64,000 nucleotides of DNA from an uncultured Gammaproteobacteria bacterium. GTDB taxonomy: Bacteria; Pseudomonadota; Gammaproteobacteria; UBA6429; Thiohalophilaceae. The notes under the pieces were generated by a model. The model saw nothing but the letters and a program-made list of their open reading frames with translations, did no database searches and had not been told where the DNA came from. The DNA is taken from the NCBI GenBank assembly GCA_913064945.1, contig CAJYAN010000009.1, positions 62,001 through 126,000 on the forward strand, read 5' to 3'. Made by a program: the position numbers and the translations under genes. Positions 1 through 64,000 of this stretch are shown here, in pieces (position 1 is the first letter of the stretch; the number at the start of each line of letters is the position of its first letter).

Positions 1-111
1 GATTATCGTGTAACCGGAATCACCATTGTGTGTGAATATGCCTGAAAAGCGCCGGCAGCCCGATTAGTATAGGCAGACCTTACGGAAGAGGAAAAAAGCT
101 GAAGGTATGAC

Positions 112-288
112 TCAGGCCTTCACATCCACCATTTGACCTACCGTATCAGTATTGGAATTGACCTTAGGTTCGCTATTGGCCTCGTCCGAACTTTGGTTGG
201 CGATTTCTGAGGCAACGGCCTTGGCACTCTCAACATTGCGCTGGAGTGAGGAAATGGCGGATTCGAGTGATGAACCGATCGTATTCAT
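112..288 (-). CDS. Small hypothetical protein, possibly motility-related
   Basis: A 58-residue reading frame begins with MNTIGSSLES and ends with GQMVDVKA. An AAAGGTG ribosome-binding site lies about 8 bases before the ATG, which supports it as a real gene. The sequence is polar with an amphipathic N-terminal half (SAISSLQRNVESAKAVASEIAN) and no membrane segment or cysteine. The N-terminal half recalls the D0 helix of flagellar rod/hook proteins, and the G-x-x-V-D-V-x-A ending recalls the small YjfB-like putative motility family, but neither match is firm. It lies 84 bp downstream of a second small gene on the same strand that also starts MNT, so the two may be co-transcribed. Function is unknown. 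Confidence 0.5.
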   Translation of the reverse strand: MNTIGSSLESAISSLQRNVESAKAVASEIANQSSDEANSEPKVNSNTDTVGQMVDVKA

Positions 289-372
289 GCGATGACACCT
301 TTGAAAATGGGAACTCTCTATTGCAAAGGTTTAGCGTCCTGTAACGCGCTATCTTTAATCACAAAAACAAAT

Positions 373-585
373 CTAGGCGTATTCGTCCAGCAGTTTTCCG
401 ATGGCATCATCGCCCGCTTTTACGACTTTGGCGTTGGCTTCGACCTGACGCGCTGCTTCCTGCTCCTTTACGAGTGCTTTTACGGGGTCTTCCCCGTTGG
501 CAATACGGCGGGCATTGTCCTGCATTTCCGTGAGGCCTTGCTGCATCCCGGATAGAGCATTTGTCGTCACGGCCCCAGTATTCAT
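373..585 (-). CDS. Small protein resembling flagellar rod/hook terminal (D0) domain
   Basis: A 70-residue protein preceded by GAGGG five bases before the ATG. Residues 10-30 (ALSGMQQGLTEMQDNARRIAN) have the pattern of the N-terminal rod domain of FlgB/C/E/F/G-type proteins. Residues 40-69 contain EANAKVVKAGDDAIGKLLD, close to the C-terminal coiled-coil motif of the same proteins (E-A-N-A-K-V-V-K-x-x-D-x-x-x-G-x-L-L-D). The whole exposed middle of a rod or hook protein is missing, so only the two axial helices remain. Stand-alone proteins of this type occur in proteobacteria without a known role. No flagellar gene is nearby. Being a real gene is likely; the function is a guess. Confidence 0.6.
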   Translation of the reverse strand: MNTGAVTTNALSGMQQGLTEMQDNARRIANGEDPVKALVKEQEAARQVEANAKVVKAGDDAIGKLLDEYA

Positions 586-677
586 CGCGCCCTCATAAAG
601 TGATTACCATGCCTATATATCGGCATATATTGGCTGCTATTTAAACAAATTTTGCGGTATTTTGCTATATTACCCAC

Positions 678-1292
678 ATGCTGGACTCAACTTTAAGCCC
701 AAGCCAGGCGAACACAACCCTGGTGCTGCTCTGCGGTGGCAGAAGCCGCCGTATGAATGGCCAGGACAAAGGCTTGCTGCTATTAGGAAAACAGGCCATT
801 TATTTACAGACCCTGCAACGGCTAAGACCCCAGGTCGCGCAGGTGATTATTAGTGCGAACAGGAATCTGGCAGAATATGACAAGAGCGGCTGTGTCGTGA
901 TCCGCGACACCCTGCCTGAACACCCCGGCCCCCTGGCTGGCCTGCTGTCGGCTATGCAGCAAATTGAAACGCCGTGGGTGCTTACCGCCCCCTGTGACAT
1001 GCCAAACCTGCCAACGGACTTGTTGCAACGTTTTCAGGAAAAGGCCCAGCAGGCCAATTTCCCACCAGCCCTGGTGGTCTATGACGGGCGACAACAACAA
1101 CATCTGATCTGTCTACTCAACAAATCTGTCCAGCAAAGTCTGCAAACCTATATTGCCTCAGGCCAACGTGCTGTCCATCGCTGGCTGTCACAATTGGGGG
1201 CCATTAGGGTCGACTATCACGATATGCCAGAGGCATTTTTGAACATCAACACGCCGGAAGAGTTAGCCGCAATCGAAAAGCGCTATGCCTAA
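678..1292 (+). CDS. mobA: Molybdenum cofactor guanylyltransferase MobA
   Basis: MobA transfers GMP from GTP to molybdopterin-Mo to make the guanine dinucleotide (MGD) form of the cofactor in the cytoplasm. The 204-residue product has the nucleotidyltransferase signature at residues 18-32 (LCGGRSRRMNGQDKG; the usual second residue is Ala, here Cys), GPLAGL at 84-89, and PCDMP at 105-109 whose Asp binds the metal. Length is normal. Upstream of the ATG there is no good ribosome-binding site. moeA follows 150 bp downstream on the same strand, so the pair supplies the last steps of cofactor assembly for DMSO-reductase-family enzymes, none of which lies in the window. Confidence 0.93.
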   Translation: MLDSTLSPSQANTTLVLLCGGRSRRMNGQDKGLLLLGKQAIYLQTLQRLRPQVAQVIISANRNLAEYDKSGCVVIRDTLPEHPGPLAGLLSAMQQIETPWVLTAPCDMPNLPTDLLQRFQEKAQQANFPPALVVYDGRQQQHLICLLNKSVQQSLQTYIASGQRAVHRWLSQLGAIRVDYHDMPEAFLNINTPEELAAIEKRYA

Positions 1293-1301
1293 TTCAGCCG
1301 A

Positions 1302-1327
1302 GCGGCGCGAAAATGCCCTCGCGCTGC
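1302..1327 (+). terminator. Hairpin after mobA, weak terminator candidate
   Basis: A 9-bp stem (GCGGCGCGA with TCGCGCTGC, one G-T pair) encloses an 8-base loop ten bases after the mobA stop codon. It is followed by TTCGTAATT rather than a clean T run, so termination is uncertain and transcription may run on into moeA. Confidence 0.3.
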
Positions 1328-1442
1328 TTCGTAATTGCCTACCGTTCAGCTGAGTAAGGACATTTCCTGGCGGGCAAACAACACGATCTAACCTTCAACA
1401 TTGCGCCGTACCACGTCATAATGCCATCCCCAATGACAGGAT

Positions 1443-2711
1443 ATGACCATGAGCAAACCCATTCCCACGCCCGCCTGCGACGAATTTGACCCGAATAATC
1501 TCAATGTGGAACCGGCCCGTGAACGCATTCTGAGCAACGTCTCGGTCGTCGCAGGGGTTGAGCGAGTCGCGATTCGTGACGCACTGGATCGTATTCTTGC
1601 CGCCGATATCATTTCGCCGATTAACGTACCGCCTTATGCCAATTCTGCGATGGACGGTTACGCCGTTATCGCCAGTGACCTGCCGCCGGAGGGTGAGCGT
1701 AGTCTCAAGCTCCTCGGAACTTCCTTCGCAGGTACGCCCTTTGATGGGCATGTCGGTGCAGGCGAGTGTGTGCGGATTATGACGGGCGCAAAAATGCCAT
1801 CGGGTGCCGACAGTGTCATCATGCAGGAACACGTCCGTATAGAAAAAGACAGGATTGCCATTGGCCCCGGCCACACTGCCGGACAGAATGTCCGTCATAT
1901 CGGTGAAGATATCGGAGCCGGAAAACCGGTACTAACCGCCGGCAAAAAAATCGGCCCGGCCGAACTCGGTCTCCTGGCCTCGCTGGGTACACCGGAAGTG
2001 AGTGTGTACCGCAAGTTACGGGTCGCTTTCTTCTCCACAGGTGATGAGCTGCGCTCGGTGGGCGAGCCGCTGCAGGAAGGCCAGATCTATGATAGCAACC
2101 GCTACACCCTGTTTGGCATGTTGCGGCGTTTACATGTTGACGTTATCGATATGGGCGTCATCCCGGATAAACGTGAGGCCGTGGAGCAGGCCTTCACCGA
2201 TGCCGCCGGAATTGCCGATGCCATTATAACTTCGGGAGGCGTCTCGGTTGGCGAGGCCGACTTCGTTAAAGAAACCTTACAGAAACTCGGGACTGTGGAA
2301 TTCTGGAAAATCAATGTAAAACCGGGCAAGCCCCTGGCCTTTGGCCGGGTCGATAAGGCTGTCTTTTTTGGCCTGCCGGGAAACCCGGTCTCGGTCATGG
2401 CAACCTTTTATCAATTTGCCCTGCCCGCACTCAAGGTCATGTGCGGTGAATCGCAGACCGCACCCGTCATCGTTAAAGTGCCGTGCAAAACCCTGTTGAA
2501 AAAACGACCCGGACGTACGGATTTCCAACGCGGCGTGCTTAGCTATGATGAAAAAGGCCAGCTCGTTGTTGATGGTACGGGCATGCAGGCCTCGCATATT
2601 CTCAGTGGCATGAGTCAGGCGAACTGTTTCATTATCCTTCCGCCTGAGGCAGGTGATATTGAAGCGGGAACGCTGGTCGAGGTGCAGCCCTTTGCAGGGC
2701 TGTCCTCATGA
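1443..2711 (+). CDS. moeA: Molybdopterin molybdenumtransferase MoeA
   Basis: MoeA inserts molybdate into adenylylated molybdopterin. The 422-residue length matches the family. Visible marks are the N-terminal P-P-Y-A-N-S-A-M-D-G-Y segment (residues about 59-70), the GDELRSVGEPLQEGQIYDSN motif in the middle, GGVSVGEADF, and the PGKPLAFG...FGLPGNPVSVMATF segment of the MogA-like domain that binds the pterin. An AGGA site ends seven bases before the third codon (ATG at 1449), so translation may begin there rather than at 1443; the difference is two residues. It follows mobA on the same strand and completes a small cofactor unit. Confidence 0.94.
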   Translation: MTMSKPIPTPACDEFDPNNLNVEPARERILSNVSVVAGVERVAIRDALDRILAADIISPINVPPYANSAMDGYAVIASDLPPEGERSLKLLGTSFAGTPFDGHVGAGECVRIMTGAKMPSGADSVIMQEHVRIEKDRIAIGPGHTAGQNVRHIGEDIGAGKPVLTAGKKIGPAELGLLASLGTPEVSVYRKLRVAFFSTGDELRSVGEPLQEGQIYDSNRYTLFGMLRRLHVDVIDMGVIPDKREAVEQAFTDAAGIADAIITSGGVSVGEADFVKETLQKLGTVEFWKINVKPGKPLAFGRVDKAVFFGLPGNPVSVMATFYQFALPALKVMCGESQTAPVIVKVPCKTLLKKRPGRTDFQRGVLSYDEKGQLVVDGTGMQASHILSGMSQANCFIILPPEAGDIEAGTLVEVQPFAGLSS

Positions 2712-2715
2712 CATA

Positions 2716-3939
2716 CTAGACTTCAGTCTTGTGCAGTAAGATGGGCAGAGGCGCATTATAATCCGGGTGTCGTGATTTTACTCTTAGCCACAACAAACTG
2801 AGAAACATGATGATCAGCATCGGCAGCACCCCCAGATTGACGCCGTGCCAGCCGAATAAGTGTTGCAGACTGCCCGCCGAAAGTGACGCCAGCGCGACCG
2901 TTGTAAAAACGCTAAAATCATTCAACGCCTGAGTCTTGGCGCGTTCGTATTGATGGTAAGTCGATGTCAGTAAACTGGTAGCACCGACAAAAAGAAAATT
3001 CCAGCTCAATCCCAGCAGTACCAGGGCCGTCCAAAAGTGCAGCATCGTACTTCCGAGTAGATTAATCACTACACAGCATAAGCCGAACAATGTCCCCATG
3101 AGCATAATCGGAATCACGCCAAAGCGTTTGATCAAGTGGCCGGTAAAAAAAGAAGGGGCAAACATTCCCAGCACATGCCATTCGATCACAAACGAGGTAT
3201 TGGCAAACGAGTGGGCATGATGATGCATGGCCAGGGGCGTTGCGGTCATCACCAGAGACATGACCCCATAACCAAACATTCCACAGATCAACGCGACAAT
3301 GAATCGCGGTTGTCTCACAATCACTGACAGCGGGCGTGGTTGATAGATGCGTTCCGCCGGGTCATTGTTACGGTGCGGGAGATGCAGGAACATTAGAACA
3401 AACAGGGCCAGAACATAAAAACCTACGACGGCCGCGTAACTGCCAGCAAATTCAAATGTCGTAAACCAGTTCCGGCTAAGGTTTGCCATATTGGGACCGA
3501 TAAAGGCCGCCAGCACACCACCCGCCATAATATAGGATATGGCCCGACTCTTCTTATCCTCACTCACCGCATCAGCCGCGGCAAAACGAAAATAGGTACC
3601 AAACCCGTTAAACACACCGATCAACACAGTCCCCAACAGGAAGTACCAGAAGTCCCGATGCATAATCGCCAGCGCGGCAATAGTGCCACCACCGGCACCA
3701 AAAAGCGTTGCCAGCATGAAACCTGGTTTGCGGCCGATCCGGTCCATTAGCATGGACGCCGGGATACTGGTTAACATGGTGGCAATATATTGTGCGGCCA
3801 GTGGCAGCGTCGCCAGTGATTTATCCGCTGCCAGTGAAAAACCGACCAGCGCCGCCGTTGTCACATTTAATGATGTACTGCTCATCATCAATGCCTGACA
3901 GATTGCCAGCAGCGGGACATTGCGTCTGAATGAATCCAT
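2716..3939 (-). CDS. MFS transporter
   Basis: A 407-residue integral membrane protein with about twelve hydrophobic segments and the major-facilitator motif A after the second segment (MDRIGRKPGF, residues about 64-73). AAGGA seven bases before the ATG supports the start. Substrate cannot be read from the sequence; long MFS proteins with this motif usually export drugs or small metabolites by proton antiport. The second half carries unusual His pairs in a loop (HHHAHS). It is convergent with moeA, the stop codons being only a few bases apart, and has no operon partner. Confidence 0.85.
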   Translation of the reverse strand: MDSFRRNVPLLAICQALMMSSTSLNVTTAALVGFSLAADKSLATLPLAAQYIATMLTSIPASMLMDRIGRKPGFMLATLFGAGGGTIAALAIMHRDFWYFLLGTVLIGVFNGFGTYFRFAAADAVSEDKKSRAISYIMAGGVLAAFIGPNMANLSRNWFTTFEFAGSYAAVVGFYVLALFVLMFLHLPHRNNDPAERIYQPRPLSVIVRQPRFIVALICGMFGYGVMSLVMTATPLAMHHHAHSFANTSFVIEWHVLGMFAPSFFTGHLIKRFGVIPIMLMGTLFGLCCVVINLLGSTMLHFWTALVLLGLSWNFLFVGATSLLTSTYHQYERAKTQALNDFSVFTTVALASLSAGSLQHLFGWHGVNLGVLPMLIIMFLSLLWLRVKSRHPDYNAPLPILLHKTEV

Positions 3940-4025
3940 GTGAGGTCCTTCTAGTCTTGCTGGCGTACACTGGATTACAACAGGCGCCGATGCTCATGTC
4001 ATGTAATAAATATCGTTGTGCGGCC

Positions 4026-4391
4026 TTATTTCGCCGCCTCTTCGGCCATAACCTTGTGCACTTCGGCCATCTCTATTTCACCGGCCTCTACAATCAGGCG
4101 TTCGAGATCAGAGGCCTGCATGGCGCCGGCTTCGGAAAACAGTATCACCTGCTCACGGAACAGCATCAGGGTAGGAATAGAACGAATCTGAAAGTGGGCG
4201 GCAATTTCCTGTTCCACTTCGGTATTCACCTTGGCAAAGACAACTTCGGGATGCTTGTCGGCCGCGGCCTCAAAGATCGGCTTAAAACTCTGACAGGGTC
4301 CACACCACGGTGCCCAGAAGTCGATGAGGACAAAATCATTATCATTAATCGTCGATTCGAGATTGGCACTGGTCAGGTCAATGGCTGGCAT
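4026..4391 (-). CDS. Thioredoxin
   Basis: A cytoplasmic dithiol-disulfide reductase. The active site WCGPC is at residues 29-33 within FWAPWCGPCQSFKP, and the cis-proline follows in IRSIPTLMLF. No signal peptide is present. At 121 residues it is about 12-15 longer than E. coli TrxA because of an acidic/Ala-rich C-terminal tail (MAEVHKVMAEEAAK). GGAG seven bases upstream supports the ATG. It stands alone between the MFS gene and the NUDIX gene; whether it is the main thioredoxin or a paralogue cannot be decided here. Confidence 0.9.
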   Translation of the reverse strand: MPAIDLTSANLESTINDNDFVLIDFWAPWCGPCQSFKPIFEAAADKHPEVVFAKVNTEVEQEIAAHFQIRSIPTLMLFREQVILFSEAGAMQASDLERLIVEAGEIEMAEVHKVMAEEAAK

Positions 4392-4468
4392 GGATATTCT
4401 CCGCTAGTTATATTAGAAATGGCTAATATTTTAGCAGCATATTCCAAGCCTGGCGAATCTGCAGATGA

Positions 4469-4909
4469 TTAAAGATGCCGTAACGGCGCGCCTTCGCCAG
4501 TCTCTCGGTAACGACGGTAATCCTCGAGTACCTGGGCATGGTCAAAGGCCAGCGGTGCAGGCAGGTCATCCAGTGTAAAGATACCGACACTCTTGGCATC
4601 ATCAGCCGCCTGTGGCATACCGGTAGCCTGAGCGGTATAAATCACGGTCACCGTATGGCCGCGGCTATCGCGTCCGGGATCAGAATAGACGCCCAATAGC
4701 GCCGTCAATGTCACCTCCAGACAGACCTCCTCCCTGGCCTCACGAACGGCAGTCACTTCCACCGCCTCACCCACATCGACAAAGCCACCAGGGATGGCCC
4801 AGCCATAGGGGATATTCTTGCGTTCGATCAAGACAATCGGTCGCTCGGGTTGATCAATAAGTTCGATTAAGGCATCGGCGGCGAGTAATGGCGTGACAGG
4901 TTTCGGCAT
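4469..4909 (-). CDS. NUDIX hydrolase, ADP-ribose pyrophosphatase-like
   Basis: A 146-residue single-domain NUDIX protein that would hydrolyse a nucleoside diphosphate linked to another group. The NUDIX box is at residues 42-64 (G42, E48, R56, E57, E60, E61 all present); the usual last glycine is Cys63. The surrounding ERKNIPYGWAIPGGF and the later DPGRDSRGHTV segments are typical of the ADP-ribose pyrophosphatase/NadM-type branch. The hslR stop lies three bases upstream, so the two are translated from one message. Exact substrate is not predictable. Confidence 0.85.
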   Translation of the reverse strand: MPKPVTPLLAADALIELIDQPERPIVLIERKNIPYGWAIPGGFVDVGEAVEVTAVREAREEVCLEVTLTALLGVYSDPGRDSRGHTVTVIYTAQATGMPQAADDAKSVGIFTLDDLPAPLAFDHAQVLEDYRRYRETGEGAPLRHL

Positions 4910-4912
4910 GGT

Positions 4913-5308
4913 CTATCCCGTTTGATTTTTATTGACGAAGCGAATGATTTTACGTCGTTCACGCTTATCCGGTCGACGTGCCGGTTGTGGGTTGGCGGCG
5001 GCAAGCAGCATGCGTTGTTCGTGCAGTAGCTGGCGCTGGTGAATGCTCTCAGCATTTTCTTCATACAGTGTCTGGGCAAGGCTTGCCGCAGCGCGTTTTG
5101 CAGACAGAGCCCTGACTGTGATGACAAACACGTAGGGGGTCTTGCTAATTTTTACTTCATCACCAATATGCACATCACGCGATGGCTTGACCCGCTGCTC
5201 GTTGACATGCACATGACCACCATTGACCGCTTCCACAGCCAACGCTCGCGTCTTGTAAAAACGTGCGGCCCATAACCATTTATCAAGTCTGACGGATGCT
5301 TCGCTCAC
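4913..5308 (-). CDS. hslR: Ribosome-associated heat shock protein Hsp15
   Basis: Hsp15 binds 50S subunits carrying a stranded nascent peptidyl-tRNA and helps recycle them. The S4 RNA-binding domain covers about residues 4-60 (VRLDKWLWAARFYKTRALA, then GGHVHVNEQRVKPSRDVHIGD), followed by a basic tail (RRPDKRERRKIIRF). The start chosen is GTG at 5308, four bases after a GGAG; an upstream TTG in frame has no such site. Length of 131 residues is normal. It is followed at three bases by the NUDIX gene. Confidence 0.9.
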   Translation of the reverse strand: MSEASVRLDKWLWAARFYKTRALAVEAVNGGHVHVNEQRVKPSRDVHIGDEVKISKTPYVFVITVRALSAKRAAASLAQTLYEENAESIHQRQLLHEQRMLLAAANPQPARRPDKRERRKIIRFVNKNQTG

Positions 5309-5364
5309 AACACTCCACAAAAATAAAAAAATTATAGGAGCGTCGCTCCTAGAGAAATTGTATC

Positions 5365-5988
5365 TTACTGCATTGATTTAGCTTGTAGCAAAAGACTAAT
5401 CTTCTGCCGCGCACGCTCGATTTGCTGTGGCGTCATTTTTTGTACAAGAGCCTGTCGCTGACTGCGAATACTGCCCTGTAAGCGAGGCTCACCGTTGCCA
5501 TCAAACAAGCCCGCCATATAGAGCCACTTATAGGCCTCGACATAATCCTGCGCCACACCCTCACCCGTCACGTACATCTCGGCTATGCGGACCTGGGCGG
5601 GAATGTATTCTGCCTTCGCTGATTTCTTAAACCATTTTATAGCCAGTACCGGATTATAATATTTATCATGGCGATTATGAAATTCAGCAAGTTGATACAT
5701 CGCCGCCTGGTGATGTTGTACGGCCGCCTGTCGTAACCAGTGCAGGGCCTTTTCCGGATTCACATTAACACTAAGGCCATAGTAATAACACAGCGCCACC
5801 TGGTATTGATTTTCGGCAATACCCTGCCGGGCAAGGGTGAGTTGTTGCTGGTACTGGCAGTCTTGTTGATGTGCATTCACAGCAGCGGGGTGCTGCAGTG
5901 CCACTGGCGGTGGCACCAACCATTCAGTCTCAGCAGCCGCCGCAAATGACAGGCAAAGACCTAGAAAAATAATCCCTATTTGGTACAC
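5365..5988 (-). CDS. Exported Sel1-repeat (TPR-like) protein
   Basis: A 207-residue protein with a probable Sec signal peptide (hydrophobic residues 4-18, then AAAAETEW) and three or four Sel1-type repeats of about 36 residues, seen as GIAENQYQVALCYYYGL, NPEKALHWLRQAA, NPVLAIKWFKKSA and RIAEMYVTGEGVAQDYVEAYKWL. Sel1 repeats form alpha-alpha superhelices that scaffold other proteins, often at the envelope. The start is a GTG at 5988 with AGGGA close by. It is a single gene with no informative neighbour; its partner is unknown. Confidence 0.8.
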   Translation of the reverse strand: MYQIGIIFLGLCLSFAAAAETEWLVPPPVALQHPAAVNAHQQDCQYQQQLTLARQGIAENQYQVALCYYYGLSVNVNPEKALHWLRQAAVQHHQAAMYQLAEFHNRHDKYYNPVLAIKWFKKSAKAEYIPAQVRIAEMYVTGEGVAQDYVEAYKWLYMAGLFDGNGEPRLQGSIRSQRQALVQKMTPQQIERARQKISLLLQAKSMQ

Positions 5989-6090
5989 ATCCCTGCCCTG
6001 ATAGTATTGTTATTTTGAAGCTATTCTAACTAGCAGAGCTGGCAGCAACAAGCTAGAAAAAAACGATGATTATAGGGAAGTTACATTTAT

Positions 6091-6153
6091 AGGCTGGGCA
6101 CTGCCCACCGAATAATATAGTGAAAGGCTGAAATGGTGGGCGGTGCCCAGCCT
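6091..6153. repeat. Inverted repeat, dispersed-repeat-like, between sel1 gene and glnB
   Basis: Two 19-base arms (6091-6109 and 6135-6153) are complementary with one mismatch and flank a 25-base centre. The arm reads AGGCTGGGCACTGCCCACC, and its inner GGGCANTGCCC core is itself palindromic, so each arm can also fold alone. This design recalls short REP/MITE-like intergenic repeats of proteobacteria. The remainder of the 391-bp gap (5989-6379) holds no supported gene. No second copy is visible in the window. Confidence 0.6.
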
Positions 6154-6379
6154 ACCTGGCTAAATACAAATCAACGACTTCTTTATGATCGGGAAGAGAA
6201 TATAGACAAGTAAAAATTACTTTGTCATCTGCCTGATCCTACAATTCAGGACCTACGACAATAACGTCCAGATAGTTTTATTCGCTTACAGGACCATGAT
6301 TACTGGTAAATGATCAACTTTTTTCATTATGTTAATTCTCGAACCTTCACCACAAAAATGGCCTGTGTCTGGAGAAAAC

Positions 6380-6760
<381 letters not shown>

Positions 6761-6821
6761 CTACTTAGCAAATATTGTTGCTAAGCCCCGATGCAGATCT
6801 GGCAAAATTCTCTACTTATTA

Positions 6822-8468
6822 TTAACTACGCTCACGGCCATAGCCACTGGTAATAGGATAGCGCCTATCCCGACCAAACGCACGGCGGGTGATACGTACA
6901 CCGGGCGGGGCCTGGCGGCGTTTGTATTCATTACGGTCTACCAGGCGCATCACTTTGATGATCGTCGCTCGGTCATAACCCCTGGCGACCATCGCTTCCA
7001 GACCCTGGTCCTGCTCGATGTAGGCTTCCAGGATGGCATCCAGGACATCGTAATCCGGCAGGCTGTCGGTATCTTTCTGGTCCGGTGCCAGTTCTGCAGA
7101 GGGCGGACGATCGATGACCCGTTGCGGAATGACACGGCCAAGTGAATTTCGATACTCGGACAGGCGATAGACCAGTGTCTTCGGCACATCTTTTAAGACA
7201 TCAAAACCACCGGCCATATCACCATAGAGCGTGGCATAGCCAACCGACATTTCACTCTTGTTGCCAGTGGTCAGGACGATCTTGCGTTTTTTGTTAGAGA
7301 TGGCCATCAGCAACAGGCCGCGACAGCGGGCCTGCATGTTTTCTTCGGTGGTATCGACGGGCAGGCCCTCAAACTCATGTTGGAGGAGATCCAGAAAGGC
7401 ATTAAACGCCGGTTCAATCGTGATGACCTGATACTCAATACCGAGAATCTCGGCCTCTTCCCGGGCATCCTGCACACTCATGTCGGCGGTATAGCGCGAC
7501 GGCATCATCACCGCCTCGACGCGTTCATTGCCAATGGCGTCCACCGCAATCGCCAGGGTCAGTGCTGAATCAATGCCACCGGAGAGCCCCAGCACGACGC
7601 CGGTAAAACCATTCTTTTCGATATAATCGCGCACGCCCAACACCAGCGCCTGATAGACACTGGCCTCTTCCGAGAGTCTGGCGGGCAATGCCTGAGCAAC
7701 CGGTCTGACGTCATGTTCGTCGACGACAAAATCAAGCGCGGTAATGGCTTCCTGAAATGCCGCCAGACGAAACACGACCGTGCCTTCTTTGTCCATCACA
7801 AAAGAGTCGCCATCAAATACCAGTTCATCCTGGCCACCCACCAGATTGGCATAGACCACTGGCTTGCCCGTCTCCATAATACGATCGCGCACCACGGCTG
7901 TGCGTTCCTCACTCTTGTTGAGATGATAAGGTGAGGCATTAATGTTGATAATCAACTCTGCCCCCTGAGCAACAGCCTGCTGTACCGGCTCCGGATGCCA
8001 GATATCTTCGCAAATGGTAATGCCCATTCGGATACCCTTGACCTCAATGACACACACCCCCTCACCGGTTTGAAAATAACGCTTCTCATCAAACACGCTG
8101 TAATTGGGCAGATTATGTTTATGACACTGTGCTGCCAAACCACCGTTGTGCAAATAGCCCACGGCATTGAATATCCCGTCAGGCGTCTGCGCGGGATAAC
8201 CCAGCAGGACATCAATACCTTTAACTTCTTTTTGCAAAAAGTGAATGGCCTGGGCAACGACCTCATGCACATCGTCACGCAACAACAGGTCTTCAGGGGG
8301 ATAACCGGTGAGCGCCAGTTCCGGCGTTACCAGTAAGTCCGCCTGCAGTTCATCACGTGCATGAACGGCGGCATTCAGAATCTTTCGCGCATTGCCCATG
8401 ACATCACCGACCAGTAAATTGATCTGGGCAATGGCAATACGGAGACAACGGGTGCGTTGGGCTGCCAT
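6822..8468 (-). CDS. nadE: Glutamine-dependent NAD+ synthetase
   Basis: Converts deamido-NAD to NAD using ammonia made from glutamine. The 548-residue protein has an N-terminal nitrilase-type glutaminase with the catalytic triad visible as Glu50 (TPELALTGYPPED), Lys117 and Cys153 (GITICEDIWHP), then the synthetase domain with its ATP pyrophosphatase loop SGGIDS at 296-301 and GNKSEMSVGYATLYGDMAGG later. The N-terminal domain means it does not need free ammonia. It begins four bases after the sucD stop, so sucC-sucD-nadE are one transcription unit, with glnB after it. Confidence 0.95.
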   Translation of the reverse strand: MAAQRTRCLRIAIAQINLLVGDVMGNARKILNAAVHARDELQADLLVTPELALTGYPPEDLLLRDDVHEVVAQAIHFLQKEVKGIDVLLGYPAQTPDGIFNAVGYLHNGGLAAQCHKHNLPNYSVFDEKRYFQTGEGVCVIEVKGIRMGITICEDIWHPEPVQQAVAQGAELIININASPYHLNKSEERTAVVRDRIMETGKPVVYANLVGGQDELVFDGDSFVMDKEGTVVFRLAAFQEAITALDFVVDEHDVRPVAQALPARLSEEASVYQALVLGVRDYIEKNGFTGVVLGLSGGIDSALTLAIAVDAIGNERVEAVMMPSRYTADMSVQDAREEAEILGIEYQVITIEPAFNAFLDLLQHEFEGLPVDTTEENMQARCRGLLLMAISNKKRKIVLTTGNKSEMSVGYATLYGDMAGGFDVLKDVPKTLVYRLSEYRNSLGRVIPQRVIDRPPSAELAPDQKDTDSLPDYDVLDAILEAYIEQDQGLEAMVARGYDRATIIKVMRLVDRNEYKRRQAPPGVRITRRAFGRDRRYPITSGYGRERS

Positions 8469-8472
8469 TAAT

Positions 8473-9342
8473 TTATTTCAATGCGGCCAGCATGTGTTGG
8501 CCTAACGCCGCCGGTGAATTGGCAACCTGAATACCGGCAGCCTTGAGTGCGCTAATTTTGCCTTCGGCCGTGCCTTTACCACCGGTAATGATGGCACCGG
8601 CATGGCCCATGCGTTTGCCCGAGGGAGCAGTGACCCCGGCAATATAGGCGACCACCGGCTTACTGACGTGTGCTCTAATATATTCCGCCGCCTCTTCCTC
8701 GGCCGTGCCGCCAATTTCACCAACCATGATAATGCCCTGCGTTGCCGGGTCATTTTCAAACATTGCCAAACAGTCGATAAATTCCAGACCGTGAATGGGG
8801 TCACCACCAATCCCGACACAGGTACTCTGCCCTAGACCCGTCTGTGTAGTCTGATGCACCGCTTCATAGGTCAATGTACCGGAGCGTGAGACAATACCAA
8901 TCTTGCCCGGTTGATGAATGGCGCCTGGCATAATGCCTATCTTGCACTCACCCGGGGTGATCACGCCCGGACAGTTGGGACCGATAAGTTTGGCATTAGT
9001 CCCCTTCAGCGCGGCCTTGACCTTGATCATGTCCAGCACCGGAATGCCCTCGGTAATACAGACGATGACTTCAATACCAGCATCCGCGGCTTCCAGGATC
9101 GCATCGGCGGCAAAAGCGGCCGGCACATAAATCATGCTCGCATCAGCGCCGCTTTGCTTAACCGCATCCTGTACCGTATCGAACACCGGTAACTTGAGAT
9201 GACTCTGTCCACCCTTGCCCGGCGTCACGCCACCGACCATTTGGGTGCCATAGGCAATGGCCTGCTCGGAGTGGAAGGTCCCCTGCTTACCGGTGAAGCC
9301 CTGACAGATCACTCTGGTGTTTCTATTAATTAGTATCGACAT
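8473..9342 (-). CDS. sucD: Succinate-CoA ligase alpha subunit
   Basis: Alpha subunit of the TCA-cycle succinyl-CoA synthetase. Its 289 residues show the CoA-binding Rossmann fold at the N terminus ([20 protein letters not shown]), the GPNCPG segment, [14 protein letters not shown], and the phosphohistidine loop near residue 245 ([19 protein letters not shown]). It lies five bases after sucC and four before nadE. No other TCA gene is in the window, so sucCD is separated from a sucAB operon here. Confidence 0.96.
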
Positions 9343-9347
9343 ACCGC

Positions 9348-10508
9348 TTAACCTCTTGCCGCATTGACGGCCTGCTTCGCCGCGTCGTCCAGATCGTCCG
9401 CCGCCAGAATCGCCAGACCGCTCTCGGCGAGTAATTTTTTACCCTGCTCGACATTGGTGCCTTCCAAACGCACGACGACCGGCACACTCATATCGACTTC
9501 TTTGACCGCCTGAATAATCCCTTCGGCGATCAGGTCACAACGCACAATGCCACCGAAGATATTTACCAGAATGGCTTTGACCTTGCTGTCAGACATGATG
9601 AGTTTAAACGCCTCGGCGACACGGGCCGCCGTAGTGCCACCACCGACATCGAGAAAGTTGGCGGGCTCACCACCATGCAGCTTGATAATATCCATGGTCG
9701 CCATGGCCAGACCCGCCCCGTTGACCATGCAGGCGATGTCACCCTCAAGACTGATGTAATTCAGGTCGTGCTCACGGGCGCGACACTCTTTTTCGTCTTC
9801 CTGTGTCATATCGCGCAGCTCGGCAATCGCCTTCTGGCGATACAGTCCGTTGTCATCGATATTGATCTTGGCATCGATGGCCAATAACTCCCCTGCTGTG
9901 GTTACAACCAGAGGATTGATCTCCAGCAGGCTGATATCCTTGTCAATAAATAAACGATACAGGCCGGACATGATCTGGCTGAAGACCTTAACCTGCGTGC
10001 CCAGCCCCAGACCAAAGGCCAGCTGGCGACACTGATAGCCTTGCAGGCCGGCGGCGGGATTGACGGCCACGGTCAGAATTTTTTCCGGTTGGCTGCGGGC
10101 CACCTCTTCGATATCCATACCACCAGCGGCCGAGGCCATGAAGACAACACATTCACGCTGGCGATCCACCAGTGCCCCCAGATACAACTCGCGCGCGATG
10201 TCACAGGGCTGTTCGATCAGGACCTGATGAATAGGCTGACCTTCAGCTCCGGTCTGATGGGTTACCAGGCGGGTACCCATCAGCTGACGGGTAAAGTCCT
10301 GTAAATCCCTGGTGTTATCGATGACGCGGACGCCACCGGCCTTACCTCGCCCACCGGCATGGACCTGAGCCTTGGCCACCCAACGTGAACCGCCGAGGTC
10401 CGCGGCAGTCGTTGCCGCCTGTTCTGCCTGGTCAATAACGCTAAAACGGGGCACCGGGATACCATATTGCTGAAACAGGGCCTTGGCCTGGTATTCATGG
10501 AGATTCAT
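9348..10508 (-). CDS. sucC: Succinate-CoA ligase [ADP-forming] beta subunit
   Basis: Beta subunit, 386 residues. The N-terminal ATP-grasp domain begins [20 protein letters not shown] and contains [18 protein letters not shown]; the C-terminal ligase domain has [19 protein letters not shown] and [11 protein letters not shown]. It catalyses succinyl-CoA + ADP (or GDP) + Pi to succinate + ATP (GTP) with SucD. First gene of sucC-sucD-nadE. A 148-bp region separates it from the divergent PP0621-family gene and must hold promoters for both directions. Confidence 0.96.
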
Positions 10509-10656
10509 GCAGATTCCTTGGATATTGGTCGAACGAGTATAAGGCGGCTATTTTGGAGCAATCCGCCGCGGGACGCAAAAACAAACGCAGAGACCCGCTC
10601 GATACGATGCGGAGTCGTGCCGATTTCGTTATGATGGGGGTACTACCATTATTATA

Positions 10657-10902
10657 GTGATTGATACTCTCATGGGCCTATTCCGCTTATTAGTCATCCT
10701 GGGCATTGCCTACCTTGCCTACCGGCTTTTCGTTTCCTGGCAGCGTCTCACCCAGCAGCCAAAGCCGGAGCCGCGCAAGCAGGTTAAAAATGTTGTGCCC
10801 TGTCATTTTTGTCGGCTGCATATTCCAGAAGCAGAGGCAATCCAGAAAAATGGCCGCTACTACTGCAGTGTGAAACACCTGCAACAGGACCAGGATAGTT
10901 AA
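10657..10902 (+). CDS. PP0621-family small membrane protein upstream of pilS
   Basis: An 81-residue protein with one N-terminal membrane segment (LFRLLVILGIAYLAYRLFV) and a cytoplasmic tail holding the cysteine pattern CHFCRLHIPEAEAI...GRYYCSVKH, which looks like a small metal-binding knuckle. This is the layout of the PP0621 family, typically found just before pilS. The start could be GTG at 10657 or ATG at 10672; neither has a clear ribosome-binding site. It ends 8 bp before pilS, so the two are likely co-expressed. Its role is unknown. Confidence 0.75.
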   Translation: MIDTLMGLFRLLVILGIAYLAYRLFVSWQRLTQQPKPEPRKQVKNVVPCHFCRLHIPEAEAIQKNGRYYCSVKHLQQDQDS

Positions 10903-10910
10903 CCATCAAT

Positions 10911-12545
10911 ATGTCGTCGTCTTTTTTCCATGCCCCCTTTAACCTGATTGCTGAACGACCCACCGATACCTGGCGACCGCTGGCCTATTTGAATCTGTAC
11001 CGCCTGCTGGTATCGGCGACCTTTATTGTTTTTTATCTCAATGAGACCCTCACCATCCCGCTCAAGGGATACGCACCAAGGCTATTTATCAGTGTAATAC
11101 TATTTTATTTTATCTTTAGCCTGATCAACTGGGTCATGATCCGCCTGCGGCAACCCGGCTTTAACGTGCAGGTCTTTCTCGGTGTCTTTATCGACATCAT
11201 TGTCACCACCGTATTCATGCATGCTGCCGGTGGCATCCAGAGTGGTTTTGGCACACTCATAGTGGTCGCCATTGGCGGTGGCAGTATTATCATGAGTGGT
11301 CGTATGGCACTACTGTTTGCCGCCACCGCCACGATTGCCATCCTCGGTGAACAGACCTATGTCAGCCTCCTCAGTCGCTATGAAGATGCCAACTATATCC
11401 AGGCAGGGATTCTTGGCCTGAGTTACTTTACCACCGCCATCGTCGTCAACTTTCTCGCCCGGCGTATTCGAGAGAGTGAGGCGCTTGCCCGCAAGCGCGG
11501 CGTTGACCTTGCCAATATGGCCGAACTCACCGAGCATATTATCCAACGTATGCAAACGGGCATTCTGGTAATCGATCAGGATAACCATGTGCGTCTGGTG
11601 AACGAGGCGGCCTGGCAAATGCTCGGTATGCCATCACTGACACGCGAAAATACCCTGAAAAATATCTCGCCTGAATTGCATCAGCAAATCGAGCAATGGC
11701 GCGGTGATACCGAATGGCGTTCACTGGTATTTCGGCCGTCACAAAATATGGGTGACATCATGCCGCGTTTTTCACAGATCGGTCGGGATATTAGCAGCGG
11801 CATTCTGGTTTATCTGGAAGATACCTCGGCCATGGCGCAACGGGCACAACAATTACAACTAGCCTCGCTGGGTCGCCTCACCGCCAGTATCGCCCATGAA
11901 ATTCGTAATCCGCTAGGCGCGATCAGTCACGCAGGCCAATTACTCGCGGAGTCTCCCCACCTCGATAGTCATGATCTGCGTCTAACCCGCATTATTGCCG
12001 ATCAGTCTGAGCGCCTGAATACGATCGTTGAGAATATTATGCGTGTCAGTCGGCGCGATGAATCGCGCATCGAGGTCTTTAACCTGTCTGATTTTCTGCA
12101 ATACTTTATGAAAAACTATCTGGCCGGTAAGGAAGGTATTCAGGCGGAAGATATTCTGGTCAGCATCAATCCGGCCGATACCCAGGTTCGCTTTGATGCC
12201 TCACACCTGGAACAGGTACTGGTCAATCTGGTCGATAATGGTCTACGCCATAGCGCGCATTACCCCAACAAACCGCGTGTCGAAATACTCGGGGGCAACA
12301 GCGAGGCCTCCAATCGTCCCTTTCTGGATATTATCGATCACGGTAGCGGGATTTCTGCTGAGGCCCTGCAACATATTTTTGAGCCATTTTTCACCACCGA
12401 GGCGACCGGTAGCGGCCTGGGGCTGTATCTCTCCCGTGAACTGGCTGAGTGTAATCAGGCGCGACTCAATTACGTTTCGCTACCCATGGAAAAGGGCACC
12501 TGTTTTCGTATTCTGTTTCAAGACCCGCGCAGGCAATTTAACTAA
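10911..12545 (+). CDS. pilS: Sensor histidine kinase PilS
   Basis: Membrane kinase that phosphorylates PilR to control pilin transcription. The 544 residues comprise about six membrane helices in residues 25-185, a PAS-like domain around 205-310, the HisKA box with phospho-accepting His329 (ASIAHEIRNPLGAI), and the ATPase domain with N box NLVDNGLRHS, DHGSGI and GSGLGLYLS. In Pseudomonas, PilS monitors PilA level in the inner membrane; the multi-helix N terminus here fits. Its usual partner pilR follows but is pushed 417 bp away by a foldback repeat element. Confidence 0.93.
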   Translation: MSSSFFHAPFNLIAERPTDTWRPLAYLNLYRLLVSATFIVFYLNETLTIPLKGYAPRLFISVILFYFIFSLINWVMIRLRQPGFNVQVFLGVFIDIIVTTVFMHAAGGIQSGFGTLIVVAIGGGSIIMSGRMALLFAATATIAILGEQTYVSLLSRYEDANYIQAGILGLSYFTTAIVVNFLARRIRESEALARKRGVDLANMAELTEHIIQRMQTGILVIDQDNHVRLVNEAAWQMLGMPSLTRENTLKNISPELHQQIEQWRGDTEWRSLVFRPSQNMGDIMPRFSQIGRDISSGILVYLEDTSAMAQRAQQLQLASLGRLTASIAHEIRNPLGAISHAGQLLAESPHLDSHDLRLTRIIADQSERLNTIVENIMRVSRRDESRIEVFNLSDFLQYFMKNYLAGKEGIQAEDILVSINPADTQVRFDASHLEQVLVNLVDNGLRHSAHYPNKPRVEILGGNSEASNRPFLDIIDHGSGISAEALQHIFEPFFTTEATGSGLGLYLSRELAECNQARLNYVSLPMEKGTCFRILFQDPRRQFN

Positions 12546-12630
12546 AATTTATAAAGACCTGGAATCATATTTCACACGGTACATTAATGTGGGGGAAGTC
12601 CGGTGACCAATCTAGCCACTGAGATTTTGA

Positions 12631-12854
12631 CCTGAGCTATCCCCACAAAATTGCGATCAAAAACAATGAGTTACTTAAATATCTTTGTATACACAATGAC
12701 AAAAGTCCGTCATTGCGAAGGAGTGAAGCGACCGACGCCATCTCGTGATACACAGAATATTCTCGAGATGGTCACCTCAACACTGAAAAATAATCATTAT
12801 TCAGTGTTTCCCCGCAATGACCAATCACTAAAAATTTTGTGGGGATCCCTCAGG
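12631..12854. repeat. 224-bp foldback (MITE-like) element between pilS and pilR
   Basis: Terminal inverted repeats of 22 bases (12631-12652 and 12833-12854) agree at 20 positions; the inner 14 bases (ATCCCCACAAAATT and its complement) are perfect. Inside lies a second nested pair, described separately. There is no convincing coding sequence inside and no obvious target duplication. Such nested palindromes are typical of non-autonomous mobile repeats. The surrounding 12546-12962 gap contains nothing else I can support. As it is transcribed with pilS if that message runs on, it would form a large RNA hairpin. Confidence 0.65.
12709..12821. repeat. Nested inverted repeat with GTCATTGCG ends
   Basis: Nine-base ends GTCATTGCG (12709-12717) and CGCAATGAC (12813-12821) are perfect inverted copies. 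Within them are an 8-bp pair CCATCTCG/CGAGATGG (12738-12745 and 12764-12771) and a local hairpin CACTGAA...TTCAGTG (12781-12806). GTCATTGCGA(A/G)... ends followed by GAAGCGA are a form seen in dispersed intergenic repeats of many bacteria. The position inside the larger repeat suggests one element landed in another, or one compound element. Confidence 0.55.
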
Positions 12855-12962
12855 ATGTGGACAACGTTTTGCCAGGCATGCTATCAACCCGTTAGTAAAC
12901 CCCGTGCCTTCACACAACCATTTTCGATTTCTGCTTTTTGAATAACGGGGTTAAGATACGGC

Positions 12963-14318
12963 ATGGTGGAAAAAAATACGTTAAAAGATTATCAGACGCT
13001 CATCGTCGATGATGAGCCGGATATCCGTGAGTTACTAGAGATCACCCTGTCGCGAATGGGCATCCATACTCACAGCGCAGAAGATATTAGCAGCGCCAAA
13101 CAATTATTGACGCAACATCGCTTTAACCTTTGTCTCACAGATATGCGTCTACCGGATGGTAACGGCATTGACCTGGTCCGCCACATTCAGCAACACCATC
13201 CCCAGATGCCATCGGCAGTCATCACCGCGCATGGCAATATGGAATCAGCGGTCGAGGCACTGAAAGCCGGCGCGTTTGATTTTGTCTCCAAGCCCGTTGA
13301 CCTAAATAAATTACGCAATCTAATTTCAACGGCCTTAAAGGTCAGCGCCCAGGAAAAGACCAAAGACATACCTGCACCGGCCTATCGCCTGCTTGGCAAG
13401 TCCGAGGCCATACTGCAAACACGCAAGACCATCGACAAACTGGCCCGTAGTCAGGCACCGGTCTATATCAGCGGTGAATCCGGTGTCGGCAAGGAGCTGG
13501 TGGCGCGCCTCATCCACGAAAGTGGTCCACGCCGCGACAAGCCCTTCGTGCCGGTTAACTGCGGCGCAATTCCTTCGGAATTAATGGAGAGTGAATTTTT
13601 TGGCCACAAAAAAGGCAGCTTCACTGGCGCCATGAGTGACAAGCAGGGGCTGTTTCAGGCCGCCGATGGCGGCACGTTGTTTCTCGATGAAGTGGCTGAC
13701 CTGCCGCTGGCCATGCAGGTCAAATTACTACGTGCCATCCAGGAAAGTTCCGTCCGCCCGGTGGGGGAGTCCCGCGAAATTTCGATTAACGTCCGTGTTC
13801 TCAGCGCCACACATAAAGATCTATCCGCCCTGGTCACTCACGGTGACTTTCGTCAGGACCTGTTTTATCGCATTAACGTGATCGAACTACACGTTCCCAG
13901 TCTACGCGAACGGCCAGAAGATATCCCCCTGCTTTGCGAACACATGCTGCGCCGCACCGCCAGTCAATGGCAGACCGATGTCCCCAAGCTGGGACCCACG
14001 GCCATACGCGCACTACAAAGCTACAGCTTTCCCGGCAATGTCCGCGAACTGGAAAATATTCTGGAGCGCGCCATGACGCTCTGCGATGGTGACATTATTC
14101 AGCAGGATGACCTGCAACTACCATCACACAACGCCAACGGTAACAAGGGCTCGACAGTCGAAGACCTGAGTCTGGATAGTTCCGTGGAAAATACTGAACG
14201 GGAGCTGATTACCCGGGCGCTGGAAAAAGCGCGTTATAACAAAACCGCCGCCGCCGAATTGCTCGGCATTTCGTTTCGACAGTTACGCTATCGCATTAAA
14301 AAACTGGGGATTGAATAA
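12963..14318 (+). CDS. pilR: Sigma-54-dependent response regulator PilR
   Basis: NtrC-type activator of pilA. The 451 residues hold a receiver domain with DDEPD at 16-20, phospho-acceptor Asp60 (LCLTDMRLPDG) and Lys110 (FVSKPVD); an AAA+ domain with Walker A GESGVGKE (171-178), the sigma-54 contact loop as GSFTGA (218-223, Ser in place of the usual Ala), Walker B GGTLFLDEV; and a Fis-type helix-turn-helix at the end (NKTAAAELLGISFRQLRYRIKKLGI). A predicted sigma-54 promoter and operators are found upstream of pilA in this window. It is convergent with gspN at 7 bp. Confidence 0.94.
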   Translation: MVEKNTLKDYQTLIVDDEPDIRELLEITLSRMGIHTHSAEDISSAKQLLTQHRFNLCLTDMRLPDGNGIDLVRHIQQHHPQMPSAVITAHGNMESAVEALKAGAFDFVSKPVDLNKLRNLISTALKVSAQEKTKDIPAPAYRLLGKSEAILQTRKTIDKLARSQAPVYISGESGVGKELVARLIHESGPRRDKPFVPVNCGAIPSELMESEFFGHKKGSFTGAMSDKQGLFQAADGGTLFLDEVADLPLAMQVKLLRAIQESSVRPVGESREISINVRVLSATHKDLSALVTHGDFRQDLFYRINVIELHVPSLRERPEDIPLLCEHMLRRTASQWQTDVPKLGPTAIRALQSYSFPGNVRELENILERAMTLCDGDIIQQDDLQLPSHNANGNKGSTVEDLSLDSSVENTERELITRALEKARYNKTAAAELLGISFRQLRYRIKKLGIE

Positions 14319-14325
14319 GCCACGG

Positions 14326-15111
14326 CTACCAGTTGGGAAGTCTGCCGCGTTGTGTAATCTTCACATACCCCTGGGCATCACGCGGTCCCAGAATACTGAT
14401 CGACTGCGCCAGCGCCTGGCTTGCGGAACTCCTGGCCGAGACCGTAATGTGTGTCTCATAGCTGCCATTGCCCTGCACCGTCACCTGACCCTGTAACTGT
14501 AATGGTCCCCCCTGATCCTGTACTGACAACACGGTGCCTGTTCCTTTCGCCTGCATCTTGACCTGCAGATCACCAAGCTGAATGGCCTGAGGTGCCGTCA
14601 ATGCCGCCTCACGCCAGAGCAGTTCCCCTTGCAGACTCAATTGCTGACCTTGACGAAGCGTCGCCTGCTTAATATCGGCTGTCACCTGACCCGCCAGCGC
14701 AATCGGAAAACCGTAAAACAGCGGCATGAGATTTGCGGCCGGAAAACTACCCCGCACAGCAGATAGATCCAGCGTCTCCCCACTGAAACCGGTCTTTACC
14801 TCTGCCTGACCATAGGCATCCGCCTGACGAAACTTAAATCCCAGCGATACCTTACCCCACAGTAGTGGCAAGGCATGCAGTCGCCATGACAGATTGGAGA
14901 GACCAAAACTATTGAGGTGTACCTGTCCCGCCTGACCATGCCAGACTGTGCCATGAAGTTCGCTTAGCCGAATATGACTACGTTGCAGATTCTGTGGTGG
15001 TATCCAGCGAAGCAGCTGACTGGCCGGTAATTGATACAACAGAAAAAAGACATACGTCACCGCAAACACGATTAACATTGCCGCCCTGGCTCTCGTCAAA
15101 TGCCAGCTCAT
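14326..15111 (-). CDS. gspN: Type II secretion protein GspN
   Basis: Last gene of the T2SS operon. The 261-residue product has one N-terminal membrane anchor (MLIVFAVTYVFFLLYQLPASQ) followed by a periplasmic domain built of repeated beta segments such as LSELHGTVWHGQAGQVHLNSFG, the usual GspN layout. GspN is dispensable in several systems and its task is poorly defined. Its ATG overlaps the gspM stop by one base (TGATG). No terminator is visible before the convergent pilR end. Confidence 0.85.
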   Translation of the reverse strand: MSWHLTRARAAMLIVFAVTYVFFLLYQLPASQLLRWIPPQNLQRSHIRLSELHGTVWHGQAGQVHLNSFGLSNLSWRLHALPLLWGKVSLGFKFRQADAYGQAEVKTGFSGETLDLSAVRGSFPAANLMPLFYGFPIALAGQVTADIKQATLRQGQQLSLQGELLWREAALTAPQAIQLGDLQVKMQAKGTGTVLSVQDQGGPLQLQGQVTVQGNGSYETHITVSARSSASQALAQSISILGPRDAQGYVKITQRGRLPNW

Positions 15112-15593
15112 CAGAGTGCTTCCAGTAACAGACGTAAATTGACCCGACCAGTCTCGGTCTGGCGTTCAGCGGCCATCTCCACCACTTCAATCCCCGCTTG
15201 TTTTTTCATTTGCTCCAGCCACATGAGGACATCATCGAAACCGGCATTATCCATCCAGATTCGCACACCCTGTTCACCCTCGGGCTGTATTTTACGAATG
15301 CTGCTGCGTAATTTTCCCTGTCTGGCAGTTTGCTCCACCACGCTCAAAAGCGAAGCCGATGATTTTGTGCCCTGTCCACCTTGCAACGGCGGTATCTCCC
15401 GCAGCGCGTTGCGCATCCATTGTAACTGTTCCGTCTGCTGGTTGACCTGTTGCTGTAACCGGTCGGCTCGATTTAGCAAGGGCGACCAAATTAACTGGTA
15501 GGGAAGAAAAATGGCAAACACCACCATCGCGACAATTACTAGCTGTCGCTCGCGCGACTGTAACTGATGAAACCAGAGTCGGAACTTTTTCAT
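15111..15593 (-). CDS. gspM: Type II secretion protein GspM
   Basis: Inner-membrane assembly platform protein that pairs with GspL. The start at 15593 gives 160 residues beginning MKKFRLWFHQLQSRERQLVI, with one membrane helix (LVIVAMVVFAIFLPYQLIW, about 17-36), a coiled coil (RADRLQQQVNQQTEQLQW) and a ferredoxin-like periplasmic domain. This ATG overlaps the gspL stop as ATGA; the open frame extends 25 codons further upstream into gspL but that is not needed. Confidence 0.87.
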   Translation of the reverse strand: MKKFRLWFHQLQSRERQLVIVAMVVFAIFLPYQLIWSPLLNRADRLQQQVNQQTEQLQWMRNALREIPPLQGGQGTKSSASLLSVVEQTARQGKLRSSIRKIQPEGEQGVRIWMDNAGFDDVLMWLEQMKKQAGIEVVEMAAERQTETGRVNLRLLLEAL

Positions 15594-16822
15594 GTCTGAC
15601 TCCTGATTTGCAGACGGGCCTCGACATGATTCTTGTCGGATGAGGCCGATTGAATCTCCACTTGCCAATGTTGTTGTTTGCTCAGGCTGGACTTAAGCTG
15701 ATCCAGTGACTGCAAGGTCGGTAATTGAACCTCGAGGTCGACTCGGCCGTCATGGTAACGCAGAACCTGTACCTGCAATCCCAACGAGTCAGCCAGTATC
15801 GGCGCCAGTTTCTGCAGCATGGCATAAAAGCTGGCATCCGCCGCGCCACGTTTTTGTTTGAGTTCCTTAAGCCGCGCTTCCATTTTGCGATAGACATCGC
15901 CACCAGGTTTCGCCGTCGGAAAAGCCTGCCGGTAAACCTGTTGCTGCTGTTGACGAATCGCATCCAGTTGATTCGATAAATGAATATTATCGACTACCGC
16001 CAGTGCTAAGCGGACGACAATCCAGACGGCCAGCATCGCGGCCACCGGATACCATACCCGATACTGCTGGTGACGACGTTTTTCACGATGACTATAACTT
16101 CCCTGTAACAGGTTCAGCGGTAAATTTTCTGTCACACCGGTCGCTAGAAGCCTTAGGGGCAAAATCACCTGCACCGAGATGTCACAGTTGAGCTGCGAGG
16201 CAAGCAAAGATTCAAGCTCCGTCTCCGGTCCAGTGCTGTAACTCCTGACGTGAATAACAGGGAATTCCTTATTGAGCATTATTTTTTTCAGCGCCAGACC
16301 AATATTGGCACTGTCCATCACCCAGCGTTCCCCGTCCGGCGAGACCAACAGGGTGCGACCCGCGTCTGTCAGTAGACACAGCTCGCCGGTAGTGCCCGGT
16401 AACAACATCACATCCGGAATAATCACTTTGGGATTGAGGCCGACAAGCGCTAGTTGGCTGCGCCAGGTTTCCATTTGCTGTCGGCGCACCGCCGCGACCC
16501 AGTACTGTCCCTGAGGATCGGCCGTGCCAAGGGCAAAGTGCATATCCTCAATGTCATCAATGATCTGATCTTCCAGGGCGAAGGGAATCGCCTTTAACAG
16601 GCGCTGTCGATTTTTGCCTGGCAGGTGCTGACGCGTCAGATAAATCACCTCGGCAGGGACGCTGACAATCACCCGGGCATTGTCCGCATACCTTGCCGCA
16701 TCGGCCAGTGTCCCCTGAATAACGTTGCCCCCGGTCTGGCCGTCTTCCAGCAATAACCAGGCGACGACGGTGTCGGCCTGTAGTTCTGCCTCGGTGAATT
16801 GAATAAGAAGCTGTTTCCCCAT
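15590..16822 (-). CDS. gspL: Type II secretion protein GspL
   Basis: A 410-residue bitopic protein that recruits the GspE ATPase through its cytoplasmic actin-like domain (residues 1-250; GKQLLIQFTEAELQADTV, then YLTRQHLPGKNRQRLLKAIPFALEDQI). A membrane helix follows (VWYPVAAMLAVWIVVRLALAV, about 255-275), then a periplasmic coiled coil and a ferredoxin-like domain that dimerises with GspM. Twelve bases separate it from gspK, and it shares ATGA with gspM. Confidence 0.9.
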   Translation of the reverse strand: MGKQLLIQFTEAELQADTVVAWLLLEDGQTGGNVIQGTLADAARYADNARVIVSVPAEVIYLTRQHLPGKNRQRLLKAIPFALEDQIIDDIEDMHFALGTADPQGQYWVAAVRRQQMETWRSQLALVGLNPKVIIPDVMLLPGTTGELCLLTDAGRTLLVSPDGERWVMDSANIGLALKKIMLNKEFPVIHVRSYSTGPETELESLLASQLNCDISVQVILPLRLLATGVTENLPLNLLQGSYSHREKRRHQQYRVWYPVAAMLAVWIVVRLALAVVDNIHLSNQLDAIRQQQQQVYRQAFPTAKPGGDVYRKMEARLKELKQKRGAADASFYAMLQKLAPILADSLGLQVQVLRYHDGRVDLEVQLPTLQSLDQLKSSLSKQQHWQVEIQSASSDKNHVEARLQIRSQT

Positions 16823-16834
16823 ACGCTAAACCTA

Positions 16835-17779
16835 TCAGTGCTCTACGGGTCGACGCAAGCGTACCGTGACCTGGCCGCTATTGTCCCGATACAGGAGTGA
16901 CTCTACCTGCTGTTGTATACGCCCAATCATGACATTCGTGGTGAGTAAAAAGTGGTGGCTGTTCAGCGATAAATCATCGGCACTGAGGCCTTTGCCACTA
17001 AAGGCGCTGTTCGCGGTAAACTCGTTCATCGTATCAAAGCCACCATTCTCCTGTTGTGTGACAATCGATTCAACATCGCTATCGGTCAGATTTTTTGCCA
17101 GCGTCAGTAATACCTCTTTGGAGGCGGTATTCACATTGATAGTGGTATTCGCGTTAATGGCGCAGACAAACGGCCGCAGTTTCTCATAGATCGCATAGGT
17201 GTAACCCTTAATCAGTAATAGTTCGGAGACACTCGCCAGTGGCCGGTTGGCGCTACGGTAAGGCGGGGTGCGGCCAAGATACTCACCATCTTCAGCCCCA
17301 TCGGGCAAGGTCACGTTTGAATCCGCGTCCAGCCAGTCGATCAGGCTGTCCACCAGGCTCTTATCAAAACCCAGCTCATCCAGCAGGCGTTCGTAACGCT
17401 GCCGCGCCAGGCCACGATTGGCACTGAGCAACAGACTATTTAAATTAAACCGCGCCTGTTGATCCTGGATACTACCGGAAATCTGCCCGCCCTCGACCGG
17501 AATAGGTGGTAAGACCCTGGCCCAGATATCCTTGCGGCTATCAGTCTTATTATTTTTCAGGTCCTGACGCAGTATCCGGCCCGCCCAGGCCTCACCGCCA
17601 AAGACATACAGGTTGGCCTGTTCCAGATGCAGAATATTGGCGGTGCGGCGGATATCCACCTGCTGACGCGAGGCCATGGCCGTCGCCGCCAGTGCAGCCA
17701 TACTCACCGCCAGAATAGCAATGATCAGGGCAAGTCCCTGCTGGCGCTGTCCTGCTGGTGAGTGTCCTCGCCGCAGCAC
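16835..17779 (-). CDS. gspK: Type II secretion minor pseudopilin GspK
   Basis: Large minor pseudopilin thought to cap the pseudopilus tip with GspI and GspJ. The chosen start is GTG at 17779, with GGAGG seven bases before it and overlapping the gspJ stop (TAGTG); this gives 314 residues. The N terminus has the prepilin-like sequence GQRQQGLALIIAILAVSMAALAA, with Leu rather than Phe after the cleaved Gly and lacking the Glu5, as is usual for GspK. The large alpha domain contains NLNSLL and LIDWLDAD motifs and two saposin/HhH-like repeats. The open frame extends 41 codons upstream into gspJ but lacks a start signal there. Confidence 0.9.
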   Translation of the reverse strand: MLRRGHSPAGQRQQGLALIIAILAVSMAALAATAMASRQQVDIRRTANILHLEQANLYVFGGEAWAGRILRQDLKNNKTDSRKDIWARVLPPIPVEGGQISGSIQDQQARFNLNSLLLSANRGLARQRYERLLDELGFDKSLVDSLIDWLDADSNVTLPDGAEDGEYLGRTPPYRSANRPLASVSELLLIKGYTYAIYEKLRPFVCAINANTTINVNTASKEVLLTLAKNLTDSDVESIVTQQENGGFDTMNEFTANSAFSGKGLSADDLSLNSHHFLLTTNVMIGRIQQQVESLLYRDNSGQVTVRLRRPVEH

Positions 17780-18384
17780 TAATTTGCCTCCGGTAGAACA
17801 AACAGCCGCGACAGACGCCCCCAGTCGGCGAAGGTCACACTGACTTCGACAGCACGCGGGAAGGCATGGCTCTGGGCAGACATCGGCCAGGCGGTTTGCC
17901 ACTCATCCTTTTCGTCAAGGACACGAATACTCAGCTCTGTAACATCATCCAGCAGGCGGCGCTTAATCACCGGACTATCCGGTGCGCGGTCCAGCACTGA
18001 CCAGCGCACGCGATACAGGCCCTTATCAGACACTTGATAAGCCACACGTTGCAGACTGCTGCGTGGCAATTGTGCCGGATTACGAAAACCATCACGGGTC
18101 AATTCCAGACGAAAGTCGCCGTCTTCTGCCAGCTTGAAGGCGGGCTGGCGATCGCCATATTGATCGCGAATCTCGCGCTCACTGATAAATTCCAGGTCAC
18201 GTTGCAGAACTAAAAAAGTCATTTGAATGGCCTGCAGTCGCCTGGCATCCGCATCGGTTTGCTCTCGAGCGGCAAACACCGATTGCATGCCCTGATAGGC
18301 CATCAGCGACATGAGGGCAAAAATGGTCATGGCCACCATGAGCTCAATCAACGTGAAACCCTGTTGTGGTTGCCGACGATTCAT
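17779..18384 (-). CDS. gspJ: Type II secretion minor pseudopilin GspJ
   Basis: A 201-residue pseudopilin: short leader MNRRQPQQG, then FTLIELMVAMTIFALMSLMAY with Glu5, cleaved and N-methylated by PilD. The remainder is the beta-rich domain of GspJ, which joins GspI and GspK at the pseudopilus tip. Its ATG overlaps the gspI stop (ATGA), and its stop overlaps the gspK GTG. Confidence 0.9.
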   Translation of the reverse strand: MNRRQPQQGFTLIELMVAMTIFALMSLMAYQGMQSVFAAREQTDADARRLQAIQMTFLVLQRDLEFISEREIRDQYGDRQPAFKLAEDGDFRLELTRDGFRNPAQLPRSSLQRVAYQVSDKGLYRVRWSVLDRAPDSPVIKRRLLDDVTELSIRVLDEKDEWQTAWPMSAQSHAFPRAVEVSVTFADWGRLSRLFVLPEAN

Positions 18385-18776
18385 GGCTTTGCGATAAAGG
18401 CACTGAGGGTGATCAATGCTGCGCTATCGCGTTCGGCTTCCTGCTGCACGCTCACCTCAATGCGACGAACTTCACTGTCTTCGGTATTAAGGGTCTGCTG
18501 TTTCCAGGCCCACTCGATACCGGCATAAAAGACCCGCCCCGACTTCGATCCCGTTTCAGGCCACTGATGTTCCAGGCGAATTTCGTTAATTTTGTTGGCC
18601 GCTACCCACTGGGCAAAGGTCTTGTTCTTGAGATAGGCGGCACTGCTGGCATTGCCCCCCGCCGCCCTGACCAGGGCCGACATGCCCACGGCCAGAATCA
18701 CCAGCGCCACCATTACTTCCAGTAACGTGAAGCCGCTTTGTCGCGGAGTGTTATTGCGCATTTCAGCTTGCACCAT
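18381..18776 (-). CDS. gspI: Type II secretion minor pseudopilin GspI
   Basis: A 131-residue pseudopilin with leader MVQAEMRNNTPRQSG and FTLLEVMVALVILAVGMSALV. It nucleates pseudopilus assembly with GspJ/GspK. The ATG at 18776 overlaps gspH by 14 bases; a second ATG at 18761 would give a shorter leader (MRNNTPRQSG) and cannot be excluded. Typical family features include the later EIRLEHQWPETG and VSVQQEAERD segments. Confidence 0.88.
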   Translation of the reverse strand: MVQAEMRNNTPRQSGFTLLEVMVALVILAVGMSALVRAAGGNASSAAYLKNKTFAQWVAANKINEIRLEHQWPETGSKSGRVFYAGIEWAWKQQTLNTEDSEVRRIEVSVQQEAERDSAALITLSAFIAKP

Positions 18777-19332
18777 CGTGTAGCGGTCCCTGCCAGCTCA
18801 CTTTGCCTTCCTGATCGGCCATGACCTTAAAACGGACACCGTCAGGATCGTGCTTTGACTTTATATATATGGTGAAGGGTTGTACCTCACCACTGGAGAG
18901 AAAATAGATTCGCACCGCCCTGTCGTCACGCATTGTGCTATTACTATCGCTGGATTTTTTCTGTTTGGGCGTATAGGCGTAGGCTTCCAGCTCCAGCTCC
19001 ATCACCAGTCCACTTTGCAAAGAATGCTGATTCAGGGTGTGCTCATCGGCCAGCGGCTCCCACGTCTTTTCGCCGAGGCGCTGAAAGCTATAACGATTAT
19101 TATCCTCGATGACCAGTGAGAGTTCCTCTGACATCAGCACCGCTTCGTCGCGCGCCAGTTTGACGACGGCCACCAGGCGGCGGGCCTCGTTTTCCATTTG
19201 TTTTTCCTGGCCACCATCACCAATACTACTGACCACCACGGTTAACATCAGGCCCACCAGCGCCACCACCACCATGAGTTCCAGTAGCGTAAAACCCGTC
19301 GTGTGCTGTTGCCCTGCTGGAGGCCTCACCAC
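18763..19332 (-). CDS. gspH: Type II secretion minor pseudopilin GspH
   Basis: A 189-residue pseudopilin: leader ending HTTG, then FTLLELMVVVALVGLMLTVVV with Glu5. The globular beta domain includes ARRLVAVVKLARDEAVLMSEELSLVIEDN, the usual GspH/FimT pattern. It starts with one of two tandem GTG codons (19332 or 19329) and has no strong ribosome-binding site, so translation may be coupled to gspG. It is slightly longer than common GspH because of a charged insert (KQKKSSDSNSTMRDD). Confidence 0.87.
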   Translation of the reverse strand: MVRPPAGQQHTTGFTLLELMVVVALVGLMLTVVVSSIGDGGQEKQMENEARRLVAVVKLARDEAVLMSEELSLVIEDNNRYSFQRLGEKTWEPLADEHTLNQHSLQSGLVMELELEAYAYTPKQKKSSDSNSTMRDDRAVRIYFLSSGEVQPFTIYIKSKHDPDGVRFKVMADQEGKVSWQGPLHDGAS

Positions 19333-19347
19333 GGCAGATAAAACAAA

Positions 19348-19779
19348 TTATTTATCAAGATTCCAGCTGCCAATATCATCATCACTAGGAATTTGATCCG
19401 GTCCCAGGGAATAGACATCGATGGCACCATGGGTACCCGGCTTTAGATATTGATAGGCATTGCCCCAGGGATCCTTTGGTAGCTTTTTAATATAGCCGCC
19501 TTCCTTATAGCGTTTGGGTTCCGGTGAGCCGGAGGGTTTTTTGACCAGGGCTTCGAGTCCCTGATCCACAGACGGATAGGTAAAATTATCCAGACGATAC
19601 AGGTCCAGGGAATTCTCCAGCGAATTGATGTCCTGCTTGGCCTTGGTGATGCGGGCCTCTTCATCACGACCAATCAGGTTGGGCACTACCATGGCGGCCA
19701 GTAAACCCAGAATTGCAACCACCACCATGACCTCGATCAGGGTGAAACCGCTTTGTACTCGAAACTGTCTTTTCATCAT
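19348..19779 (-). CDS. gspG: Type II secretion major pseudopilin GspG
   Basis: Major subunit of the pseudopilus. The 143-residue product has leader MMKRQFRVQSG and FTLIEVMVVVAILGLLAAMVVP with Glu5. The C-terminal domain shows the GspG signature: YRLDNFTYPSVDQGLEALV, KLPKDPWGNAYQYLKPG, and an Asp-rich calcium loop at the end (SLGPDQIPSDDDIGSW). Length is normal. It is 70 bp after gspF. Confidence 0.95.
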   Translation of the reverse strand: MMKRQFRVQSGFTLIEVMVVVAILGLLAAMVVPNLIGRDEEARITKAKQDINSLENSLDLYRLDNFTYPSVDQGLEALVKKPSGSPEPKRYKEGGYIKKLPKDPWGNAYQYLKPGTHGAIDVYSLGPDQIPSDDDIGSWNLDK

Positions 19780-19849
19780 ATATATGCCGTCCTGCTCAAT
19801 CTATTCAGTCGATATATTACCAAACACCCTGTTGCATTTATGTGGCGAG

Positions 19850-21064
19850 TTAAGCAATTAACTTGTTCATATCAAAAATCGGCTGCATGATGGCCATCAC
19901 GATCATCAACACCACGACGCCCATCGCCACTAACAATAAGGGCTCCAGCAGCCCCATCAGCATATTGATGCGCGTCTTCATTTCCCGTTCCTGATTAATC
20001 GCCGCGCGGTCCAGCATTTCATCCAGATTACCGCCACTTTCACCACTGGCTATCAGGTTCACAACCATGGGGGGGAAGTAGCCTTCCTGCTCCAGCGATT
20101 TTGCCAGAGAAGCCCCTTCGCGCACGCGCACCGCTACCGTCTCGACCGCACTACGCATCGGTAGATTGTTAATAACCTGACCGGCAATACGCAGCGAGTC
20201 CAGCACCGGCACACCACTGGCGGCGAGAATGCTGAGAGTACGGGTAAAGCGTGCCGTATTGTTACCCTTGATCAACGGACCCAGTAGCGGCAGGCGTAAT
20301 AACCAGCGATGCACGAAACGTTTGACCGGCATTTTTTTATACAGAATTGAAAACGTCACCAGACAAATAATGACCAGCATGATGATGCCCAGGTAATAAT
20401 CACGCACAAAATCACTCAGGCCAATAAGCATGCGTGTCAGCAGGGGCAATGCCTGATCTTTATTTTCAAACACCTGGACCACTTTGGGCACAACATAGGC
20501 CAGCAAAAATGACACAATCGACAGCGCCATAATGGTCAGAATTATGGGATAGAGTAGCGCCTGCATCAGGCTCTGCTGTAATTCCTGGCGCGTCTCGGTG
20601 TAATCCGCCAGGCGTTCCAGTACCACATCCAGGTGGCCGGACTGCTCACCGGCGGCAACGGTGGTGCGATAGATTTCCGGAAACACGTGCGGGAAGGCCG
20701 CCAGGCCTTCGGCCAGGGAGTGTCCTTCCACGACACGATTACGTACTCCCAACAGTAGACGTTTAATTCGCGGCTTGTCCGTTTGCTTGGCGACCGTGGC
20801 CGTGGCCTCCGCCAGCGGCAGGCCGGAGCGGGATAAGGTGGCCAATTGTCGGGTTAACAGCGCCAGGTCGGTGGCACTAATGCCACGCTGATAACGAAAA
20901 CCATGACTGCGCGCCGTTTCCTTTTGCGCCACTTCATCGACGCTAAGGGGGAAGAGTTGCTGTTCCCTCAGCAGTTGGCGAATTTGTCGTGGCGAATCAC
21001 CTTCGAGGACACCTTTTTTTTCCCGACCGGCGTTATCCAGGGCAACATATTCAAAGGCCCCCAT
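19850..21064 (-). CDS. gspF: Type II secretion inner-membrane platform protein GspF
   Basis: Polytopic platform protein, 404 residues, homologous to PilC. Two T2SSF cytoplasmic domains (about 65-190 and 270-395) alternate with three membrane helices. Visible motifs are LTRQLATLSRSGLPLAEA, ILAASGVPVLDSL and LIASGESGGNLDEMLDRAA. It starts two bases after the gspE stop, consistent with the two partners being made together. Confidence 0.94.
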   Translation of the reverse strand: MGAFEYVALDNAGREKKGVLEGDSPRQIRQLLREQQLFPLSVDEVAQKETARSHGFRYQRGISATDLALLTRQLATLSRSGLPLAEATATVAKQTDKPRIKRLLLGVRNRVVEGHSLAEGLAAFPHVFPEIYRTTVAAGEQSGHLDVVLERLADYTETRQELQQSLMQALLYPIILTIMALSIVSFLLAYVVPKVVQVFENKDQALPLLTRMLIGLSDFVRDYYLGIIMLVIICLVTFSILYKKMPVKRFVHRWLLRLPLLGPLIKGNNTARFTRTLSILAASGVPVLDSLRIAGQVINNLPMRSAVETVAVRVREGASLAKSLEQEGYFPPMVVNLIASGESGGNLDEMLDRAAINQEREMKTRINMLMGLLEPLLLVAMGVVVLMIVMAIMQPIFDMNKLIA

Positions 21065-21066
21065 GT

Positions 21067-22614
21067 TCAGTCCTCACGCGTGACGCGTAAGACTTCTTCC
21101 AGCGACGTCTCGCCCTTTAAAATACAGCGCAGGCCATCCTGGCGGATGCTGGGTGTCGACTGGCGGGCGTGGCGCTCCATGTCCTGTTCGCTGGCGCCGT
21201 CATGAATCATCGTGCGCAGGTGATCATCGATTTCGATGAGTTCATAGATACCGAGCCGACCACGATAACCGAGGTGATTACAGTGTTCACAGCCCACGGC
21301 TTCATAAATCACCGGCGGCTTATCCATCGGAAGGTCGAGTACCCGACTCTCTGCCGACGTTGGCGCATCGGTAGGGATTCCCATGGCGGCGCACTCGGCC
21401 GCATCCGGTGTATGGGGACGTTTACAGCGATTACAAAGTACACGCACCAGGCGCTGTGCCAGGACGCCGATTAAGCTGGAAGACAGTAAAAACGGTTCAA
21501 CCCCCATATCGCGTAGACGTGTAATCGCGCCAATCGCGGTATTGGTATGCAACGTGGAAAATACCAGGTGTCCGGTCAAGCTGGCCTGTACCGCGATCTG
21601 CACGGTTTCCAGATCACGAATTTCACCCACCATGACAACGTCCGGGTCCTGACGCAAAATGGCGCGCAGACCACGGGCAAAGGTCATATCGACTTTGGTA
21701 TTCACCTGGGTCTGACCAATGCCATCAATGTAATATTCAATCGGGTCTTCGACCGTCATGATATTACGCTTGCTGTCGTTTAAACGACCCAGACCCGCAT
21801 AGAGTGTCGTGGTCTTACCCGAACCGGTCGGACCGGTAACCAGAATAATACCGTGCGGTTTTTTTAGCAGGCGGTCCATGGTGAACTGGGTTTCCAGCGC
21901 CATCCCCAACTGATTGAGATCCAGACGCCCCGCCTGTTTGTCGAGCAGACGCAATACCACGCGTTCACCATGACCTGATGGCAGTGTCGAGACGCGCACG
22001 TCCACGGCGCGACCGGCGATGCGTAATGAGATTCGGCCATCCTGTGGCAGGCGTTTTTCGGCAATATCCAGTTTGGCCATAACCTTGATACGCGACACAA
22101 TCAACGGCGCTAACTGTCGAGGTGGTTGCAACACCTCGCGCAGCACACCATCCACGCGCAGGCGTATGACCAGTCGGTTCTCGAACGGCTCAATGTGAAT
22201 GTCCGAGGCATTCTCCTTGACCGCCTGGGTCAACAGGGCATTAATAAGACGAATAATCGGTGCATCGTCTTCCGTTTCCAGCAGGTCTTCGGGTTCGGCG
22301 AGCTCTTCGGCAATACTATTCAGATCAAACTCATCACCAAAACCTTCCATGGCCTGCATCGTTTGATCGGACTGATTTTCATACATGGACTGCAGGAGAC
22401 GATCAAACTCGTCATTGGAAACAGCTTCCAGGGTCAACGGCAGCGCAAAGTAACGCCGCAGTTCATTCAGGGCTGAGAGCGCCACGCCCGGCTTATGGAC
22501 GACGTGCGCCGCCTGCCCATCTAATTTTGTAAGTAGTACGCCATGGCGGCGCGCAAAGGCAAAGGACAACGATGTCCTGCTCAGTGGTTTATCTGTCTCA
22601 GCAACGACGGACAT
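21067..22614 (-). CDS. gspE: Type II secretion ATPase GspE
   Basis: Hexameric cytoplasmic ATPase that powers pseudopilus growth. The product is 515 residues from the ATG at 22614; the frame continues upstream to a GTG at 22650, but that would overlap gspD by 32 bases, whereas the ATG sits just after the gspD stop with GAGTGAG before it. Features are the N1E domain, the ASDIHIEP box, Walker [11 protein letters not shown], the Asp box, Walker [19 protein letters not shown], His box [12 protein letters not shown], and a four-cysteine zinc site (CNRC...CEHC). Confidence 0.94.
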
Positions 22615-22618
22615 ATCA

Positions 22619-24658
22619 TCACTCACTCGGCGGCGCTTCAACTTCGGCACCAGGATGGCGGTTGCCGGGGGTGACTAAAGGTGCTTTTGAAATGTCACTT
22701 GCCTTCTGCACCGCTGGCATCTTTGGCAGGCTAGACTGCACTTCTTCATACGGGGGTGGTAGTTTCAACCAGTCTTTCATTTCCTGTAAAACCGGGACTT
22801 CCTTATTGTTCATCAGTCCCAGACCTTCCTCACGTTGCTTGAGTTGCTCGGCGCGTAGATAACTGTACTTATCGTTCGTGATGGCGCCGCTCATAATGTC
22901 ATCCTTGAGAATTACCGGATGTAAAAAGACCATTAAGTTTGTTTTTACCTTGCTGACTTTTTTGTATTTGAACAGCCAGCCTAAAATCGGGATATCACCC
23001 AGACCAGGGACGCGTTGTTCACTCTCGATCAGGTCGTCCTTAATCAATCCCCCCAGGACCACGACCTGACCATCATTAACCGTCACCTTGGTCTTGATCG
23101 AACGCTTGTTGGTAATCAGGTCAACCCCGACCGTACTGGGTGCCAGACTGGAGACTTCCTGCTGCACATCCAGTTTGATGGCATTACCTTCGTTAATCTG
23201 AGGTTTGATCTTCAGGGTCAAGCCCACATCCTGACGCTGTACTGTGCTAAACGGATTCGATGGTGTTGAGCCTGAACCGGTACTGGTGTATTGCCCGGTT
23301 AAAAACGGCACGTTCTGACCCACCACAATCTCGGCCTCTTCATTGTCCATGGTCACCAACGATGGCGTGGAAAGCACATTGGTTGACGCATCGGCCGCCA
23401 GGGCGCGAATTAAGGCACCAATTCGTAAAATGCCATTGGTCGTTTGACCAACACCCAGTGACAGGCCATCGCCCACTGAGGGAGGGGATGACAGCAGGCC
23501 CTGGATATCAGCCCCCTGATTAAAAGAGATGATCCCCGCCGGTCCACCATTTGCCCCCGCGCCCCCCCACTGCACACCAAGTTCACGTGAGGCATTGGTC
23601 GAGACCTCAGCAATCACGGCCTCAACGAGCACCTGTGCACGGCGGACATCCAGTTTCTGGATCACGGTCCGCAGGGAACGAAATACTTCCGGTGGAGCTG
23701 TGATAACGAGGGCGTTGGTATTTTCGTCGGCCTGAATATTAATTTTATCCTGCCGGGCATTTGCGCCCTGGCCCGAGGCCTTGCTCACCGTTTGACTGAC
23801 ACTTGTCAGTACCTTTGCCAGGTCCTTGGCAACCGCGTGTCGCAGGTAGACCACCTGGGTATCGCCGCTATCATCCATCGGTGTGTCCAGATGGGAAATC
23901 AATGCCCGGATGCGTAGACGCGCCGACTTGTCGCCGCTGAGTAAGATACTGTTGGTGCGGTCATCGGCCACCAACTGTAGTTTTTTACTGGGTGCCTTGG
24001 GGTCGGCCTTGTCCAGTTGCGTAATAATGCGAACAATCTCTGAGGCCGAGGCATGCTCCAGTGCAATCACTTCAATTTCGTCGGTCGCTGACAAATCAAT
24101 ACGGTGAATAATCTCTACCAGGCGCTGAATATTGGCCGCGCTATCGGAGACGATCAGCACATTCGATGAAGGATACGCCGCCAGATGACCACGCTGAGGT
24201 ACCAGGGGACGTAGAATCGGCACCAGCTGTGCAGCGTCAACGTGTTTGATTTCGATCACGCGGGTGACAAATTCATCCCCCCGCCCCGGATGTCGGATAC
24301 TGGCCATATCAACAGCATCCTGTTTGGCATTGACCTCCGGCACAATCTTGGAGACCTGCGGCCCGGGAATCAGGGCATAGCCGTGTATCTTGAGAATGGA
24401 TAAAAAGACCTGAAAGACTTCATCCGGTGACATGCCATGATTCGATATTACCGTCACCTTGCCCTTGACGCGGGGGTCAACCACAAAATTACGCCCCGTC
24501 ATTTGCGAGACGGCGGCGATCACCGCGGAGATATCGGTTTCATTAAAATTCAGCGTCAGACTTTCTTTCGCCGGTGCGGCGGCACTATTACTGCCCGCCA
24601 TCAACAGACACAGCAAAACACCCCAGAGACTTATGACCTGCAACAACCTATTCCGCAT
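22619..24658 (-). CDS. gspD: Type II secretion secretin GspD
   Basis: Outer-membrane channel, 679 residues. It has a Sec signal peptide (residues 1-28, ending NSAAA), the N0 domain ([20 protein letters not shown]), three N domains, and the C-terminal secretin domain with [49 protein letters not shown] and [18 protein letters not shown]-terminal S-domain-like tail is present, suggesting that a pilotin may assist, but no pilotin gene is in the window. Twenty-four bases separate it from gspC. Confidence 0.95.
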
Positions 24659-24682
24659 TATTAAAAACCTTCTGCCCTATCA

Positions 24683-25597
24683 TCACATTGTAATATCAAT
24701 GGTTTCAGTCTGTCCCTTGCGCTTGATGGTCAAACTAACATTTTCCATGGTCGTAATTTGCGACATAACGTCATACAGGACACTGGGGTCCGACAGGGCC
24801 ATGCCGTTAATCTCGACAATCACATCATCCGGTTTCAATCCCAACGACTGCATGAGTCGTTTATCCTTGTGCGCAAAACGATAACCCTGAATCTTACCAC
24901 CTTCGAGTACCGGCTCGATGCGAACGTCCTTCCAGATCGACTGAGGTGAATGAATCAGTGTCTCACGTAATTGTTTCACTTTATCACTGGCTTTAATCTC
25001 GATAACCCGGGAGCTGGCATCGGGTAAGGTAGTATTCAAACCCAGCGCCGAAGGTGCTACGGGACTCGTATTAAAGGCAGCGATCTCACGGGGTAACTTT
25101 AGCGTCTCCAGCCGACCCTCTCGCTTTAGGATCACGCGATCCGTATAGATCGCATGCAGACGCGCCCCCCCCGGTACCGCATCCCCCATGCGATAATATT
25201 TTTGCCTGCCCCCCGCGTCAGAGATGATGGCCATAGCCAGCCTGGCGTCATCCGAGGCAAAGACGCCATGGAGGGTAAGCTTTAAGCGGGTCACCGGGGC
25301 GCTTATCGGACCATTGCTGGCGGTGGCCGCCAGGCTGCCGAATAAATGGGCATTGACGACCCCATCAAGCTTGGTTTCAGGAGCCGGCATCGACGGCGAG
25401 TCTACAGGTAGCCCGCCAATCGTGTTGCTCGACGTTGTGCTGCCGAATAACTGCCAGGTCGTTTGAGCCGCAAGCTGGGCCAGGATGACCGTCATCAGCA
25501 GCATCAGGGCAAACGGAACTCGATGCCACGCCGACAGCAGCCACGGTTGCCGACGTAATTTGTTCTGCCAGTTTTGTATTGAAAAAGCCTGTTCCAT
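24683..25597 (-). CDS. gspC: Type II secretion protein GspC
   Basis: First gene of the operon. GspC links the inner-membrane platform to the secretin. The start taken is ATG at 25597 (304 residues, MEQAFSIQNWQNKLR); a TTG 12 codons upstream is in frame but unlikely. A membrane helix lies at about 28-48 (FALMLLMTVILAQLAAQTTW), then the HR domain (LKLTLHGVFASDDARLAMAII) that binds GspD N0, and a C-terminal PDZ domain (GLKPDDVIVEINGMALSDPS). Operon order C-D-E-F-G-H-I-J-K-L-M-N is canonical. Confidence 0.92.
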   Translation of the reverse strand: MEQAFSIQNWQNKLRRQPWLLSAWHRVPFALMLLMTVILAQLAAQTTWQLFGSTTSSNTIGGLPVDSPSMPAPETKLDGVVNAHLFGSLAATASNGPISAPVTRLKLTLHGVFASDDARLAMAIISDAGGRQKYYRMGDAVPGGARLHAIYTDRVILKREGRLETLKLPREIAAFNTSPVAPSALGLNTTLPDASSRVIEIKASDKVKQLRETLIHSPQSIWKDVRIEPVLEGGKIQGYRFAHKDKRLMQSLGLKPDDVIVEINGMALSDPSVLYDVMSQITTMENVSLTIKRKGQTETIDITM

Positions 25598-25676
25598 GAC
25601 CGCCGGTATTTCCTTGAAATAATAAATGCCCAACGTGCCATCCCTGATAACGATGACAGTGGTAAATGGGATACAT

Positions 25677-25705
25677 ATATAACCCCAAATATGTTATAGA
25701 TTCAA
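25677..25705 (-). promoter_or_regulatory. Candidate sigma-70 promoter for gspC operon
   Basis: On the minus strand TTGAAT (complement of 25700-25705) is followed after 17 bases by TTATAT (complement of 25677-25682), about 80 bases before the gspC ATG. The -35 matches four of six consensus positions and the -10 three of six. The flanking DNA is strongly AT-rich. This is a by-eye match only. Confidence 0.35.
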
Positions 25706-25763
25706 TCAGTTATTAGATATTATTAAATTAGAATACTAGAATTTAGATATATTGAGTCGAACT

Positions 25764-25788
25764 GACAAATTTTGTCACTTTTTGACAC
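25764..25788. promoter_or_regulatory. Candidate PilR operators in the pilA/gspC divergent region
   Basis: A perfect palindrome GACAAATTTTGTC (25764-25776, central T) is followed eight bases later by TGACAC (25783-25788). PilR of Pseudomonas binds clusters of TGTC/GACA half-sites upstream of the pilA sigma-54 promoter. The cluster lies about 120-145 bases upstream of the predicted -24 element and about 60 bases upstream of the candidate gspC -35, so either gene could be affected. Confidence 0.45.
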
Positions 25789-25908
25789 AAAATGCCAAAG
25801 TCCGACGCTATCTGCAAGCCCGGCCCCACCGCAACCGATAACACTGTAGCGCATCTATGCAGTTGTTTTTATTACAGTTACAGAGCTCACGCAACGAAAA
25901 ATCAACAT

Positions 25909-25925
25909 TTGGCACAGCTACTGCA
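25909..25925 (+). promoter_or_regulatory. Sigma-54 promoter of pilA
   Basis: TTGGCACAGCTACTGCA has the GG and GC doublets separated by exactly ten bases and matches the -24 consensus TTGGCAC fully and the -12 as CTGCA. It lies about 147 bp before the pilA ATG, giving a 5' leader near 135 bases. A sigma-54 activator gene, pilR, is in the same locus. The rest of the 25598-26071 gap is AT-rich DNA without a supported gene. Confidence 0.75.
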
Positions 25926-26071
25926 GCAGAGAAACAAACAAATGTTTAGTTTTGACGGACACCTGCCGATAGCATGAATAATCCAGCGCGCAGGGAAAGG
26001 CCACGGCAGGCACCAGGGACAGAGCGACATTTTACAGGATTAATATTCATTCATTTTTAGGAGTATGTAAC

Positions 26072-26530
26072 ATGAGACTTCCAGAACTTAAAATCTCAAA
26101 CAGCAAGGGTTTCACCCTTATCGAACTGATGATCGTTGTGGCGATTATCGGTATTTTGGCTGCCATCGCGATTCCGGCTTATAACGGCTATATCAAGAAT
26201 GCGCGCATGCAGAAGGTCACTGACCATGTGGATACTGCCCGCCGCTGGATTACTGCCGGTTTCGCTTCTGATTCCAGCCGTGTCTCCATGGGCTTGTCGT
26301 CCAATATGCCGACAACAGGAGCAAATATTGCAACAGCGCTTAACTCAAAAGGTGCCAAGGCACCTGAAGGTGGTGTTGCCCCTTACTCAGATACCGCAGA
26401 TGATGCCCACGGCGTAGTTAGAATTACTGCAACACTGGCTGGTGGCTCATGGGCGAGCGGTGACTATGCTACTATTTATACCCCAAAATACCTGGAACTA
26501 ACTGCTAGCAGCATGCAAGTAACCTACTAA
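26072..26530 (+). CDS. pilA: Major type IV pilin PilA
   Basis: Major subunit of the type IV pilus. The 152-residue prepilin has leader [13 protein letters not shown], then [28 protein letters not shown], with Phe1 and Glu5 for PilD cleavage and methylation. AGGAG eight bases before the ATG supports the start. Unusually, the protein contains no cysteine, so the C-terminal disulfide loop that closes the D-region of most PilA proteins is absent. It is Ala/Ser/Thr-rich, which would offer O-glycosylation sites. It stands alone upstream of a strong terminator. Confidence 0.92.
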
Positions 26531-26542
26531 AGTTATAGAATT

Positions 26543-26571
26543 AAAGGCTCCTCACACGAGGGGCCTTTTTT
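26543..26571 (+). terminator. Rho-independent terminator of pilA
   Basis: AAAGGCTCCTC pairs with GAGGGGCCTTT (one T-G pair) around a four-base ACAC loop and runs into six T residues, twelve bases after the pilA stop codon. It would separate the abundant pilA message from the second pilin gene. Confidence 0.85.
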
Positions 26572-26610
26572 ACTTTCAGTTCAAGTGAATTATTCTAAAG
26601 AAGTAATGTC

Positions 26611-27027
26611 ATGATGAAGAACAGAACCGGTGGATTTACCCTGATTGAAATCCTGATTGCGATGGCAATTCTGGCTGTCCTAGCGGGTATTGCAATACCG
26701 ATCTACCGTAACTATACCGAGAGCGCCCGTGCGACCGAATGTGCCAACGAAGTGCATGCAATAAAACTTGCTGAAGCAGAGTTTTTTCTGGTCAATAACA
26801 CCTATTTTGATGGTACTGACGCTACCGCTCTAAAGAAAAATAGTTTCGGCGTTTACCTTCCCTCATCTAATGCCACTGCCGGTACTTCTGTATGTACCTA
26901 CAAGGTCACTGCAGGCCCTGCGGGGATTGCCACACAATATGCCATTAATGCCGTACCAAGAACTGGTGGAGCACTTGATGGTACGACACTAAACATGAAT
27001 TCATGTAACTACTCACCCTGTCCATAA
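26611..27027 (+). CDS. Second type IV pilin-like protein, minor pilin
   Basis: A 138-residue prepilin with leader MMKNRTGG and FTLIEILIAMAILAVLAGIAIPIYRNYTESA, i.e. Phe1 and Glu5. Unlike PilA it has four cysteines (TEC in the long helix, SVCTY, NSC and SPC near the end), so one or two disulfides are possible. It begins 40 bp after the pilA terminator, with only a poor ribosome-binding site (AAGAAG). It is closer to PilE-type pilins than to Gsp pseudopilins. It could be a minor pilin, an alternative major pilin, or a tip subunit. Confidence 0.85.
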   Translation: MMKNRTGGFTLIEILIAMAILAVLAGIAIPIYRNYTESARATECANEVHAIKLAEAEFFLVNNTYFDGTDATALKKNSFGVYLPSSNATAGTSVCTYKVTAGPAGIATQYAINAVPRTGGALDGTTLNMNSCNYSPCP

Positions 27028-27058
27028 ATTCTAGCTTTCATTGGTCGCCGTTTAAGAA

Positions 27059-27916
27059 ATGCAGCGTGATTTACTAAACGCAAAACTCAAGGCTTTTTCC
27101 ATTCACGTTGGGATTAGCCTGGCAATCTTTGTACTTCTCCTTTTTTTAATTCTGTTTCAATGGTATCCCCCCCCGTTCTTTAGCACCGATGGCGGCTGGC
27201 AAGGACTGCGACTCATTATTTTTGTCGACCTGGTACTGGGTCCATCTCTCACCTTCATAGTATTTAATCCTCAGAAGCTACGCAGACTTCTCAAAATGGA
27301 CCTGACCATTATCGCTATTTGCCAGATACTGGCATTGTCGTGGGGCATCTGGGCCGTGCATAATGAAAGACCCTATCTAGCTGTGTTTGCCGATGGTGCT
27401 TTTTACACTCTGCCCTATTACCAATTGAAAGAGACGGGGCTTAGCAAAGCCGATATCGCCAAATTTGATATAGGCAAGACGCCAATCAAAATTTACGTGG
27501 ATATCCCTACAGATAAGGCTAAATATTTTGCCCTACTTACCAAATCGGTCAGAACAGAACCGTTTCAGTTTATGGGTGACCTGTACCAGCCATTTGATCA
27601 TCACAGTATTAAAGCCGTCAGCCGCTACAGCATCAACATGCAGGCCTATATCAAGGGTGAAGCAAAATCATGGAACCGTGAATACCAGCACTTTGTCAAT
27701 AATGAACCACGCTTGCGCGATATGCTGTTTCTTAGCCTGCACGGCCGGTATGGGAAATATATTGTTGTGTTTGACAGTAAGACATTAACCTTTCGTAAAG
27801 TACTGGACATCCCGCCACCAGGCATCGATGAAATTATTTGGGGCAAGCAGGAAGCAATGAAGCGTCGAATCCGTACGCAACAACTCAAACACGCGCTGAC
27901 GCGACCCAAAAAATAG
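27059..27916 (+). CDS. tfpZ: TfpZ-like type IV pilin accessory protein
   Basis: A 285-residue membrane protein of the TfpZ/TfpB-type accessory family that sits directly beside pilin genes in Pseudomonas, Acinetobacter and Moraxella. Three membrane helices in the first 105 residues (AFSIHVGISLAIFVLLLFLI; GLRLIIFVDLVLGPSLTFIVF; LTIIAICQILALSWGIWAVH) are followed by a periplasmic-type domain with RPYLAVFADGAFYTL and a basic C terminus. Family members influence pilin assembly or stability; their mechanism is not settled. The gene starts 31 bp after the second pilin, so it is probably in that message. Confidence 0.8.
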   Translation: MQRDLLNAKLKAFSIHVGISLAIFVLLLFLILFQWYPPPFFSTDGGWQGLRLIIFVDLVLGPSLTFIVFNPQKLRRLLKMDLTIIAICQILALSWGIWAVHNERPYLAVFADGAFYTLPYYQLKETGLSKADIAKFDIGKTPIKIYVDIPTDKAKYFALLTKSVRTEPFQFMGDLYQPFDHHSIKAVSRYSINMQAYIKGEAKSWNREYQHFVNNEPRLRDMLFLSLHGRYGKYIVVFDSKTLTFRKVLDIPPPGIDEIIWGKQEAMKRRIRTQQLKHALTRPKK

Positions 27917-28033
27917 GTTACAGTCTACCGTGTAATATGTTTGCCACGCGCCCGAAGAAGACGCTTGTAAGTCAGAGAACATGGCACTACCTGTGCGCGC
28001 ACGATCAGTCCTATTATCTAGCCGGTTAAACGC

Positions 28034-30019
28034 ATGTCATTACCAATAGAAAAAAACAGCACAATCCCGACAACTTCCCGCCTAATCATTTTTGGTGTGA
28101 CACTGGCAATTCTGCTTCTACCCGTTTTGATTTATATGCCAGGTTTGAGCGGTCCATTTATTTTTGATGACAAAGCCAATATTGTCGATAACAAAAATAT
28201 CCAGATCAATCAACTTTCTCTAACTACTATAAATGAAGCAGCGCATTCGCTCAGTTCCGGAGCCCTTGGACGTCCTCTTGCTGGCATCAGTTTTGCTATC
28301 AATTATTATTTAGCAGGTGGCCTTACACACACATTTGGCTATAAAGTTTTTAACCTTATTGTACACATCATTAATGGTTTTCTTATCTTCTGGGTGGTAT
28401 CGCTCATCATAGCGCAATTACCGGGGCGGTCGGTGTTTCCCACTGAGACAGCTAATAACAAAAAAAACATTCTGATTTTTGCAGGCCTCTGCGCCATCAT
28501 CTGGGTCATTCACCCGATCCAATTAACCAGTGTGCTTTACGTTGTGCAACGCATGACATCGATGGCCGCACTATTTATTATGCTGTCAATAATTGCCTAT
28601 ATTTATGCAAGGAATGCCTTAAACAGGAGAGAAAACTATAGAGCCCTAAGCTATTTCTCTGCTGCAGCACTCTCCGCTGTAACCAGCGCAGCATGCAAGG
28701 AAACTGCCTTGTTGTTACCCCTGTATCTTGGGCTGATTGAATTTAGCCTGTTTTATTCGCAGCCACCCTGGAGCCATTGGCAACGACTTCCAAGACTTTG
28801 GCGTACATATCTTCTAAGCGGCTTAATCATCGTTTTTATTCTGATAGTCTTTTTTGTCATAGAATTCTCGCTCCCACGTTATGCGAATCGTGATTTTACG
28901 ATGTTTGAACGCATACTGACAGAGACCAGAATACTATTATTTTACCTTGGTCAGATCTTTGTACCACGACTTTCCAGTTTCGGTATTTACCATGACGACA
29001 TTGCAGTTTCCACCTCGCTATTCTCTCCGTGGACAACACTGCCATCTGTGATTGTGATTATAGGCATACTTTTCTCTGCCTTTCACTATCGCCGTAAATT
29101 GCCATTGTTGGCCTTTGCAATATTATGGTTTTTTAGCAGTCATGCCATTGAATCAACTGTTTACCCCCTGGAGCTAATCCACGAACACCGCAACTATCTC
29201 GCCAGCCTGGGTCCCATCTTGCTCATTGTCTATGGGCTTCTGAGCATAATATGGAGATTGCAGACAAAACTGATCTGGGCAGTAATACCTCTCATCGTGT
29301 TGAGTCTTGTGATGACAACAACTGTGCGCAGTATGCAATGGGCGGACTCCCTCAATTTACTTGAGGCCGAGACCAATTATCACCCGGACTCACCACGCGC
29401 ATGGGGTGACTTGTACACCACCCAGATCAAATCAAATATGCCTGTCGAAGCCCTGAAATCATTACAAAATGCGATACGACTTCGGCCCAAAAATCCTGGC
29501 TATTATCTGACGTTGTATATCTACGCCAAAGCATTCGACGCAAATCTAGCCACCAACGCCTATAACAACCTGCTTATGCATATTGCCGATGACCCAGAAA
29601 GCTATACATTAGTTAGTCAGCTACAATCGATTAACAAATGTCTGGACACTACCTGCAAAGATTTGCAAAAAGATTTTGGCATTTGGGTCACTGAAGCCAT
29701 GAAATATAGCAACTCTCCCCGATACAAATATTACATGGCCTGTTACTTGTATGCACGACATGATTTTAATGCTTCGCTACAGTTTCTAAACCAGTCCATA
29801 AAAGATGGCCAGTCAAAACATGCCTCTCCTTTTATCAAACGCATACAAGTACTTCTTGCACTTAAAAAGTTCGATGCTGCTAAAACAGCCTATTCTGATT
29901 TACAGAAATTAAATAAAAAGAAATTATTTATCAGGTCATCGTATATGAAGGAAATACAAAGAGTAATAATAGAATCAGAACAGCGTCTGCACCAGTTGCA
30001 ACTACATCATCAACTTTAA
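28034..30019 (+). CDS. TMTC-like GT-C membrane glycosyltransferase with TPR tail
   Basis: A 661-residue protein. About eleven membrane helices cover residues 18-430, then TPR-like helices fill 440-640 (ALKSLQNAIRLRPKNPGYYL). The first external loop has the GT-C acidic motif FDDKANIVDNKNI; further family motifs are RPLAGISFAINYYLAGG, HPIQLTSVLYVVQRMTSMAAL and CKETALLLPLYL. This is the pattern of TMTC-type protein O-mannosyltransferases and bacterial relatives, which use lipid-linked sugars outside the membrane. Next to pilin genes, the protein is a candidate pilin glycosyltransferase, comparable in position to TfpW of Pseudomonas. Acceptor and sugar are not known. Confidence 0.75.
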   Translation: MSLPIEKNSTIPTTSRLIIFGVTLAILLLPVLIYMPGLSGPFIFDDKANIVDNKNIQINQLSLTTINEAAHSLSSGALGRPLAGISFAINYYLAGGLTHTFGYKVFNLIVHIINGFLIFWVVSLIIAQLPGRSVFPTETANNKKNILIFAGLCAIIWVIHPIQLTSVLYVVQRMTSMAALFIMLSIIAYIYARNALNRRENYRALSYFSAAALSAVTSAACKETALLLPLYLGLIEFSLFYSQPPWSHWQRLPRLWRTYLLSGLIIVFILIVFFVIEFSLPRYANRDFTMFERILTETRILLFYLGQIFVPRLSSFGIYHDDIAVSTSLFSPWTTLPSVIVIIGILFSAFHYRRKLPLLAFAILWFFSSHAIESTVYPLELIHEHRNYLASLGPILLIVYGLLSIIWRLQTKLIWAVIPLIVLSLVMTTTVRSMQWADSLNLLEAETNYHPDSPRAWGDLYTTQIKSNMPVEALKSLQNAIRLRPKNPGYYLTLYIYAKAFDANLATNAYNNLLMHIADDPESYTLVSQLQSINKCLDTTCKDLQKDFGIWVTEAMKYSNSPRYKYYMACYLYARHDFNASLQFLNQSIKDGQSKHASPFIKRIQVLLALKKFDAAKTAYSDLQKLNKKKLFIRSSYMKEIQRVIIESEQRLHQLQLHHQL

Positions 30020-30133
30020 CATCAACCCAGGTGATAATGTCCACTTATTCACAAGAAATGACAGAGACTATTGCTGTCAATGTAGTTGGTCAATCAAATA
30101 ACTCACCGTTTCACGACTAACGAAATATTACGC

Positions 30134-31309
30134 ATGCATATACTCCTTCTCACCACATCCTTTCCACTAAGACCTACTTCCGCTAGCGGCATTTTTGTTG
30201 AACGCCTGGCGTCGGAATTGGGACAGCAATGCCAACTTCATGTTTTGGCACCTGCATCGACAACCCCTCCTGCCTTGCCTAAAAATAAGACATATCAACT
30301 CACTACTTTTTCTTACGCTCCCCAAGAGTTACAGATCCTGGCCCAGACTAATGGTGGAATTCCTGCTGCACTCGTTACCAAACCCTGGTTGTGGCTATTA
30401 ATACCTCTATTTATCACATCGATGCTGTTCAGTTGTCTGTGGCATGCTCGGCGCACCAACCTCATTTTTGCCAACTGGTCAATTTGTGGTGCTATCGCTG
30501 GGATTGTAGGCCGCATATGGAGCCGACCAGTTATAACAACTCTTCGTGGTGAAGATGCAAATCGAATAGAATCTTCTCTGTTCCATCGTTTATTAATTTG
30601 GCTATGTCTCAATCTCGGTAATTCCGTCGTAACAGTAAGTAGTGATATAGCTACACGCATTAAACATATATTTCCAACCATGGCTCATAAAATACGCATG
30701 ATCCCCAATGGGGTTTATCTTGTTCAGGACTATAATAATCAGCATTCAGACAAACATGAAGACAAAGTACAACTAATTATTCTCGGCAGCTTAATCCCAA
30801 GGAAATCCGTGCAGACTGCACTAAGTGCCCTAGCCTGCTTACCAACAGACTACTTACTCACTATCATTGGTGATGGACCTGAAATGAATAGCTTGCGAAT
30901 GCTTGCAAACTCGCTTGGAATTGTTGAACGCGTCCATTTCGTTGGAAGTGTGCCTCCTGAACAGGTATCCACTTGGCTCAAAAATGCCGATGTCTTTATC
31001 GCTTCCAGCCTGAGCGAGGGGCGGCCCAATGCCATGCTTGAAGCCATGGCAACCGGCCTGCCAATAATCGCCACAAATATACCGGGACATCGTGAACTGG
31101 TAACAACCAATGTGAATGGTAATTTTTTTGCCATTAATGATGTGGATGGACTTGTTATCAGCTTACTTTCACTTCACGATAAGAACCTTCGGCAACGTTA
31201 TGGAGAGGCATCTCGGCATTACATCGTTGAACAGGGATTAACTTGGGAGAATTCGGCGAGGCTTTATATGAATCTATTCACACAACTGACTTCAGAAAAT
31301 AAACACTGA
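30134..31309 (+). CDS. Glycosyltransferase family 4
   Basis: A GT-B retaining glycosyltransferase that would add a sugar from a nucleotide donor on the cytoplasmic face. The start is set at ATG 30134 (391 residues, MHILLLTTSFPLRPTSASG), because the frame upstream begins only with TTG. A membrane-associated segment lies near residues 85-105. The C-terminal half has LGSLIPRKSVQTALSAL, IIGDGPEMNSL and the donor-binding E-x7-E motif in SEGRPNAMLEAMATGLPII. First GT of the glycan island; asnB follows at one base. Confidence 0.85.
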   Translation: MHILLLTTSFPLRPTSASGIFVERLASELGQQCQLHVLAPASTTPPALPKNKTYQLTTFSYAPQELQILAQTNGGIPAALVTKPWLWLLIPLFITSMLFSCLWHARRTNLIFANWSICGAIAGIVGRIWSRPVITTLRGEDANRIESSLFHRLLIWLCLNLGNSVVTVSSDIATRIKHIFPTMAHKIRMIPNGVYLVQDYNNQHSDKHEDKVQLIILGSLIPRKSVQTALSALACLPTDYLLTIIGDGPEMNSLRMLANSLGIVERVHFVGSVPPEQVSTWLKNADVFIASSLSEGRPNAMLEAMATGLPIIATNIPGHRELVTTNVNGNFFAINDVDGLVISLLSLHDKNLRQRYGEASRHYIVEQGLTWENSARLYMNLFTQLTSENKH

Positions 31310-31310
31310 T

Positions 31311-33164
31311 ATGTGCGGTTTTTGCTTTCTATTCGATCGGTACACCCCCCCCGCTCTAGCTAAGCAGCGTGTGACAGAATGCTTATTAGCTATGCAACAT
31401 CGTGGCCCTGACGCTGGTCGTATTGAAGCGTCCGGTGCTGCCATACTAGGCCATCGACGGCTTTCCATCATTGATCTTACTGGCAGCAAACAACCTATGG
31501 CTGATCCATCAGGCCGCTATCTACTTGCCTATAATGGTGAAATCTACAACTATCATGAAGCACGCAATCAACTTGCTGGGCGCTGGTGCTTTACCACCAA
31601 TGGCGATACAGAAGTGCTACTTGCCGGACTAATACTTGATGGTGTGAACTTTCTTAAACATCTTGAGGGCATGTGGGCATTTGCTCTTTGGGATTCCTTG
31701 GAGCGTCAGTTGTTGCTTGGCCGCGATCGAATGGGCAAAAAACCACTCTTCTACCAAATCCTGCCAAAAGGCGGACTTGCCTGCGCCTCCGAATTATCAG
31801 CACTACGTAAACTGAGCGCCATCCCTTGGCATGAAGACGAACATAGCACTGCCGACTACCTTCGTTATGGCTATAATATGCCTGGTTATACAGCCTGGCA
31901 GGAAGTTGGTGAAATCATGCCTGGTCATATTGCACAATGGCAACCGGATGACAAACTACACCAGACTACCTGGTGGCAGATACAACAGCATAGTTTCGCA
32001 GGTAATACGCAACAAGCTACAACAATGTTGCATGAGTCTCTGGTGGCAGCTGTCGAACGGCGAATGGTAGCCGACGTAGAGGTTGGCGCTTTTCTGTCAG
32101 GCGGCGTCGACTCTTCACTCATATGCGCCATTATAAGAAAGGAACTCGACAAGCCACTCAAAACATTTACGATTGGTTTTGAAGAGGCTGCCTTTGACGA
32201 ACGATGTTACGCTAGACTTGCTGCCGACGCACTTGGAACTGAGCATTACGAGGAAGTATTTGCTGGTTGGGATGAGGACGAACTTGAGCGTCTCTTGCTC
32301 AATCATGTCGGCCAACCTTTCGCCGATTCATCACTGCTACCCACCGCAATGGTCTCTCGTGTCGCCGCAAGGCAAGTGAAGGTAGCGCTCTCAGGTGACG
32401 GAGGTGATGAACTATTCTCCGGATACCAAAGATACCAGGCACGCAATATCCTGCGCTGGTATACACGTCTTCCAAAAGGATTGCAGCACCTTGCCGAAAA
32501 ATCTATTCGCGCCTTACCGGAACCTACAGTGCACCATAGTAGAAGTCTAATCAAAAAAGCACATCTCTTCATGGACATCGTGGAACGCCAGCAAGCAGAA
32601 ACGCCGTATTTCGCACCGCTGATGTTTAGCCCCGACCAGCTTCGCAAGCTGGCTCCAGGGCTTGAGGCTATGGGGCACTCACCGCCAGGAATACTCGATG
32701 TAACTAAGCCTGATGACATAACACGGATGATGTATGCCGATGCACTTATTTACCTGCCACAAGATATTCTTACCAAAGTAGATCGTTCTAGTATGGCGCA
32801 TTCATTAGAGACTCGTTCCCCCTTTCTTGACCAACAAGTGGTCGAGCTCGCCTTTTCCATACCCCGCTACTGGCACAGGCACGGCTTTAGCGGAAAACGC
32901 ATGCTTAAGAAATCATTTTCTAAACTGATACCCTCAGCAATATGGCGTCGGCGCAAACAGGGATTTGGTGTACCAATTCACGACTGGTTTCGTGGCAGAC
33001 TGGGAGAACGACTGCGGTCCCTGGCAAATGAAAATATAAGCGGTATTCTCTCAGCTCCAGCAATTACTGCACTTCTCAATGAACACAAACAAGGTGGTCG
33101 TGACCACGGTTATCGTCTCTGGCTTATCTACGCCTACCTACTTTGGAAGCAACAAAATCTGTGA
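31311..33164 (+). CDS. asnB: Asparagine synthase-type amidotransferase
   Basis: A 617-residue glutamine-dependent amidotransferase. The N-terminal Ntn domain has the catalytic Cys2 (MCGFCF), MQHRGPDA and AYNGEIYNY; the C-terminal ATP pyrophosphatase domain has FLSGGVDSSLI, TFTIGFEEAAFDE and LSGDGGDELFSGYQRY. Such AsnB homologues are frequent in polysaccharide clusters, where they may amidate uronic-acid or acyl groups rather than make asparagine. The neighbours here are all glycan genes, so a sugar-modifying role is inferred. It overlaps the next GT by four bases (GTGA). Confidence 0.85.
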   Translation: MCGFCFLFDRYTPPALAKQRVTECLLAMQHRGPDAGRIEASGAAILGHRRLSIIDLTGSKQPMADPSGRYLLAYNGEIYNYHEARNQLAGRWCFTTNGDTEVLLAGLILDGVNFLKHLEGMWAFALWDSLERQLLLGRDRMGKKPLFYQILPKGGLACASELSALRKLSAIPWHEDEHSTADYLRYGYNMPGYTAWQEVGEIMPGHIAQWQPDDKLHQTTWWQIQQHSFAGNTQQATTMLHESLVAAVERRMVADVEVGAFLSGGVDSSLICAIIRKELDKPLKTFTIGFEEAAFDERCYARLAADALGTEHYEEVFAGWDEDELERLLLNHVGQPFADSSLLPTAMVSRVAARQVKVALSGDGGDELFSGYQRYQARNILRWYTRLPKGLQHLAEKSIRALPEPTVHHSRSLIKKAHLFMDIVERQQAETPYFAPLMFSPDQLRKLAPGLEAMGHSPPGILDVTKPDDITRMMYADALIYLPQDILTKVDRSSMAHSLETRSPFLDQQVVELAFSIPRYWHRHGFSGKRMLKKSFSKLIPSAIWRRRKQGFGVPIHDWFRGRLGERLRSLANENISGILSAPAITALLNEHKQGGRDHGYRLWLIYAYLLWKQQNL

Positions 33165-34246
33165 AACATATCGCTTTACTGTTACCTGAATTAGAGGCAG
33201 GTGGAGCCCAGCGAGTTATTTTGCTGCTCGCTCGTGAATTTGTTACACGAGGTCACTGTGTGGACCTTGTCATCTTACGTGCCACTGGCTCACTGCAGAG
33301 TGAAATTCCAGATGGTGTGAACTTGGTTAATCTTGCCGCACGCGAGTATGGCTTTGGTCAGCTAGGGTTTACATGCACATCAGTCGTGCGGTTAACAATG
33401 TGGTTAAAACGAGCAAGACCCGAGGTACTGCTGAGCACCATTACAGGTGCAAACCTAGTAGCTTTACTTGCCAGAAAAATGCTTTATTCATCACCAAAAA
33501 TAATCATACGAGAAGCTGCCACTCTCAAAAATGCTAGAACTACACTATTCACAAAAGCCATGAGTTGGTTGTACCCTCAAGCCGATGCAGTAATCGCGCT
33601 TAGTCATATCATGGCAGAGGAACTTACAGCAGAACTCGGCGTATCACCTTCTAAAATACATCTCATATCAAATCCTGTGGATGTAGACTTCATCCAGGCA
33701 CAGGCACAACTTCCTCTAGATCATTCATGGTTGAATGACACTCGACTTAAAATAATAGTATCAGTAGGCCGCTTAGTCCCACAAAAAGACTATACAACGC
33801 TTTTACGTGCGTTTGCCCTGTTACCATCTTCTCTTCCAATACGTCTTATAATCATAGGAGAAGGTTCTGAACACAAGTCGTTAGAACATCTTGCTGTGGA
33901 GCTCTCTATTTCTAAGAAAGTGGAATTTGTTGGCTTCGATAAAAATCCATGGCGTTGGATGGCGCGCGCCGATCTCTTTGTGCTCTCTTCTCTCTGGGAA
34001 GGATACCCAAATGTCTTACTTGAAGCCCTGGCACTTAACTTACCCGTGATTTCGACTGAATATGATGCATCCGTACATGATTTAGCAGCTCATTATCATT
34101 TTTCAGTTGTGCCAGCTGCTGATCCAGAATCATTAGCACTAGCACTGGACTCATTACTTCAAAATGGCTGTCAACCAAATAAATACAAGCCGATTCACAT
34201 CAAAACGAAGATCGTTGACAACTATCTTGAGGTGTTAGCTAGATAG
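33161..34246 (+). CDS. Glycosyltransferase family 4
   Basis: The GTG at 33161 overlaps the asnB stop (GTGA) and gives 361 residues beginning MKHIALLLPELEAGGAQRV, where GGAQR is the usual acceptor-side loop. The donor domain has VSVGRLVPQKDYTTLLRAFALL, IIGEGSEHKSLEHLA and SLWEGYPNVLLEALALNLPVI with both motif glutamates. It ends the plus-strand half of the island; the next genes are convergent. Sugar specificity is not predictable. Confidence 0.85.
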   Translation: MKHIALLLPELEAGGAQRVILLLAREFVTRGHCVDLVILRATGSLQSEIPDGVNLVNLAAREYGFGQLGFTCTSVVRLTMWLKRARPEVLLSTITGANLVALLARKMLYSSPKIIIREAATLKNARTTLFTKAMSWLYPQADAVIALSHIMAEELTAELGVSPSKIHLISNPVDVDFIQAQAQLPLDHSWLNDTRLKIIVSVGRLVPQKDYTTLLRAFALLPSSLPIRLIIIGEGSEHKSLEHLAVELSISKKVEFVGFDKNPWRWMARADLFVLSSLWEGYPNVLLEALALNLPVISTEYDASVHDLAAHYHFSVVPAADPESLALALDSLLQNGCQPNKYKPIHIKTKIVDNYLEVLAR

Positions 34247-34253
34247 TGATTAT

Positions 34254-35006
34254 TCAACCTTGCGTTGAACAACCTTTAATAATAAAACCTCCACCAGAAC
34301 ACAACGATATCATTTTTTCTTTTTTATAACTTAAGAACTCATCTATAGCTCGCGTTGCTCCCGGACATGTTGTACATCCATAATCGTCGCACAGTATAAT
34401 TCCACCTGAATTCATCCGGGGATAAAAGAATTTCATACTTTCTAAAGTTGGTTCGTACAAATCAACATCAATGTGAACGAATGAAAAAGTTTTATTTTTC
34501 ACTTCATTGAATCGAGATGGTATCCATCCTTTTAGCAATGTTACATTTTGAAATTTCGACAATGCTGTTTCAACCATCTTCATTGATGCACTTAGATCAC
34601 CCTTGGTCCAATGCCCTCCATCATCGACTCCCGGGTGAGAAAGACCTTCGAAAGAATCAAAAACAAAGTGTTGGTGTACGCTTTGTGTGATTCTTTCATT
34701 AAAGTCACAGATTAGGTATGAGCTTGCACCAAGGTAGACACCACATTCTGCAGTATCACCTGAGACTTCTAAGGTTAGCCTGAGAAGTTGACCTAGCATC
34801 CAACGCCTATCTGTATTCATTCCATTATGTTCGTTAAATCTCTCTAGGTACTGGTTAAATTCATAATTATCCCACCAGCCCATTTGAGGCCATTTAAAAC
34901 GATAAGGCGGGAATATAACTCTAGCAACTCGTATCATAAGTTCAAAACGAGTCAGCTGATCACCCTCGACAAGCTTTTGTAATGCTCGCAAATATTTAGC
35001 TAACAT
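34254..35006 (-). CDS. TylF/MycF-family O-methyltransferase
   Basis: A 250-residue SAM-dependent methyltransferase of the TylF (macrocin O-methyltransferase) family, whose members methylate sugar hydroxyls. Motifs: TAECGVYLGASSYLICDF (SAM loop), FVFDSFEGLSHP, HIDVDLYEPTLESMKFFYP (metal-binding Asp pair) and GGIILCDDYGCTTCPGA. In a glycan cluster it likely O-methylates a surface sugar, for instance at a chain end. The gene is convergent with the GT4 before it and separated by 88 bp from the GT4 upstream on its own strand. Confidence 0.82.
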   Translation of the reverse strand: MLAKYLRALQKLVEGDQLTRFELMIRVARVIFPPYRFKWPQMGWWDNYEFNQYLERFNEHNGMNTDRRWMLGQLLRLTLEVSGDTAECGVYLGASSYLICDFNERITQSVHQHFVFDSFEGLSHPGVDDGGHWTKGDLSASMKMVETALSKFQNVTLLKGWIPSRFNEVKNKTFSFVHIDVDLYEPTLESMKFFYPRMNSGGIILCDDYGCTTCPGATRAIDEFLSYKKEKMISLCSGGGFIIKGCSTQG

Positions 35007-35094
35007 GTGGATATCTCAAAAAATATATAATTGTAGAAAATAGCTGCTTTCTTCAATGATTTTTCAATATAAGTTGTGAATATAAGTAGCTCAT

Positions 35095-36207
35095 TTACAT
35101 CTTCACGGCATAAAATAAATTTATATACTCATCAGCAATTAAATCAATATCAAATTTCTCTTTTGCCTTAATTCGTGCTCTGGATCCCATTTCAAACAGA
35201 GTGCGATGGTTAATACTCAATGCATATTTAAGTGCTTTAGCTAGAGCATTCACATCATTGACAGGGACGATCCAACCAATGCCATTATCAATAATGTCCT
35301 CTGAACCACTTACATTCGTAACAATCGCTGGCAGCCCATGTGCAATTGCTTCAAGCAAGGCACCGGACATACCTTCGTAGTGTGAAGGCAGTACAAAAAG
35401 GTTGGCATGTCGTAATTGAACAGATATTTTTCCTGGCGGCTTCGCACCAGCAAAGTGTATTATCTGTTCAAGCCCAAAATCATAAACTTTCTTAACTAGC
35501 TTTTGATGTGACGGTCCATCACCTATGATGTCAAGCGAAAATGCAATTGGCAATTCTTTCAGAAGGTTAACTGCATCTAATAATATATCGAGACCTTTTT
35601 GTTCTACCAGCCTACCAACAAACAGGACTCGAGTCCTCTGATCTTGTTTTGGCATACTGCGCTTAATCGTTGGTATAGTCACGCCATTTGGTATATGGCT
35701 AATGTGTATATCATTTAATCCAACAGAAAAAATCTCTTGCTCGATTTCCTTACTCATTGCGTTAATGCCTGTTACTCCATTTCGAAGTAACCATAACAAA
35801 ATTTTCTTTGCGGGTGACTTTAGAATAGTAGCAACATCACCTCCTGTGGAAGAACAAGCTGGGCAAGCAATAACAGGTTGTTTTAGTCGATATACGATTT
35901 TTGCTAATGCTGCGGTCAATGCCTGCTCTCGCAAGAATCTGCAATATATCACATCAAATCCTTCCCTATTTTTCCACAAGAACCACATAGTCCCAACCAG
36001 ATAACTTACGGCACGTAGTACCCGATTTTGATGTAGGGTAGGAATACGAAAGATGCTCAGGTTGTCGTTTTGAAGCGGGCAATTTGCATGTCCCGCAATC
36101 ATTACCTTGTGACTAGTTGCCGCCCACCGAGTAGCTAGATTCAGAGTTTGCACTTCAGCGCCACCGACAACACCGGGCGGGACATTAGCCAGTATAAGAA
36201 TGCGCAT
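35095..36207 (-). CDS. Glycosyltransferase family 4
   Basis: A 370-residue GT-B enzyme starting MRILILANVPPGVVGGAEVQTLNLA. The donor domain shows LFVGRLVEQKGLDILLDAVNLL, IIGDGPSHQKLVKK and SHYEGMSGALLEAIAHGLPAI. The ATG lies inside the end of the flippase gene (23-bp overlap), so the two are coupled. It is AT-rich and uses more A/T-ending codons than the gsp and pil genes around the island. Confidence 0.85.
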   Translation of the reverse strand: MRILILANVPPGVVGGAEVQTLNLATRWAATSHKVMIAGHANCPLQNDNLSIFRIPTLHQNRVLRAVSYLVGTMWFLWKNREGFDVIYCRFLREQALTAALAKIVYRLKQPVIACPACSSTGGDVATILKSPAKKILLWLLRNGVTGINAMSKEIEQEIFSVGLNDIHISHIPNGVTIPTIKRSMPKQDQRTRVLFVGRLVEQKGLDILLDAVNLLKELPIAFSLDIIGDGPSHQKLVKKVYDFGLEQIIHFAGAKPPGKISVQLRHANLFVLPSHYEGMSGALLEAIAHGLPAIVTNVSGSEDIIDNGIGWIVPVNDVNALAKALKYALSINHRTLFEMGSRARIKAKEKFDIDLIADEYINLFYAVKM

Positions 36208-37447
36208 GTGACAAGTGTTGAGTAAGTTTGTGAAACATTAATAGTGCAATCAGATACTGATTCAACGATAAAATAGCGGCTATACCAACAATATCAAATA
36301 TTGGGAATAAGAATATTCCTCCAACTATACTGAATACCACACCAACTGCAGTTATAAAGATAAGTGCACGTGACAAACCAAGTGTTATCAGACGGCGGCT
36401 TATTATTCCTGTCAGAATAAAACCTGGCATACCTAATACAAATAACAAAACGCAATTTCGTACTACGGACGTAGAAGTTTCTGGCGGGAGATGTATCCAT
36501 TGGCTAATTAATGGAAATAAAACCCATAACAGAACCCCGATAAATAACCAAAGTAGACTCCATACGATAGCTGAGCGTACTATCATGCGCCAGCCACTCG
36601 ATTCCTCTTTGGTGCCATTGATCCGAGCGAGATATACTAATGTTACATTGCCAACCCCAATTGTAGCCAATGAAGCAACAATGGAATATATACGCTCAGC
36701 TGCCTCAAATAAACTTACAGTACCTGCATGCCCAGTCGAAGCTATCCATCTCATCACCAACGGTATAACTCCTGCAATTGCAGCGGCAATAATCAAGTAT
36801 TGCGCTGCCTGCGGAAAACATAAAGGTTCATACTCTTCTTTAAATGCAAGCCATTCTCGTGCTAACCAGAGGAGAATAACCATACGTAAGTAGTCAGCTA
36901 GCGCAATACCTGCCAAAAGCCAGTGGAGTAGTGGTATATGCGGCCATATAACCATATAGGTTAAAACCGGAAACATTCTCAAACCCCATGTCAGACCAGG
37001 CATTGCATATCTGTGTTGAGCATTGAGTGCGGCCGTAGCTGGTGCAGCGATAAGCCCACTGATTGCTATAAGTGCAATCGAGAATGAACTGACAACAGAT
37101 GCAACCATTGATAATGGCCTGTATATCAGCACTGCCGATATTAAAGAAGCAATTACCCCTGCTACTATTGCCAGCCGCAAGAATTTTACTAAATTTCGCT
37201 TCACATCGGATCTTATGAATTCAGGGACAAGTGCAGTTATACATACGTTTGCAAGAGTACCTTGAACAAAAAAAGCACATGCCATCGCCAGAAAAAAACT
37301 GTCAGTTAGTGTATTTGCACCATGAATAGTTATCACTATAAAAGGAAGTAAAATATTCACAGCACGGCCGCATATTTCCCCCATGGATGAAACACCTACG
37401 CGAACGGCTACGCGCCGTACCATCGATCGTTTCATACTCATAGCCAT
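36185..37447 (-). CDS. MurJ/Wzx-like lipid-linked glycan flippase
   Basis: A 420-residue protein from the ATG at 37447 (a GTG 13 codons upstream is also in frame). It has about twelve to fourteen hydrophobic segments and the MOP-superfamily look of MurJ (FFLAMACAFFVQGTLANVCITALVPEF; GLIAAPATAALNAQHRYAMPGL). In a cluster with GTs its most likely job is to flip an undecaprenyl-linked glycan. The housekeeping MurJ is normally elsewhere and longer (about 510 residues). No Wzy polymerase is recognisable nearby, so the unit may be transferred without polymerisation. Confidence 0.75.
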   Translation of the reverse strand: MAMSMKRSMVRRVAVRVGVSSMGEICGRAVNILLPFIVITIHGANTLTDSFFLAMACAFFVQGTLANVCITALVPEFIRSDVKRNLVKFLRLAIVAGVIASLISAVLIYRPLSMVASVVSSFSIALIAISGLIAAPATAALNAQHRYAMPGLTWGLRMFPVLTYMVIWPHIPLLHWLLAGIALADYLRMVILLWLAREWLAFKEEYEPLCFPQAAQYLIIAAAIAGVIPLVMRWIASTGHAGTVSLFEAAERIYSIVASLATIGVGNVTLVYLARINGTKEESSGWRMIVRSAIVWSLLWLFIGVLLWVLFPLISQWIHLPPETSTSVVRNCVLLFVLGMPGFILTGIISRRLITLGLSRALIFITAVGVVFSIVGGIFLFPIFDIVGIAAILSLNQYLIALLMFHKLTQHLSHAHSYTG

Positions 37448-37615
37448 AATTACATCACCAACTTTATCTAAACTTCCTGTACCCACTGACAGAGTCTGTA
37501 GTAATTTTTTAAAACCATAGTATATCTGCCAGATGCTTACTAAATATGCATATCACTGGGATTACAAAACAGCAAACCTACAGACCTTTAAATTCAAAAA
37601 TTTAATTCATGTGTT

Positions 37616-38356
37616 TCAGTTATTGCGGGTTAGAGTCAGCCGATAGCTGAAGGGCATAATTTTAGACTCAGGCATTATGATATTGAGAAGCCAGCCTACA
37701 GTATTAATTACAGGTATCATTAACAGTATAAATGGTGAAACTACCATTATAAATCTTTTTTGCGTAATAGCATCGAGCACCGACTTGGCAAGAGCAATTG
37801 AAAAAAGCGCAGCCACAGTTTCAAAAGATGAGGTGGACTCAACAATATCAATGATTTCAAGATTCAGTTGCTTCACTTGGATTCGCAACCCATGGATGCT
37901 CCAACGTTGATAATCATGCGGTTCATCATGAAGCGGATATACAAATGGTACATGTATGAGCAGTTTGCCACCTTTCTTCAAGACTCTTGACGCCTCTGCG
38001 AAAGCACGTTCAGGACGCTGAAGATGTTCAAGCACGTCAAGTAGCGCAACTGTATCAGTGCTTTCAGAGGAGATTGGTAGCGCTTCTGCATCTGCATAAA
38101 TATCAACCATACCTGAATATCCCAAGTCAATCGTCTCAGGGTAATCAATCCCAACATATTCAATATTTTCTGTCAGTTTTTCTCGTAATTTTCCATTGCC
38201 ACAACCAATATCCAGAAGCAAACCAAAAGCATGTTGATTCACCCATGCGATTGTTCTTGAACGTTGGCGCAATACTAACCATTGAGGATGCATAGGTGTA
38301 TTTTCTAGGGGGGCCAACCAACGCCGTATTTTTATTGAAGCAGTAGTCGATTTCAT
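37616..38356 (-). CDS. SAM-dependent methyltransferase (class I)
   Basis: A 246-residue protein with SAM motif I LLDIGCGNGKLREKL, acidic motif II YVGIDYPETIDLG, ALLDVLEHLQRPERAFAEASRVLKKGGKLLIHVPF and a hydrophobic C-terminal third with one or two membrane-associated segments (FIMVVSPFILLMIPVINTVGWLL). This Ubie/methyltransf_11 layout is common in O-antigen clusters. Target is unknown. It is 168 bp from the flippase start and 20 bp after the next methyltransferase gene. Confidence 0.78.
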   Translation of the reverse strand: MKSTTASIKIRRWLAPLENTPMHPQWLVLRQRSRTIAWVNQHAFGLLLDIGCGNGKLREKLTENIEYVGIDYPETIDLGYSGMVDIYADAEALPISSESTDTVALLDVLEHLQRPERAFAEASRVLKKGGKLLIHVPFVYPLHDEPHDYQRWSIHGLRIQVKQLNLEIIDIVESTSSFETVAALFSIALAKSVLDAITQKRFIMVVSPFILLMIPVINTVGWLLNIIMPESKIMPFSYRLTLTRNN

Positions 38357-38376
38357 GTTAATTATAATTAATCTAA

Positions 38377-39201
38377 TTATGCTATCTTATTAAATACAAA
38401 TTCATTACATCCAAGCGATTGTCGTGTGACAAGTTTTGTCATAACAAAGCCTCTCTCTGTATAAAAATCAAAAACTACTTCTGGTTTTGCCGTTTCATAA
38501 GGATATCCTCCTAACCAATCTATCCAGTCATGGTATAAGGACATACCTCGACTCTGTCGATATTCGGTATACCTACGAAGTGGATTTTTTTTACGGAGCA
38601 CATCACCTAAAAGTCCCATCACTGAAAAAAATGGAAAAAAAATCAATATTACAAATAATCGACTAATACGACCAGAGCAATAAATCTGTTTCACTTTCAA
38701 CCATATTTTCGAAATAAAATCCTGATCATTATATAGAGCGATAAAGAGCCATCCATTTGGACACGCTAATGGAGATATGTTCTCCATAGCCTGCCACATG
38801 TTGCCGGTGTGGTGTAGCACGCCCCATGAGTAAACAATATCAAATCGTCCAAGTCGACTGAGGTATGCAGTATCCAGAACTGAACCTTTTTCTATTTTCC
38901 ATGATGATTCGTCCCGACAATAGCGTCGTCTCATTTCAGTCGTAGTTGCTACAGACTCCGAATCATAATCAAATGAATAAACCTTTGCCCCAAGCCGCCA
39001 GGCTGCAAGTGAAAATAACCCACTACCACTCCCCACATCCAAAAAAGTCAACCCATCAAGGCGCTCTTTACCTAACATCTTTTGTAATGAAGTCACTGCT
39101 TCTTGTATGCGGTCTTCATCTACCACATCTAGAAAACGAGACCAGTTTTCACCAAATGCAAAGCGTTTGCTATGCTTAATTTCTGTTGAGAAATCTGCCA
39201 T
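38377..39201 (-). CDS. SAM-dependent methyltransferase (class I)
   Basis: A 274-residue protein. SAM motif I is TFLDVGSGSGLFSLAAWRLG, followed by VYSFDYDSESV and IVYSWGVLHHTGNMWQAMENI. A hydrophobic stretch at about 180-200 (LFVILIFFPFFSVMGLLGDVL) is unusual for a soluble methyltransferase and suggests membrane attachment. It is the second of two adjacent methyltransferases and starts 9 bp after the GT2 stop, in one transcription unit. Substrate unknown. Confidence 0.78.
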   Translation of the reverse strand: MADFSTEIKHSKRFAFGENWSRFLDVVDEDRIQEAVTSLQKMLGKERLDGLTFLDVGSGSGLFSLAAWRLGAKVYSFDYDSESVATTTEMRRRYCRDESSWKIEKGSVLDTAYLSRLGRFDIVYSWGVLHHTGNMWQAMENISPLACPNGWLFIALYNDQDFISKIWLKVKQIYCSGRISRLFVILIFFPFFSVMGLLGDVLRKKNPLRRYTEYRQSRGMSLYHDWIDWLGGYPYETAKPEVVFDFYTERGFVMTKLVTRQSLGCNEFVFNKIA

Positions 39202-39210
39202 AGTGTACCG

Positions 39211-40077
39211 TCACTTATCCTGTGAAGAATGTTTGTACATTAATTGTGTAATTTGTTCTGATACAAGTCCGATAAGAAAAATAGTAACAGATGCCGTCAG
39301 TAAAAATACCGTTGCCAGCGAGAGGCGGCTTTCTGTTAGGTAGGTAAGCACGTAATATCCAACACCAATCATGCCGTGTAATAAGGCAATAGGCAGAAAC
39401 AGTTTCAACGGTGAGTATAGTGTCCCAATCTTGAATATAATTAACAAGAATCGCACGCCGTCTTTGAAAATGCTGATATGACTCTTACCTAACCGCTTTC
39501 CCACATTAATTGGTAAATAACCGACAAGATAACCGGCACGAAAAAAAGCCATGGTACTGGTGGTTGGGTAGGAAAAACCATTTGGCAGGAGATACAGGAA
39601 CTCTCGAAATCGCGCGCGTCGTACGACACGAAATCCCGAGGTGAGATCTTTTATCTCATGCCCGGTCATGTAACTGGCCAGCCGATTATAAAATCGGTTG
39701 GCCAGACTGCGTCCGATGCTGGCCTGCGAGCGACTGTCCCTCGCTCCGACCACCATATCAAAGCCCTTGTCCAGGTGATCAAGGAGCCTCTGAATGTCGG
39801 CAGGGTTATGCTGGCCGTCAGCGTCCAGAAATGCCAGTATTTCTCCCTGCGCAAAACGGGCACCATGCTTGATGGCCGCTCCGTTACCCAGGCTATAGGC
39901 ATGCGTCACGCACTTTACCTGATGCCTTTCGCAAACGGCTACCGTGTCATCACTTGAGCCATCATTGACGACAATAATTTCGGCATCGTCATAACGACGT
40001 CGCAGCCCCGGCAGGAGGCGTTCTAATGACCTGGCTTCATTTTTGGCGGGTAAAATAATGCTGAGTGACCTTGGCAT
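39211..40077 (-). CDS. GT2 glycosyltransferase, polyprenyl-phosphate sugar synthase-like
   Basis: A 288-residue GT-A enzyme of the dolichol-phosphate-mannose synthase type: SIILPAKNEARSLERLLPGL at the N terminus, EIIVVNDGSSDDT, the DXD-like FLDADGQHNP, then two C-terminal membrane helices (FLPIALLHGMIGVGYYVL; LATVFLLTASVTIFLIGLVSE). Such enzymes make polyprenyl-phosphate sugars that GT-C enzymes use outside the membrane, which would connect it with the GT-C protein at 28-30 kb. First gene of the minus-strand run; its base composition is nearer that of the core genes. Confidence 0.83.
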   Translation of the reverse strand: MPRSLSIILPAKNEARSLERLLPGLRRRYDDAEIIVVNDGSSDDTVAVCERHQVKCVTHAYSLGNGAAIKHGARFAQGEILAFLDADGQHNPADIQRLLDHLDKGFDMVVGARDSRSQASIGRSLANRFYNRLASYMTGHEIKDLTSGFRVVRRARFREFLYLLPNGFSYPTTSTMAFFRAGYLVGYLPINVGKRLGKSHISIFKDGVRFLLIIFKIGTLYSPLKLFLPIALLHGMIGVGYYVLTYLTESRLSLATVFLLTASVTIFLIGLVSEQITQLMYKHSSQDK

Positions 40078-40473
40078 AACTAAACATTCTTTAATTATCA
40101 GTGTTTACTTAGTACTCTGGACTATAGCAAACTTCTTCTCCATAACCGACTTCAATTAACCTCTGGTTTTTAGTCCACTTTAACCTGTAACAACCTCGCC
40201 CGGACCAGATTACCTTCACCTGCTGACAACCCTGCGCGCCAAGGTGTCGTTGCGACAGTCAAACCTCAGTTCGTATATTAGATTTTTCTTAAGTAGAAAC
40301 AGGTCACATATTTACGTAATATTTTGCTAAGTATTTGTCGATTTTTTCCGATACAAAGGGGTAGCAGCGGCGTTAGACTTGCTCTTAAGAATAATCTTCT
40401 ATATCTTTGAATTTAAAGAATTTTGATTTGGTTCACAGAGATAGATACAGCAACGGTTGATGATTAAGGTTCT
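40078..40473. other. Intergenic region between the glycan island and pilB
   Basis: 396 bp without a supported gene. It separates the divergent GT2 and pilB genes. The middle (about 40275-40350) is AT-rich. A possible sigma-54 motif near 40367 is listed separately. No terminator or repeat is clear. Confidence 0.6.
40367..40384 (+). promoter_or_regulatory. Weak sigma-54 promoter candidate before pilB
   Basis: The segment GCGGCGTTAGACTTGCTC has GG and GC doublets ten bases apart and a TTGCT -12 element, but the -24 half reads GCGGCGT instead of TTGGCAC. It lies about 90 bp before the pilB ATG. If real, pilB would share RpoN control with pilA; chance occurrence is just as likely. Confidence 0.22.
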
Positions 40474-42195
40474 ATGGCGACTCCCAATACACAAATCCCA
40501 TTAAGTGGCCTGGCACGTAAGTTGGTTCAGGACGGTCTCCTGAGCGATGCCCAGGCCCAGCAGGCCAACAATGAAGCCTTAAAGGCCAAGGTCCCCTTCG
40601 TCTCTTACGTGGTCGAAAAAAAGCTCCTGCCGGCCATTGAGCTTGCCCAGGCGGCCTCCACGGAGTTTGGTGTGCCCCTGCTGGATATCATGACCGTGGA
40701 TATCGACCCGGATGTCGCCAAGCTGGTGGCAGAAAAACTCATCCGCAAACACCATACCCTGCCCATTTTCAAACGCGGTAGCCGCCTGTTCGTGGCTGTC
40801 TCTGACCCGACCAATCTCCAGGCCCTGGATGAGATCAAGTTTCATGTCGGTATGACCACCGAGCCGATCCTGGTGGAAGAGGACAAACTGGGAAAGGCCA
40901 TCGACAAGGCCATTGAGGCCAATGACACCTCATTATCGGAACTCGCCGGTGGTGATACCGACCTGGACGATGTCGAGTTTGTCGATGAAGAGGCCGCGAA
41001 TGGCCCCGCACCAACCGAGTCAGACGCCGACGATACGCCCGTAGTGCGCTTCGTCAACAAGGTGTTACTGGATGCCATCAATAAAGGCGCGTCCGATATA
41101 CACTTCGAACCCTACGAGAAAAACTACCGTGTACGCTTCCGGGTCGACGGGATTTTAAAAGAAGTGGCCGCCCCCCCCATTGGCATGGGCCCACGCCTGT
41201 CAGCCCGCCTGAAGGTCATGTCCCGCCTGGACATCTCCGAGCGACGCGTACCACAGGATGGCCGAATCAAGCTCAACCTCTCCAAGAACCGTTCTATCGA
41301 CTTTCGTGTCAATACCTGTCCGACACTGTTTGGCGAAAAAATCGTCCTGCGTATTCTGGACCCTAATAGCGCCAAGCTGGGGATCGACGCCCTGGGCTTT
41401 GAGCCTGAACAAAAAGAAGTCTTCATGACCAACCTGAACAAGCCCTATGGCATGTTCCTGGTGACGGGTCCAACGGGTAGCGGTAAGACCGTCACGCTTT
41501 ATACCGGCGTTAATATCCTCAACGAGCCTAATATTAATATTTCAACAGCCGAGGACCCGGTGGAAATCAATATGCCGGGCATCAACCAGGTCAACGTCAA
41601 CCCCAAGGTCGGGCTGAACTTCGCCGATGCCTTGCGTGCCTTCCTGCGTCAGGACCCCGACGTGATTCTGGTAGGGGAAATTCGTGACCTGGAGACTGCC
41701 GAAATCGGTATAAAGGCGGCCCAAACTGGCCATATGGTGCTTTCGACTTTACACACCAATGATGCCCCACAGACCCTCACGCGCCTGGTTAATATGGGCG
41801 TGCCCCCCTTCAATATTGCCTCAGCGGTTAACGTCATCATTGCGCAGCGTCTCGCAAGGCGTCTCTGTACCCATTGCAAACAACCGGTTGATATCCCTAA
41901 GGGTGCCCTGCTTGAAGAGGGCTTCACTCAGGAAGATGTCGAGAAGGGCATCAAGGTCTATGGCCCCGTCGGCTGTGACCAGTGCAGTGATGGCTACAAA
42001 GGACGTGTTGGTATTTATCAGGTCATGCCGGTCTCTGAACAAATGGGCAAAATTATCATGGAAGGCGGAAATTCCATGCAGTTGGCCGAGCAGGCCAAAA
42101 AAGAAGGTGTTAAGGACTTACGCGAATCCGGGCTCAAAAAGGTCAGGGATGGCATGACCAGCCTGGAAGAAGTGAATCGCGTTACCAAAGAATAA
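40474..42195 (+). CDS. pilB: Type IV pilus extension ATPase PilB
   Basis: Hexameric motor for pilus extension, 573 residues. It has an N-terminal MshEN/T2SSE_N domain (residues 1-150), the ASDIHFEP box, Walker [11 protein letters not shown], Walker B LRAFLRQDPDVILVGEIRD, the His box TGHMVLSTLHTND, and a four-Cys zinc site (CTHC...CDQC). AAGG precedes the ATG. It shares its architecture with GspE in the same window but is plainly the PilB orthologue through its partners pilC and pilD. No pilT is in the window. Confidence 0.95.
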   Translation: MATPNTQIPLSGLARKLVQDGLLSDAQAQQANNEALKAKVPFVSYVVEKKLLPAIELAQAASTEFGVPLLDIMTVDIDPDVAKLVAEKLIRKHHTLPIFKRGSRLFVAVSDPTNLQALDEIKFHVGMTTEPILVEEDKLGKAIDKAIEANDTSLSELAGGDTDLDDVEFVDEEAANGPAPTESDADDTPVVRFVNKVLLDAINKGASDIHFEPYEKNYRVRFRVDGILKEVAAPPIGMGPRLSARLKVMSRLDISERRVPQDGRIKLNLSKNRSIDFRVNTCPTLFGEKIVLRILDPNSAKLGIDALGFEPEQKEVFMTNLNKPYGMFLVTGPTGSGKTVTLYTGVNILNEPNINISTAEDPVEINMPGINQVNVNPKVGLNFADALRAFLRQDPDVILVGEIRDLETAEIGIKAAQTGHMVLSTLHTNDAPQTLTRLVNMGVPPFNIASAVNVIIAQRLARRLCTHCKQPVDIPKGALLEEGFTQEDVEKGIKVYGPVGCDQCSDGYKGRVGIYQVMPVSEQMGKIIMEGGNSMQLAEQAKKEGVKDLRESGLKKVRDGMTSLEEVNRVTKE

Positions 42196-42227
42196 TCATC
42201 AACAGGATGTATTAAAGGGACAACGGT

Positions 42228-43457
42228 ATGGCCGAAAAAGCGTTAAAACAGCAGACCTTCACTTACGAGGGTAAAGACCGGCAGGGCAAAAAAGTCACGG
42301 GGGAGACGGCCGGTACCAGCCTCGCCCTGGCCAAGGCCAGCCTCCGTCGCCAGGGGATAAACCCGACCAAGGTACGGAAAAAATCGGTCTCGATGTTTGC
42401 CGGCCTAAAGGGTGGCAAAATCACGGCCAAGGAAATTGCGATTTTTGCCCGCCAAATGGCCACCATGATGGACTCCGGTGTGCCCCTGGTACAGTCGTTT
42501 GAAATTATCGGCCGCGGCCACGAGAATCCAAAAATGCAACAATTGCTGTTAAGCATCAAGGCGGATATCGAAAGTGGTAGCAATCTCTCCGATGCCCTGG
42601 CAAAACATCCATACCAGTTTGATGACCTGTTCTGTAATCTGGTCAGTGCCGGTGAACATGCCGGTATCCTCGATAGCATCCTCGACAAAATTGCGACCTA
42701 TAAGGAAAAAACCGAGGCTATCAAGGCCAAGGTCAAGAAGGCCTTAATGTATCCGGCCGCGGTAATGGTCGTGGCCTTTATTATTACCATTGCCCTGCTG
42801 GTGTTTGTCATCCCACAGTTCGAGTCGCTCTTTGCCGGTTTTGGTGCCGACCTGCCTGCTATAACCCGTTTTGTCATCGACCTGTCGGCCTTCGTCCAGT
42901 CCTGGTGGTTTCTGATCTTTGGTGGTATCGCCGGTATTTATATCGCGTTTAAACAGACCCACAAACGATCACGCAAGTTTCGTCAGAATATCGACCGCCT
43001 AATGCTAAAACTGCCCATTATAGGTGGTATTTTAAACAAGGCCTCCATCGCCCGTTTCGCCCGCACACTCTCGACCATGTTTGCCGCGGGTGTACCGCTG
43101 GTCGAGGCCATGGACTCGGTTGCCGGGGCCGTCGGTAATATTGTCTACAGCGACGCCGTGATTAAAATGCGCGATGAGGTCGCCTCCGGGACCCAGCTGA
43201 ACATTGCCATGAACAAGGCCAACCTCTTCCCGAATATGGTCGTTCAGATGACCGCCATCGGTGAAGAGGCCGGTGCCATCGATAATATGCTAAGCAAGGT
43301 CGCTGACTTTTATGAAGAGGAAGTCGACAATGACGTTGATGGCCTGAGCAGCCTGCTGGAACCGATGATTATGGCGGTGTTGGGGGTCCTGGTCGGGGGG
43401 CTGGTTATTGCCATGTACATGCCGATCTTCCAGATGGGTAAGGCGGTCGGCGGCTAA
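42228..43457 (+). CDS. pilC: Type IV pilus platform protein PilC
   Basis: Inner-membrane platform on which PilB turns, 409 residues, GspF family. Two T2SSF domains are visible (IFARQMATMMDSGVPLVQSFEII and RFARTLSTMFAAGVPLVEAMDSV) with three membrane helices. AAAGGGA before the ATG is a good ribosome-binding site. It is 32 bp after pilB and 5 bp before pilD. Confidence 0.95.
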   Translation: MAEKALKQQTFTYEGKDRQGKKVTGETAGTSLALAKASLRRQGINPTKVRKKSVSMFAGLKGGKITAKEIAIFARQMATMMDSGVPLVQSFEIIGRGHENPKMQQLLLSIKADIESGSNLSDALAKHPYQFDDLFCNLVSAGEHAGILDSILDKIATYKEKTEAIKAKVKKALMYPAAVMVVAFIITIALLVFVIPQFESLFAGFGADLPAITRFVIDLSAFVQSWWFLIFGGIAGIYIAFKQTHKRSRKFRQNIDRLMLKLPIIGGILNKASIARFARTLSTMFAAGVPLVEAMDSVAGAVGNIVYSDAVIKMRDEVASGTQLNIAMNKANLFPNMVVQMTAIGEEAGAIDNMLSKVADFYEEEVDNDVDGLSSLLEPMIMAVLGVLVGGLVIAMYMPIFQMGKAVGG

Positions 43458-43462
43458 ACTCA

Positions 43463-44365
43463 ATGGATTATATGGAACTGCTACAGCTAACCCCCTGGCT
43501 GTACTATAGCGTTATTTTTGTGGTTGGCCTGCTGGTCGGTAGTTTTCTCAATGTCGTCATTTACCGCCTGCCGATCATGCTAAAGCGCCAGTGGCGGCGT
43601 GACTGCATCCAGTATTTGGAGGAGAGCCGTGACCCGGCGCTGGCCACGGGTGCGAGGGAAGACCATCAGGCCACTTTTACGCTATCGACACCCCGCTCCC
43701 GCTGTCCACACTGCCATCACCTGATCCGCGCCTGGGAAAATATTCCACTTCTGAGTTATAGTATTCTGCGCGGCAAGTGTCACGCCTGTGGTCAGCCTAT
43801 CTCCCTGCGTTATCCCTTTATTGAATTGCTCAGCGCTGTACTGGTGACCCTCGTCGCCTGGAAACTGGGGCTGACCCCCCAGGCAGGACTGGCCATAATA
43901 CTGACCTGGGCACTCCTGGCGCTCACCTTTATCGACCTGGACCACCAGTACCTGCCGGATAATATCACCCTGCCATTTTTATGGCTGGGTCTGCTGGCCG
44001 GGCTTTATGGTGTTTTTGCTGATATCACTTCGACGGTCTGGGGTGCCGCACTGGGATATCTCGTCCTGTGGACCATCTACATCGTATTTAAAAAATTGAC
44101 CGGTAAAGAAGGCATGGGTTTTGGTGATTTCAAACTTCTGGCCATGCTCGGCGCATGGCTGGGCTGGCAAAAGCTCCCGGCGATTATTTTTATGTCTTCA
44201 CTGGTGGGGGCGATCGTTGGGATCAGCCTGATTTTGCTCCGACGTCACCAGCGCGGCGTTCCCATCCCCTTTGGACCCTACCTGGCGGCGGCTGGCTGGA
44301 TCGTCTTGCTCTGGGGTGATGATATTAATCGTGCCTACCTGCACTGGGTTGGTCTGAGTTTGTAG
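43463..44365 (+). CDS. pilD: Prepilin peptidase/N-methyltransferase PilD
   Basis: Inner-membrane aspartyl peptidase that removes the leader after Gly-1 and N-methylates the new Phe1. The 300 residues show eight membrane helices, the cytoplasmic methylase loop with two cysteine pairs (CPHC and CHAC), and the catalytic aspartates in FIDLDHQYLPD and GFGDFKLLAMLG. As the only prepilin peptidase here it should serve PilA, the second pilin and all five Gsp pseudopilins. Confidence 0.95.
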   Translation: MDYMELLQLTPWLYYSVIFVVGLLVGSFLNVVIYRLPIMLKRQWRRDCIQYLEESRDPALATGAREDHQATFTLSTPRSRCPHCHHLIRAWENIPLLSYSILRGKCHACGQPISLRYPFIELLSAVLVTLVAWKLGLTPQAGLAIILTWALLALTFIDLDHQYLPDNITLPFLWLGLLAGLYGVFADITSTVWGAALGYLVLWTIYIVFKKLTGKEGMGFGDFKLLAMLGAWLGWQKLPAIIFMSSLVGAIVGISLILLRRHQRGVPIPFGPYLAAAGWIVLLWGDDINRAYLHWVGLSL

Positions 44366-44392
44366 ACAACTCAGCACTAACCATCAACTCGC

Positions 44393-44992
44393 ATGCTTAT
44401 CATAGGACTCACCGGTGGCATTGGCAGTGGCAAGTCAACTGTCGCACGGCTATTCGCGGCACATGACGTCCCGGTCATCGATAGTGATGTGATCGCCCAT
44501 CAACTCACCCAGCCTGGGCAATCGATACTCACCGACATCCAGCAATACTTTGGCGATGACATCGTTCTTCCGGACGGGCAACTCAACCGCACCGCACTGG
44601 CCAGGCGTGTTTTCAATGACCGGTTGGCGCGCCAGCGACTGGAAGACATGCTCCACCCCGCCATCTGGCAGGAGGTCACTCGACAGATACAGGTCTTAAG
44701 CACAGATTATTGTCTGCTCGTCGTACCACTTTTACTCGAAACCGGACAAACGACGCGGGTCGATCGTATTCTGGTTGTTGATACGACGGAGGCACTGCAG
44801 CTGAGTAGAACGCTGCATCGAGACTCGCGCAGTGAGAATGAGGTTAAAGCCATCATGCATGCACAAGTTAGTCGCCACGCCCGTTTACAGGCGGCAGATG
44901 ATATTGTTGATAACACTGACAAGGCCGAATTACCTCTGGAAACACAGGTCGCGACCTTGCATCAAAAATACCGGACCCTCGCCCACCGATAG
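44393..44992 (+). CDS. coaE: Dephospho-CoA kinase
   Basis: Last step of CoA synthesis: phosphorylates the 3' hydroxyl of dephospho-CoA. The 199 residues have a P-loop GLTGGIGSGKSTVA (5-18), DSDVIAHQLTQPGQ, and LLLETGQTTRVDRILVVD. Normal length. It follows pilD by 27 bp in the conserved gammaproteobacterial order pilD-coaE-zapD-yacG. Confidence 0.95.
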   Translation: MLIIGLTGGIGSGKSTVARLFAAHDVPVIDSDVIAHQLTQPGQSILTDIQQYFGDDIVLPDGQLNRTALARRVFNDRLARQRLEDMLHPAIWQEVTRQIQVLSTDYCLLVVPLLLETGQTTRVDRILVVDTTEALQLSRTLHRDSRSENEVKAIMHAQVSRHARLQAADDIVDNTDKAELPLETQVATLHQKYRTLAHR

Positions 44993-45051
44993 CAGCCTTA
45001 TGCTGTAATTTTTCCTGTTCACATTAGCCTGCATGTCGGTACAATTGCACG

Positions 45052-45819
45052 GTGGACAACCTCATTACTTATGAACAACCTTTAAATGAACGCATCCGTA
45101 CACTGATGCGCCTTGAACACCTGTTTCAGCAGGCGGCTTACACTTTGCGCGGCTATTCCGTCTGGGACAGTCGTGCCACACTGGTCAGCCTGATTGACAT
45201 CCTGGATATTCTGGGGCGTGTTGACCTGAAGACGGAGCTATTTAAAGAACTGGAACGCCTGCAGGCCGCCCTGATCAAAGTCAGCGGCAAGGCCGGCGTT
45301 GACGAAGAACAGTTGCAGTCCATTATGAATCAGCTGGAAAAGGCACAGACGGGGTTACAGCAAATCAGTGGTCAACCAGGGCAGATGCTCAAAGATGAGG
45401 AGCTGATCAGCAATCTGCGTCAACGCAGCAGTCTGGCTGGTGGCAACTGCCACTTTGATCTACCCAACTACCATTTCTGGCTACAACAGTCCCCGGAGGA
45501 TCGCATTGATACCCTGGAGGCCTGGTTTGAACAACTGGCCGTGGTTCAGCAGGCGGTCGTCCTGGTACTGGGTATTATCCGTGAGAGCAACGTTCCCCGC
45601 ATGGCCGCTGCCGAACAGGGCTTTTATCAACAGAATCTTGATACACAGTTTCCCCATCAGCTAATTCGGGTCAGTATTGAAAATGATTTACCGTATTTTG
45701 CCGAGATTAGTGCTGGTAAACATCGCCTGACAATCCGTTTCCTTGAACCACGTACCTCGGCGCGGCCGTTACAGGCAGAAAAAGATATACAGTTTCAACT
45801 TACCTGTTGTGCCATCTAG
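45052..45819 (+). CDS. zapD: Cell division protein ZapD
   Basis: Cross-links FtsZ protofilaments and stabilises the Z ring. The 255-residue sequence begins ITYEQPLNERIRTLMRLEHLF and contains GNCHFDLPNYHFWLQQ, both hallmarks of ZapD (YacF/DUF1342). It starts at a GTG with no clear ribosome-binding site; no alternative ATG in frame is nearby. yacG begins at the base right after the stop codon. ZapD is limited to gamma- and betaproteobacteria. Confidence 0.93.
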   Translation: MDNLITYEQPLNERIRTLMRLEHLFQQAAYTLRGYSVWDSRATLVSLIDILDILGRVDLKTELFKELERLQAALIKVSGKAGVDEEQLQSIMNQLEKAQTGLQQISGQPGQMLKDEELISNLRQRSSLAGGNCHFDLPNYHFWLQQSPEDRIDTLEAWFEQLAVVQQAVVLVLGIIRESNVPRMAAAEQGFYQQNLDTQFPHQLIRVSIENDLPYFAEISAGKHRLTIRFLEPRTSARPLQAEKDIQFQLTCCAI

Positions 45820-46005
45820 ATGCTGCAGGTCAAGTGTCCTCAATGCGGCAAGACCGTTGTCTGGGAGAAGACAGCCTTGTACAAGCCCTTCTGTTCAGCG
45901 CGCTGCCGCCTGATCGACCTGGGTGAATGGGCCAGTGAAAGACACGCCATTCCAGGTGAGCCGCACCACCTGCCTGAAGATAATGAATCCGCTTCTGATA
46001 CCTAG
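45820..46005 (+). CDS. yacG: DNA gyrase inhibitor YacG
   Basis: A 61-residue zinc protein with four cysteines in the pattern CPQCGK...[15 protein letters not shown], the YacG signature. YacG binds GyrB and blocks DNA binding by gyrase. Its ATG follows the zapD TAG directly. It is convergent, at two bases, with the next gene. Confidence 0.93.
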
Positions 46006-46007
46006 GC

Positions 46008-46472
46008 TCATTTTTTACTGAGCGTAAACGCAAAGCCCACCTGCCAGACACCTTTGCGCGTCTCAAGACGTACAATCGCCAGCCAGTCTTTTCGACCGCT
46101 GGCACAGATAGGTAACACTGATTCCGCCTGCCAGACACCCGCCGACTGTCTTTTGAATTCACTGCGATTAACGGCCATTTCCATGCCACGCATGATGAAT
46201 TTCATGGATACGTGACGGACATCTTTGTCAGCAATATTCTCTAAGCGAATGTGACTTGAAAATGCCTGCAGATATTGCAAAGGACTGTCTACTCGCCATT
46301 GCAGCTGACCGCCATCGATCGTGACATGACAGTCCCCGTTTGCAGGCTGGCAGCTGACGCTCTCCAACGTGACCGGTATCTGTGGTCGTTGATGTTGCTG
46401 CCACCATAGACTGACGAACGCCACCAGAACAAGTAACACAATTACGCCTTTGCTGATCGGCGTGCGACTCAC
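46008..46472 (-). CDS. Hypothetical membrane-anchored protein, FixH-like layout
   Basis: A 154-residue protein with an N-terminal membrane helix (GVIVLLVLVAFVSLWW) and an exported beta-rich domain with two to three cysteines (SCQPANGDC, ICASG). The stretch MKFIMRGMEMAVNRSEF...GVWQAESVLPICASGRKDW has the pattern of FixH/CcoH-type proteins (G-M-x-M, then G-x-W/Y-x-A and LPxC), but no cytochrome oxidase genes are near and the match may be only structural. The ATG overlaps the mutT-thiE stop, so it is co-transcribed. Confidence 0.65.
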   Translation of the reverse strand: MSRTPISKGVIVLLVLVAFVSLWWQQHQRPQIPVTLESVSCQPANGDCHVTIDGGQLQWRVDSPLQYLQAFSSHIRLENIADKDVRHVSMKFIMRGMEMAVNRSEFKRQSAGVWQAESVLPICASGRKDWLAIVRLETRKGVWQVGFAFTLSKK

Positions 46473-47425
46473 CTGGCCTCACCCCATAAGGCACTAATGG
46501 CGGCAATTCCATACGCACCACACGTCCGTGCCTGCATTTGATGTGAGACATTGACACCGCCCAGGGCAAAGACGGGACAGTCTGAGGTATCGGCAAGTTG
46601 TTTAAAGTTTTCCCAGCCCAGCGGCGTGACTCCGGGGTGGGATGAGGTTGGTAAAACCGGTGACAGCAGGACAAAATCGGCCTGTAGTTTTTTTGCCTGC
46701 TGCAATTCGCGACTATCGTGTACCGAGGCAGATAGTAGTCTGGCCTGAGACACCGGCCGTTGTGTGAAATCGAACAATTGTCGGCTGGTTAAATGCAGAC
46801 CCGCCACCTCTATTTCTGGATCATTTTCCTGTGCGGCATTCAATAGCAACAAGGCGTCAAACCGCTGACAAAGCCGGAAGGCCTGCCAGGTTAATTCCTG
46901 TTGTACCTGCCTGTCGACATCTTTGAGTCGCAATTGCACCAGACGGACACCACGCGTCAATGACGCCTCCAGTTTTGCAACAAAGTCAGAAGGCGACGAA
47001 AATTTTCCGGTAATTAAACATTGATCAGGAAGTTCTAACATTTTAATGATCTGCCGATTTGCCTCAGGAAAGGCGTACTGTCTTAATTGGTGAATGTCGA
47101 CCCATTGTACCGCCTGAGACTCTCGCCCATGCGCCTCCCCCGTGAACGCATCGACCAGATAGACATCGAGCAGTACCGACTTATCCGCATAATCATGAGG
47201 TACCTTGCCGAGACGATAGAACGCAGCAACCGTAATGCCTAGCTCTTCCTGTAATTCACGCCGCAAGGCCTGGCCTGACGTTTCACCACTTTCAATTTTG
47301 CCACCGGGAAATTCCCACAGGTCTCCCTGATGCACATGTGCCGGTCGTCTGGCAATCAGGACTTGACCTTGCTGATTTCTGACCACGCCTACAACGACGT
47401 GCAAAGCTTGCATCGCCTTACTCAT
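46469..47425 (-). CDS. MutT/ThiE-like fusion protein
   Basis: A 318-residue two-domain protein. Residues 1-130 are an 8-oxo-dGTP hydrolase-type NUDIX domain with a perfect NUDIX box (G42 to I64, REQLQEELGI-type), which removes oxidised dGTP from the pool. Residues about 135-318 resemble thiamine phosphate synthase (LVQLRLKDVDRQVQQELTW, LHLTSRQLF, LSPVLPTSSHPG, PVFALGGVNVSH). Several ThiE phosphate- and substrate-binding residues look altered, so thiamine activity is doubtful. This fusion is common next to argJ-secA in gammaproteobacteria; the C-terminal role is unknown. Confidence 0.88.
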   Translation of the reverse strand: MSKAMQALHVVVGVVRNQQGQVLIARRPAHVHQGDLWEFPGGKIESGETSGQALRRELQEELGITVAAFYRLGKVPHDYADKSVLLDVYLVDAFTGEAHGRESQAVQWVDIHQLRQYAFPEANRQIIKMLELPDQCLITGKFSSPSDFVAKLEASLTRGVRLVQLRLKDVDRQVQQELTWQAFRLCQRFDALLLLNAAQENDPEIEVAGLHLTSRQLFDFTQRPVSQARLLSASVHDSRELQQAKKLQADFVLLSPVLPTSSHPGVTPLGWENFKQLADTSDCPVFALGGVNVSHQMQARTCGAYGIAAISALWGEAR

Positions 47426-47440
47426 AAGATTGCGTCGTGT

Positions 47441-48640
47441 CTAGGTTCGATACTCGGCGTTGATCCGAACGTAGTCATATGAAAAGTCACAGGTCCAGAG
47501 AGTGGCGTTTACCGTACCACGCCCCAGCTGAACTTTGATGGTGATTTCATCCTGGCTCATGACGGTCTGTCCCCGGGCCTCGGTATACTGCTTTGACCGC
47601 CCGCCCTGTTCAACAATACAGACATCATCGAGATAAATATTAATCGCTTCCAGGTCTAGCTGTGTAAGACCTGCACGGCCTACGGCTGCCAGGATACGAC
47701 CCCAGTTGGGATCGCTGGCGAAAAAGGCGGTCTTTACCAAAGGGGAATGGGCGATCGTGTAGGCCACGTCCAGGCACTCCTGTTCGGTCTGACCACCCTC
47801 TACCAAAATATTAATCAGCTTGGTCGCGCCTTCGCCATCTTTAACAATCATACGCGCCAGGTCCTCGCAGACGTGCTGAATCAAATGCTGAAACGCCACA
47901 TAGTCTGCTTCATCCGTCGAACTAATCGCTAACTCACCTTTACCGGTTGCCATTAAGACACAGGCATCGTTGGTGGACGTATCGCCATCGACGGTAATGC
48001 GATTGAAGGAATGGTTTACAGATTTATTCAGGCATTGCTGTAGGACATTGGGGTTGATAGCGGCATCCGTCGCAATATAGGCCAGCATGGTCGCCATATC
48101 GGGGCGAATCATACCGGAACCTTTTGCCATACCGGTTACCGTAATCTGTTTACCGTTAATCTCCTGTCGCCGCGACACCACTTTGGCAACCGTATCTGTC
48201 GTCATGATCGCCTGCGAGGCCTGTGACCAATGTGCCTCACTAAGTGCCTGAAAGACCTTTGGTAAGACCTTGGCAAACTTTTCGGTCGGCAGCGGTTCAC
48301 CAATTACGCCGGTAGAGAAAGGCAAAACTTCACTACGGTGGCAACCGGCGATGTCCGCCAGCCACTGGCAGCAGGCCAGGGCATCATCATGGCCCTGTTT
48401 TCCGGTACCGGCATTGGCATTGCCGGCATTAATCAGTAGATAACGCGGTGACATTTTTTTAAGATGTGTCCGCGCAACCACAACCGGGGCGGCACAAAAG
48501 GCGTTGCGGGTAAAGACCGCCGCTGTGCTCGTCTGCTCATCAAGGGCGATCAGCAGTAAATCGTCCTGCGGCTTTTTACGGATACCTGCATAAATGGTCG
48601 CCAGTTTAATTCCAGCAATCGGGAAGATTTTTTCACTCAT
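47441..48640 (-). CDS. argJ: Bifunctional ornithine acetyltransferase/N-acetylglutamate synthase
   Basis: Recycles the acetyl group in arginine synthesis and may also start the pathway. The start is ATG 48640 (399 residues, MSEKIFPIAGIKLATIYAG). The precursor self-cleaves at the Ala-Thr bond in the KGSGMIRPDMATMLAYIATDA segment, where Thr becomes the nucleophile. Upstream LLINAGNANAGTG and STGVIGEPLP are typical. It lies 14 bp after secA, and before the fusion gene. Confidence 0.93.
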   Translation of the reverse strand: MSEKIFPIAGIKLATIYAGIRKKPQDDLLLIALDEQTSTAAVFTRNAFCAAPVVVARTHLKKMSPRYLLINAGNANAGTGKQGHDDALACCQWLADIAGCHRSEVLPFSTGVIGEPLPTEKFAKVLPKVFQALSEAHWSQASQAIMTTDTVAKVVSRRQEINGKQITVTGMAKGSGMIRPDMATMLAYIATDAAINPNVLQQCLNKSVNHSFNRITVDGDTSTNDACVLMATGKGELAISSTDEADYVAFQHLIQHVCEDLARMIVKDGEGATKLINILVEGGQTEQECLDVAYTIAHSPLVKTAFFASDPNWGRILAAVGRAGLTQLDLEAINIYLDDVCIVEQGGRSKQYTEARGQTVMSQDEITIKVQLGRGTVNATLWTCDFSYDYVRINAEYRT

Positions 48641-48654
48641 CGCCAGCAATTCGA

Positions 48655-51345
48655 CTAGGCAAGTTTACCATGGCACTGCTTATATTTTTTTCCTGAACCG
48701 CAGGGGCAGGGTTCATTACGACCTACCTTACGACCTTCACGTACAAAGGTCACCGGGGCATCCTGTTCCGGCCCACTGAGCGCGCCCGCCTGTTCATGTT
48801 CAAAGCGCATATTCGTGTCCACTCTACGGCGTTGCGCCTCCATGGCCTCGATATCCGATTCACTCTGTATTTGTACCCGTGAAATTACCGTAACGACTTC
48901 CTGTTTGATCCTGTCCAGCATGTCAGAGAACAGTTCAAAAGACTCGCGCTTATACTCTTGCTTGGGATCCTTTTGTGCGTAGCCACGTAAATGAATCCCC
49001 TGACGCAGATGGTCCATGGCCGCCAGATGGTCTTTCCATTGTGAGTCGAGGATCTTGAGCATGACCTCTTTCTCAACCAGGCGCATGATTTCACTGCCAA
49101 TACCGTCTTCTTTTTGCTGATAGGCCTCGACCATGGCGGCAAGAATTTTTTCTCGCAGGGTTTCTTCATGCAAGGATTCATCTTCCGCGAGCCACTGGCG
49201 AATGGGCATGACGACACCAAACTCACCCTCCAGGGCATCTTCCAGACCGGCCACATCCCATTGCTCTTCAATACTCTGTGGCGGGATATACGTATCAATT
49301 ACACCATTGACTACGTCATCCCGTATTGCACTAATGGCGTCTGAGATATCATCTTCCGCCATAATCTCGCTGCGTTGCTCATATATCACCTTGCGCTGGT
49401 CATTGGCGACATCATCATATTCAAGTAGCTGTTTGCGAATATCAAAGTTATGGCCTTCGACCTTGCGCTGGGCATTTTCAATCGCGCGACTGACAAGACC
49501 ATGTTCAATCGCTTCACCCTCTTGCATTCCCAAACGCTTCATTAGCCCGGCAACCCGTTCCGAGGCGAAAATACGCATGAGATTATCTTCCATGGAGAGA
49601 TAAAAGCGACTTGAACCGGGGTCACCCTGACGGCCTGCACGACCACGCAACTGATTATCAATGCGGCGTGATTCATGGCGCTCGGTGCCAATGATATGCA
49701 GACCACCCGACTCCAGCACAGCCTGATGCCGCTGTGTCCAGGCCGCTTTTAATTCTGCCTTTTTCGCCTCATCGATAGTGCCAGCCGCCTCGATTTCTGA
49801 CTCCAGGTTACCCCCCAACACAATATCGGTCCCGCGACCGGCCATATTGGTCGCAATGGTAATGGCACTCGGACGACCGGCCTGGGCGACGATCTCCGCT
49901 TCACGATCATGCTGTTTGGCATTGAGGACTTCGTGTTTGAGTTTGTCTTTTTTCAGGAGGCCTGACAAATACTCCGAAACCTCGATTGAAGTTGTTCCTA
50001 CCAGCACTGGCTGCCTGCGCTGATGACAGTCCCGGATATCTTCAATAATGGCATCGAATTTTTCACGTTGACTCAGATAGATCAGGTCAGCCTTATCCTT
50101 GCGAACCATTGGTCGGTGTGTTGGTATGACGACAACCTCCAGACCGTAGATCGATTGAAACTCGAAGGCCTCGGTATCGGCCGTACCCGTCATACCGGAC
50201 AATTTGTTATAGATGCGGAAGTAATTCTGGAAGGTAATCGATGCCAGGGTCTGATTTTCATGCTGGATCGATACCCCCTCCTTGGCCTCGACGGCCTGAT
50301 GCAGGCCATCGGACCAACGGCGGCCCGGCATGGTCCGCCCAGTGAACTCGTCGACAATGACCACTTCATTGTCGGTCACGATGTAATCGACATCTTTCTG
50401 AAACAGGACATGGGCGCGTAGTGCCGAATTCACATGGTGCATCAGGCTGATATTGGTTGCGCTATAGAGACTCTCTCCCTCACCCAGCAAACCCGCCTTG
50501 GTCAGCAGGTCTTCAACATGCTGATGGCCTTCCTCGGTCAGAAATATTTGTTTGTTTTTCTCTTCAACACTGTAATCACCCGGGCCATCCTCCTCTTCCT
50601 GCTTTGTCAGGTTAGGCACCAGTGCGTTCACCTTGTAGTACAACTCCGAGCTATCCTCGGCATGGCCGGAGATGATTAAGGGTGTACGTGCCTCATCGAT
50701 GAGAATGGAGTCCACTTCATCGACCACGGCAAAATTGTGTTCGCGCTGTACTTTTTCTTCAAGACTAAACGCCATGTTGTCGCGCAGATAGTCAAAACCA
50801 AATTCATTATTAGTCCCGTAGGTAATATCGGCGGCATAAGCGGCCTGCTTATCCTCGTGTGACATCTCGGCCACAACAACCCCGACGGTCAAACCGAGAA
50901 ACTCATAGAGCCGCCCCATCCAGCCTGCATCGCGACTCGCCAGGTAGTCATTGACCGTGACCACATGTACCCCCTTACCCGAGAGCGCATTGAGGTAGGC
51001 CGGCAAGGTGGACATCAGGGTCTTGCCTTCACCAGTACGCATTTCTGCGATCTTGCCCTGGTGCAACACCATCCCGCCGATGAGCTGAACATCATAGTGA
51101 CGCATACCCATAATGCGACTACTGGCCTCACGTACGGTTGCGAAGGCCTCTGGCAATAAGTCATCCAGACTGGTGCCATTCATGACACGCGCCTTAAACT
51201 CGGCTGTCTTCGCCTGTAGTGCGTCGTCAGAAAGTTTCTTGAGATCTGCTTCAAGAGCATTGATTTGCGCCACGCTCTTGTACATGTGCTTGACCAGTCG
51301 CTCATTGCGACTGCCGAAGATTTTCTTGAGTAAATTACCAGCCAT
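48655..51345 (-). CDS. secA: Preprotein translocase ATPase SecA
   Basis: Motor of Sec-dependent export; it feeds the T2SS and envelope proteins encoded in this window. The 896 residues contain the Walker A region [11 protein letters not shown], helicase box [20 protein letters not shown], the [14 protein letters not shown] and [18 protein letters not shown] motifs, and the C-terminal SEC-C zinc knuckle [14 protein letters not shown]. Normal length. Upstream is a 624-bp gap rather than a recognisable secM. Confidence 0.97.
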
Positions 51346-51969
51346 AGGGATGAATTCTGTAAGTGAATACTAACTTATTGTTATGTTTAAAGAATACGTA
51401 CTAGATAAAACCGCTATTCTAGCTCGCCAACAACATTTTGTCCTTATTATATACGCCGCAGGAACGATTCGACATAAAGTCGTCCTGAATCATCACCTGT
51501 ATCGGCCCGCTCAACGTAACAGGACACCTCTGTGTGCATTCGACCTCCACAAATCGCCGGGCAGCTCGCACCAGTGCATAACGGTCAATCATGAATGTTC
51601 GCACGCGGTGTATTTCATTGTGTCTTCTTGTGCTCGATTGGAGATCGACAGCTACCCAGACTGACAGACGGAGAAAAGATACCTTTCCCCTGCAGCCATC
51701 CGTCAATGAGACCATCGCGGCGGCATTTTGTTCACTCAAGCGGCAATGCTGACGACAGCATTTCATAGCCCCGCTACCCCGGTCGTCAATAGCAGGATTG
51801 ATGGAAATGGAAGTCGCGTCTCTGGCCAGCAAACAGCAATAGATTCAGGACAATGCAGCCTAAATCACGCTGTTAGCCGTCGATAATACGTGGTTATCTT
51901 CGTAGTGGAGAACTTTCTGTCAGGAGAAACTGGAGCCGGAAGCCCTTTTTTGACGCCCAGTCGCGGTGG
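51346..51969. other. 624-bp region upstream of secA
   Basis: No gene is certain here. A possible -10 element for secA (TATAAT on the minus strand, 51446-51451) has no convincing -35. Hexamer-like repeats or a strong terminator after the M23 gene are not seen. A 137-codon open frame inside is listed separately with low confidence. Confidence 0.4.
51419..51832 (-). CDS. Uncertain ORF upstream of secA
   Basis: A 137-codon frame on the secA strand ends 73 bp before the secA ATG. The translation is rich in Arg, Cys and Met, has only a weak hydrophobic patch (KVSFLRLSVWVAVDL) and no domain I recognise. Its position is that of secM in enterobacteria, but it has no clear signal peptide and no arrest motif of the SecM kind, so it may well be a chance open frame. 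Confidence 0.2.
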   Translation of the reverse strand: MLARDATSISINPAIDDRGSGAMKCCRQHCRLSEQNAAAMVSLTDGCRGKVSFLRLSVWVAVDLQSSTRRHNEIHRVRTFMIDRYALVRAARRFVEVECTQRCPVTLSGPIQVMIQDDFMSNRSCGVYNKDKMLLAS

Positions 51970-52896
51970 TTAGCGTGAAGCTTGAATAAAGCGTTTTGGA
52001 TTAATGGCATGTCCATTTTTTAAGACTTCAAAATGTACATGTGGCCCTGTTGAACGGCCTGTCGTACCCATTTTAGCAATCACTTCGCCTTTCTTTACCG
52101 TATCGCCCACTTTGACAAGAATCCGGTTACAGTGACCGTAGCGTGTTGAGTAGCCATTGCCATGATTAATCTGTACCAGATTACCGTAGCCATTTCTTGG
52201 CGCCGCGTAGGTCACGACTCCGGCCGCGACCGCGATAATGTCAGAACCGAGTCTGCCAGCGAAATCGATGCCGGAATGAAAGGCCCAACGCCCGGTAAAC
52301 GGGTCGGTACGCCGACCGAAGTAAGAGGACAACCAGCCACGGGTAACCGGGCGTCCGGCAGGTTTGACTTCTTTTTGCAGGTTATGGTTCATCATCATGC
52401 TCTCCAGCACCTGGAGCTGCTTGGTACGATCATCCAGTTGTGCAGACAATTCATTCAGCGAATGCACAAAATCAGGAACGGGCATGGCCTTGGTATCACT
52501 GGCCAGTTCCGGACCACCGACCGCGGGCGCAGAATCGAAATCAAACTCCCCCTTATCGAGTTTGGCTATTTTGGTGAGTCGCTGGCCAAGGGCATCCAGC
52601 CGAATGACGTGCGCCTGAAGTTGCCCTAGCTTAAGGGCCATCGCATTCATATTTTCACCCGCATCGCGGGTCGCTTCGACTACCTGCAGGCGTTGGGCAT
52701 CCAGCTCCGACTGAAGCGCGACAGTAATATCATCAGGGTGGGCCTTCATATAAGCCTTGCCCATATGATAACCGGCGAACAGAAAGGTGGCGGGTAGTAC
52801 GACAAAAAAACTCAGGAGCAATATCGTGATTTTCTTCTGTGACAGGGTGACGAGACCTGCGCAACCCTTTTTTCGTTTCAACAGCAAGATATTCAT
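51970..52896 (-). CDS. M23-family murein endopeptidase
   Basis: Exported LytM/M23 zinc peptidase that cuts peptidoglycan crosslinks. The start is ATG 52896 (308 residues, MNILLLKRKKGCAG) with GGGGA close by; the frame runs 67 codons further upstream across the promoter of dciA. A membrane anchor (ITILLLSFFVVLPATFLFAGY) and a coiled coil (LQSELDAQRLQVVEATRD) precede the peptidase domain: FHSGIDFAGRLGSDI has the first His and Asp zinc ligands, and GPHVHFEVLKNG the last two His. Conserved beside secA and dciA. Confidence 0.9.
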   Translation of the reverse strand: MNILLLKRKKGCAGLVTLSQKKITILLLSFFVVLPATFLFAGYHMGKAYMKAHPDDITVALQSELDAQRLQVVEATRDAGENMNAMALKLGQLQAHVIRLDALGQRLTKIAKLDKGEFDFDSAPAVGGPELASDTKAMPVPDFVHSLNELSAQLDDRTKQLQVLESMMMNHNLQKEVKPAGRPVTRGWLSSYFGRRTDPFTGRWAFHSGIDFAGRLGSDIIAVAAGVVTYAAPRNGYGNLVQINHGNGYSTRYGHCNRILVKVGDTVKKGEVIAKMGTTGRSTGPHVHFEVLKNGHAINPKRFIQASR

Positions 52897-53054
52897 AATT
52901 CCCCTTATGCCAAACCGGCACTTAATCCTATGCTTCCAACTTATTGTATCGGTTCTTAATTTGTCGACTTTAATAATTAGTCCACGTATTCTATATCGAA
53001 TCAGAGGGGATTGACCAGACAAACCCCCTTTATTCCAGGCATTGAACGACAAGT

Positions 53055-53501
53055 ATGAAACGTCCCCAAGCATTAGACAAGTTGCTGAATTCGCCAAATA
53101 ACGAACTTGAGGCGCTGGTCACACATGCCAAACAGCTACGTCGCCTGCAGGGTCTGTATCAAAAGTCTGTGTCGGGAGGGCTGGCAGAGCACTGCCAGAT
53201 TGCGAATTTCAGCAATGGCCAACTCAGCCTCAGCTGTCAATCATCTGCCTGGGCGACACGCGTCAAAATGGATAAACCCCGTTTACTGCAGGCGTTACGG
53301 ACAATCGATGCCTTTTCTCAACTAAGTGACATCCAGATTTTTACCCAGCCATCAACACAATATATTGATAATAAAGAAGTTTTAATAAAAATGTCCATGA
53401 GTGCTGAGAGCGCCCGGGGCATTGCACAAATGGCGGAGGCGATCTCTGATCCTGACTTGAAAGAGTCACTGCAACGTCTGGCAAAGCATAAAGACGACTA
53501 G
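53055..53501 (+). CDS. dciA: DciA (DUF721), DnaB loader
   Basis: A 148-residue DUF721 protein. DciA is the ancestral loader of the DnaB helicase in bacteria lacking DnaC. The KH-like N-terminal domain is seen in LARQ/LRRLQGLYQKSVSGGLAEHC...LSLSCQSSAWATRVKMDKPRLL, with the conserved W in SAWATRV. Divergent from the M23 gene and convergent with lpxC. The gap to the M23 start (158 bp) must contain both promoters. Confidence 0.88.
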   Translation: MKRPQALDKLLNSPNNELEALVTHAKQLRRLQGLYQKSVSGGLAEHCQIANFSNGQLSLSCQSSAWATRVKMDKPRLLQALRTIDAFSQLSDIQIFTQPSTQYIDNKEVLIKMSMSAESARGIAQMAEAISDPDLKESLQRLAKHKDD

Positions 53502-53519
53502 GCCCGCGGTCTGCGGGCC
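53501..53519. terminator. Hairpin between convergent dciA and lpxC
   Basis: GGCCCGC and GCGGGCC form a perfect 7-bp GC stem around a five-base loop, starting at the last base of the dciA stop codon. It is followed by CGTCTT, not by a T run. The location between two converging genes suggests that it works as a two-way terminator or stabilises both 3' ends. Confidence 0.45.
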
Positions 53520-53549
53520 CGTCTTGCTGGCAGGGACTTTACTGTGAGC

Positions 53550-54461
53550 TTAGTGCGCCGGGACAGGCTGCATAAACGAGATAGGGGCTTTTTCTTCGTC
53601 TTCAAAAGTGACCAGTTCCCAGGAGGCTTCATTGGCCAAAAGGGTTCTCAGTAAACGATTATTGAGCTCATGGCCAGACTTATAACCGGAGAACTCCCCG
53701 ATGAGACTACGGCCTAATAGATAGAGATCACCAATGGAGTCGAGGATCTTGTGTTTTACGAACTCGTCCATGTAACGCAGGCCATCTTCATTAAGAATGC
53801 GATAATCGTCCAAAACCACGGCGTTATCGAGGCTGCCACCAAGCGCCAGATTATTGGCGCGTAACGCCTCAATCTGACTCATAAAGCCAAAGGTACGCGC
53901 ACGACTAATTTCTTTGACAAAAGAGGTCGTTGAAAAGTCCACTTCAGCAGTCTGCTGGTGATTACTGAAGACAGGGTGGTCAAAATCAATGGTAAATGAC
54001 ACCTTAAAACCGTCAAATGGTTCAAAGCGTACCCACTTGTCACCATCTTCCACCGTGATGGGTTTTTTGATTCGAATAAAGCGTTTCGGCGCATTCTGCT
54101 CCTGAATGCCCGCCGATTGAATCAGGAAAACAAAGGGCCCTGCACTCCCATCCATAATGGGCACTTCGGGTGCATTCAGGTCGATATAAGCATTATCAAT
54201 GCCCAGACCGGCCAGCGCAGAAAGCAGATGTTCGACCGTGGATATCCGGACACCATCTTTAATGAGTGTGGTCGATAGCGTGGTATCACCAACATTTTCC
54301 GGTGTTGCAGGAATTTCGACGGGGACATCCAAATCCACACGCCTGAAGACGATTCCAGTATCGGCGACCGCGGGTCGCAAGGTCAGATAGACTTTTTGTC
54401 CGGTGTGTAAACCAACGCCTGTGGCGCGAATGACATTCTTAAGAGTACGTTGTTTTATCAC
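53550..54461 (-). CDS. lpxC: UDP-3-O-acyl-N-acetylglucosamine deacetylase LpxC
   Basis: Committed, zinc-dependent step of lipid A synthesis. The 303 residues show the metal-binding His in [21 protein letters not shown], the [14 protein letters not shown] motif (His, Asp ligands) and SGHELNN (catalytic His). It starts at GTG 54461 with GGGAAG upstream. LpxC closes the division cluster, as in E. coli; a 211-bp AT-rich gap lies between it and ftsZ. Confidence 0.96.
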
Positions 54462-54672
54462 CTTATTCTTCCCGAAATTGTTTTGCTATTTATTAACCAA
54501 GCAAAAAACAGGCCAGCATTATCCATAGTGGTCAAAATATGACCCTTCATTCTACGTCAATAATCAACCTCTTTACAAGGTTTTAAAATTAGCGTCTAGC
54601 GTTAGCAAAACTTTATACAATTACAGCAATTTTACAACTAATTTACTGAAAAATATGAAGTTATACACAAAA

Positions 54673-55815
54673 TCAATCCGCCTGGCGTCGTAGGAATGCC
54701 GGGATATCAAGATAATCCATCCCCGCATCGGCTGCCGTTGCCGCATTGCCACCGGCAGATTTATTCCGGATGGCGGTCGGACGCTCGTAGGCACTGTAAT
54801 CGACCTCACCATTCGTAGCACGATCTACCACCAGTTTTGGTTTCTCTCCGGTACGAATTTCCTGTCCCAGTCCGGTTGCCACCAAGGTTACACGCAATTC
54901 GCCACTCATTTCGGGGTCGATGACTGTCCCGACAACAACGGTCGCGTTTTCTGAGGCAAATTCCTTAATGGTATTACCCACCTCTTCAAATTCACCGATC
55001 GACATATCCAGGCCGGCCGTCACATTAACGAGGATGCCACGGGCCCCCGAGAGATTGACGTCTTCCAACAGTGGGCTGGCGATTGCGGCTTCGGCGGCTT
55101 CCCGTGCACGATTTTCACCCGAGGCCCGGCCAGTACCCATCATCGCCATACCCATTTCAGACATCACCGTACGAACATCGGCAAAGTCGACATTAATGAG
55201 ACCAGGACGGGTAATCAACTCCGCTATTCCCTGTACCGCACCCAGCAGCACATCGTTAGCAGCCTTGAAGGCATCCAGCAGACTGATATTTTTTCCGAGA
55301 ACACTCAACAACTTTTCGTTTGGAATCGTAATCAGGGAATCGACGAAACCTTTGAGCTCTTCGGTACCGTTCAATGCGATATCCATACGCTTTTTGCCTT
55401 CAAAAGGAAACGGCTTAGTCACTACCGCTACCGTCAGAATACCCATTTCGCGCGCTACCTGGGCGACGATTGGTGCACCACCAGTACCGGTACCACCTCC
55501 CATGCCTGCTGTAATAAAGACCATATCCGCACCGGCCAGCACTTCCTGGATCCGCTCACGATCCTCGATCGCCGCCTGACGACCAACTTCCGGATTGGCT
55601 CCTGCGCCAAGCCCCTTAGTGATGTTGCCACCCAACTGTAATAATGTCTTGGCCGAACTATTCTTCATGGCCTGGGCATCCGTGTTGGCACAAATAAAAT
55701 CGACACCTTCTATGTTCTGCTGCACCATATGTTCAACGGCATTACCACCACCGCCACCTATACCAACGACTTTGATAACCGCCGTTTGTGAGTAGTTATC
55801 CATCAGTTCAAACAT
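54673..55815 (-). CDS. ftsZ: Cell division GTPase FtsZ
   Basis: Tubulin homologue that forms the Z ring. 380 residues: [18 protein letters not shown] at the N terminus, the tubulin signature [12 protein letters not shown] near residue 105, and a C-terminal conserved peptide [11 protein letters not shown] that binds FtsA, ZipA and ZapD. GGAGG eight bases before the first ATG supports [10 protein letters not shown] over the internal Met5. The disordered linker is short. Separated from ftsA by 52 bp. Confidence 0.97.
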
Positions 55816-55867
55816 TTTGCTACCCTCCTCAGTGACTCCACTGCATTGTAATATTTTAAATAAAAAA

Positions 55868-57103
55868 TTAGAAATTACCCTGAAACCAGCTCTTCATTCG
55901 TTTCCAAACACTCGTCAACCCACTACCCATGCGCGCCTCACTTTCACGTAGACCGCGATTTTGATGACCAAACAACAACAAACCCACACCTGTTGAATAG
56001 ATTGGATTCCGCACTACATCGACCAAGCCCGTTACATACTGTGGACAACCCATACGTACCGGCATATGAAATATTTCTTCTGCCAACTCCGTCACCCCTT
56101 CCATCTTTGAACTACCTCCGGTGAGCACGACACCCGCCGCGCACAGGTCTTCAAACCCGCTACGGCGCAACTCTGCCTGTATCAGGGTAAACAATTCTTC
56201 ATACCGGGGCTCGACAACTTCCGCCAATGTTTGTCGTGCCAAACGACGCATGGGGCGCTCGCCAACACTGGGCACTTCGATGGTTTCATCTGGATTAGCC
56301 AGTTGCGTCAAGGCGCAGGCATATTTAATTTTAATTTCTTCGGCATACTGTGTTGGGGTACGCAAAGCCACAGCAATGTCATTGGTAACTTGATCACCTG
56401 CAATCGGAATGACGGCAGTATGGCGAATGGCACCATCACTAAAAATTGCGATATCCGTTGTACCTCCGCCAATATCAACAAGACAAACACCAAGTTCTTT
56501 TTCATCTTCTGTCAGGACTGCATAACTCGATGCCAGTTGTTCGAGAATGACATCATCCACTTCAAGACCACAGCGTCGGACACACTTAATAATGTTTTGT
56601 GCCGCACTAACGGCACCTGTCACCATGTGTACTTTGGCCTCAAGTCGAACACCTGACATACCAATAGGTTCCTTGATGCATTCCTGCTCATCAATTATAA
56701 ATTCCTGCGGAAGAATATGCAGGATACGTTGATCTGCTGGAATCGCGACCGCACGTGCGGCATCAATAACACGGTCAACATCTGCAGGGGTTACTTCCTT
56801 ATCACGAATTGCCACAATACCGTGAGAATTGAGACTGCGGATATGGCTGCCGGCGATCCCGGTATACACAGAATGAATCTGACAACCCGCCATTAATTCT
56901 GCTTCTTCTACGGCACGTTGAATAGATTGCACGGTCGATTCAATATTGACGACCACGCCTTTTTTTAAACCACGCGAGGGGTGAGAGCCAATACCAATAA
57001 TATCGACTTCGTTATCGCAGGAAATTTCACCCACAATCGCAATCACTTTGGATGTGCCAATATCCAGCCCCACGATTAAATTTTTTTCAGTCTTTTTCGT
57101 CAT
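55868..57103 (-). CDS. ftsA: Cell division protein FtsA
   Basis: Actin-like protein that anchors FtsZ to the membrane. Start ATG 57103 (411 residues, [20 protein letters not shown]) lies just after the ftsQ stop with CAGGA before it; an ATG eight codons upstream overlaps ftsQ. Phosphate-binding loops are [11 protein letters not shown] and [26 protein letters not shown] follows. The amphipathic membrane-targeting helix is at the very end ([14 protein letters not shown]). Confidence 0.95.
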
Positions 57104-57107
57104 ATCG

Positions 57108-57875
57108 TTATTCCTGTTTCTGTGCATTCACAGGATTTTTTTTCCATGCCACCGCCATGCCATGTGGATAGCGCAGGTCAATACGCGCAATACGGGAAAT
57201 TTTGTCTGAAAATGTTTTTGGATACACTCGTACAAATCGCTGCAAACGCTCTGTCTTTTGTTCTTTGCCGAGCACCAACTCAAGTTCATTATTCAACTCC
57301 AGAACTAACGAGCGTCGATCATCAAGCACAATTCTAGTCACTTCCAAACCTAGCGGTTTGAGGAGTTGAACTGCCCCTTTATAGTATTGTGTCACCATTT
57401 CATTCATCCCTGTAGGTCCTTCAAAGTACGGTAGCGTTTTTGGATAGGATGATTTATCCGGTGTAAAAACTTCACCTTTTATATTGACCAGACCTTGCTC
57501 ACCCCAATACGCGATAGCTTTCTGCTCTTTAACACTTATCGCCAGGGTATCCGGCCAGATTCGGCGCACACTGGCCTGTGCCACCCAAGGCAGTGTCTCA
57601 ACCGCTCTCTGTACCTGGTTCACATCGACATTAAAATACCCGCCGCTAACCTGCCCAACCGCCTGCTGTAGCATTGCTTCAGTGACATGTGAAAATGTGC
57701 CTTGAGCCCGTACCATCTTAATAGGCAAAGTCTCCGGATTTTTTAGCGTCATTAACAACCAGCCTAGTAATGACAGAAAGACAACAATCCCGAATAAACG
57801 TAAAAGATGACGTGGCCACTCAGGAGCTGAAGCGCTCTCATTTAAAACGACGGCCTGGTGCTCTTTCATACTCAT
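57108..57875 (-). CDS. ftsQ: Cell division protein FtsQ
   Basis: Bitopic division protein that links FtsA-side and periplasmic assembly. With ATG 57875 it has 255 residues (MSMKEHQAVV); a Met two codons later and an upstream extension into ddl are less likely. One membrane helix (LLRLFGIVVFLSLLGWLLM), a POTRA domain (VRAQGTFSHVTEAMLQQAV...GGYFNVDVNQVQRAVETLPWV, with VRRIWPDTLAISVKEQKAIAYW) and a beta domain follow. It lies five bases after ddl. Confidence 0.93.
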   Translation of the reverse strand: MSMKEHQAVVLNESASAPEWPRHLLRLFGIVVFLSLLGWLLMTLKNPETLPIKMVRAQGTFSHVTEAMLQQAVGQVSGGYFNVDVNQVQRAVETLPWVAQASVRRIWPDTLAISVKEQKAIAYWGEQGLVNIKGEVFTPDKSSYPKTLPYFEGPTGMNEMVTQYYKGAVQLLKPLGLEVTRIVLDDRRSLVLELNNELELVLGKEQKTERLQRFVRVYPKTFSDKISRIARIDLRYPHGMAVAWKKNPVNAQKQE

Positions 57876-57880
57876 AACAC

Positions 57881-58840
57881 TCACGCTGTTACCTCGCCAC
57901 TCGGTTGCATCGTCTGCTGCAATATGGCCCACACAAGGTCATTAAAATTCAGGCCAGCCGCCTTCGCCGCCATTGGTACCAGGCTATGATCGGTCATACC
58001 AGGGATAGTATTAATCTCAATGATCCAGTAGCGCCCATTTGCATCACGCATAAAATCGACACGCCCCCAGCTTGTGCAGCCTGTTGCCTTAAAAGCCGAT
58101 AGCGCGAGACGCTGTAACTGTTGTTCCTCCTTACCATCCAGACCTGTAGGACAAATATACTGTGTGTCATTTGCAAGATATTTTGCTTCATAGTCATAAA
58201 ATACATGCGGTGTCTTCAGTTGAATTGGCGGTAAGGCCTGCTCGCCGAGTATCGCAACCGTATATTCATCCCCCTCAATCCACTGCTCTGCAAATACATC
58301 ACCTGCATATTCTGCAGCGGTTTGCCAGGCGTTCCTGAAATCTTCGACTTCATTTACTTTCGTTAGACCTATACTGGACCCTCCAAGCGCCGGTTTTACC
58401 ATTACCGGCAAACCCAATGTTGCTGCCACATACTCATAATCACTGTTATCATCCAGTATCATATACTCTGGAGTTGGCAGGCCTGCTGCTTCAAACATCT
58501 GCTTACTACGAAGTTTATCCATCGACAATGCCGAGGCCAGAATGCCACTACCTGTATAAGGTATGTTAAGCACCTCGAGTACGCCCTGGATCACGCCATC
58601 TTCACCACCCGGTCCATGTAGAATATTAAAAACACAATCAAAGTCTCCTGACTGTAATTCCTGCAATATTGTGTCGCGCCGCACATCGATACAGGTTGCA
58701 TTAACCCCAAGATTGACCAGCGCCTTATAAACAGCACGACCACTGTTAAGAGAGACCTCTCTTTCAGAAGACCAGCCACCCATCAGTACCGCAACCCTGC
58801 CGATATTTGTCGGGGTAAGTATGTCAGTCTGCTTACTCAC
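57881..58840 (-). CDS. ddl: D-alanine-D-alanine ligase
   Basis: Makes the D-Ala-D-Ala end of the peptidoglycan stem. The 319-residue ATP-grasp protein shows VLMGGWSSEREVSLNSG, HGPGGEDGVIQGVLE, VKPALGGSSIGLTKV and WIIEINTIPGMTDHSLVP. It starts at a GTG overlapping the murB stop by four bases (GTGA). Being in the division cluster it corresponds to DdlB. Confidence 0.95.
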   Translation of the reverse strand: MSKQTDILTPTNIGRVAVLMGGWSSEREVSLNSGRAVYKALVNLGVNATCIDVRRDTILQELQSGDFDCVFNILHGPGGEDGVIQGVLEVLNIPYTGSGILASALSMDKLRSKQMFEAAGLPTPEYMILDDNSDYEYVAATLGLPVMVKPALGGSSIGLTKVNEVEDFRNAWQTAAEYAGDVFAEQWIEGDEYTVAILGEQALPPIQLKTPHVFYDYEAKYLANDTQYICPTGLDGKEEQQLQRLALSAFKATGCTSWGRVDFMRDANGRYWIIEINTIPGMTDHSLVPMAAKAAGLNFNDLVWAILQQTMQPSGEVTA

Positions 58841-59727
58841 TTAGACTCCATTGGGTATTGGCCTATAATATGGACTTCCGTTTTTAGTTGTGTGCCCGTC
58901 TCTTTTTCAACCACACGCTGTACATAGCTGATCAAGGTTTCAATATCACTTGCCGTAGCCGTACCGGTATTGACAATAAAATTCGCATGTTTATCCGAGA
59001 CACAGGCACCACCAATACACATGCCTTTAAGCCCACTGGACTCGATAAGTCTTGCGGCATAATCACCAGCAGGATTACGAAATACTGAGCCGGCATTAGC
59101 TTGCTGAGTCGGTTGTGTACCGCTACGTTTTGCCAATAAATTTTTAATCGTCTGTTGCGAGGTTTTTGCATCACCTTTTTTTAATCGTAAAATTACCGAT
59201 ACGAACCATTCTTCAGCGGGCTTCACCACATGCCGATAGCTGACACTGAAATTTTCTGGTAAATATGTTTTGATATGGCCTTCACGATCAATCATCTTGA
59301 CTGACTCGACAATATCCCAGGTCTCAACACCAAAGGCACCAGCATTCATCGCTAACGCCCCCCCCATAGTTCCGGGGATACCACAAAGGAATTCTGCGCC
59401 CGTCAGTCCATGCCTGGCGCATAACCGTGCCACTTTGGGACAGGCCATTCCCGTCTCTATATAGACCCTGTCACGCTCAAGAAATTGATGTTCTTTCATG
59501 ACGCCGCTCAAGCAGATGACCGCACCATCAACTCCACCATCACGCACCAGGAGATTACTCCCCAGGCCAATCCAGTAAATGTCATCATTGGTAGACAGTT
59601 GCTTCAAATAAGTTGCCAAATCTGCAAGATCACATGGCTGATAAAAAGCACGCGCCACACCACCAACCCGCCAGGAAGTATGGCGTGACAGCGCTTCATT
59701 ACTACGCAAGGTGCCACGTAGTTCCAT
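58837..59727 (-). CDS. murB: UDP-N-acetylenolpyruvoylglucosamine reductase MurB
   Basis: FAD enzyme making UDP-MurNAc. The start is taken at ATG 59727 (296 residues, MELRGTLRSNEALSRHTSWRVGG) since AGGA lies five bases before it; an ATG 11 codons earlier has none. FAD-binding parts are WIGLGSNLLVRDGGVDG and CGIPGTMGGALAMNAGAFG; the active-site Ser is in NAGSVFRNP. The lack of a long extra loop places it in the type II (short) group, unlike E. coli MurB. Confidence 0.94.
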   Translation of the reverse strand: MELRGTLRSNEALSRHTSWRVGGVARAFYQPCDLADLATYLKQLSTNDDIYWIGLGSNLLVRDGGVDGAVICLSGVMKEHQFLERDRVYIETGMACPKVARLCARHGLTGAEFLCGIPGTMGGALAMNAGAFGVETWDIVESVKMIDREGHIKTYLPENFSVSYRHVVKPAEEWFVSVILRLKKGDAKTSQQTIKNLLAKRSGTQPTQQANAGSVFRNPAGDYAARLIESSGLKGMCIGGACVSDKHANFIVNTGTATASDIETLISYVQRVVEKETGTQLKTEVHIIGQYPMESK

Positions 59728-59917
59728 GTTATCCTGTTCTTTTTTCATCACCATGGTCATTGGATAATTTACGTCTTTTTCTTCCGATTCGTGCTATGCA
59801 TCAAAAATTTACTATTATTTCTTATTTTTGCAGGCATCGTCTGCTGAGTTAGCATCAACCAGCAGGAACTAGAAAGTGTTTCACCGCAGCCCATATGATA
59901 ATGTCGTAATAACCGTG

Positions 59918-61384
59918 TCATAACTGCACTCCTTTGGCTTCGTGCTGTTCAAGCAACATTGCCAATTGCGCTGCGGCAACCCCAATACTCCCGGCCCCTA
60001 GCGTTAACAATATATCGCCATCATGCAGGACCCCAAGCAAAGCCTCGGATAAATCCTTTATGTCTTCGACAAAGACCGGTTCTACCTGTCCGCGTGCGCG
60101 TATGGCGCGACTCAGACTGCGACCATCCGCACCGGCAATCGGTGCCTCACCAGCGGCATAGACCTCCAGCAAAACAAGCGCATCAACGTGTACTAATACC
60201 ATGCTAAAATCTTCAAACAAATCACGTGTGCGTGTATAGCGGTGTGGTTGAAATGCCACGACCAGACGTCGGTTGGGCCAGCCCTGACGTATCGCTTTAA
60301 TAGTGGCGTCGACCTCACGTGGATGGTGGCCATAGTCATCCACATGCATGACCTCGCCAAACGATAGTTGCAGATTGTCATAGACCTGAAAACGACGACC
60401 AATTCCCTGGAACTCATTTAACGCCTGCTTGATCGCAAGATCATCAACCCCTACCTCATGCGCGACAGCAATTGCTGCCAGGGCATTTAGGACATTGTGT
60501 TTACCCGGCATATTCAAGGTAACATCAAAGGATTTATTATCTTTTTGATAATAAACCGTGAATTTCGTCTGATAGCCATTTTGTGTAATATCTTTCGCAA
60601 TCAGATCAGCCGTCTCAGATATACCATATGTTGTTACCGGACAGTTAAGTTCGGCAATTAGAGACTGCACAATCGGGTCATCGGCACACAATACGGCCAG
60701 TCCATAAAATGGCAAATGATGTAAAAACTCCATGAAGGTCTGACGTAGCTGTTCAAAGTCACCACCATAGGTTTCCATATGGTCGGCATCAATATTTGTG
60801 ACAACAGAGATCATTGGCTGTAAGTGTAAGAAGGAGGCATCACTCTCATCCGCCTCTGCAACCAGATAACGCCCCTCACCCAGACGGGCATTGGTTCCAG
60901 CACTATTCAAACGACCGCCGATCACAAAGGTGGGATCCAGTCCACCCTCAGCCAGCAGGCTGGCGACCAGACTGGTCGTAGTCGTTTTACCATGCGTCCC
61001 GGCAACCGCGATACCGAAACGAAAACGCATGAGCTCGGCCAGCATCTCCGCGCGCGGAATCACTGGTATACGATTCTTTTTGGCCGCTTCTACTTCCGGA
61101 TTGTCACTCTTGACGGCACTGGAAATTACCACCACATCACAATCTCGTATATTCTCTTCGGCATGGCCTTGCGTTACTTTTGCACCCAGTTGCTGTAAAC
61201 GTCGGGTCACATTGTTGATACCCAGATCCGAACCGCTAACTTCATAGCCAAGATTGAGAATCACTTCGGCAATTCCACCCATACCGGAACCACCAATGCC
61301 GACAAAATGAATATGTCGTATACGTCCCATTTGCGGAACGCCTTTAGACTTCACGACGTGATTCTGGTGTAACTTATCAGACAC
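59918..61384 (-). CDS. murC: UDP-N-acetylmuramate-L-alanine ligase MurC
   Basis: Adds L-Ala to UDP-MurNAc. 488 residues with the UDP loop [17 protein letters not shown] loop [32 protein letters not shown] and [16 protein letters not shown] start at 61384 overlaps the murG stop. A 190-bp gap without a gene follows before murB; I see no terminator in it. Confidence 0.95.
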
Positions 61385-62456
61385 GGGCTACCTCCAGACA
61401 TAAGTCAGCTACGTTTCTGCTCGCCTCAGGTTTTGCCAGTTCTCTCGCTTTCATGGCCATCGCCAATAAAGTTGCACGGCCACTATTAAACAGGCGCTGC
61501 AGGCTATCAACCACTGCCTCGACGCTGCATTGTGATTGGGGCATTAACATTGCCGCATTATGGTCAATCAACCATAGGGCATTTTTTGTTTGATGATCAT
61601 CTACCGCATATGGGAATGGTACGAGTAAAGATGCAACTCCGGCTGCTGTGAGTTCAGCAATCGTTAAGGCCCCGGCCCGGCAAATCACCAGGTCCGCCCA
61701 TGCATAGGCTTCTGCCATATCATCAATAAAAGCTGTGACACTTGCGTTTAAGTTAGCGGCAACATACATTTTCCGGGTAACTTCAAGGTGACGTTCACCA
61801 CACTGATGCCTTACCTGTAATGGCTGCTGTTCACTAATTATTGCTAACGCTAACGGGATAGTCTGGTTCAGCACCATTGCACCCTGGCTACCGCCCAGGA
61901 TCAGGATACGCATGTCATCCTGTCGTTGCGCAAAACGCTCTGCCGGCAGTGCCAACTCAGTGATCGATTCACGCACCGGGTTTCCTGTTAAGTGTGCATT
62001 TGGCAAACTACGTGGGAATGCTTCCAAAACGCTAGTAGCGAGCCTGGCTAATAAGCGATTGGTCAGTCCCGGGGCGGCATTTTGTTCATGTATGACCAGT
62101 GGGCGACGCATCAGCCAGGCAGCGAGGCCACCCGGACCGGAGGCAAATCCACCCATGCCCAGGACGACGTTCGGACGCAATTGATGAATCACACGTAGTG
62201 CCTGTAGTAACGCCCGTAATAATTTGTACGGTGCAAGTATCCAACGTACAAGACCATTGCCACGCAATCCTTGAACACGAATATATTGCATGGGATAACC
62301 CGCCTGCGTAACCAGTCGTGCCTCCATCCCGCTACGTGTGCCAAGCCAGGTAATACGATGTCCCTGCCCGCGCAAGACGTCTGCTACGGCCAGGGCAGGG
62401 AAAATATGTCCACCTGTACCACCCGCCATGATCATGATATGCAGGGGCTGCATCAT
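61377..62456 (-). CDS. murG: MurG N-acetylglucosaminyltransferase
   Basis: Turns lipid I into lipid II at the inner face of the membrane. 359 residues with the two glycine loops [12 protein letters not shown] and [37 protein letters not shown] and [29 protein letters not shown] in the donor domain. Its start overlaps ftsW by four bases. Confidence 0.95.
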
Positions 62457-63649
62457 ACGATCCCCTTCTTGTTTTGCACCAGCCGGTCACCTTTTCGTGT
62501 TTCATAGTCAACACGAAGTACCATGCTAATTGCCAGACACATCACGACGACACTACTGCCGCCATAACTCATCAACGGCAGCGTTAATCCCTTGGTGGGC
62601 AGAACGCCCATATTCACGCCAATATTAATATACGCCTGCAGACCAATCCACAAGGCGATGCCATATGATAGATAAGCGTGAAAAGGTAACTCACGTTGTT
62701 CCGCATGACGGCCGATGCGCAATAAACGTAACACCAGGTAGGTATATAACAGGATAACGATAACCACACCGACCAGACCGAGCTCTTCTCCCAGAACTGA
62801 GAAAACAAAATCGGTATGTGCCTCTGGTAAATAAAACATTTTTTGCACGCTGGAACCGAGCCCGACACCCAGCCACTCACCACGTCCAAAAGCAATCAAT
62901 GCCTGCGTCAATTGAAATCCACTATTAAAAGGATCAGCCCAGGGATTTAAAAAGGCCGTCAGGCGTTCCATGCGATATGGCGAACTGACCGCCAACAGCG
63001 CGAGCGCCGCCGCCACCAAAAAGCCTAACATGGCAAATTGACTAAATCGCGCACCACCTAACCACATCATACCCATGGCGGTTGCAAGCAGAACTGCCGC
63101 CGCACCGTAATCAGGTTCCAATAAGAGTAAAAACACCACAACCTGTAATAGCAGTAAAGGACGAATAAATCCCTTAAGCTCAGTTCTGACCAGTTGTGTA
63201 TGTCGTACCAGATAACCTGCTAGATAAATAATACAAAAGAGCTTGGCAAACTCAGAGACCTGGACATTTAATCCAGCGAAGCCAATCCAGCGGGTACTAC
63301 CGTTAACATTTCGTCCAAGACCAGGAACAAAGACTAATAACAATATCAGCATGCTGACCATGATCAATATTGGCCCCAGGCGTTGCCATACAGCTATCGG
63401 GACAGCGAAAACCAGCGTTGCCAGGAACACCCCGACACTCACGTAACCAAACTGTCGCCAGAGATAATAAAAGGGTTTTCCCGTCTGTTGTTCTGCAATT
63501 GAAATCGATGCAGAGCCCAGCATGACCAGACCCAGCAAAATAATGATCAGTGTAATCAGGAGTAATTTTCTGTCGACATTAATTGCCTGCCGGGTGCGTC
63601 GTGAAGCCAGTTTATCTGCAATACCAAAATTTGCTAAAGATACGCTCAT
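62453..63649 (-). CDS. ftsW: Septal SEDS glycosyltransferase FtsW
   Basis: Polymerises lipid II for the septum together with FtsI. The start chosen is ATG 63649 (398 residues), which overlaps the murD stop as ATGA and has GGGAG eight bases upstream; ATG 63655 is two codons earlier and too close to that site. Ten membrane helices. SEDS motifs: GSTRWIGFAGLNVQVSEFAKL, LEPDYGAAAVL (with the catalytic Asp), and GLTLPLMSYGGSSVVVMC near the end. Confidence 0.95.
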   Translation of the reverse strand: MSVSLANFGIADKLASRRTRQAINVDRKLLLITLIIILLGLVMLGSASISIAEQQTGKPFYYLWRQFGYVSVGVFLATLVFAVPIAVWQRLGPILIMVSMLILLLVFVPGLGRNVNGSTRWIGFAGLNVQVSEFAKLFCIIYLAGYLVRHTQLVRTELKGFIRPLLLLQVVVFLLLLEPDYGAAAVLLATAMGMMWLGGARFSQFAMLGFLVAAALALLAVSSPYRMERLTAFLNPWADPFNSGFQLTQALIAFGRGEWLGVGLGSSVQKMFYLPEAHTDFVFSVLGEELGLVGVVIVILLYTYLVLRLLRIGRHAEQRELPFHAYLSYGIALWIGLQAYINIGVNMGVLPTKGLTLPLMSYGGSSVVVMCLAISMVLRVDYETRKGDRLVQNKKGIV

Positions 63650-64000
63650 TGACATATCTCCCGTACCAGCTTCGCAAACACCTCACCACGATGTGCAAAT
63701 CCCTTAAACATATCAAAGCTGGCACAGGCAGGAGACAGCAGAACAGCATCACCTGCCTGCGCAACAATACTGGCCTTCTGTATGGCCGCATACATATCGG
63801 TTACACGATAGGTCGGGACCAGACCCGACAAACTATTTTCCAGCTTATCTGCATCTTCACCCAATAGAATCAGACAACGCGCGTGTGCGCTGACGGCGTC
63901 CCGTAACATTGAAAAATCCTGTCCCTTTCCCTGACCACCTGCAATCAGGACAACTTTATTAGCCATTAGTCCTTCTAAAGCAGCAATCGTGGCACCGACA
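63646..64000 (-). CDS. murD: UDP-N-acetylmuramoylalanine-D-glutamate ligase MurD, C-terminal part
   Basis: Only the last 117 codons are inside the window; the frame stays open to the edge at 64000. The visible part is the third Mur-ligase domain: GATIAALEGL, KVVLIAGGQGKGQDF, then the C-terminal DAVLLSPACASFDMFKGFAHRGEVF, a MurD hallmark. Its position upstream of ftsW is the standard one. It adds D-Glu to UDP-MurNAc-L-Ala. Confidence 0.94.
   Translation of the reverse strand, partial: VGATIAALEGLMANKVVLIAGGQGKGQDFSMLRDAVSAHARCLILLGEDADKLENSLSGLVPTYRVTDMYAAIQKASIVAQAGDAVLLSPACASFDMFKGFAHRGEVFAKLVREICQ

Follow-up and report, generated by a model that had tools for sequence, protein, structure and literature searches.

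Gene content of the pilA-pilB interval

The window, i.e. the whole analysed stretch of 64,000 nucleotides, contains a 12-kb insert (28034-40077) of ten glycan genes, located between pilA, pilin2 and tfpZ on one side and pilB on the other. The genes and features of the region are listed below, with coordinates, strand and the basis of each assignment.

26072..26530, +: pilA, major pilin of the type IV pilus and presumed glycan acceptor (PF07963 N_methyl; NF007862, partial)
26543..26568, +: terminator-like hairpin directly 3' of pilA (11 pairs plus a T run)
26611..27027, +: pilin2, second pilin (PF07963)
27059..27916, +: tfpZ-like pilin accessory protein (NF041437, E 2e-39)
28034..30019, +: GT-C+TPR protein, predicted pilin glycosyltransferase (conserved motifs, predicted fold, locus comparison)
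30086..31309, +: GT4a glycosyltransferase (PF00534; homologues at loci L092, L133, L189 and L213)
31311..33164, +: AsnB-type amidotransferase (PF00733 and PF13537)
33143..34246, +: GT4b glycosyltransferase (PF00534; PglJ-like, below cut-off)
34254..35006, -: TylF-type O-methyltransferase (PF05711)
35095..36207, -: GT4c glycosyltransferase (PF00534)
36185..37486, -: MOP/MurJ-like flippase candidate (PF03023, E 1e-5, below cut-off)
37616..38356, -: MT1, class-I methyltransferase (PF08241)
38377..39201, -: MT2, class-I methyltransferase (PF13489)
39211..40077, -: GT2, predicted polyprenyl-phosphate sugar synthase (PF00535, DxD, hydrophobic C-terminus)
40474..42195, +: pilB, conserved right flank (TIGR02538, 870 bits; family synteny)

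All ten island genes have intact open reading frames and contain the domains attributed to them in an earlier, sequence-only reading of the window, which had also placed them correctly between the pilin genes and pilB. The TfpZ-like protein fits NF041437 over nearly its full length, yet its score of 135.6 bits is below the cut-off of 200; the flippase candidate reaches 24.6 bits against PF03023, whose cut-off is 27.4. For GT4a, an ATG at 30134 is a likelier start than the listed one at 30086, and for GT4b a GTG at 33161 is likelier than 33143. No GtrA is encoded within the island. A possible second glycan locus at 52-64 kb of the window was rejected, as division and cell-wall genes are found there.

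The window pilins fall outside the pilin model PF00114, a search of the same genome with this model giving zero matches. PilA contains no cysteines and differs in type from most of the pilins found next to related GT-C genes; across these partner pilins, no single convincing conserved acceptor Ser/Thr was seen.

Base composition and occupancy of the slot

The GC content of the island is 43.0%, against a mean of 50.7% and a minimum of 46.3% in a background of 179 overlapping 12-kb windows, taken from 20 stretches of the same genome. Similarly, codon adaptation places the ten island genes at the 0-13th percentile, compared to the 84th for pilB and the 94th for pilC. The bias is uneven, with AsnB (49% GC) and GT2 (48%) nearest to the background, but the impression that much of the region between 28 and 39 kb is AT-richer than its flanks is borne out.

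The distance from the last pilin gene to pilB is 28-455 bp in 11 relatives, as expected from the closeness of these genes assumed previously, and the flanks are conserved across the family. In six relatives the slot is filled by a single protein of 611-629 aa, which in the three scanned is a Wzy_C+TPR protein, PglL/TfpO-like. The slot is either empty or occupied by a Wzy_C+TPR protein in the relatives. The island is neither shared by all of them nor core-like in composition, and its patchy presence between conserved flanks supports the notion of a strain-variable locus.

The GT-C+TPR family and its partner GT2

Of 369 Gammaproteobacteria sampled, 104 have a member of the GT-C+TPR family. The GT-C gene directly follows a pilin gene in 37 of 49 distinct loci, which come from about 28 families, while about a quarter of the loci have no pilin directly upstream; with 17 N_methyl genes in the 3.2-Mb genome of the window, the level expected by chance is far below 1% of genes.

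The window protein is not identified by any Pfam family, and it was assigned to GT-C from its conserved motifs and predicted fold. Residues D45, D46, R80, R173, K222, E223, D321, E384, R386 and Y388 are kept in 50-53 of 53 sequences. Because TPR proteins swamped the Foldseek matches of the full-length model, a separate model of the GT-C domain was used; the first six matches of the isolated domain are Pmt4, STT3 and ArnT chains, with probabilities of 0.97-1.00 but weak E values (0.03-0.28) and TM scores of 0.32-0.48. Judging from the predicted helices, the conserved loop residues and the TPR tail would lie on the periplasmic side. The O-antigen ligase domain (PF04932/IPR007016) was matched neither by the window protein nor by three relatives, scanned to E 0.5, and PF08409, the DUF1736 segment of TMTC proteins, was likewise unmatched in the window protein and three relatives; a genome search with this model was empty too, although its controls also gave no signal. 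No published description of the GT-C+TPR family was found, and literature searches on pilin in combination with TMTC or TPR GT-C proteins gave nothing relevant.

In 37 of 45 loci a partner GT2, at least 45% identical, lies close to the GT-C gene, and in 29 it is within 1 kb; in the window it lies 9 kb away, on the opposite strand. The partner GT2s, which are related to ArnC, GtrB, DPM1 and AglJ, form one clade (92/85), apart from the other GT2s of the window's genome. The window GT2 (PF00535) shows a D85-A-D87 motif and a hydrophobic C-terminus, and its best PDB matches are ArnC, sll0501 GtrB and DPMS. Among NCBIfam models it fits AglJ best (TIGR04182, E 6e-31), with a score of 108 against a cut-off of 325, and no equivalog model is matched at or above its cut-off. 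The protein is predicted to be a polyprenyl-phosphate sugar synthase. Whether the lipid-linked donor is made by the GT2 or by the GT4s had been left open before; the evidence now favours priming by the GT2 and extension by the GT4s. Since the GT-C+TPR gene and its partner are found directly behind a pilin gene in many Gammaproteobacteria, the two proteins probably decorate the pilus with sugar.

Accessory genes

The GT4a-AsnB pair recurs together with the core genes at L092, L133 and L189, and also at L213, where no GT-C was detectable. Close relatives of AsnB (53-63% identity) were found in four other genomes, at pilus loci only. A TylF-type gene is present in 6 of 369 genomes; at L191, genes similar to TylF, AsnB and MT2 share a glycan locus that is not near pilin. 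Co-occurrence with GT-C at the genome level is weak on its own (P 0.07 for AsnB relatives, 0.02 for TylF relatives); the evidence is adjacency at the locus level. A possible homology between the window flippase and a 414-aa protein preceding pilB at L092 was unconvincing (23% identity over 64 residues, E 0.002).

Comparison with known systems

As in TfpO/TfpW-type pilin loci, pilA is followed by a terminator-like hairpin and by a putative pilin-modifying transferase in a variable slot, with neighbours of the TfpX/Y/Z type. TfpO, however, has the Wzy_C domain that the window protein lacks; TfpW, compared here through its donor route, relies on an arabinofuranose donor formed via a phosphoribosyl route, whereas the window partner is a GT2 and Pfam scans of the island detected no gene for such a route among the ten. 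Elsewhere, a hairpin of the same kind attenuates pilin accessory genes (PMC11841053). The PglL, PglS and TfpM O-OTases are often pilin-adjacent, like the GT-C+TPR family, and it is a PglL-like protein that fills the same slot in relatives, but all known O-OTases share the O-antigen ligase domain absent from the window enzyme.

The eukaryotic O-mannosyltransferases TMTC1-4 resemble the window family in layout, a GT-C N-terminal part being followed by a TPR C-terminal part. Mapped by eye, their loop motifs (DD, RP, R, KE, D, E/R/Y) appear to have counterparts in the same order; the M3 Asp is not kept, nor are the Trp of DW and the exact ERxxY spacing. The substrate of TMTCs is cadherin, while pilin is proposed for the window protein. 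In the Agl pathway of Haloferax, AglJ primes dolichyl phosphate, and the route proposed for the island would resemble this one in extending the glycan on a lipid monophosphate; the transferase here is not AglB, the host is bacterial and an O-linkage to pilin is proposed. Three-component systems (GtrA/GtrB/Gtr*, Citrobacter GT136) combine a GT2 of the GtrB/ArnC kind and a flippase with a GT-C, to which the GT2, the flippase candidate and the predicted GT-C protein of the island would correspond; the island differs in its additional GT4s, AsnB and methyltransferases, its proposed protein acceptor and the lack of GtrA.

Proposed function and alternatives

The reading we favour, and hold to be likely, is that the insert in the pilA-pilB slot is an O-glycosylation module dedicated to pilin, with GT-C+TPR and GT2 as its core. 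The GT2 would place the first sugar on polyprenyl monophosphate and the GT4s would lengthen the lipid-linked glycan, which AsnB may amidate and the methyltransferases O-methylate; after flipping by the MOP-type protein, the GT-C+TPR protein would move the glycan onto Ser/Thr residues of PilA, either ahead of pilus assembly or in its course. Pilin glycosylation, as suggested from the sequence at the outset, is supported for GT-C+TPR and GT2 by their position behind pilin in about 28 families, by the GT2 clade and by a PglL/TfpO-like protein taking over the slot in relatives; the parts played by the three GT4s, the flippase, AsnB and the methyltransferases, and the transfer to PilA, are what we infer. 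The pairing of the two genes at L150 and the recurrence of GT4a-AsnB also speak for the module. Points against it are that the partner pilins show no single conserved acceptor Ser/Thr, that the window PilA is of another type than most of them, that a pilin is missing directly upstream in about a quarter of loci, that the fold matches are weak, that GT2 is distant from GT-C and on the other strand in the window, and that similar genes lie away from pilin at L191.

A smaller system, in which GT2 and GT-C add one sugar to pilin in the manner of three-component systems and the other eight genes form an unrelated surface glycan sharing the slot, is possible but somewhat unlikely. The scheme of a polyprenyl-phosphate sugar synthase, a flippase and a GT-C is established (PMC11127046), the minimal locus L150 has GT-C copies and GT2 alone between pilin and pilBCD, and gene content 3' of the core differs greatly between loci, L018 showing an apparent ABC-type polysaccharide exporter; against it, GT4a and AsnB accompany the core across several families, and close AsnB relatives were found at such pilus loci only. 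It is improbable that the island makes a surface polysaccharide (O-antigen, capsule or exopolysaccharide), has nothing to do with pilin and came to lie between pilus genes by chance. This reading would fit the gene mix, typical of surface-glycan loci, the AT-rich, patchy and transferred-looking character of the region and the similar genes at a non-pilin locus in genome G079, but leaves unexplained both the GT-C+TPR and GT2 genes behind pilin genes in so many families and the Wzy_C+TPR protein that takes their place in relatives, and Pfam scans revealed neither a Wzy-type polymerase nor an initiating phosphoglycosyltransferase among the island genes.

Least probable of all is that the GT-C+TPR protein serves in pilin accessory or assembly functions, like TfpY/TfpZ, without transferring sugar. 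Its gene adjoins tfpZ, TPR tails frequently mediate protein contacts, and TfpX/Y/Z-type proteins, formerly listed with pilin modification, proved to be assembly factors (PMC11841053). Against this stand the GT-C-type acidic pair and loop motifs, near invariant in the 53 sequences, the top fold matches, all GT-C chains although weak, and the sugar-lipid synthase clade travelling with the family.

Beyond the pilin-dedicated module, it may tentatively be proposed that the family is an undescribed class of pilin glycosyltransferases with a TMTC-like layout, widespread in Gammaproteobacteria, which would draw on a polyprenyl-monophosphate-linked oligosaccharide together with a dedicated AglJ/GtrB-like GT2, and so be more like the protein glycosylation of archaea and eukaryotes than the O-antigen ligase route. 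If so, about a quarter of the sampled gammaproteobacterial species would have a pilin modification outside the recognised O-OTase classes, and the family might be a bacterial counterpart of the TPR-bearing O-mannosyltransferases. Pilin glycans of P. aeruginosa guard against pilus-specific phages (PMC11841053); in environmental bacteria, the island would offer a locus at which phage-pilus conflict can be tested directly.

Content and composition of the island

The interval from pilA, the second pilin gene and tfpZ to pilB, in a genome of 3.2 Mb (window: contig 9, 62001-126000), holds ten open genes on both strands, and domain scans confirmed the domains assigned to them in the sequence-only reading. 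They include:

28034-30019, membrane protein with a TPR tail, predicted pilin glycosyltransferase (GT-C+TPR, or GT-C)
30086-31309, glycosyltransferase GT4a
31311-33164, amidotransferase AsnB
34254-35006, TylF-type O-methyltransferase
39211-40077, minus strand, predicted polyprenyl-phosphate sugar synthase (GT2)

By sequence inspection, two GT4 genes probably start slightly 3' of the mechanical ORF starts, at ATG 30134 and GTG 33161. The AT-richness noticed earlier was borne out: GC content is 43.0%, against a background of 50.6% (sd 3.7, 399 one-kb windows) in which no 12-kb window falls below 46.3%, and codon adaptation is low in all ten genes but high in pilB and pilC.

The pilA-pilB slot in the same family

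Stretches neighbouring pilB, used as anchor, were annotated in 40 same-family genomes. Many of them share a conserved frame of divergent gspFEDC, pilA, a second pilin gene and pilBC, and in eleven only 28-455 bp separate the last pilin gene from pilB. In six relatives (L064, L065, L069, L072, L074, L076) the slot is filled by one protein of 611-629 aa, a PglL/TfpO-like candidate; Wzy_C and TPR were found in all three of those scanned, and unrelated pilin-modifier candidates therefore substitute for each other in the slot. Both alternative occupants carry TPR tails. GT-C relatives (43-46% identity) adjoin tfpZ in genomes G011 and G033, and tfpZ occurs without GT-C at two same-family loci (L063, L079). 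In G027 the gap between tfpZ and pilB encodes a 329-aa protein for which Pfam gave no convincing match (L079:6635-7624). In G033 a GT2 69% identical to that of the window is found just before a pilin-pilB pair on a separate contig (L083), while a third member of its genus, G022 (L070), has an empty slot. The island is therefore patchy between conserved flanks, which supports the proposal of a strain-variable locus.

The GT-C+TPR family and its partner GT2

Pfam has no family for the membrane part of GT-C+TPR. When 369 gammaproteobacterial genomes were searched with a profile built from an alignment of 14 relatives, 104 proved to have the family. The loci examined came from the genome scan and from about 40 of the 104: a pilin gene lies immediately upstream of GT-C in 37 of the 50 with enough flank (49 distinct, given one duplicate pair), spanning about 28 families by our own count from the tables. 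At many loci two genes sized like a histidine kinase and an NtrC-type regulator, identities confirmed in the one pair tested, precede the pilin, which is the pilSR-pilA layout. The pilins beside most GT-C genes are of the disulphide-loop type, unlike the cysteine-free PilA, accompanied by TfpZ, of the window (26072-26530) and G033 (L086). Tandem GT-C copies are common, possibly representing transferases for different sites or sugars; tandem or paired genes follow a single pilin gene at L127, L130, L134, L143, L145, L150 and L154.

Of 45 loci, 37 have a partner GT2 (at least 45% identity to that of the window), and at 29 it lies within 1 kb; the window and G033 instead carry it at the pilB end. 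In a tree the partner GT2s group in a single clade (92/85) that excludes others, among them seven GT2 paralogues of the window genome; long branches outside the clade leave only this split usable. The nearest solved relatives of the window GT2 are ArnC, GtrB and DPM synthase, and its best NCBIfam match, far below cut-off, is archaeal AglJ; all four make polyprenyl- or dolichyl-monophosphate sugars.

Residues D45 D46, R80, R173, K222 E223, D321, E384, R386 and Y388 are conserved in 50-53 of 53 GT-C+TPR sequences. Mapped by eye, they resemble in order and loop position motifs M1-M5 and M7 described in TMTC1-4 (PMC7801869), with some differences. The predicted topology of the protein has 11 membrane helices and places the motif loops and the TPR in the periplasm. 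The first matches of the GT-C domain model, all with weak E-values, are Pmt4, STT3 and ArnT.

Variable genes

Only five of the 369 genomes, the window genome included, encode AsnB or a close relative of it (E <= 1e-150). In each of the other four this gene lies at a pilus locus with a GT4a homologue (L092, L133, L189, L213), accompanied by GT-C at the first three; at L092 the cassette is followed by pilBCD, the pilin falling beyond the contig end. At L213 no GT-C gene was detectable, and a pilin-tfpZ pair follows the AsnB and GT4a genes. Beside the intact AsnB there, the homologues of GT2 and GT4a (5712-8146) are broken into two ORFs apiece, as a decaying cassette, an assembly error or phase variation would produce. 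TylF relatives are similarly rare (six genomes): of the other five, three are at the AsnB pilus loci, a fourth sits on a short contig and the fifth belongs to a glycan locus that has no pilin.

Elsewhere, the cargo after GT2 includes glycosyltransferases, methyltransferases, a nucleotidyltransferase and dehydratase/epimerases. L013 (6280-8394) has a WecE-type dTDP-4-amino-4,6-dideoxy sugar transaminase between its pilin-GT-C-GT2 genes and pilB, a hint of an amino-sugar glycan. At L018 (8057-10178) GT2 and pilB are separated by an apparent ABC-2 polysaccharide exporter pair, judged Wzm/Wzt-like by eye; the slot may therefore gather other surface-glycan genes too.

Interpretation

Pilin adjacency is the type of evidence by which PglL enzymes were identified, 21 of 31 being pilin-adjacent (PMC3643930). 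GT-C+TPR lacks the O-antigen-ligase domain found in all known O-OTases according to a 2025 review (PMC12645811). TfpW of P. aeruginosa is another pilin glycosyltransferase without Wzy_C, and the family may be either wholly new or related to it. No published description was found in the open-licence literature, preprints excluded, though one may exist. Judged from sequence, the pilin-glycosylation reading is the best supported for the GT-C+TPR and GT2 genes; for the remaining eight, such a role is probable, not proven. A widespread, pilin-linked and uncharacterised GT-C+TPR/GT2 pair lifts the finding beyond a single strain-variable island.
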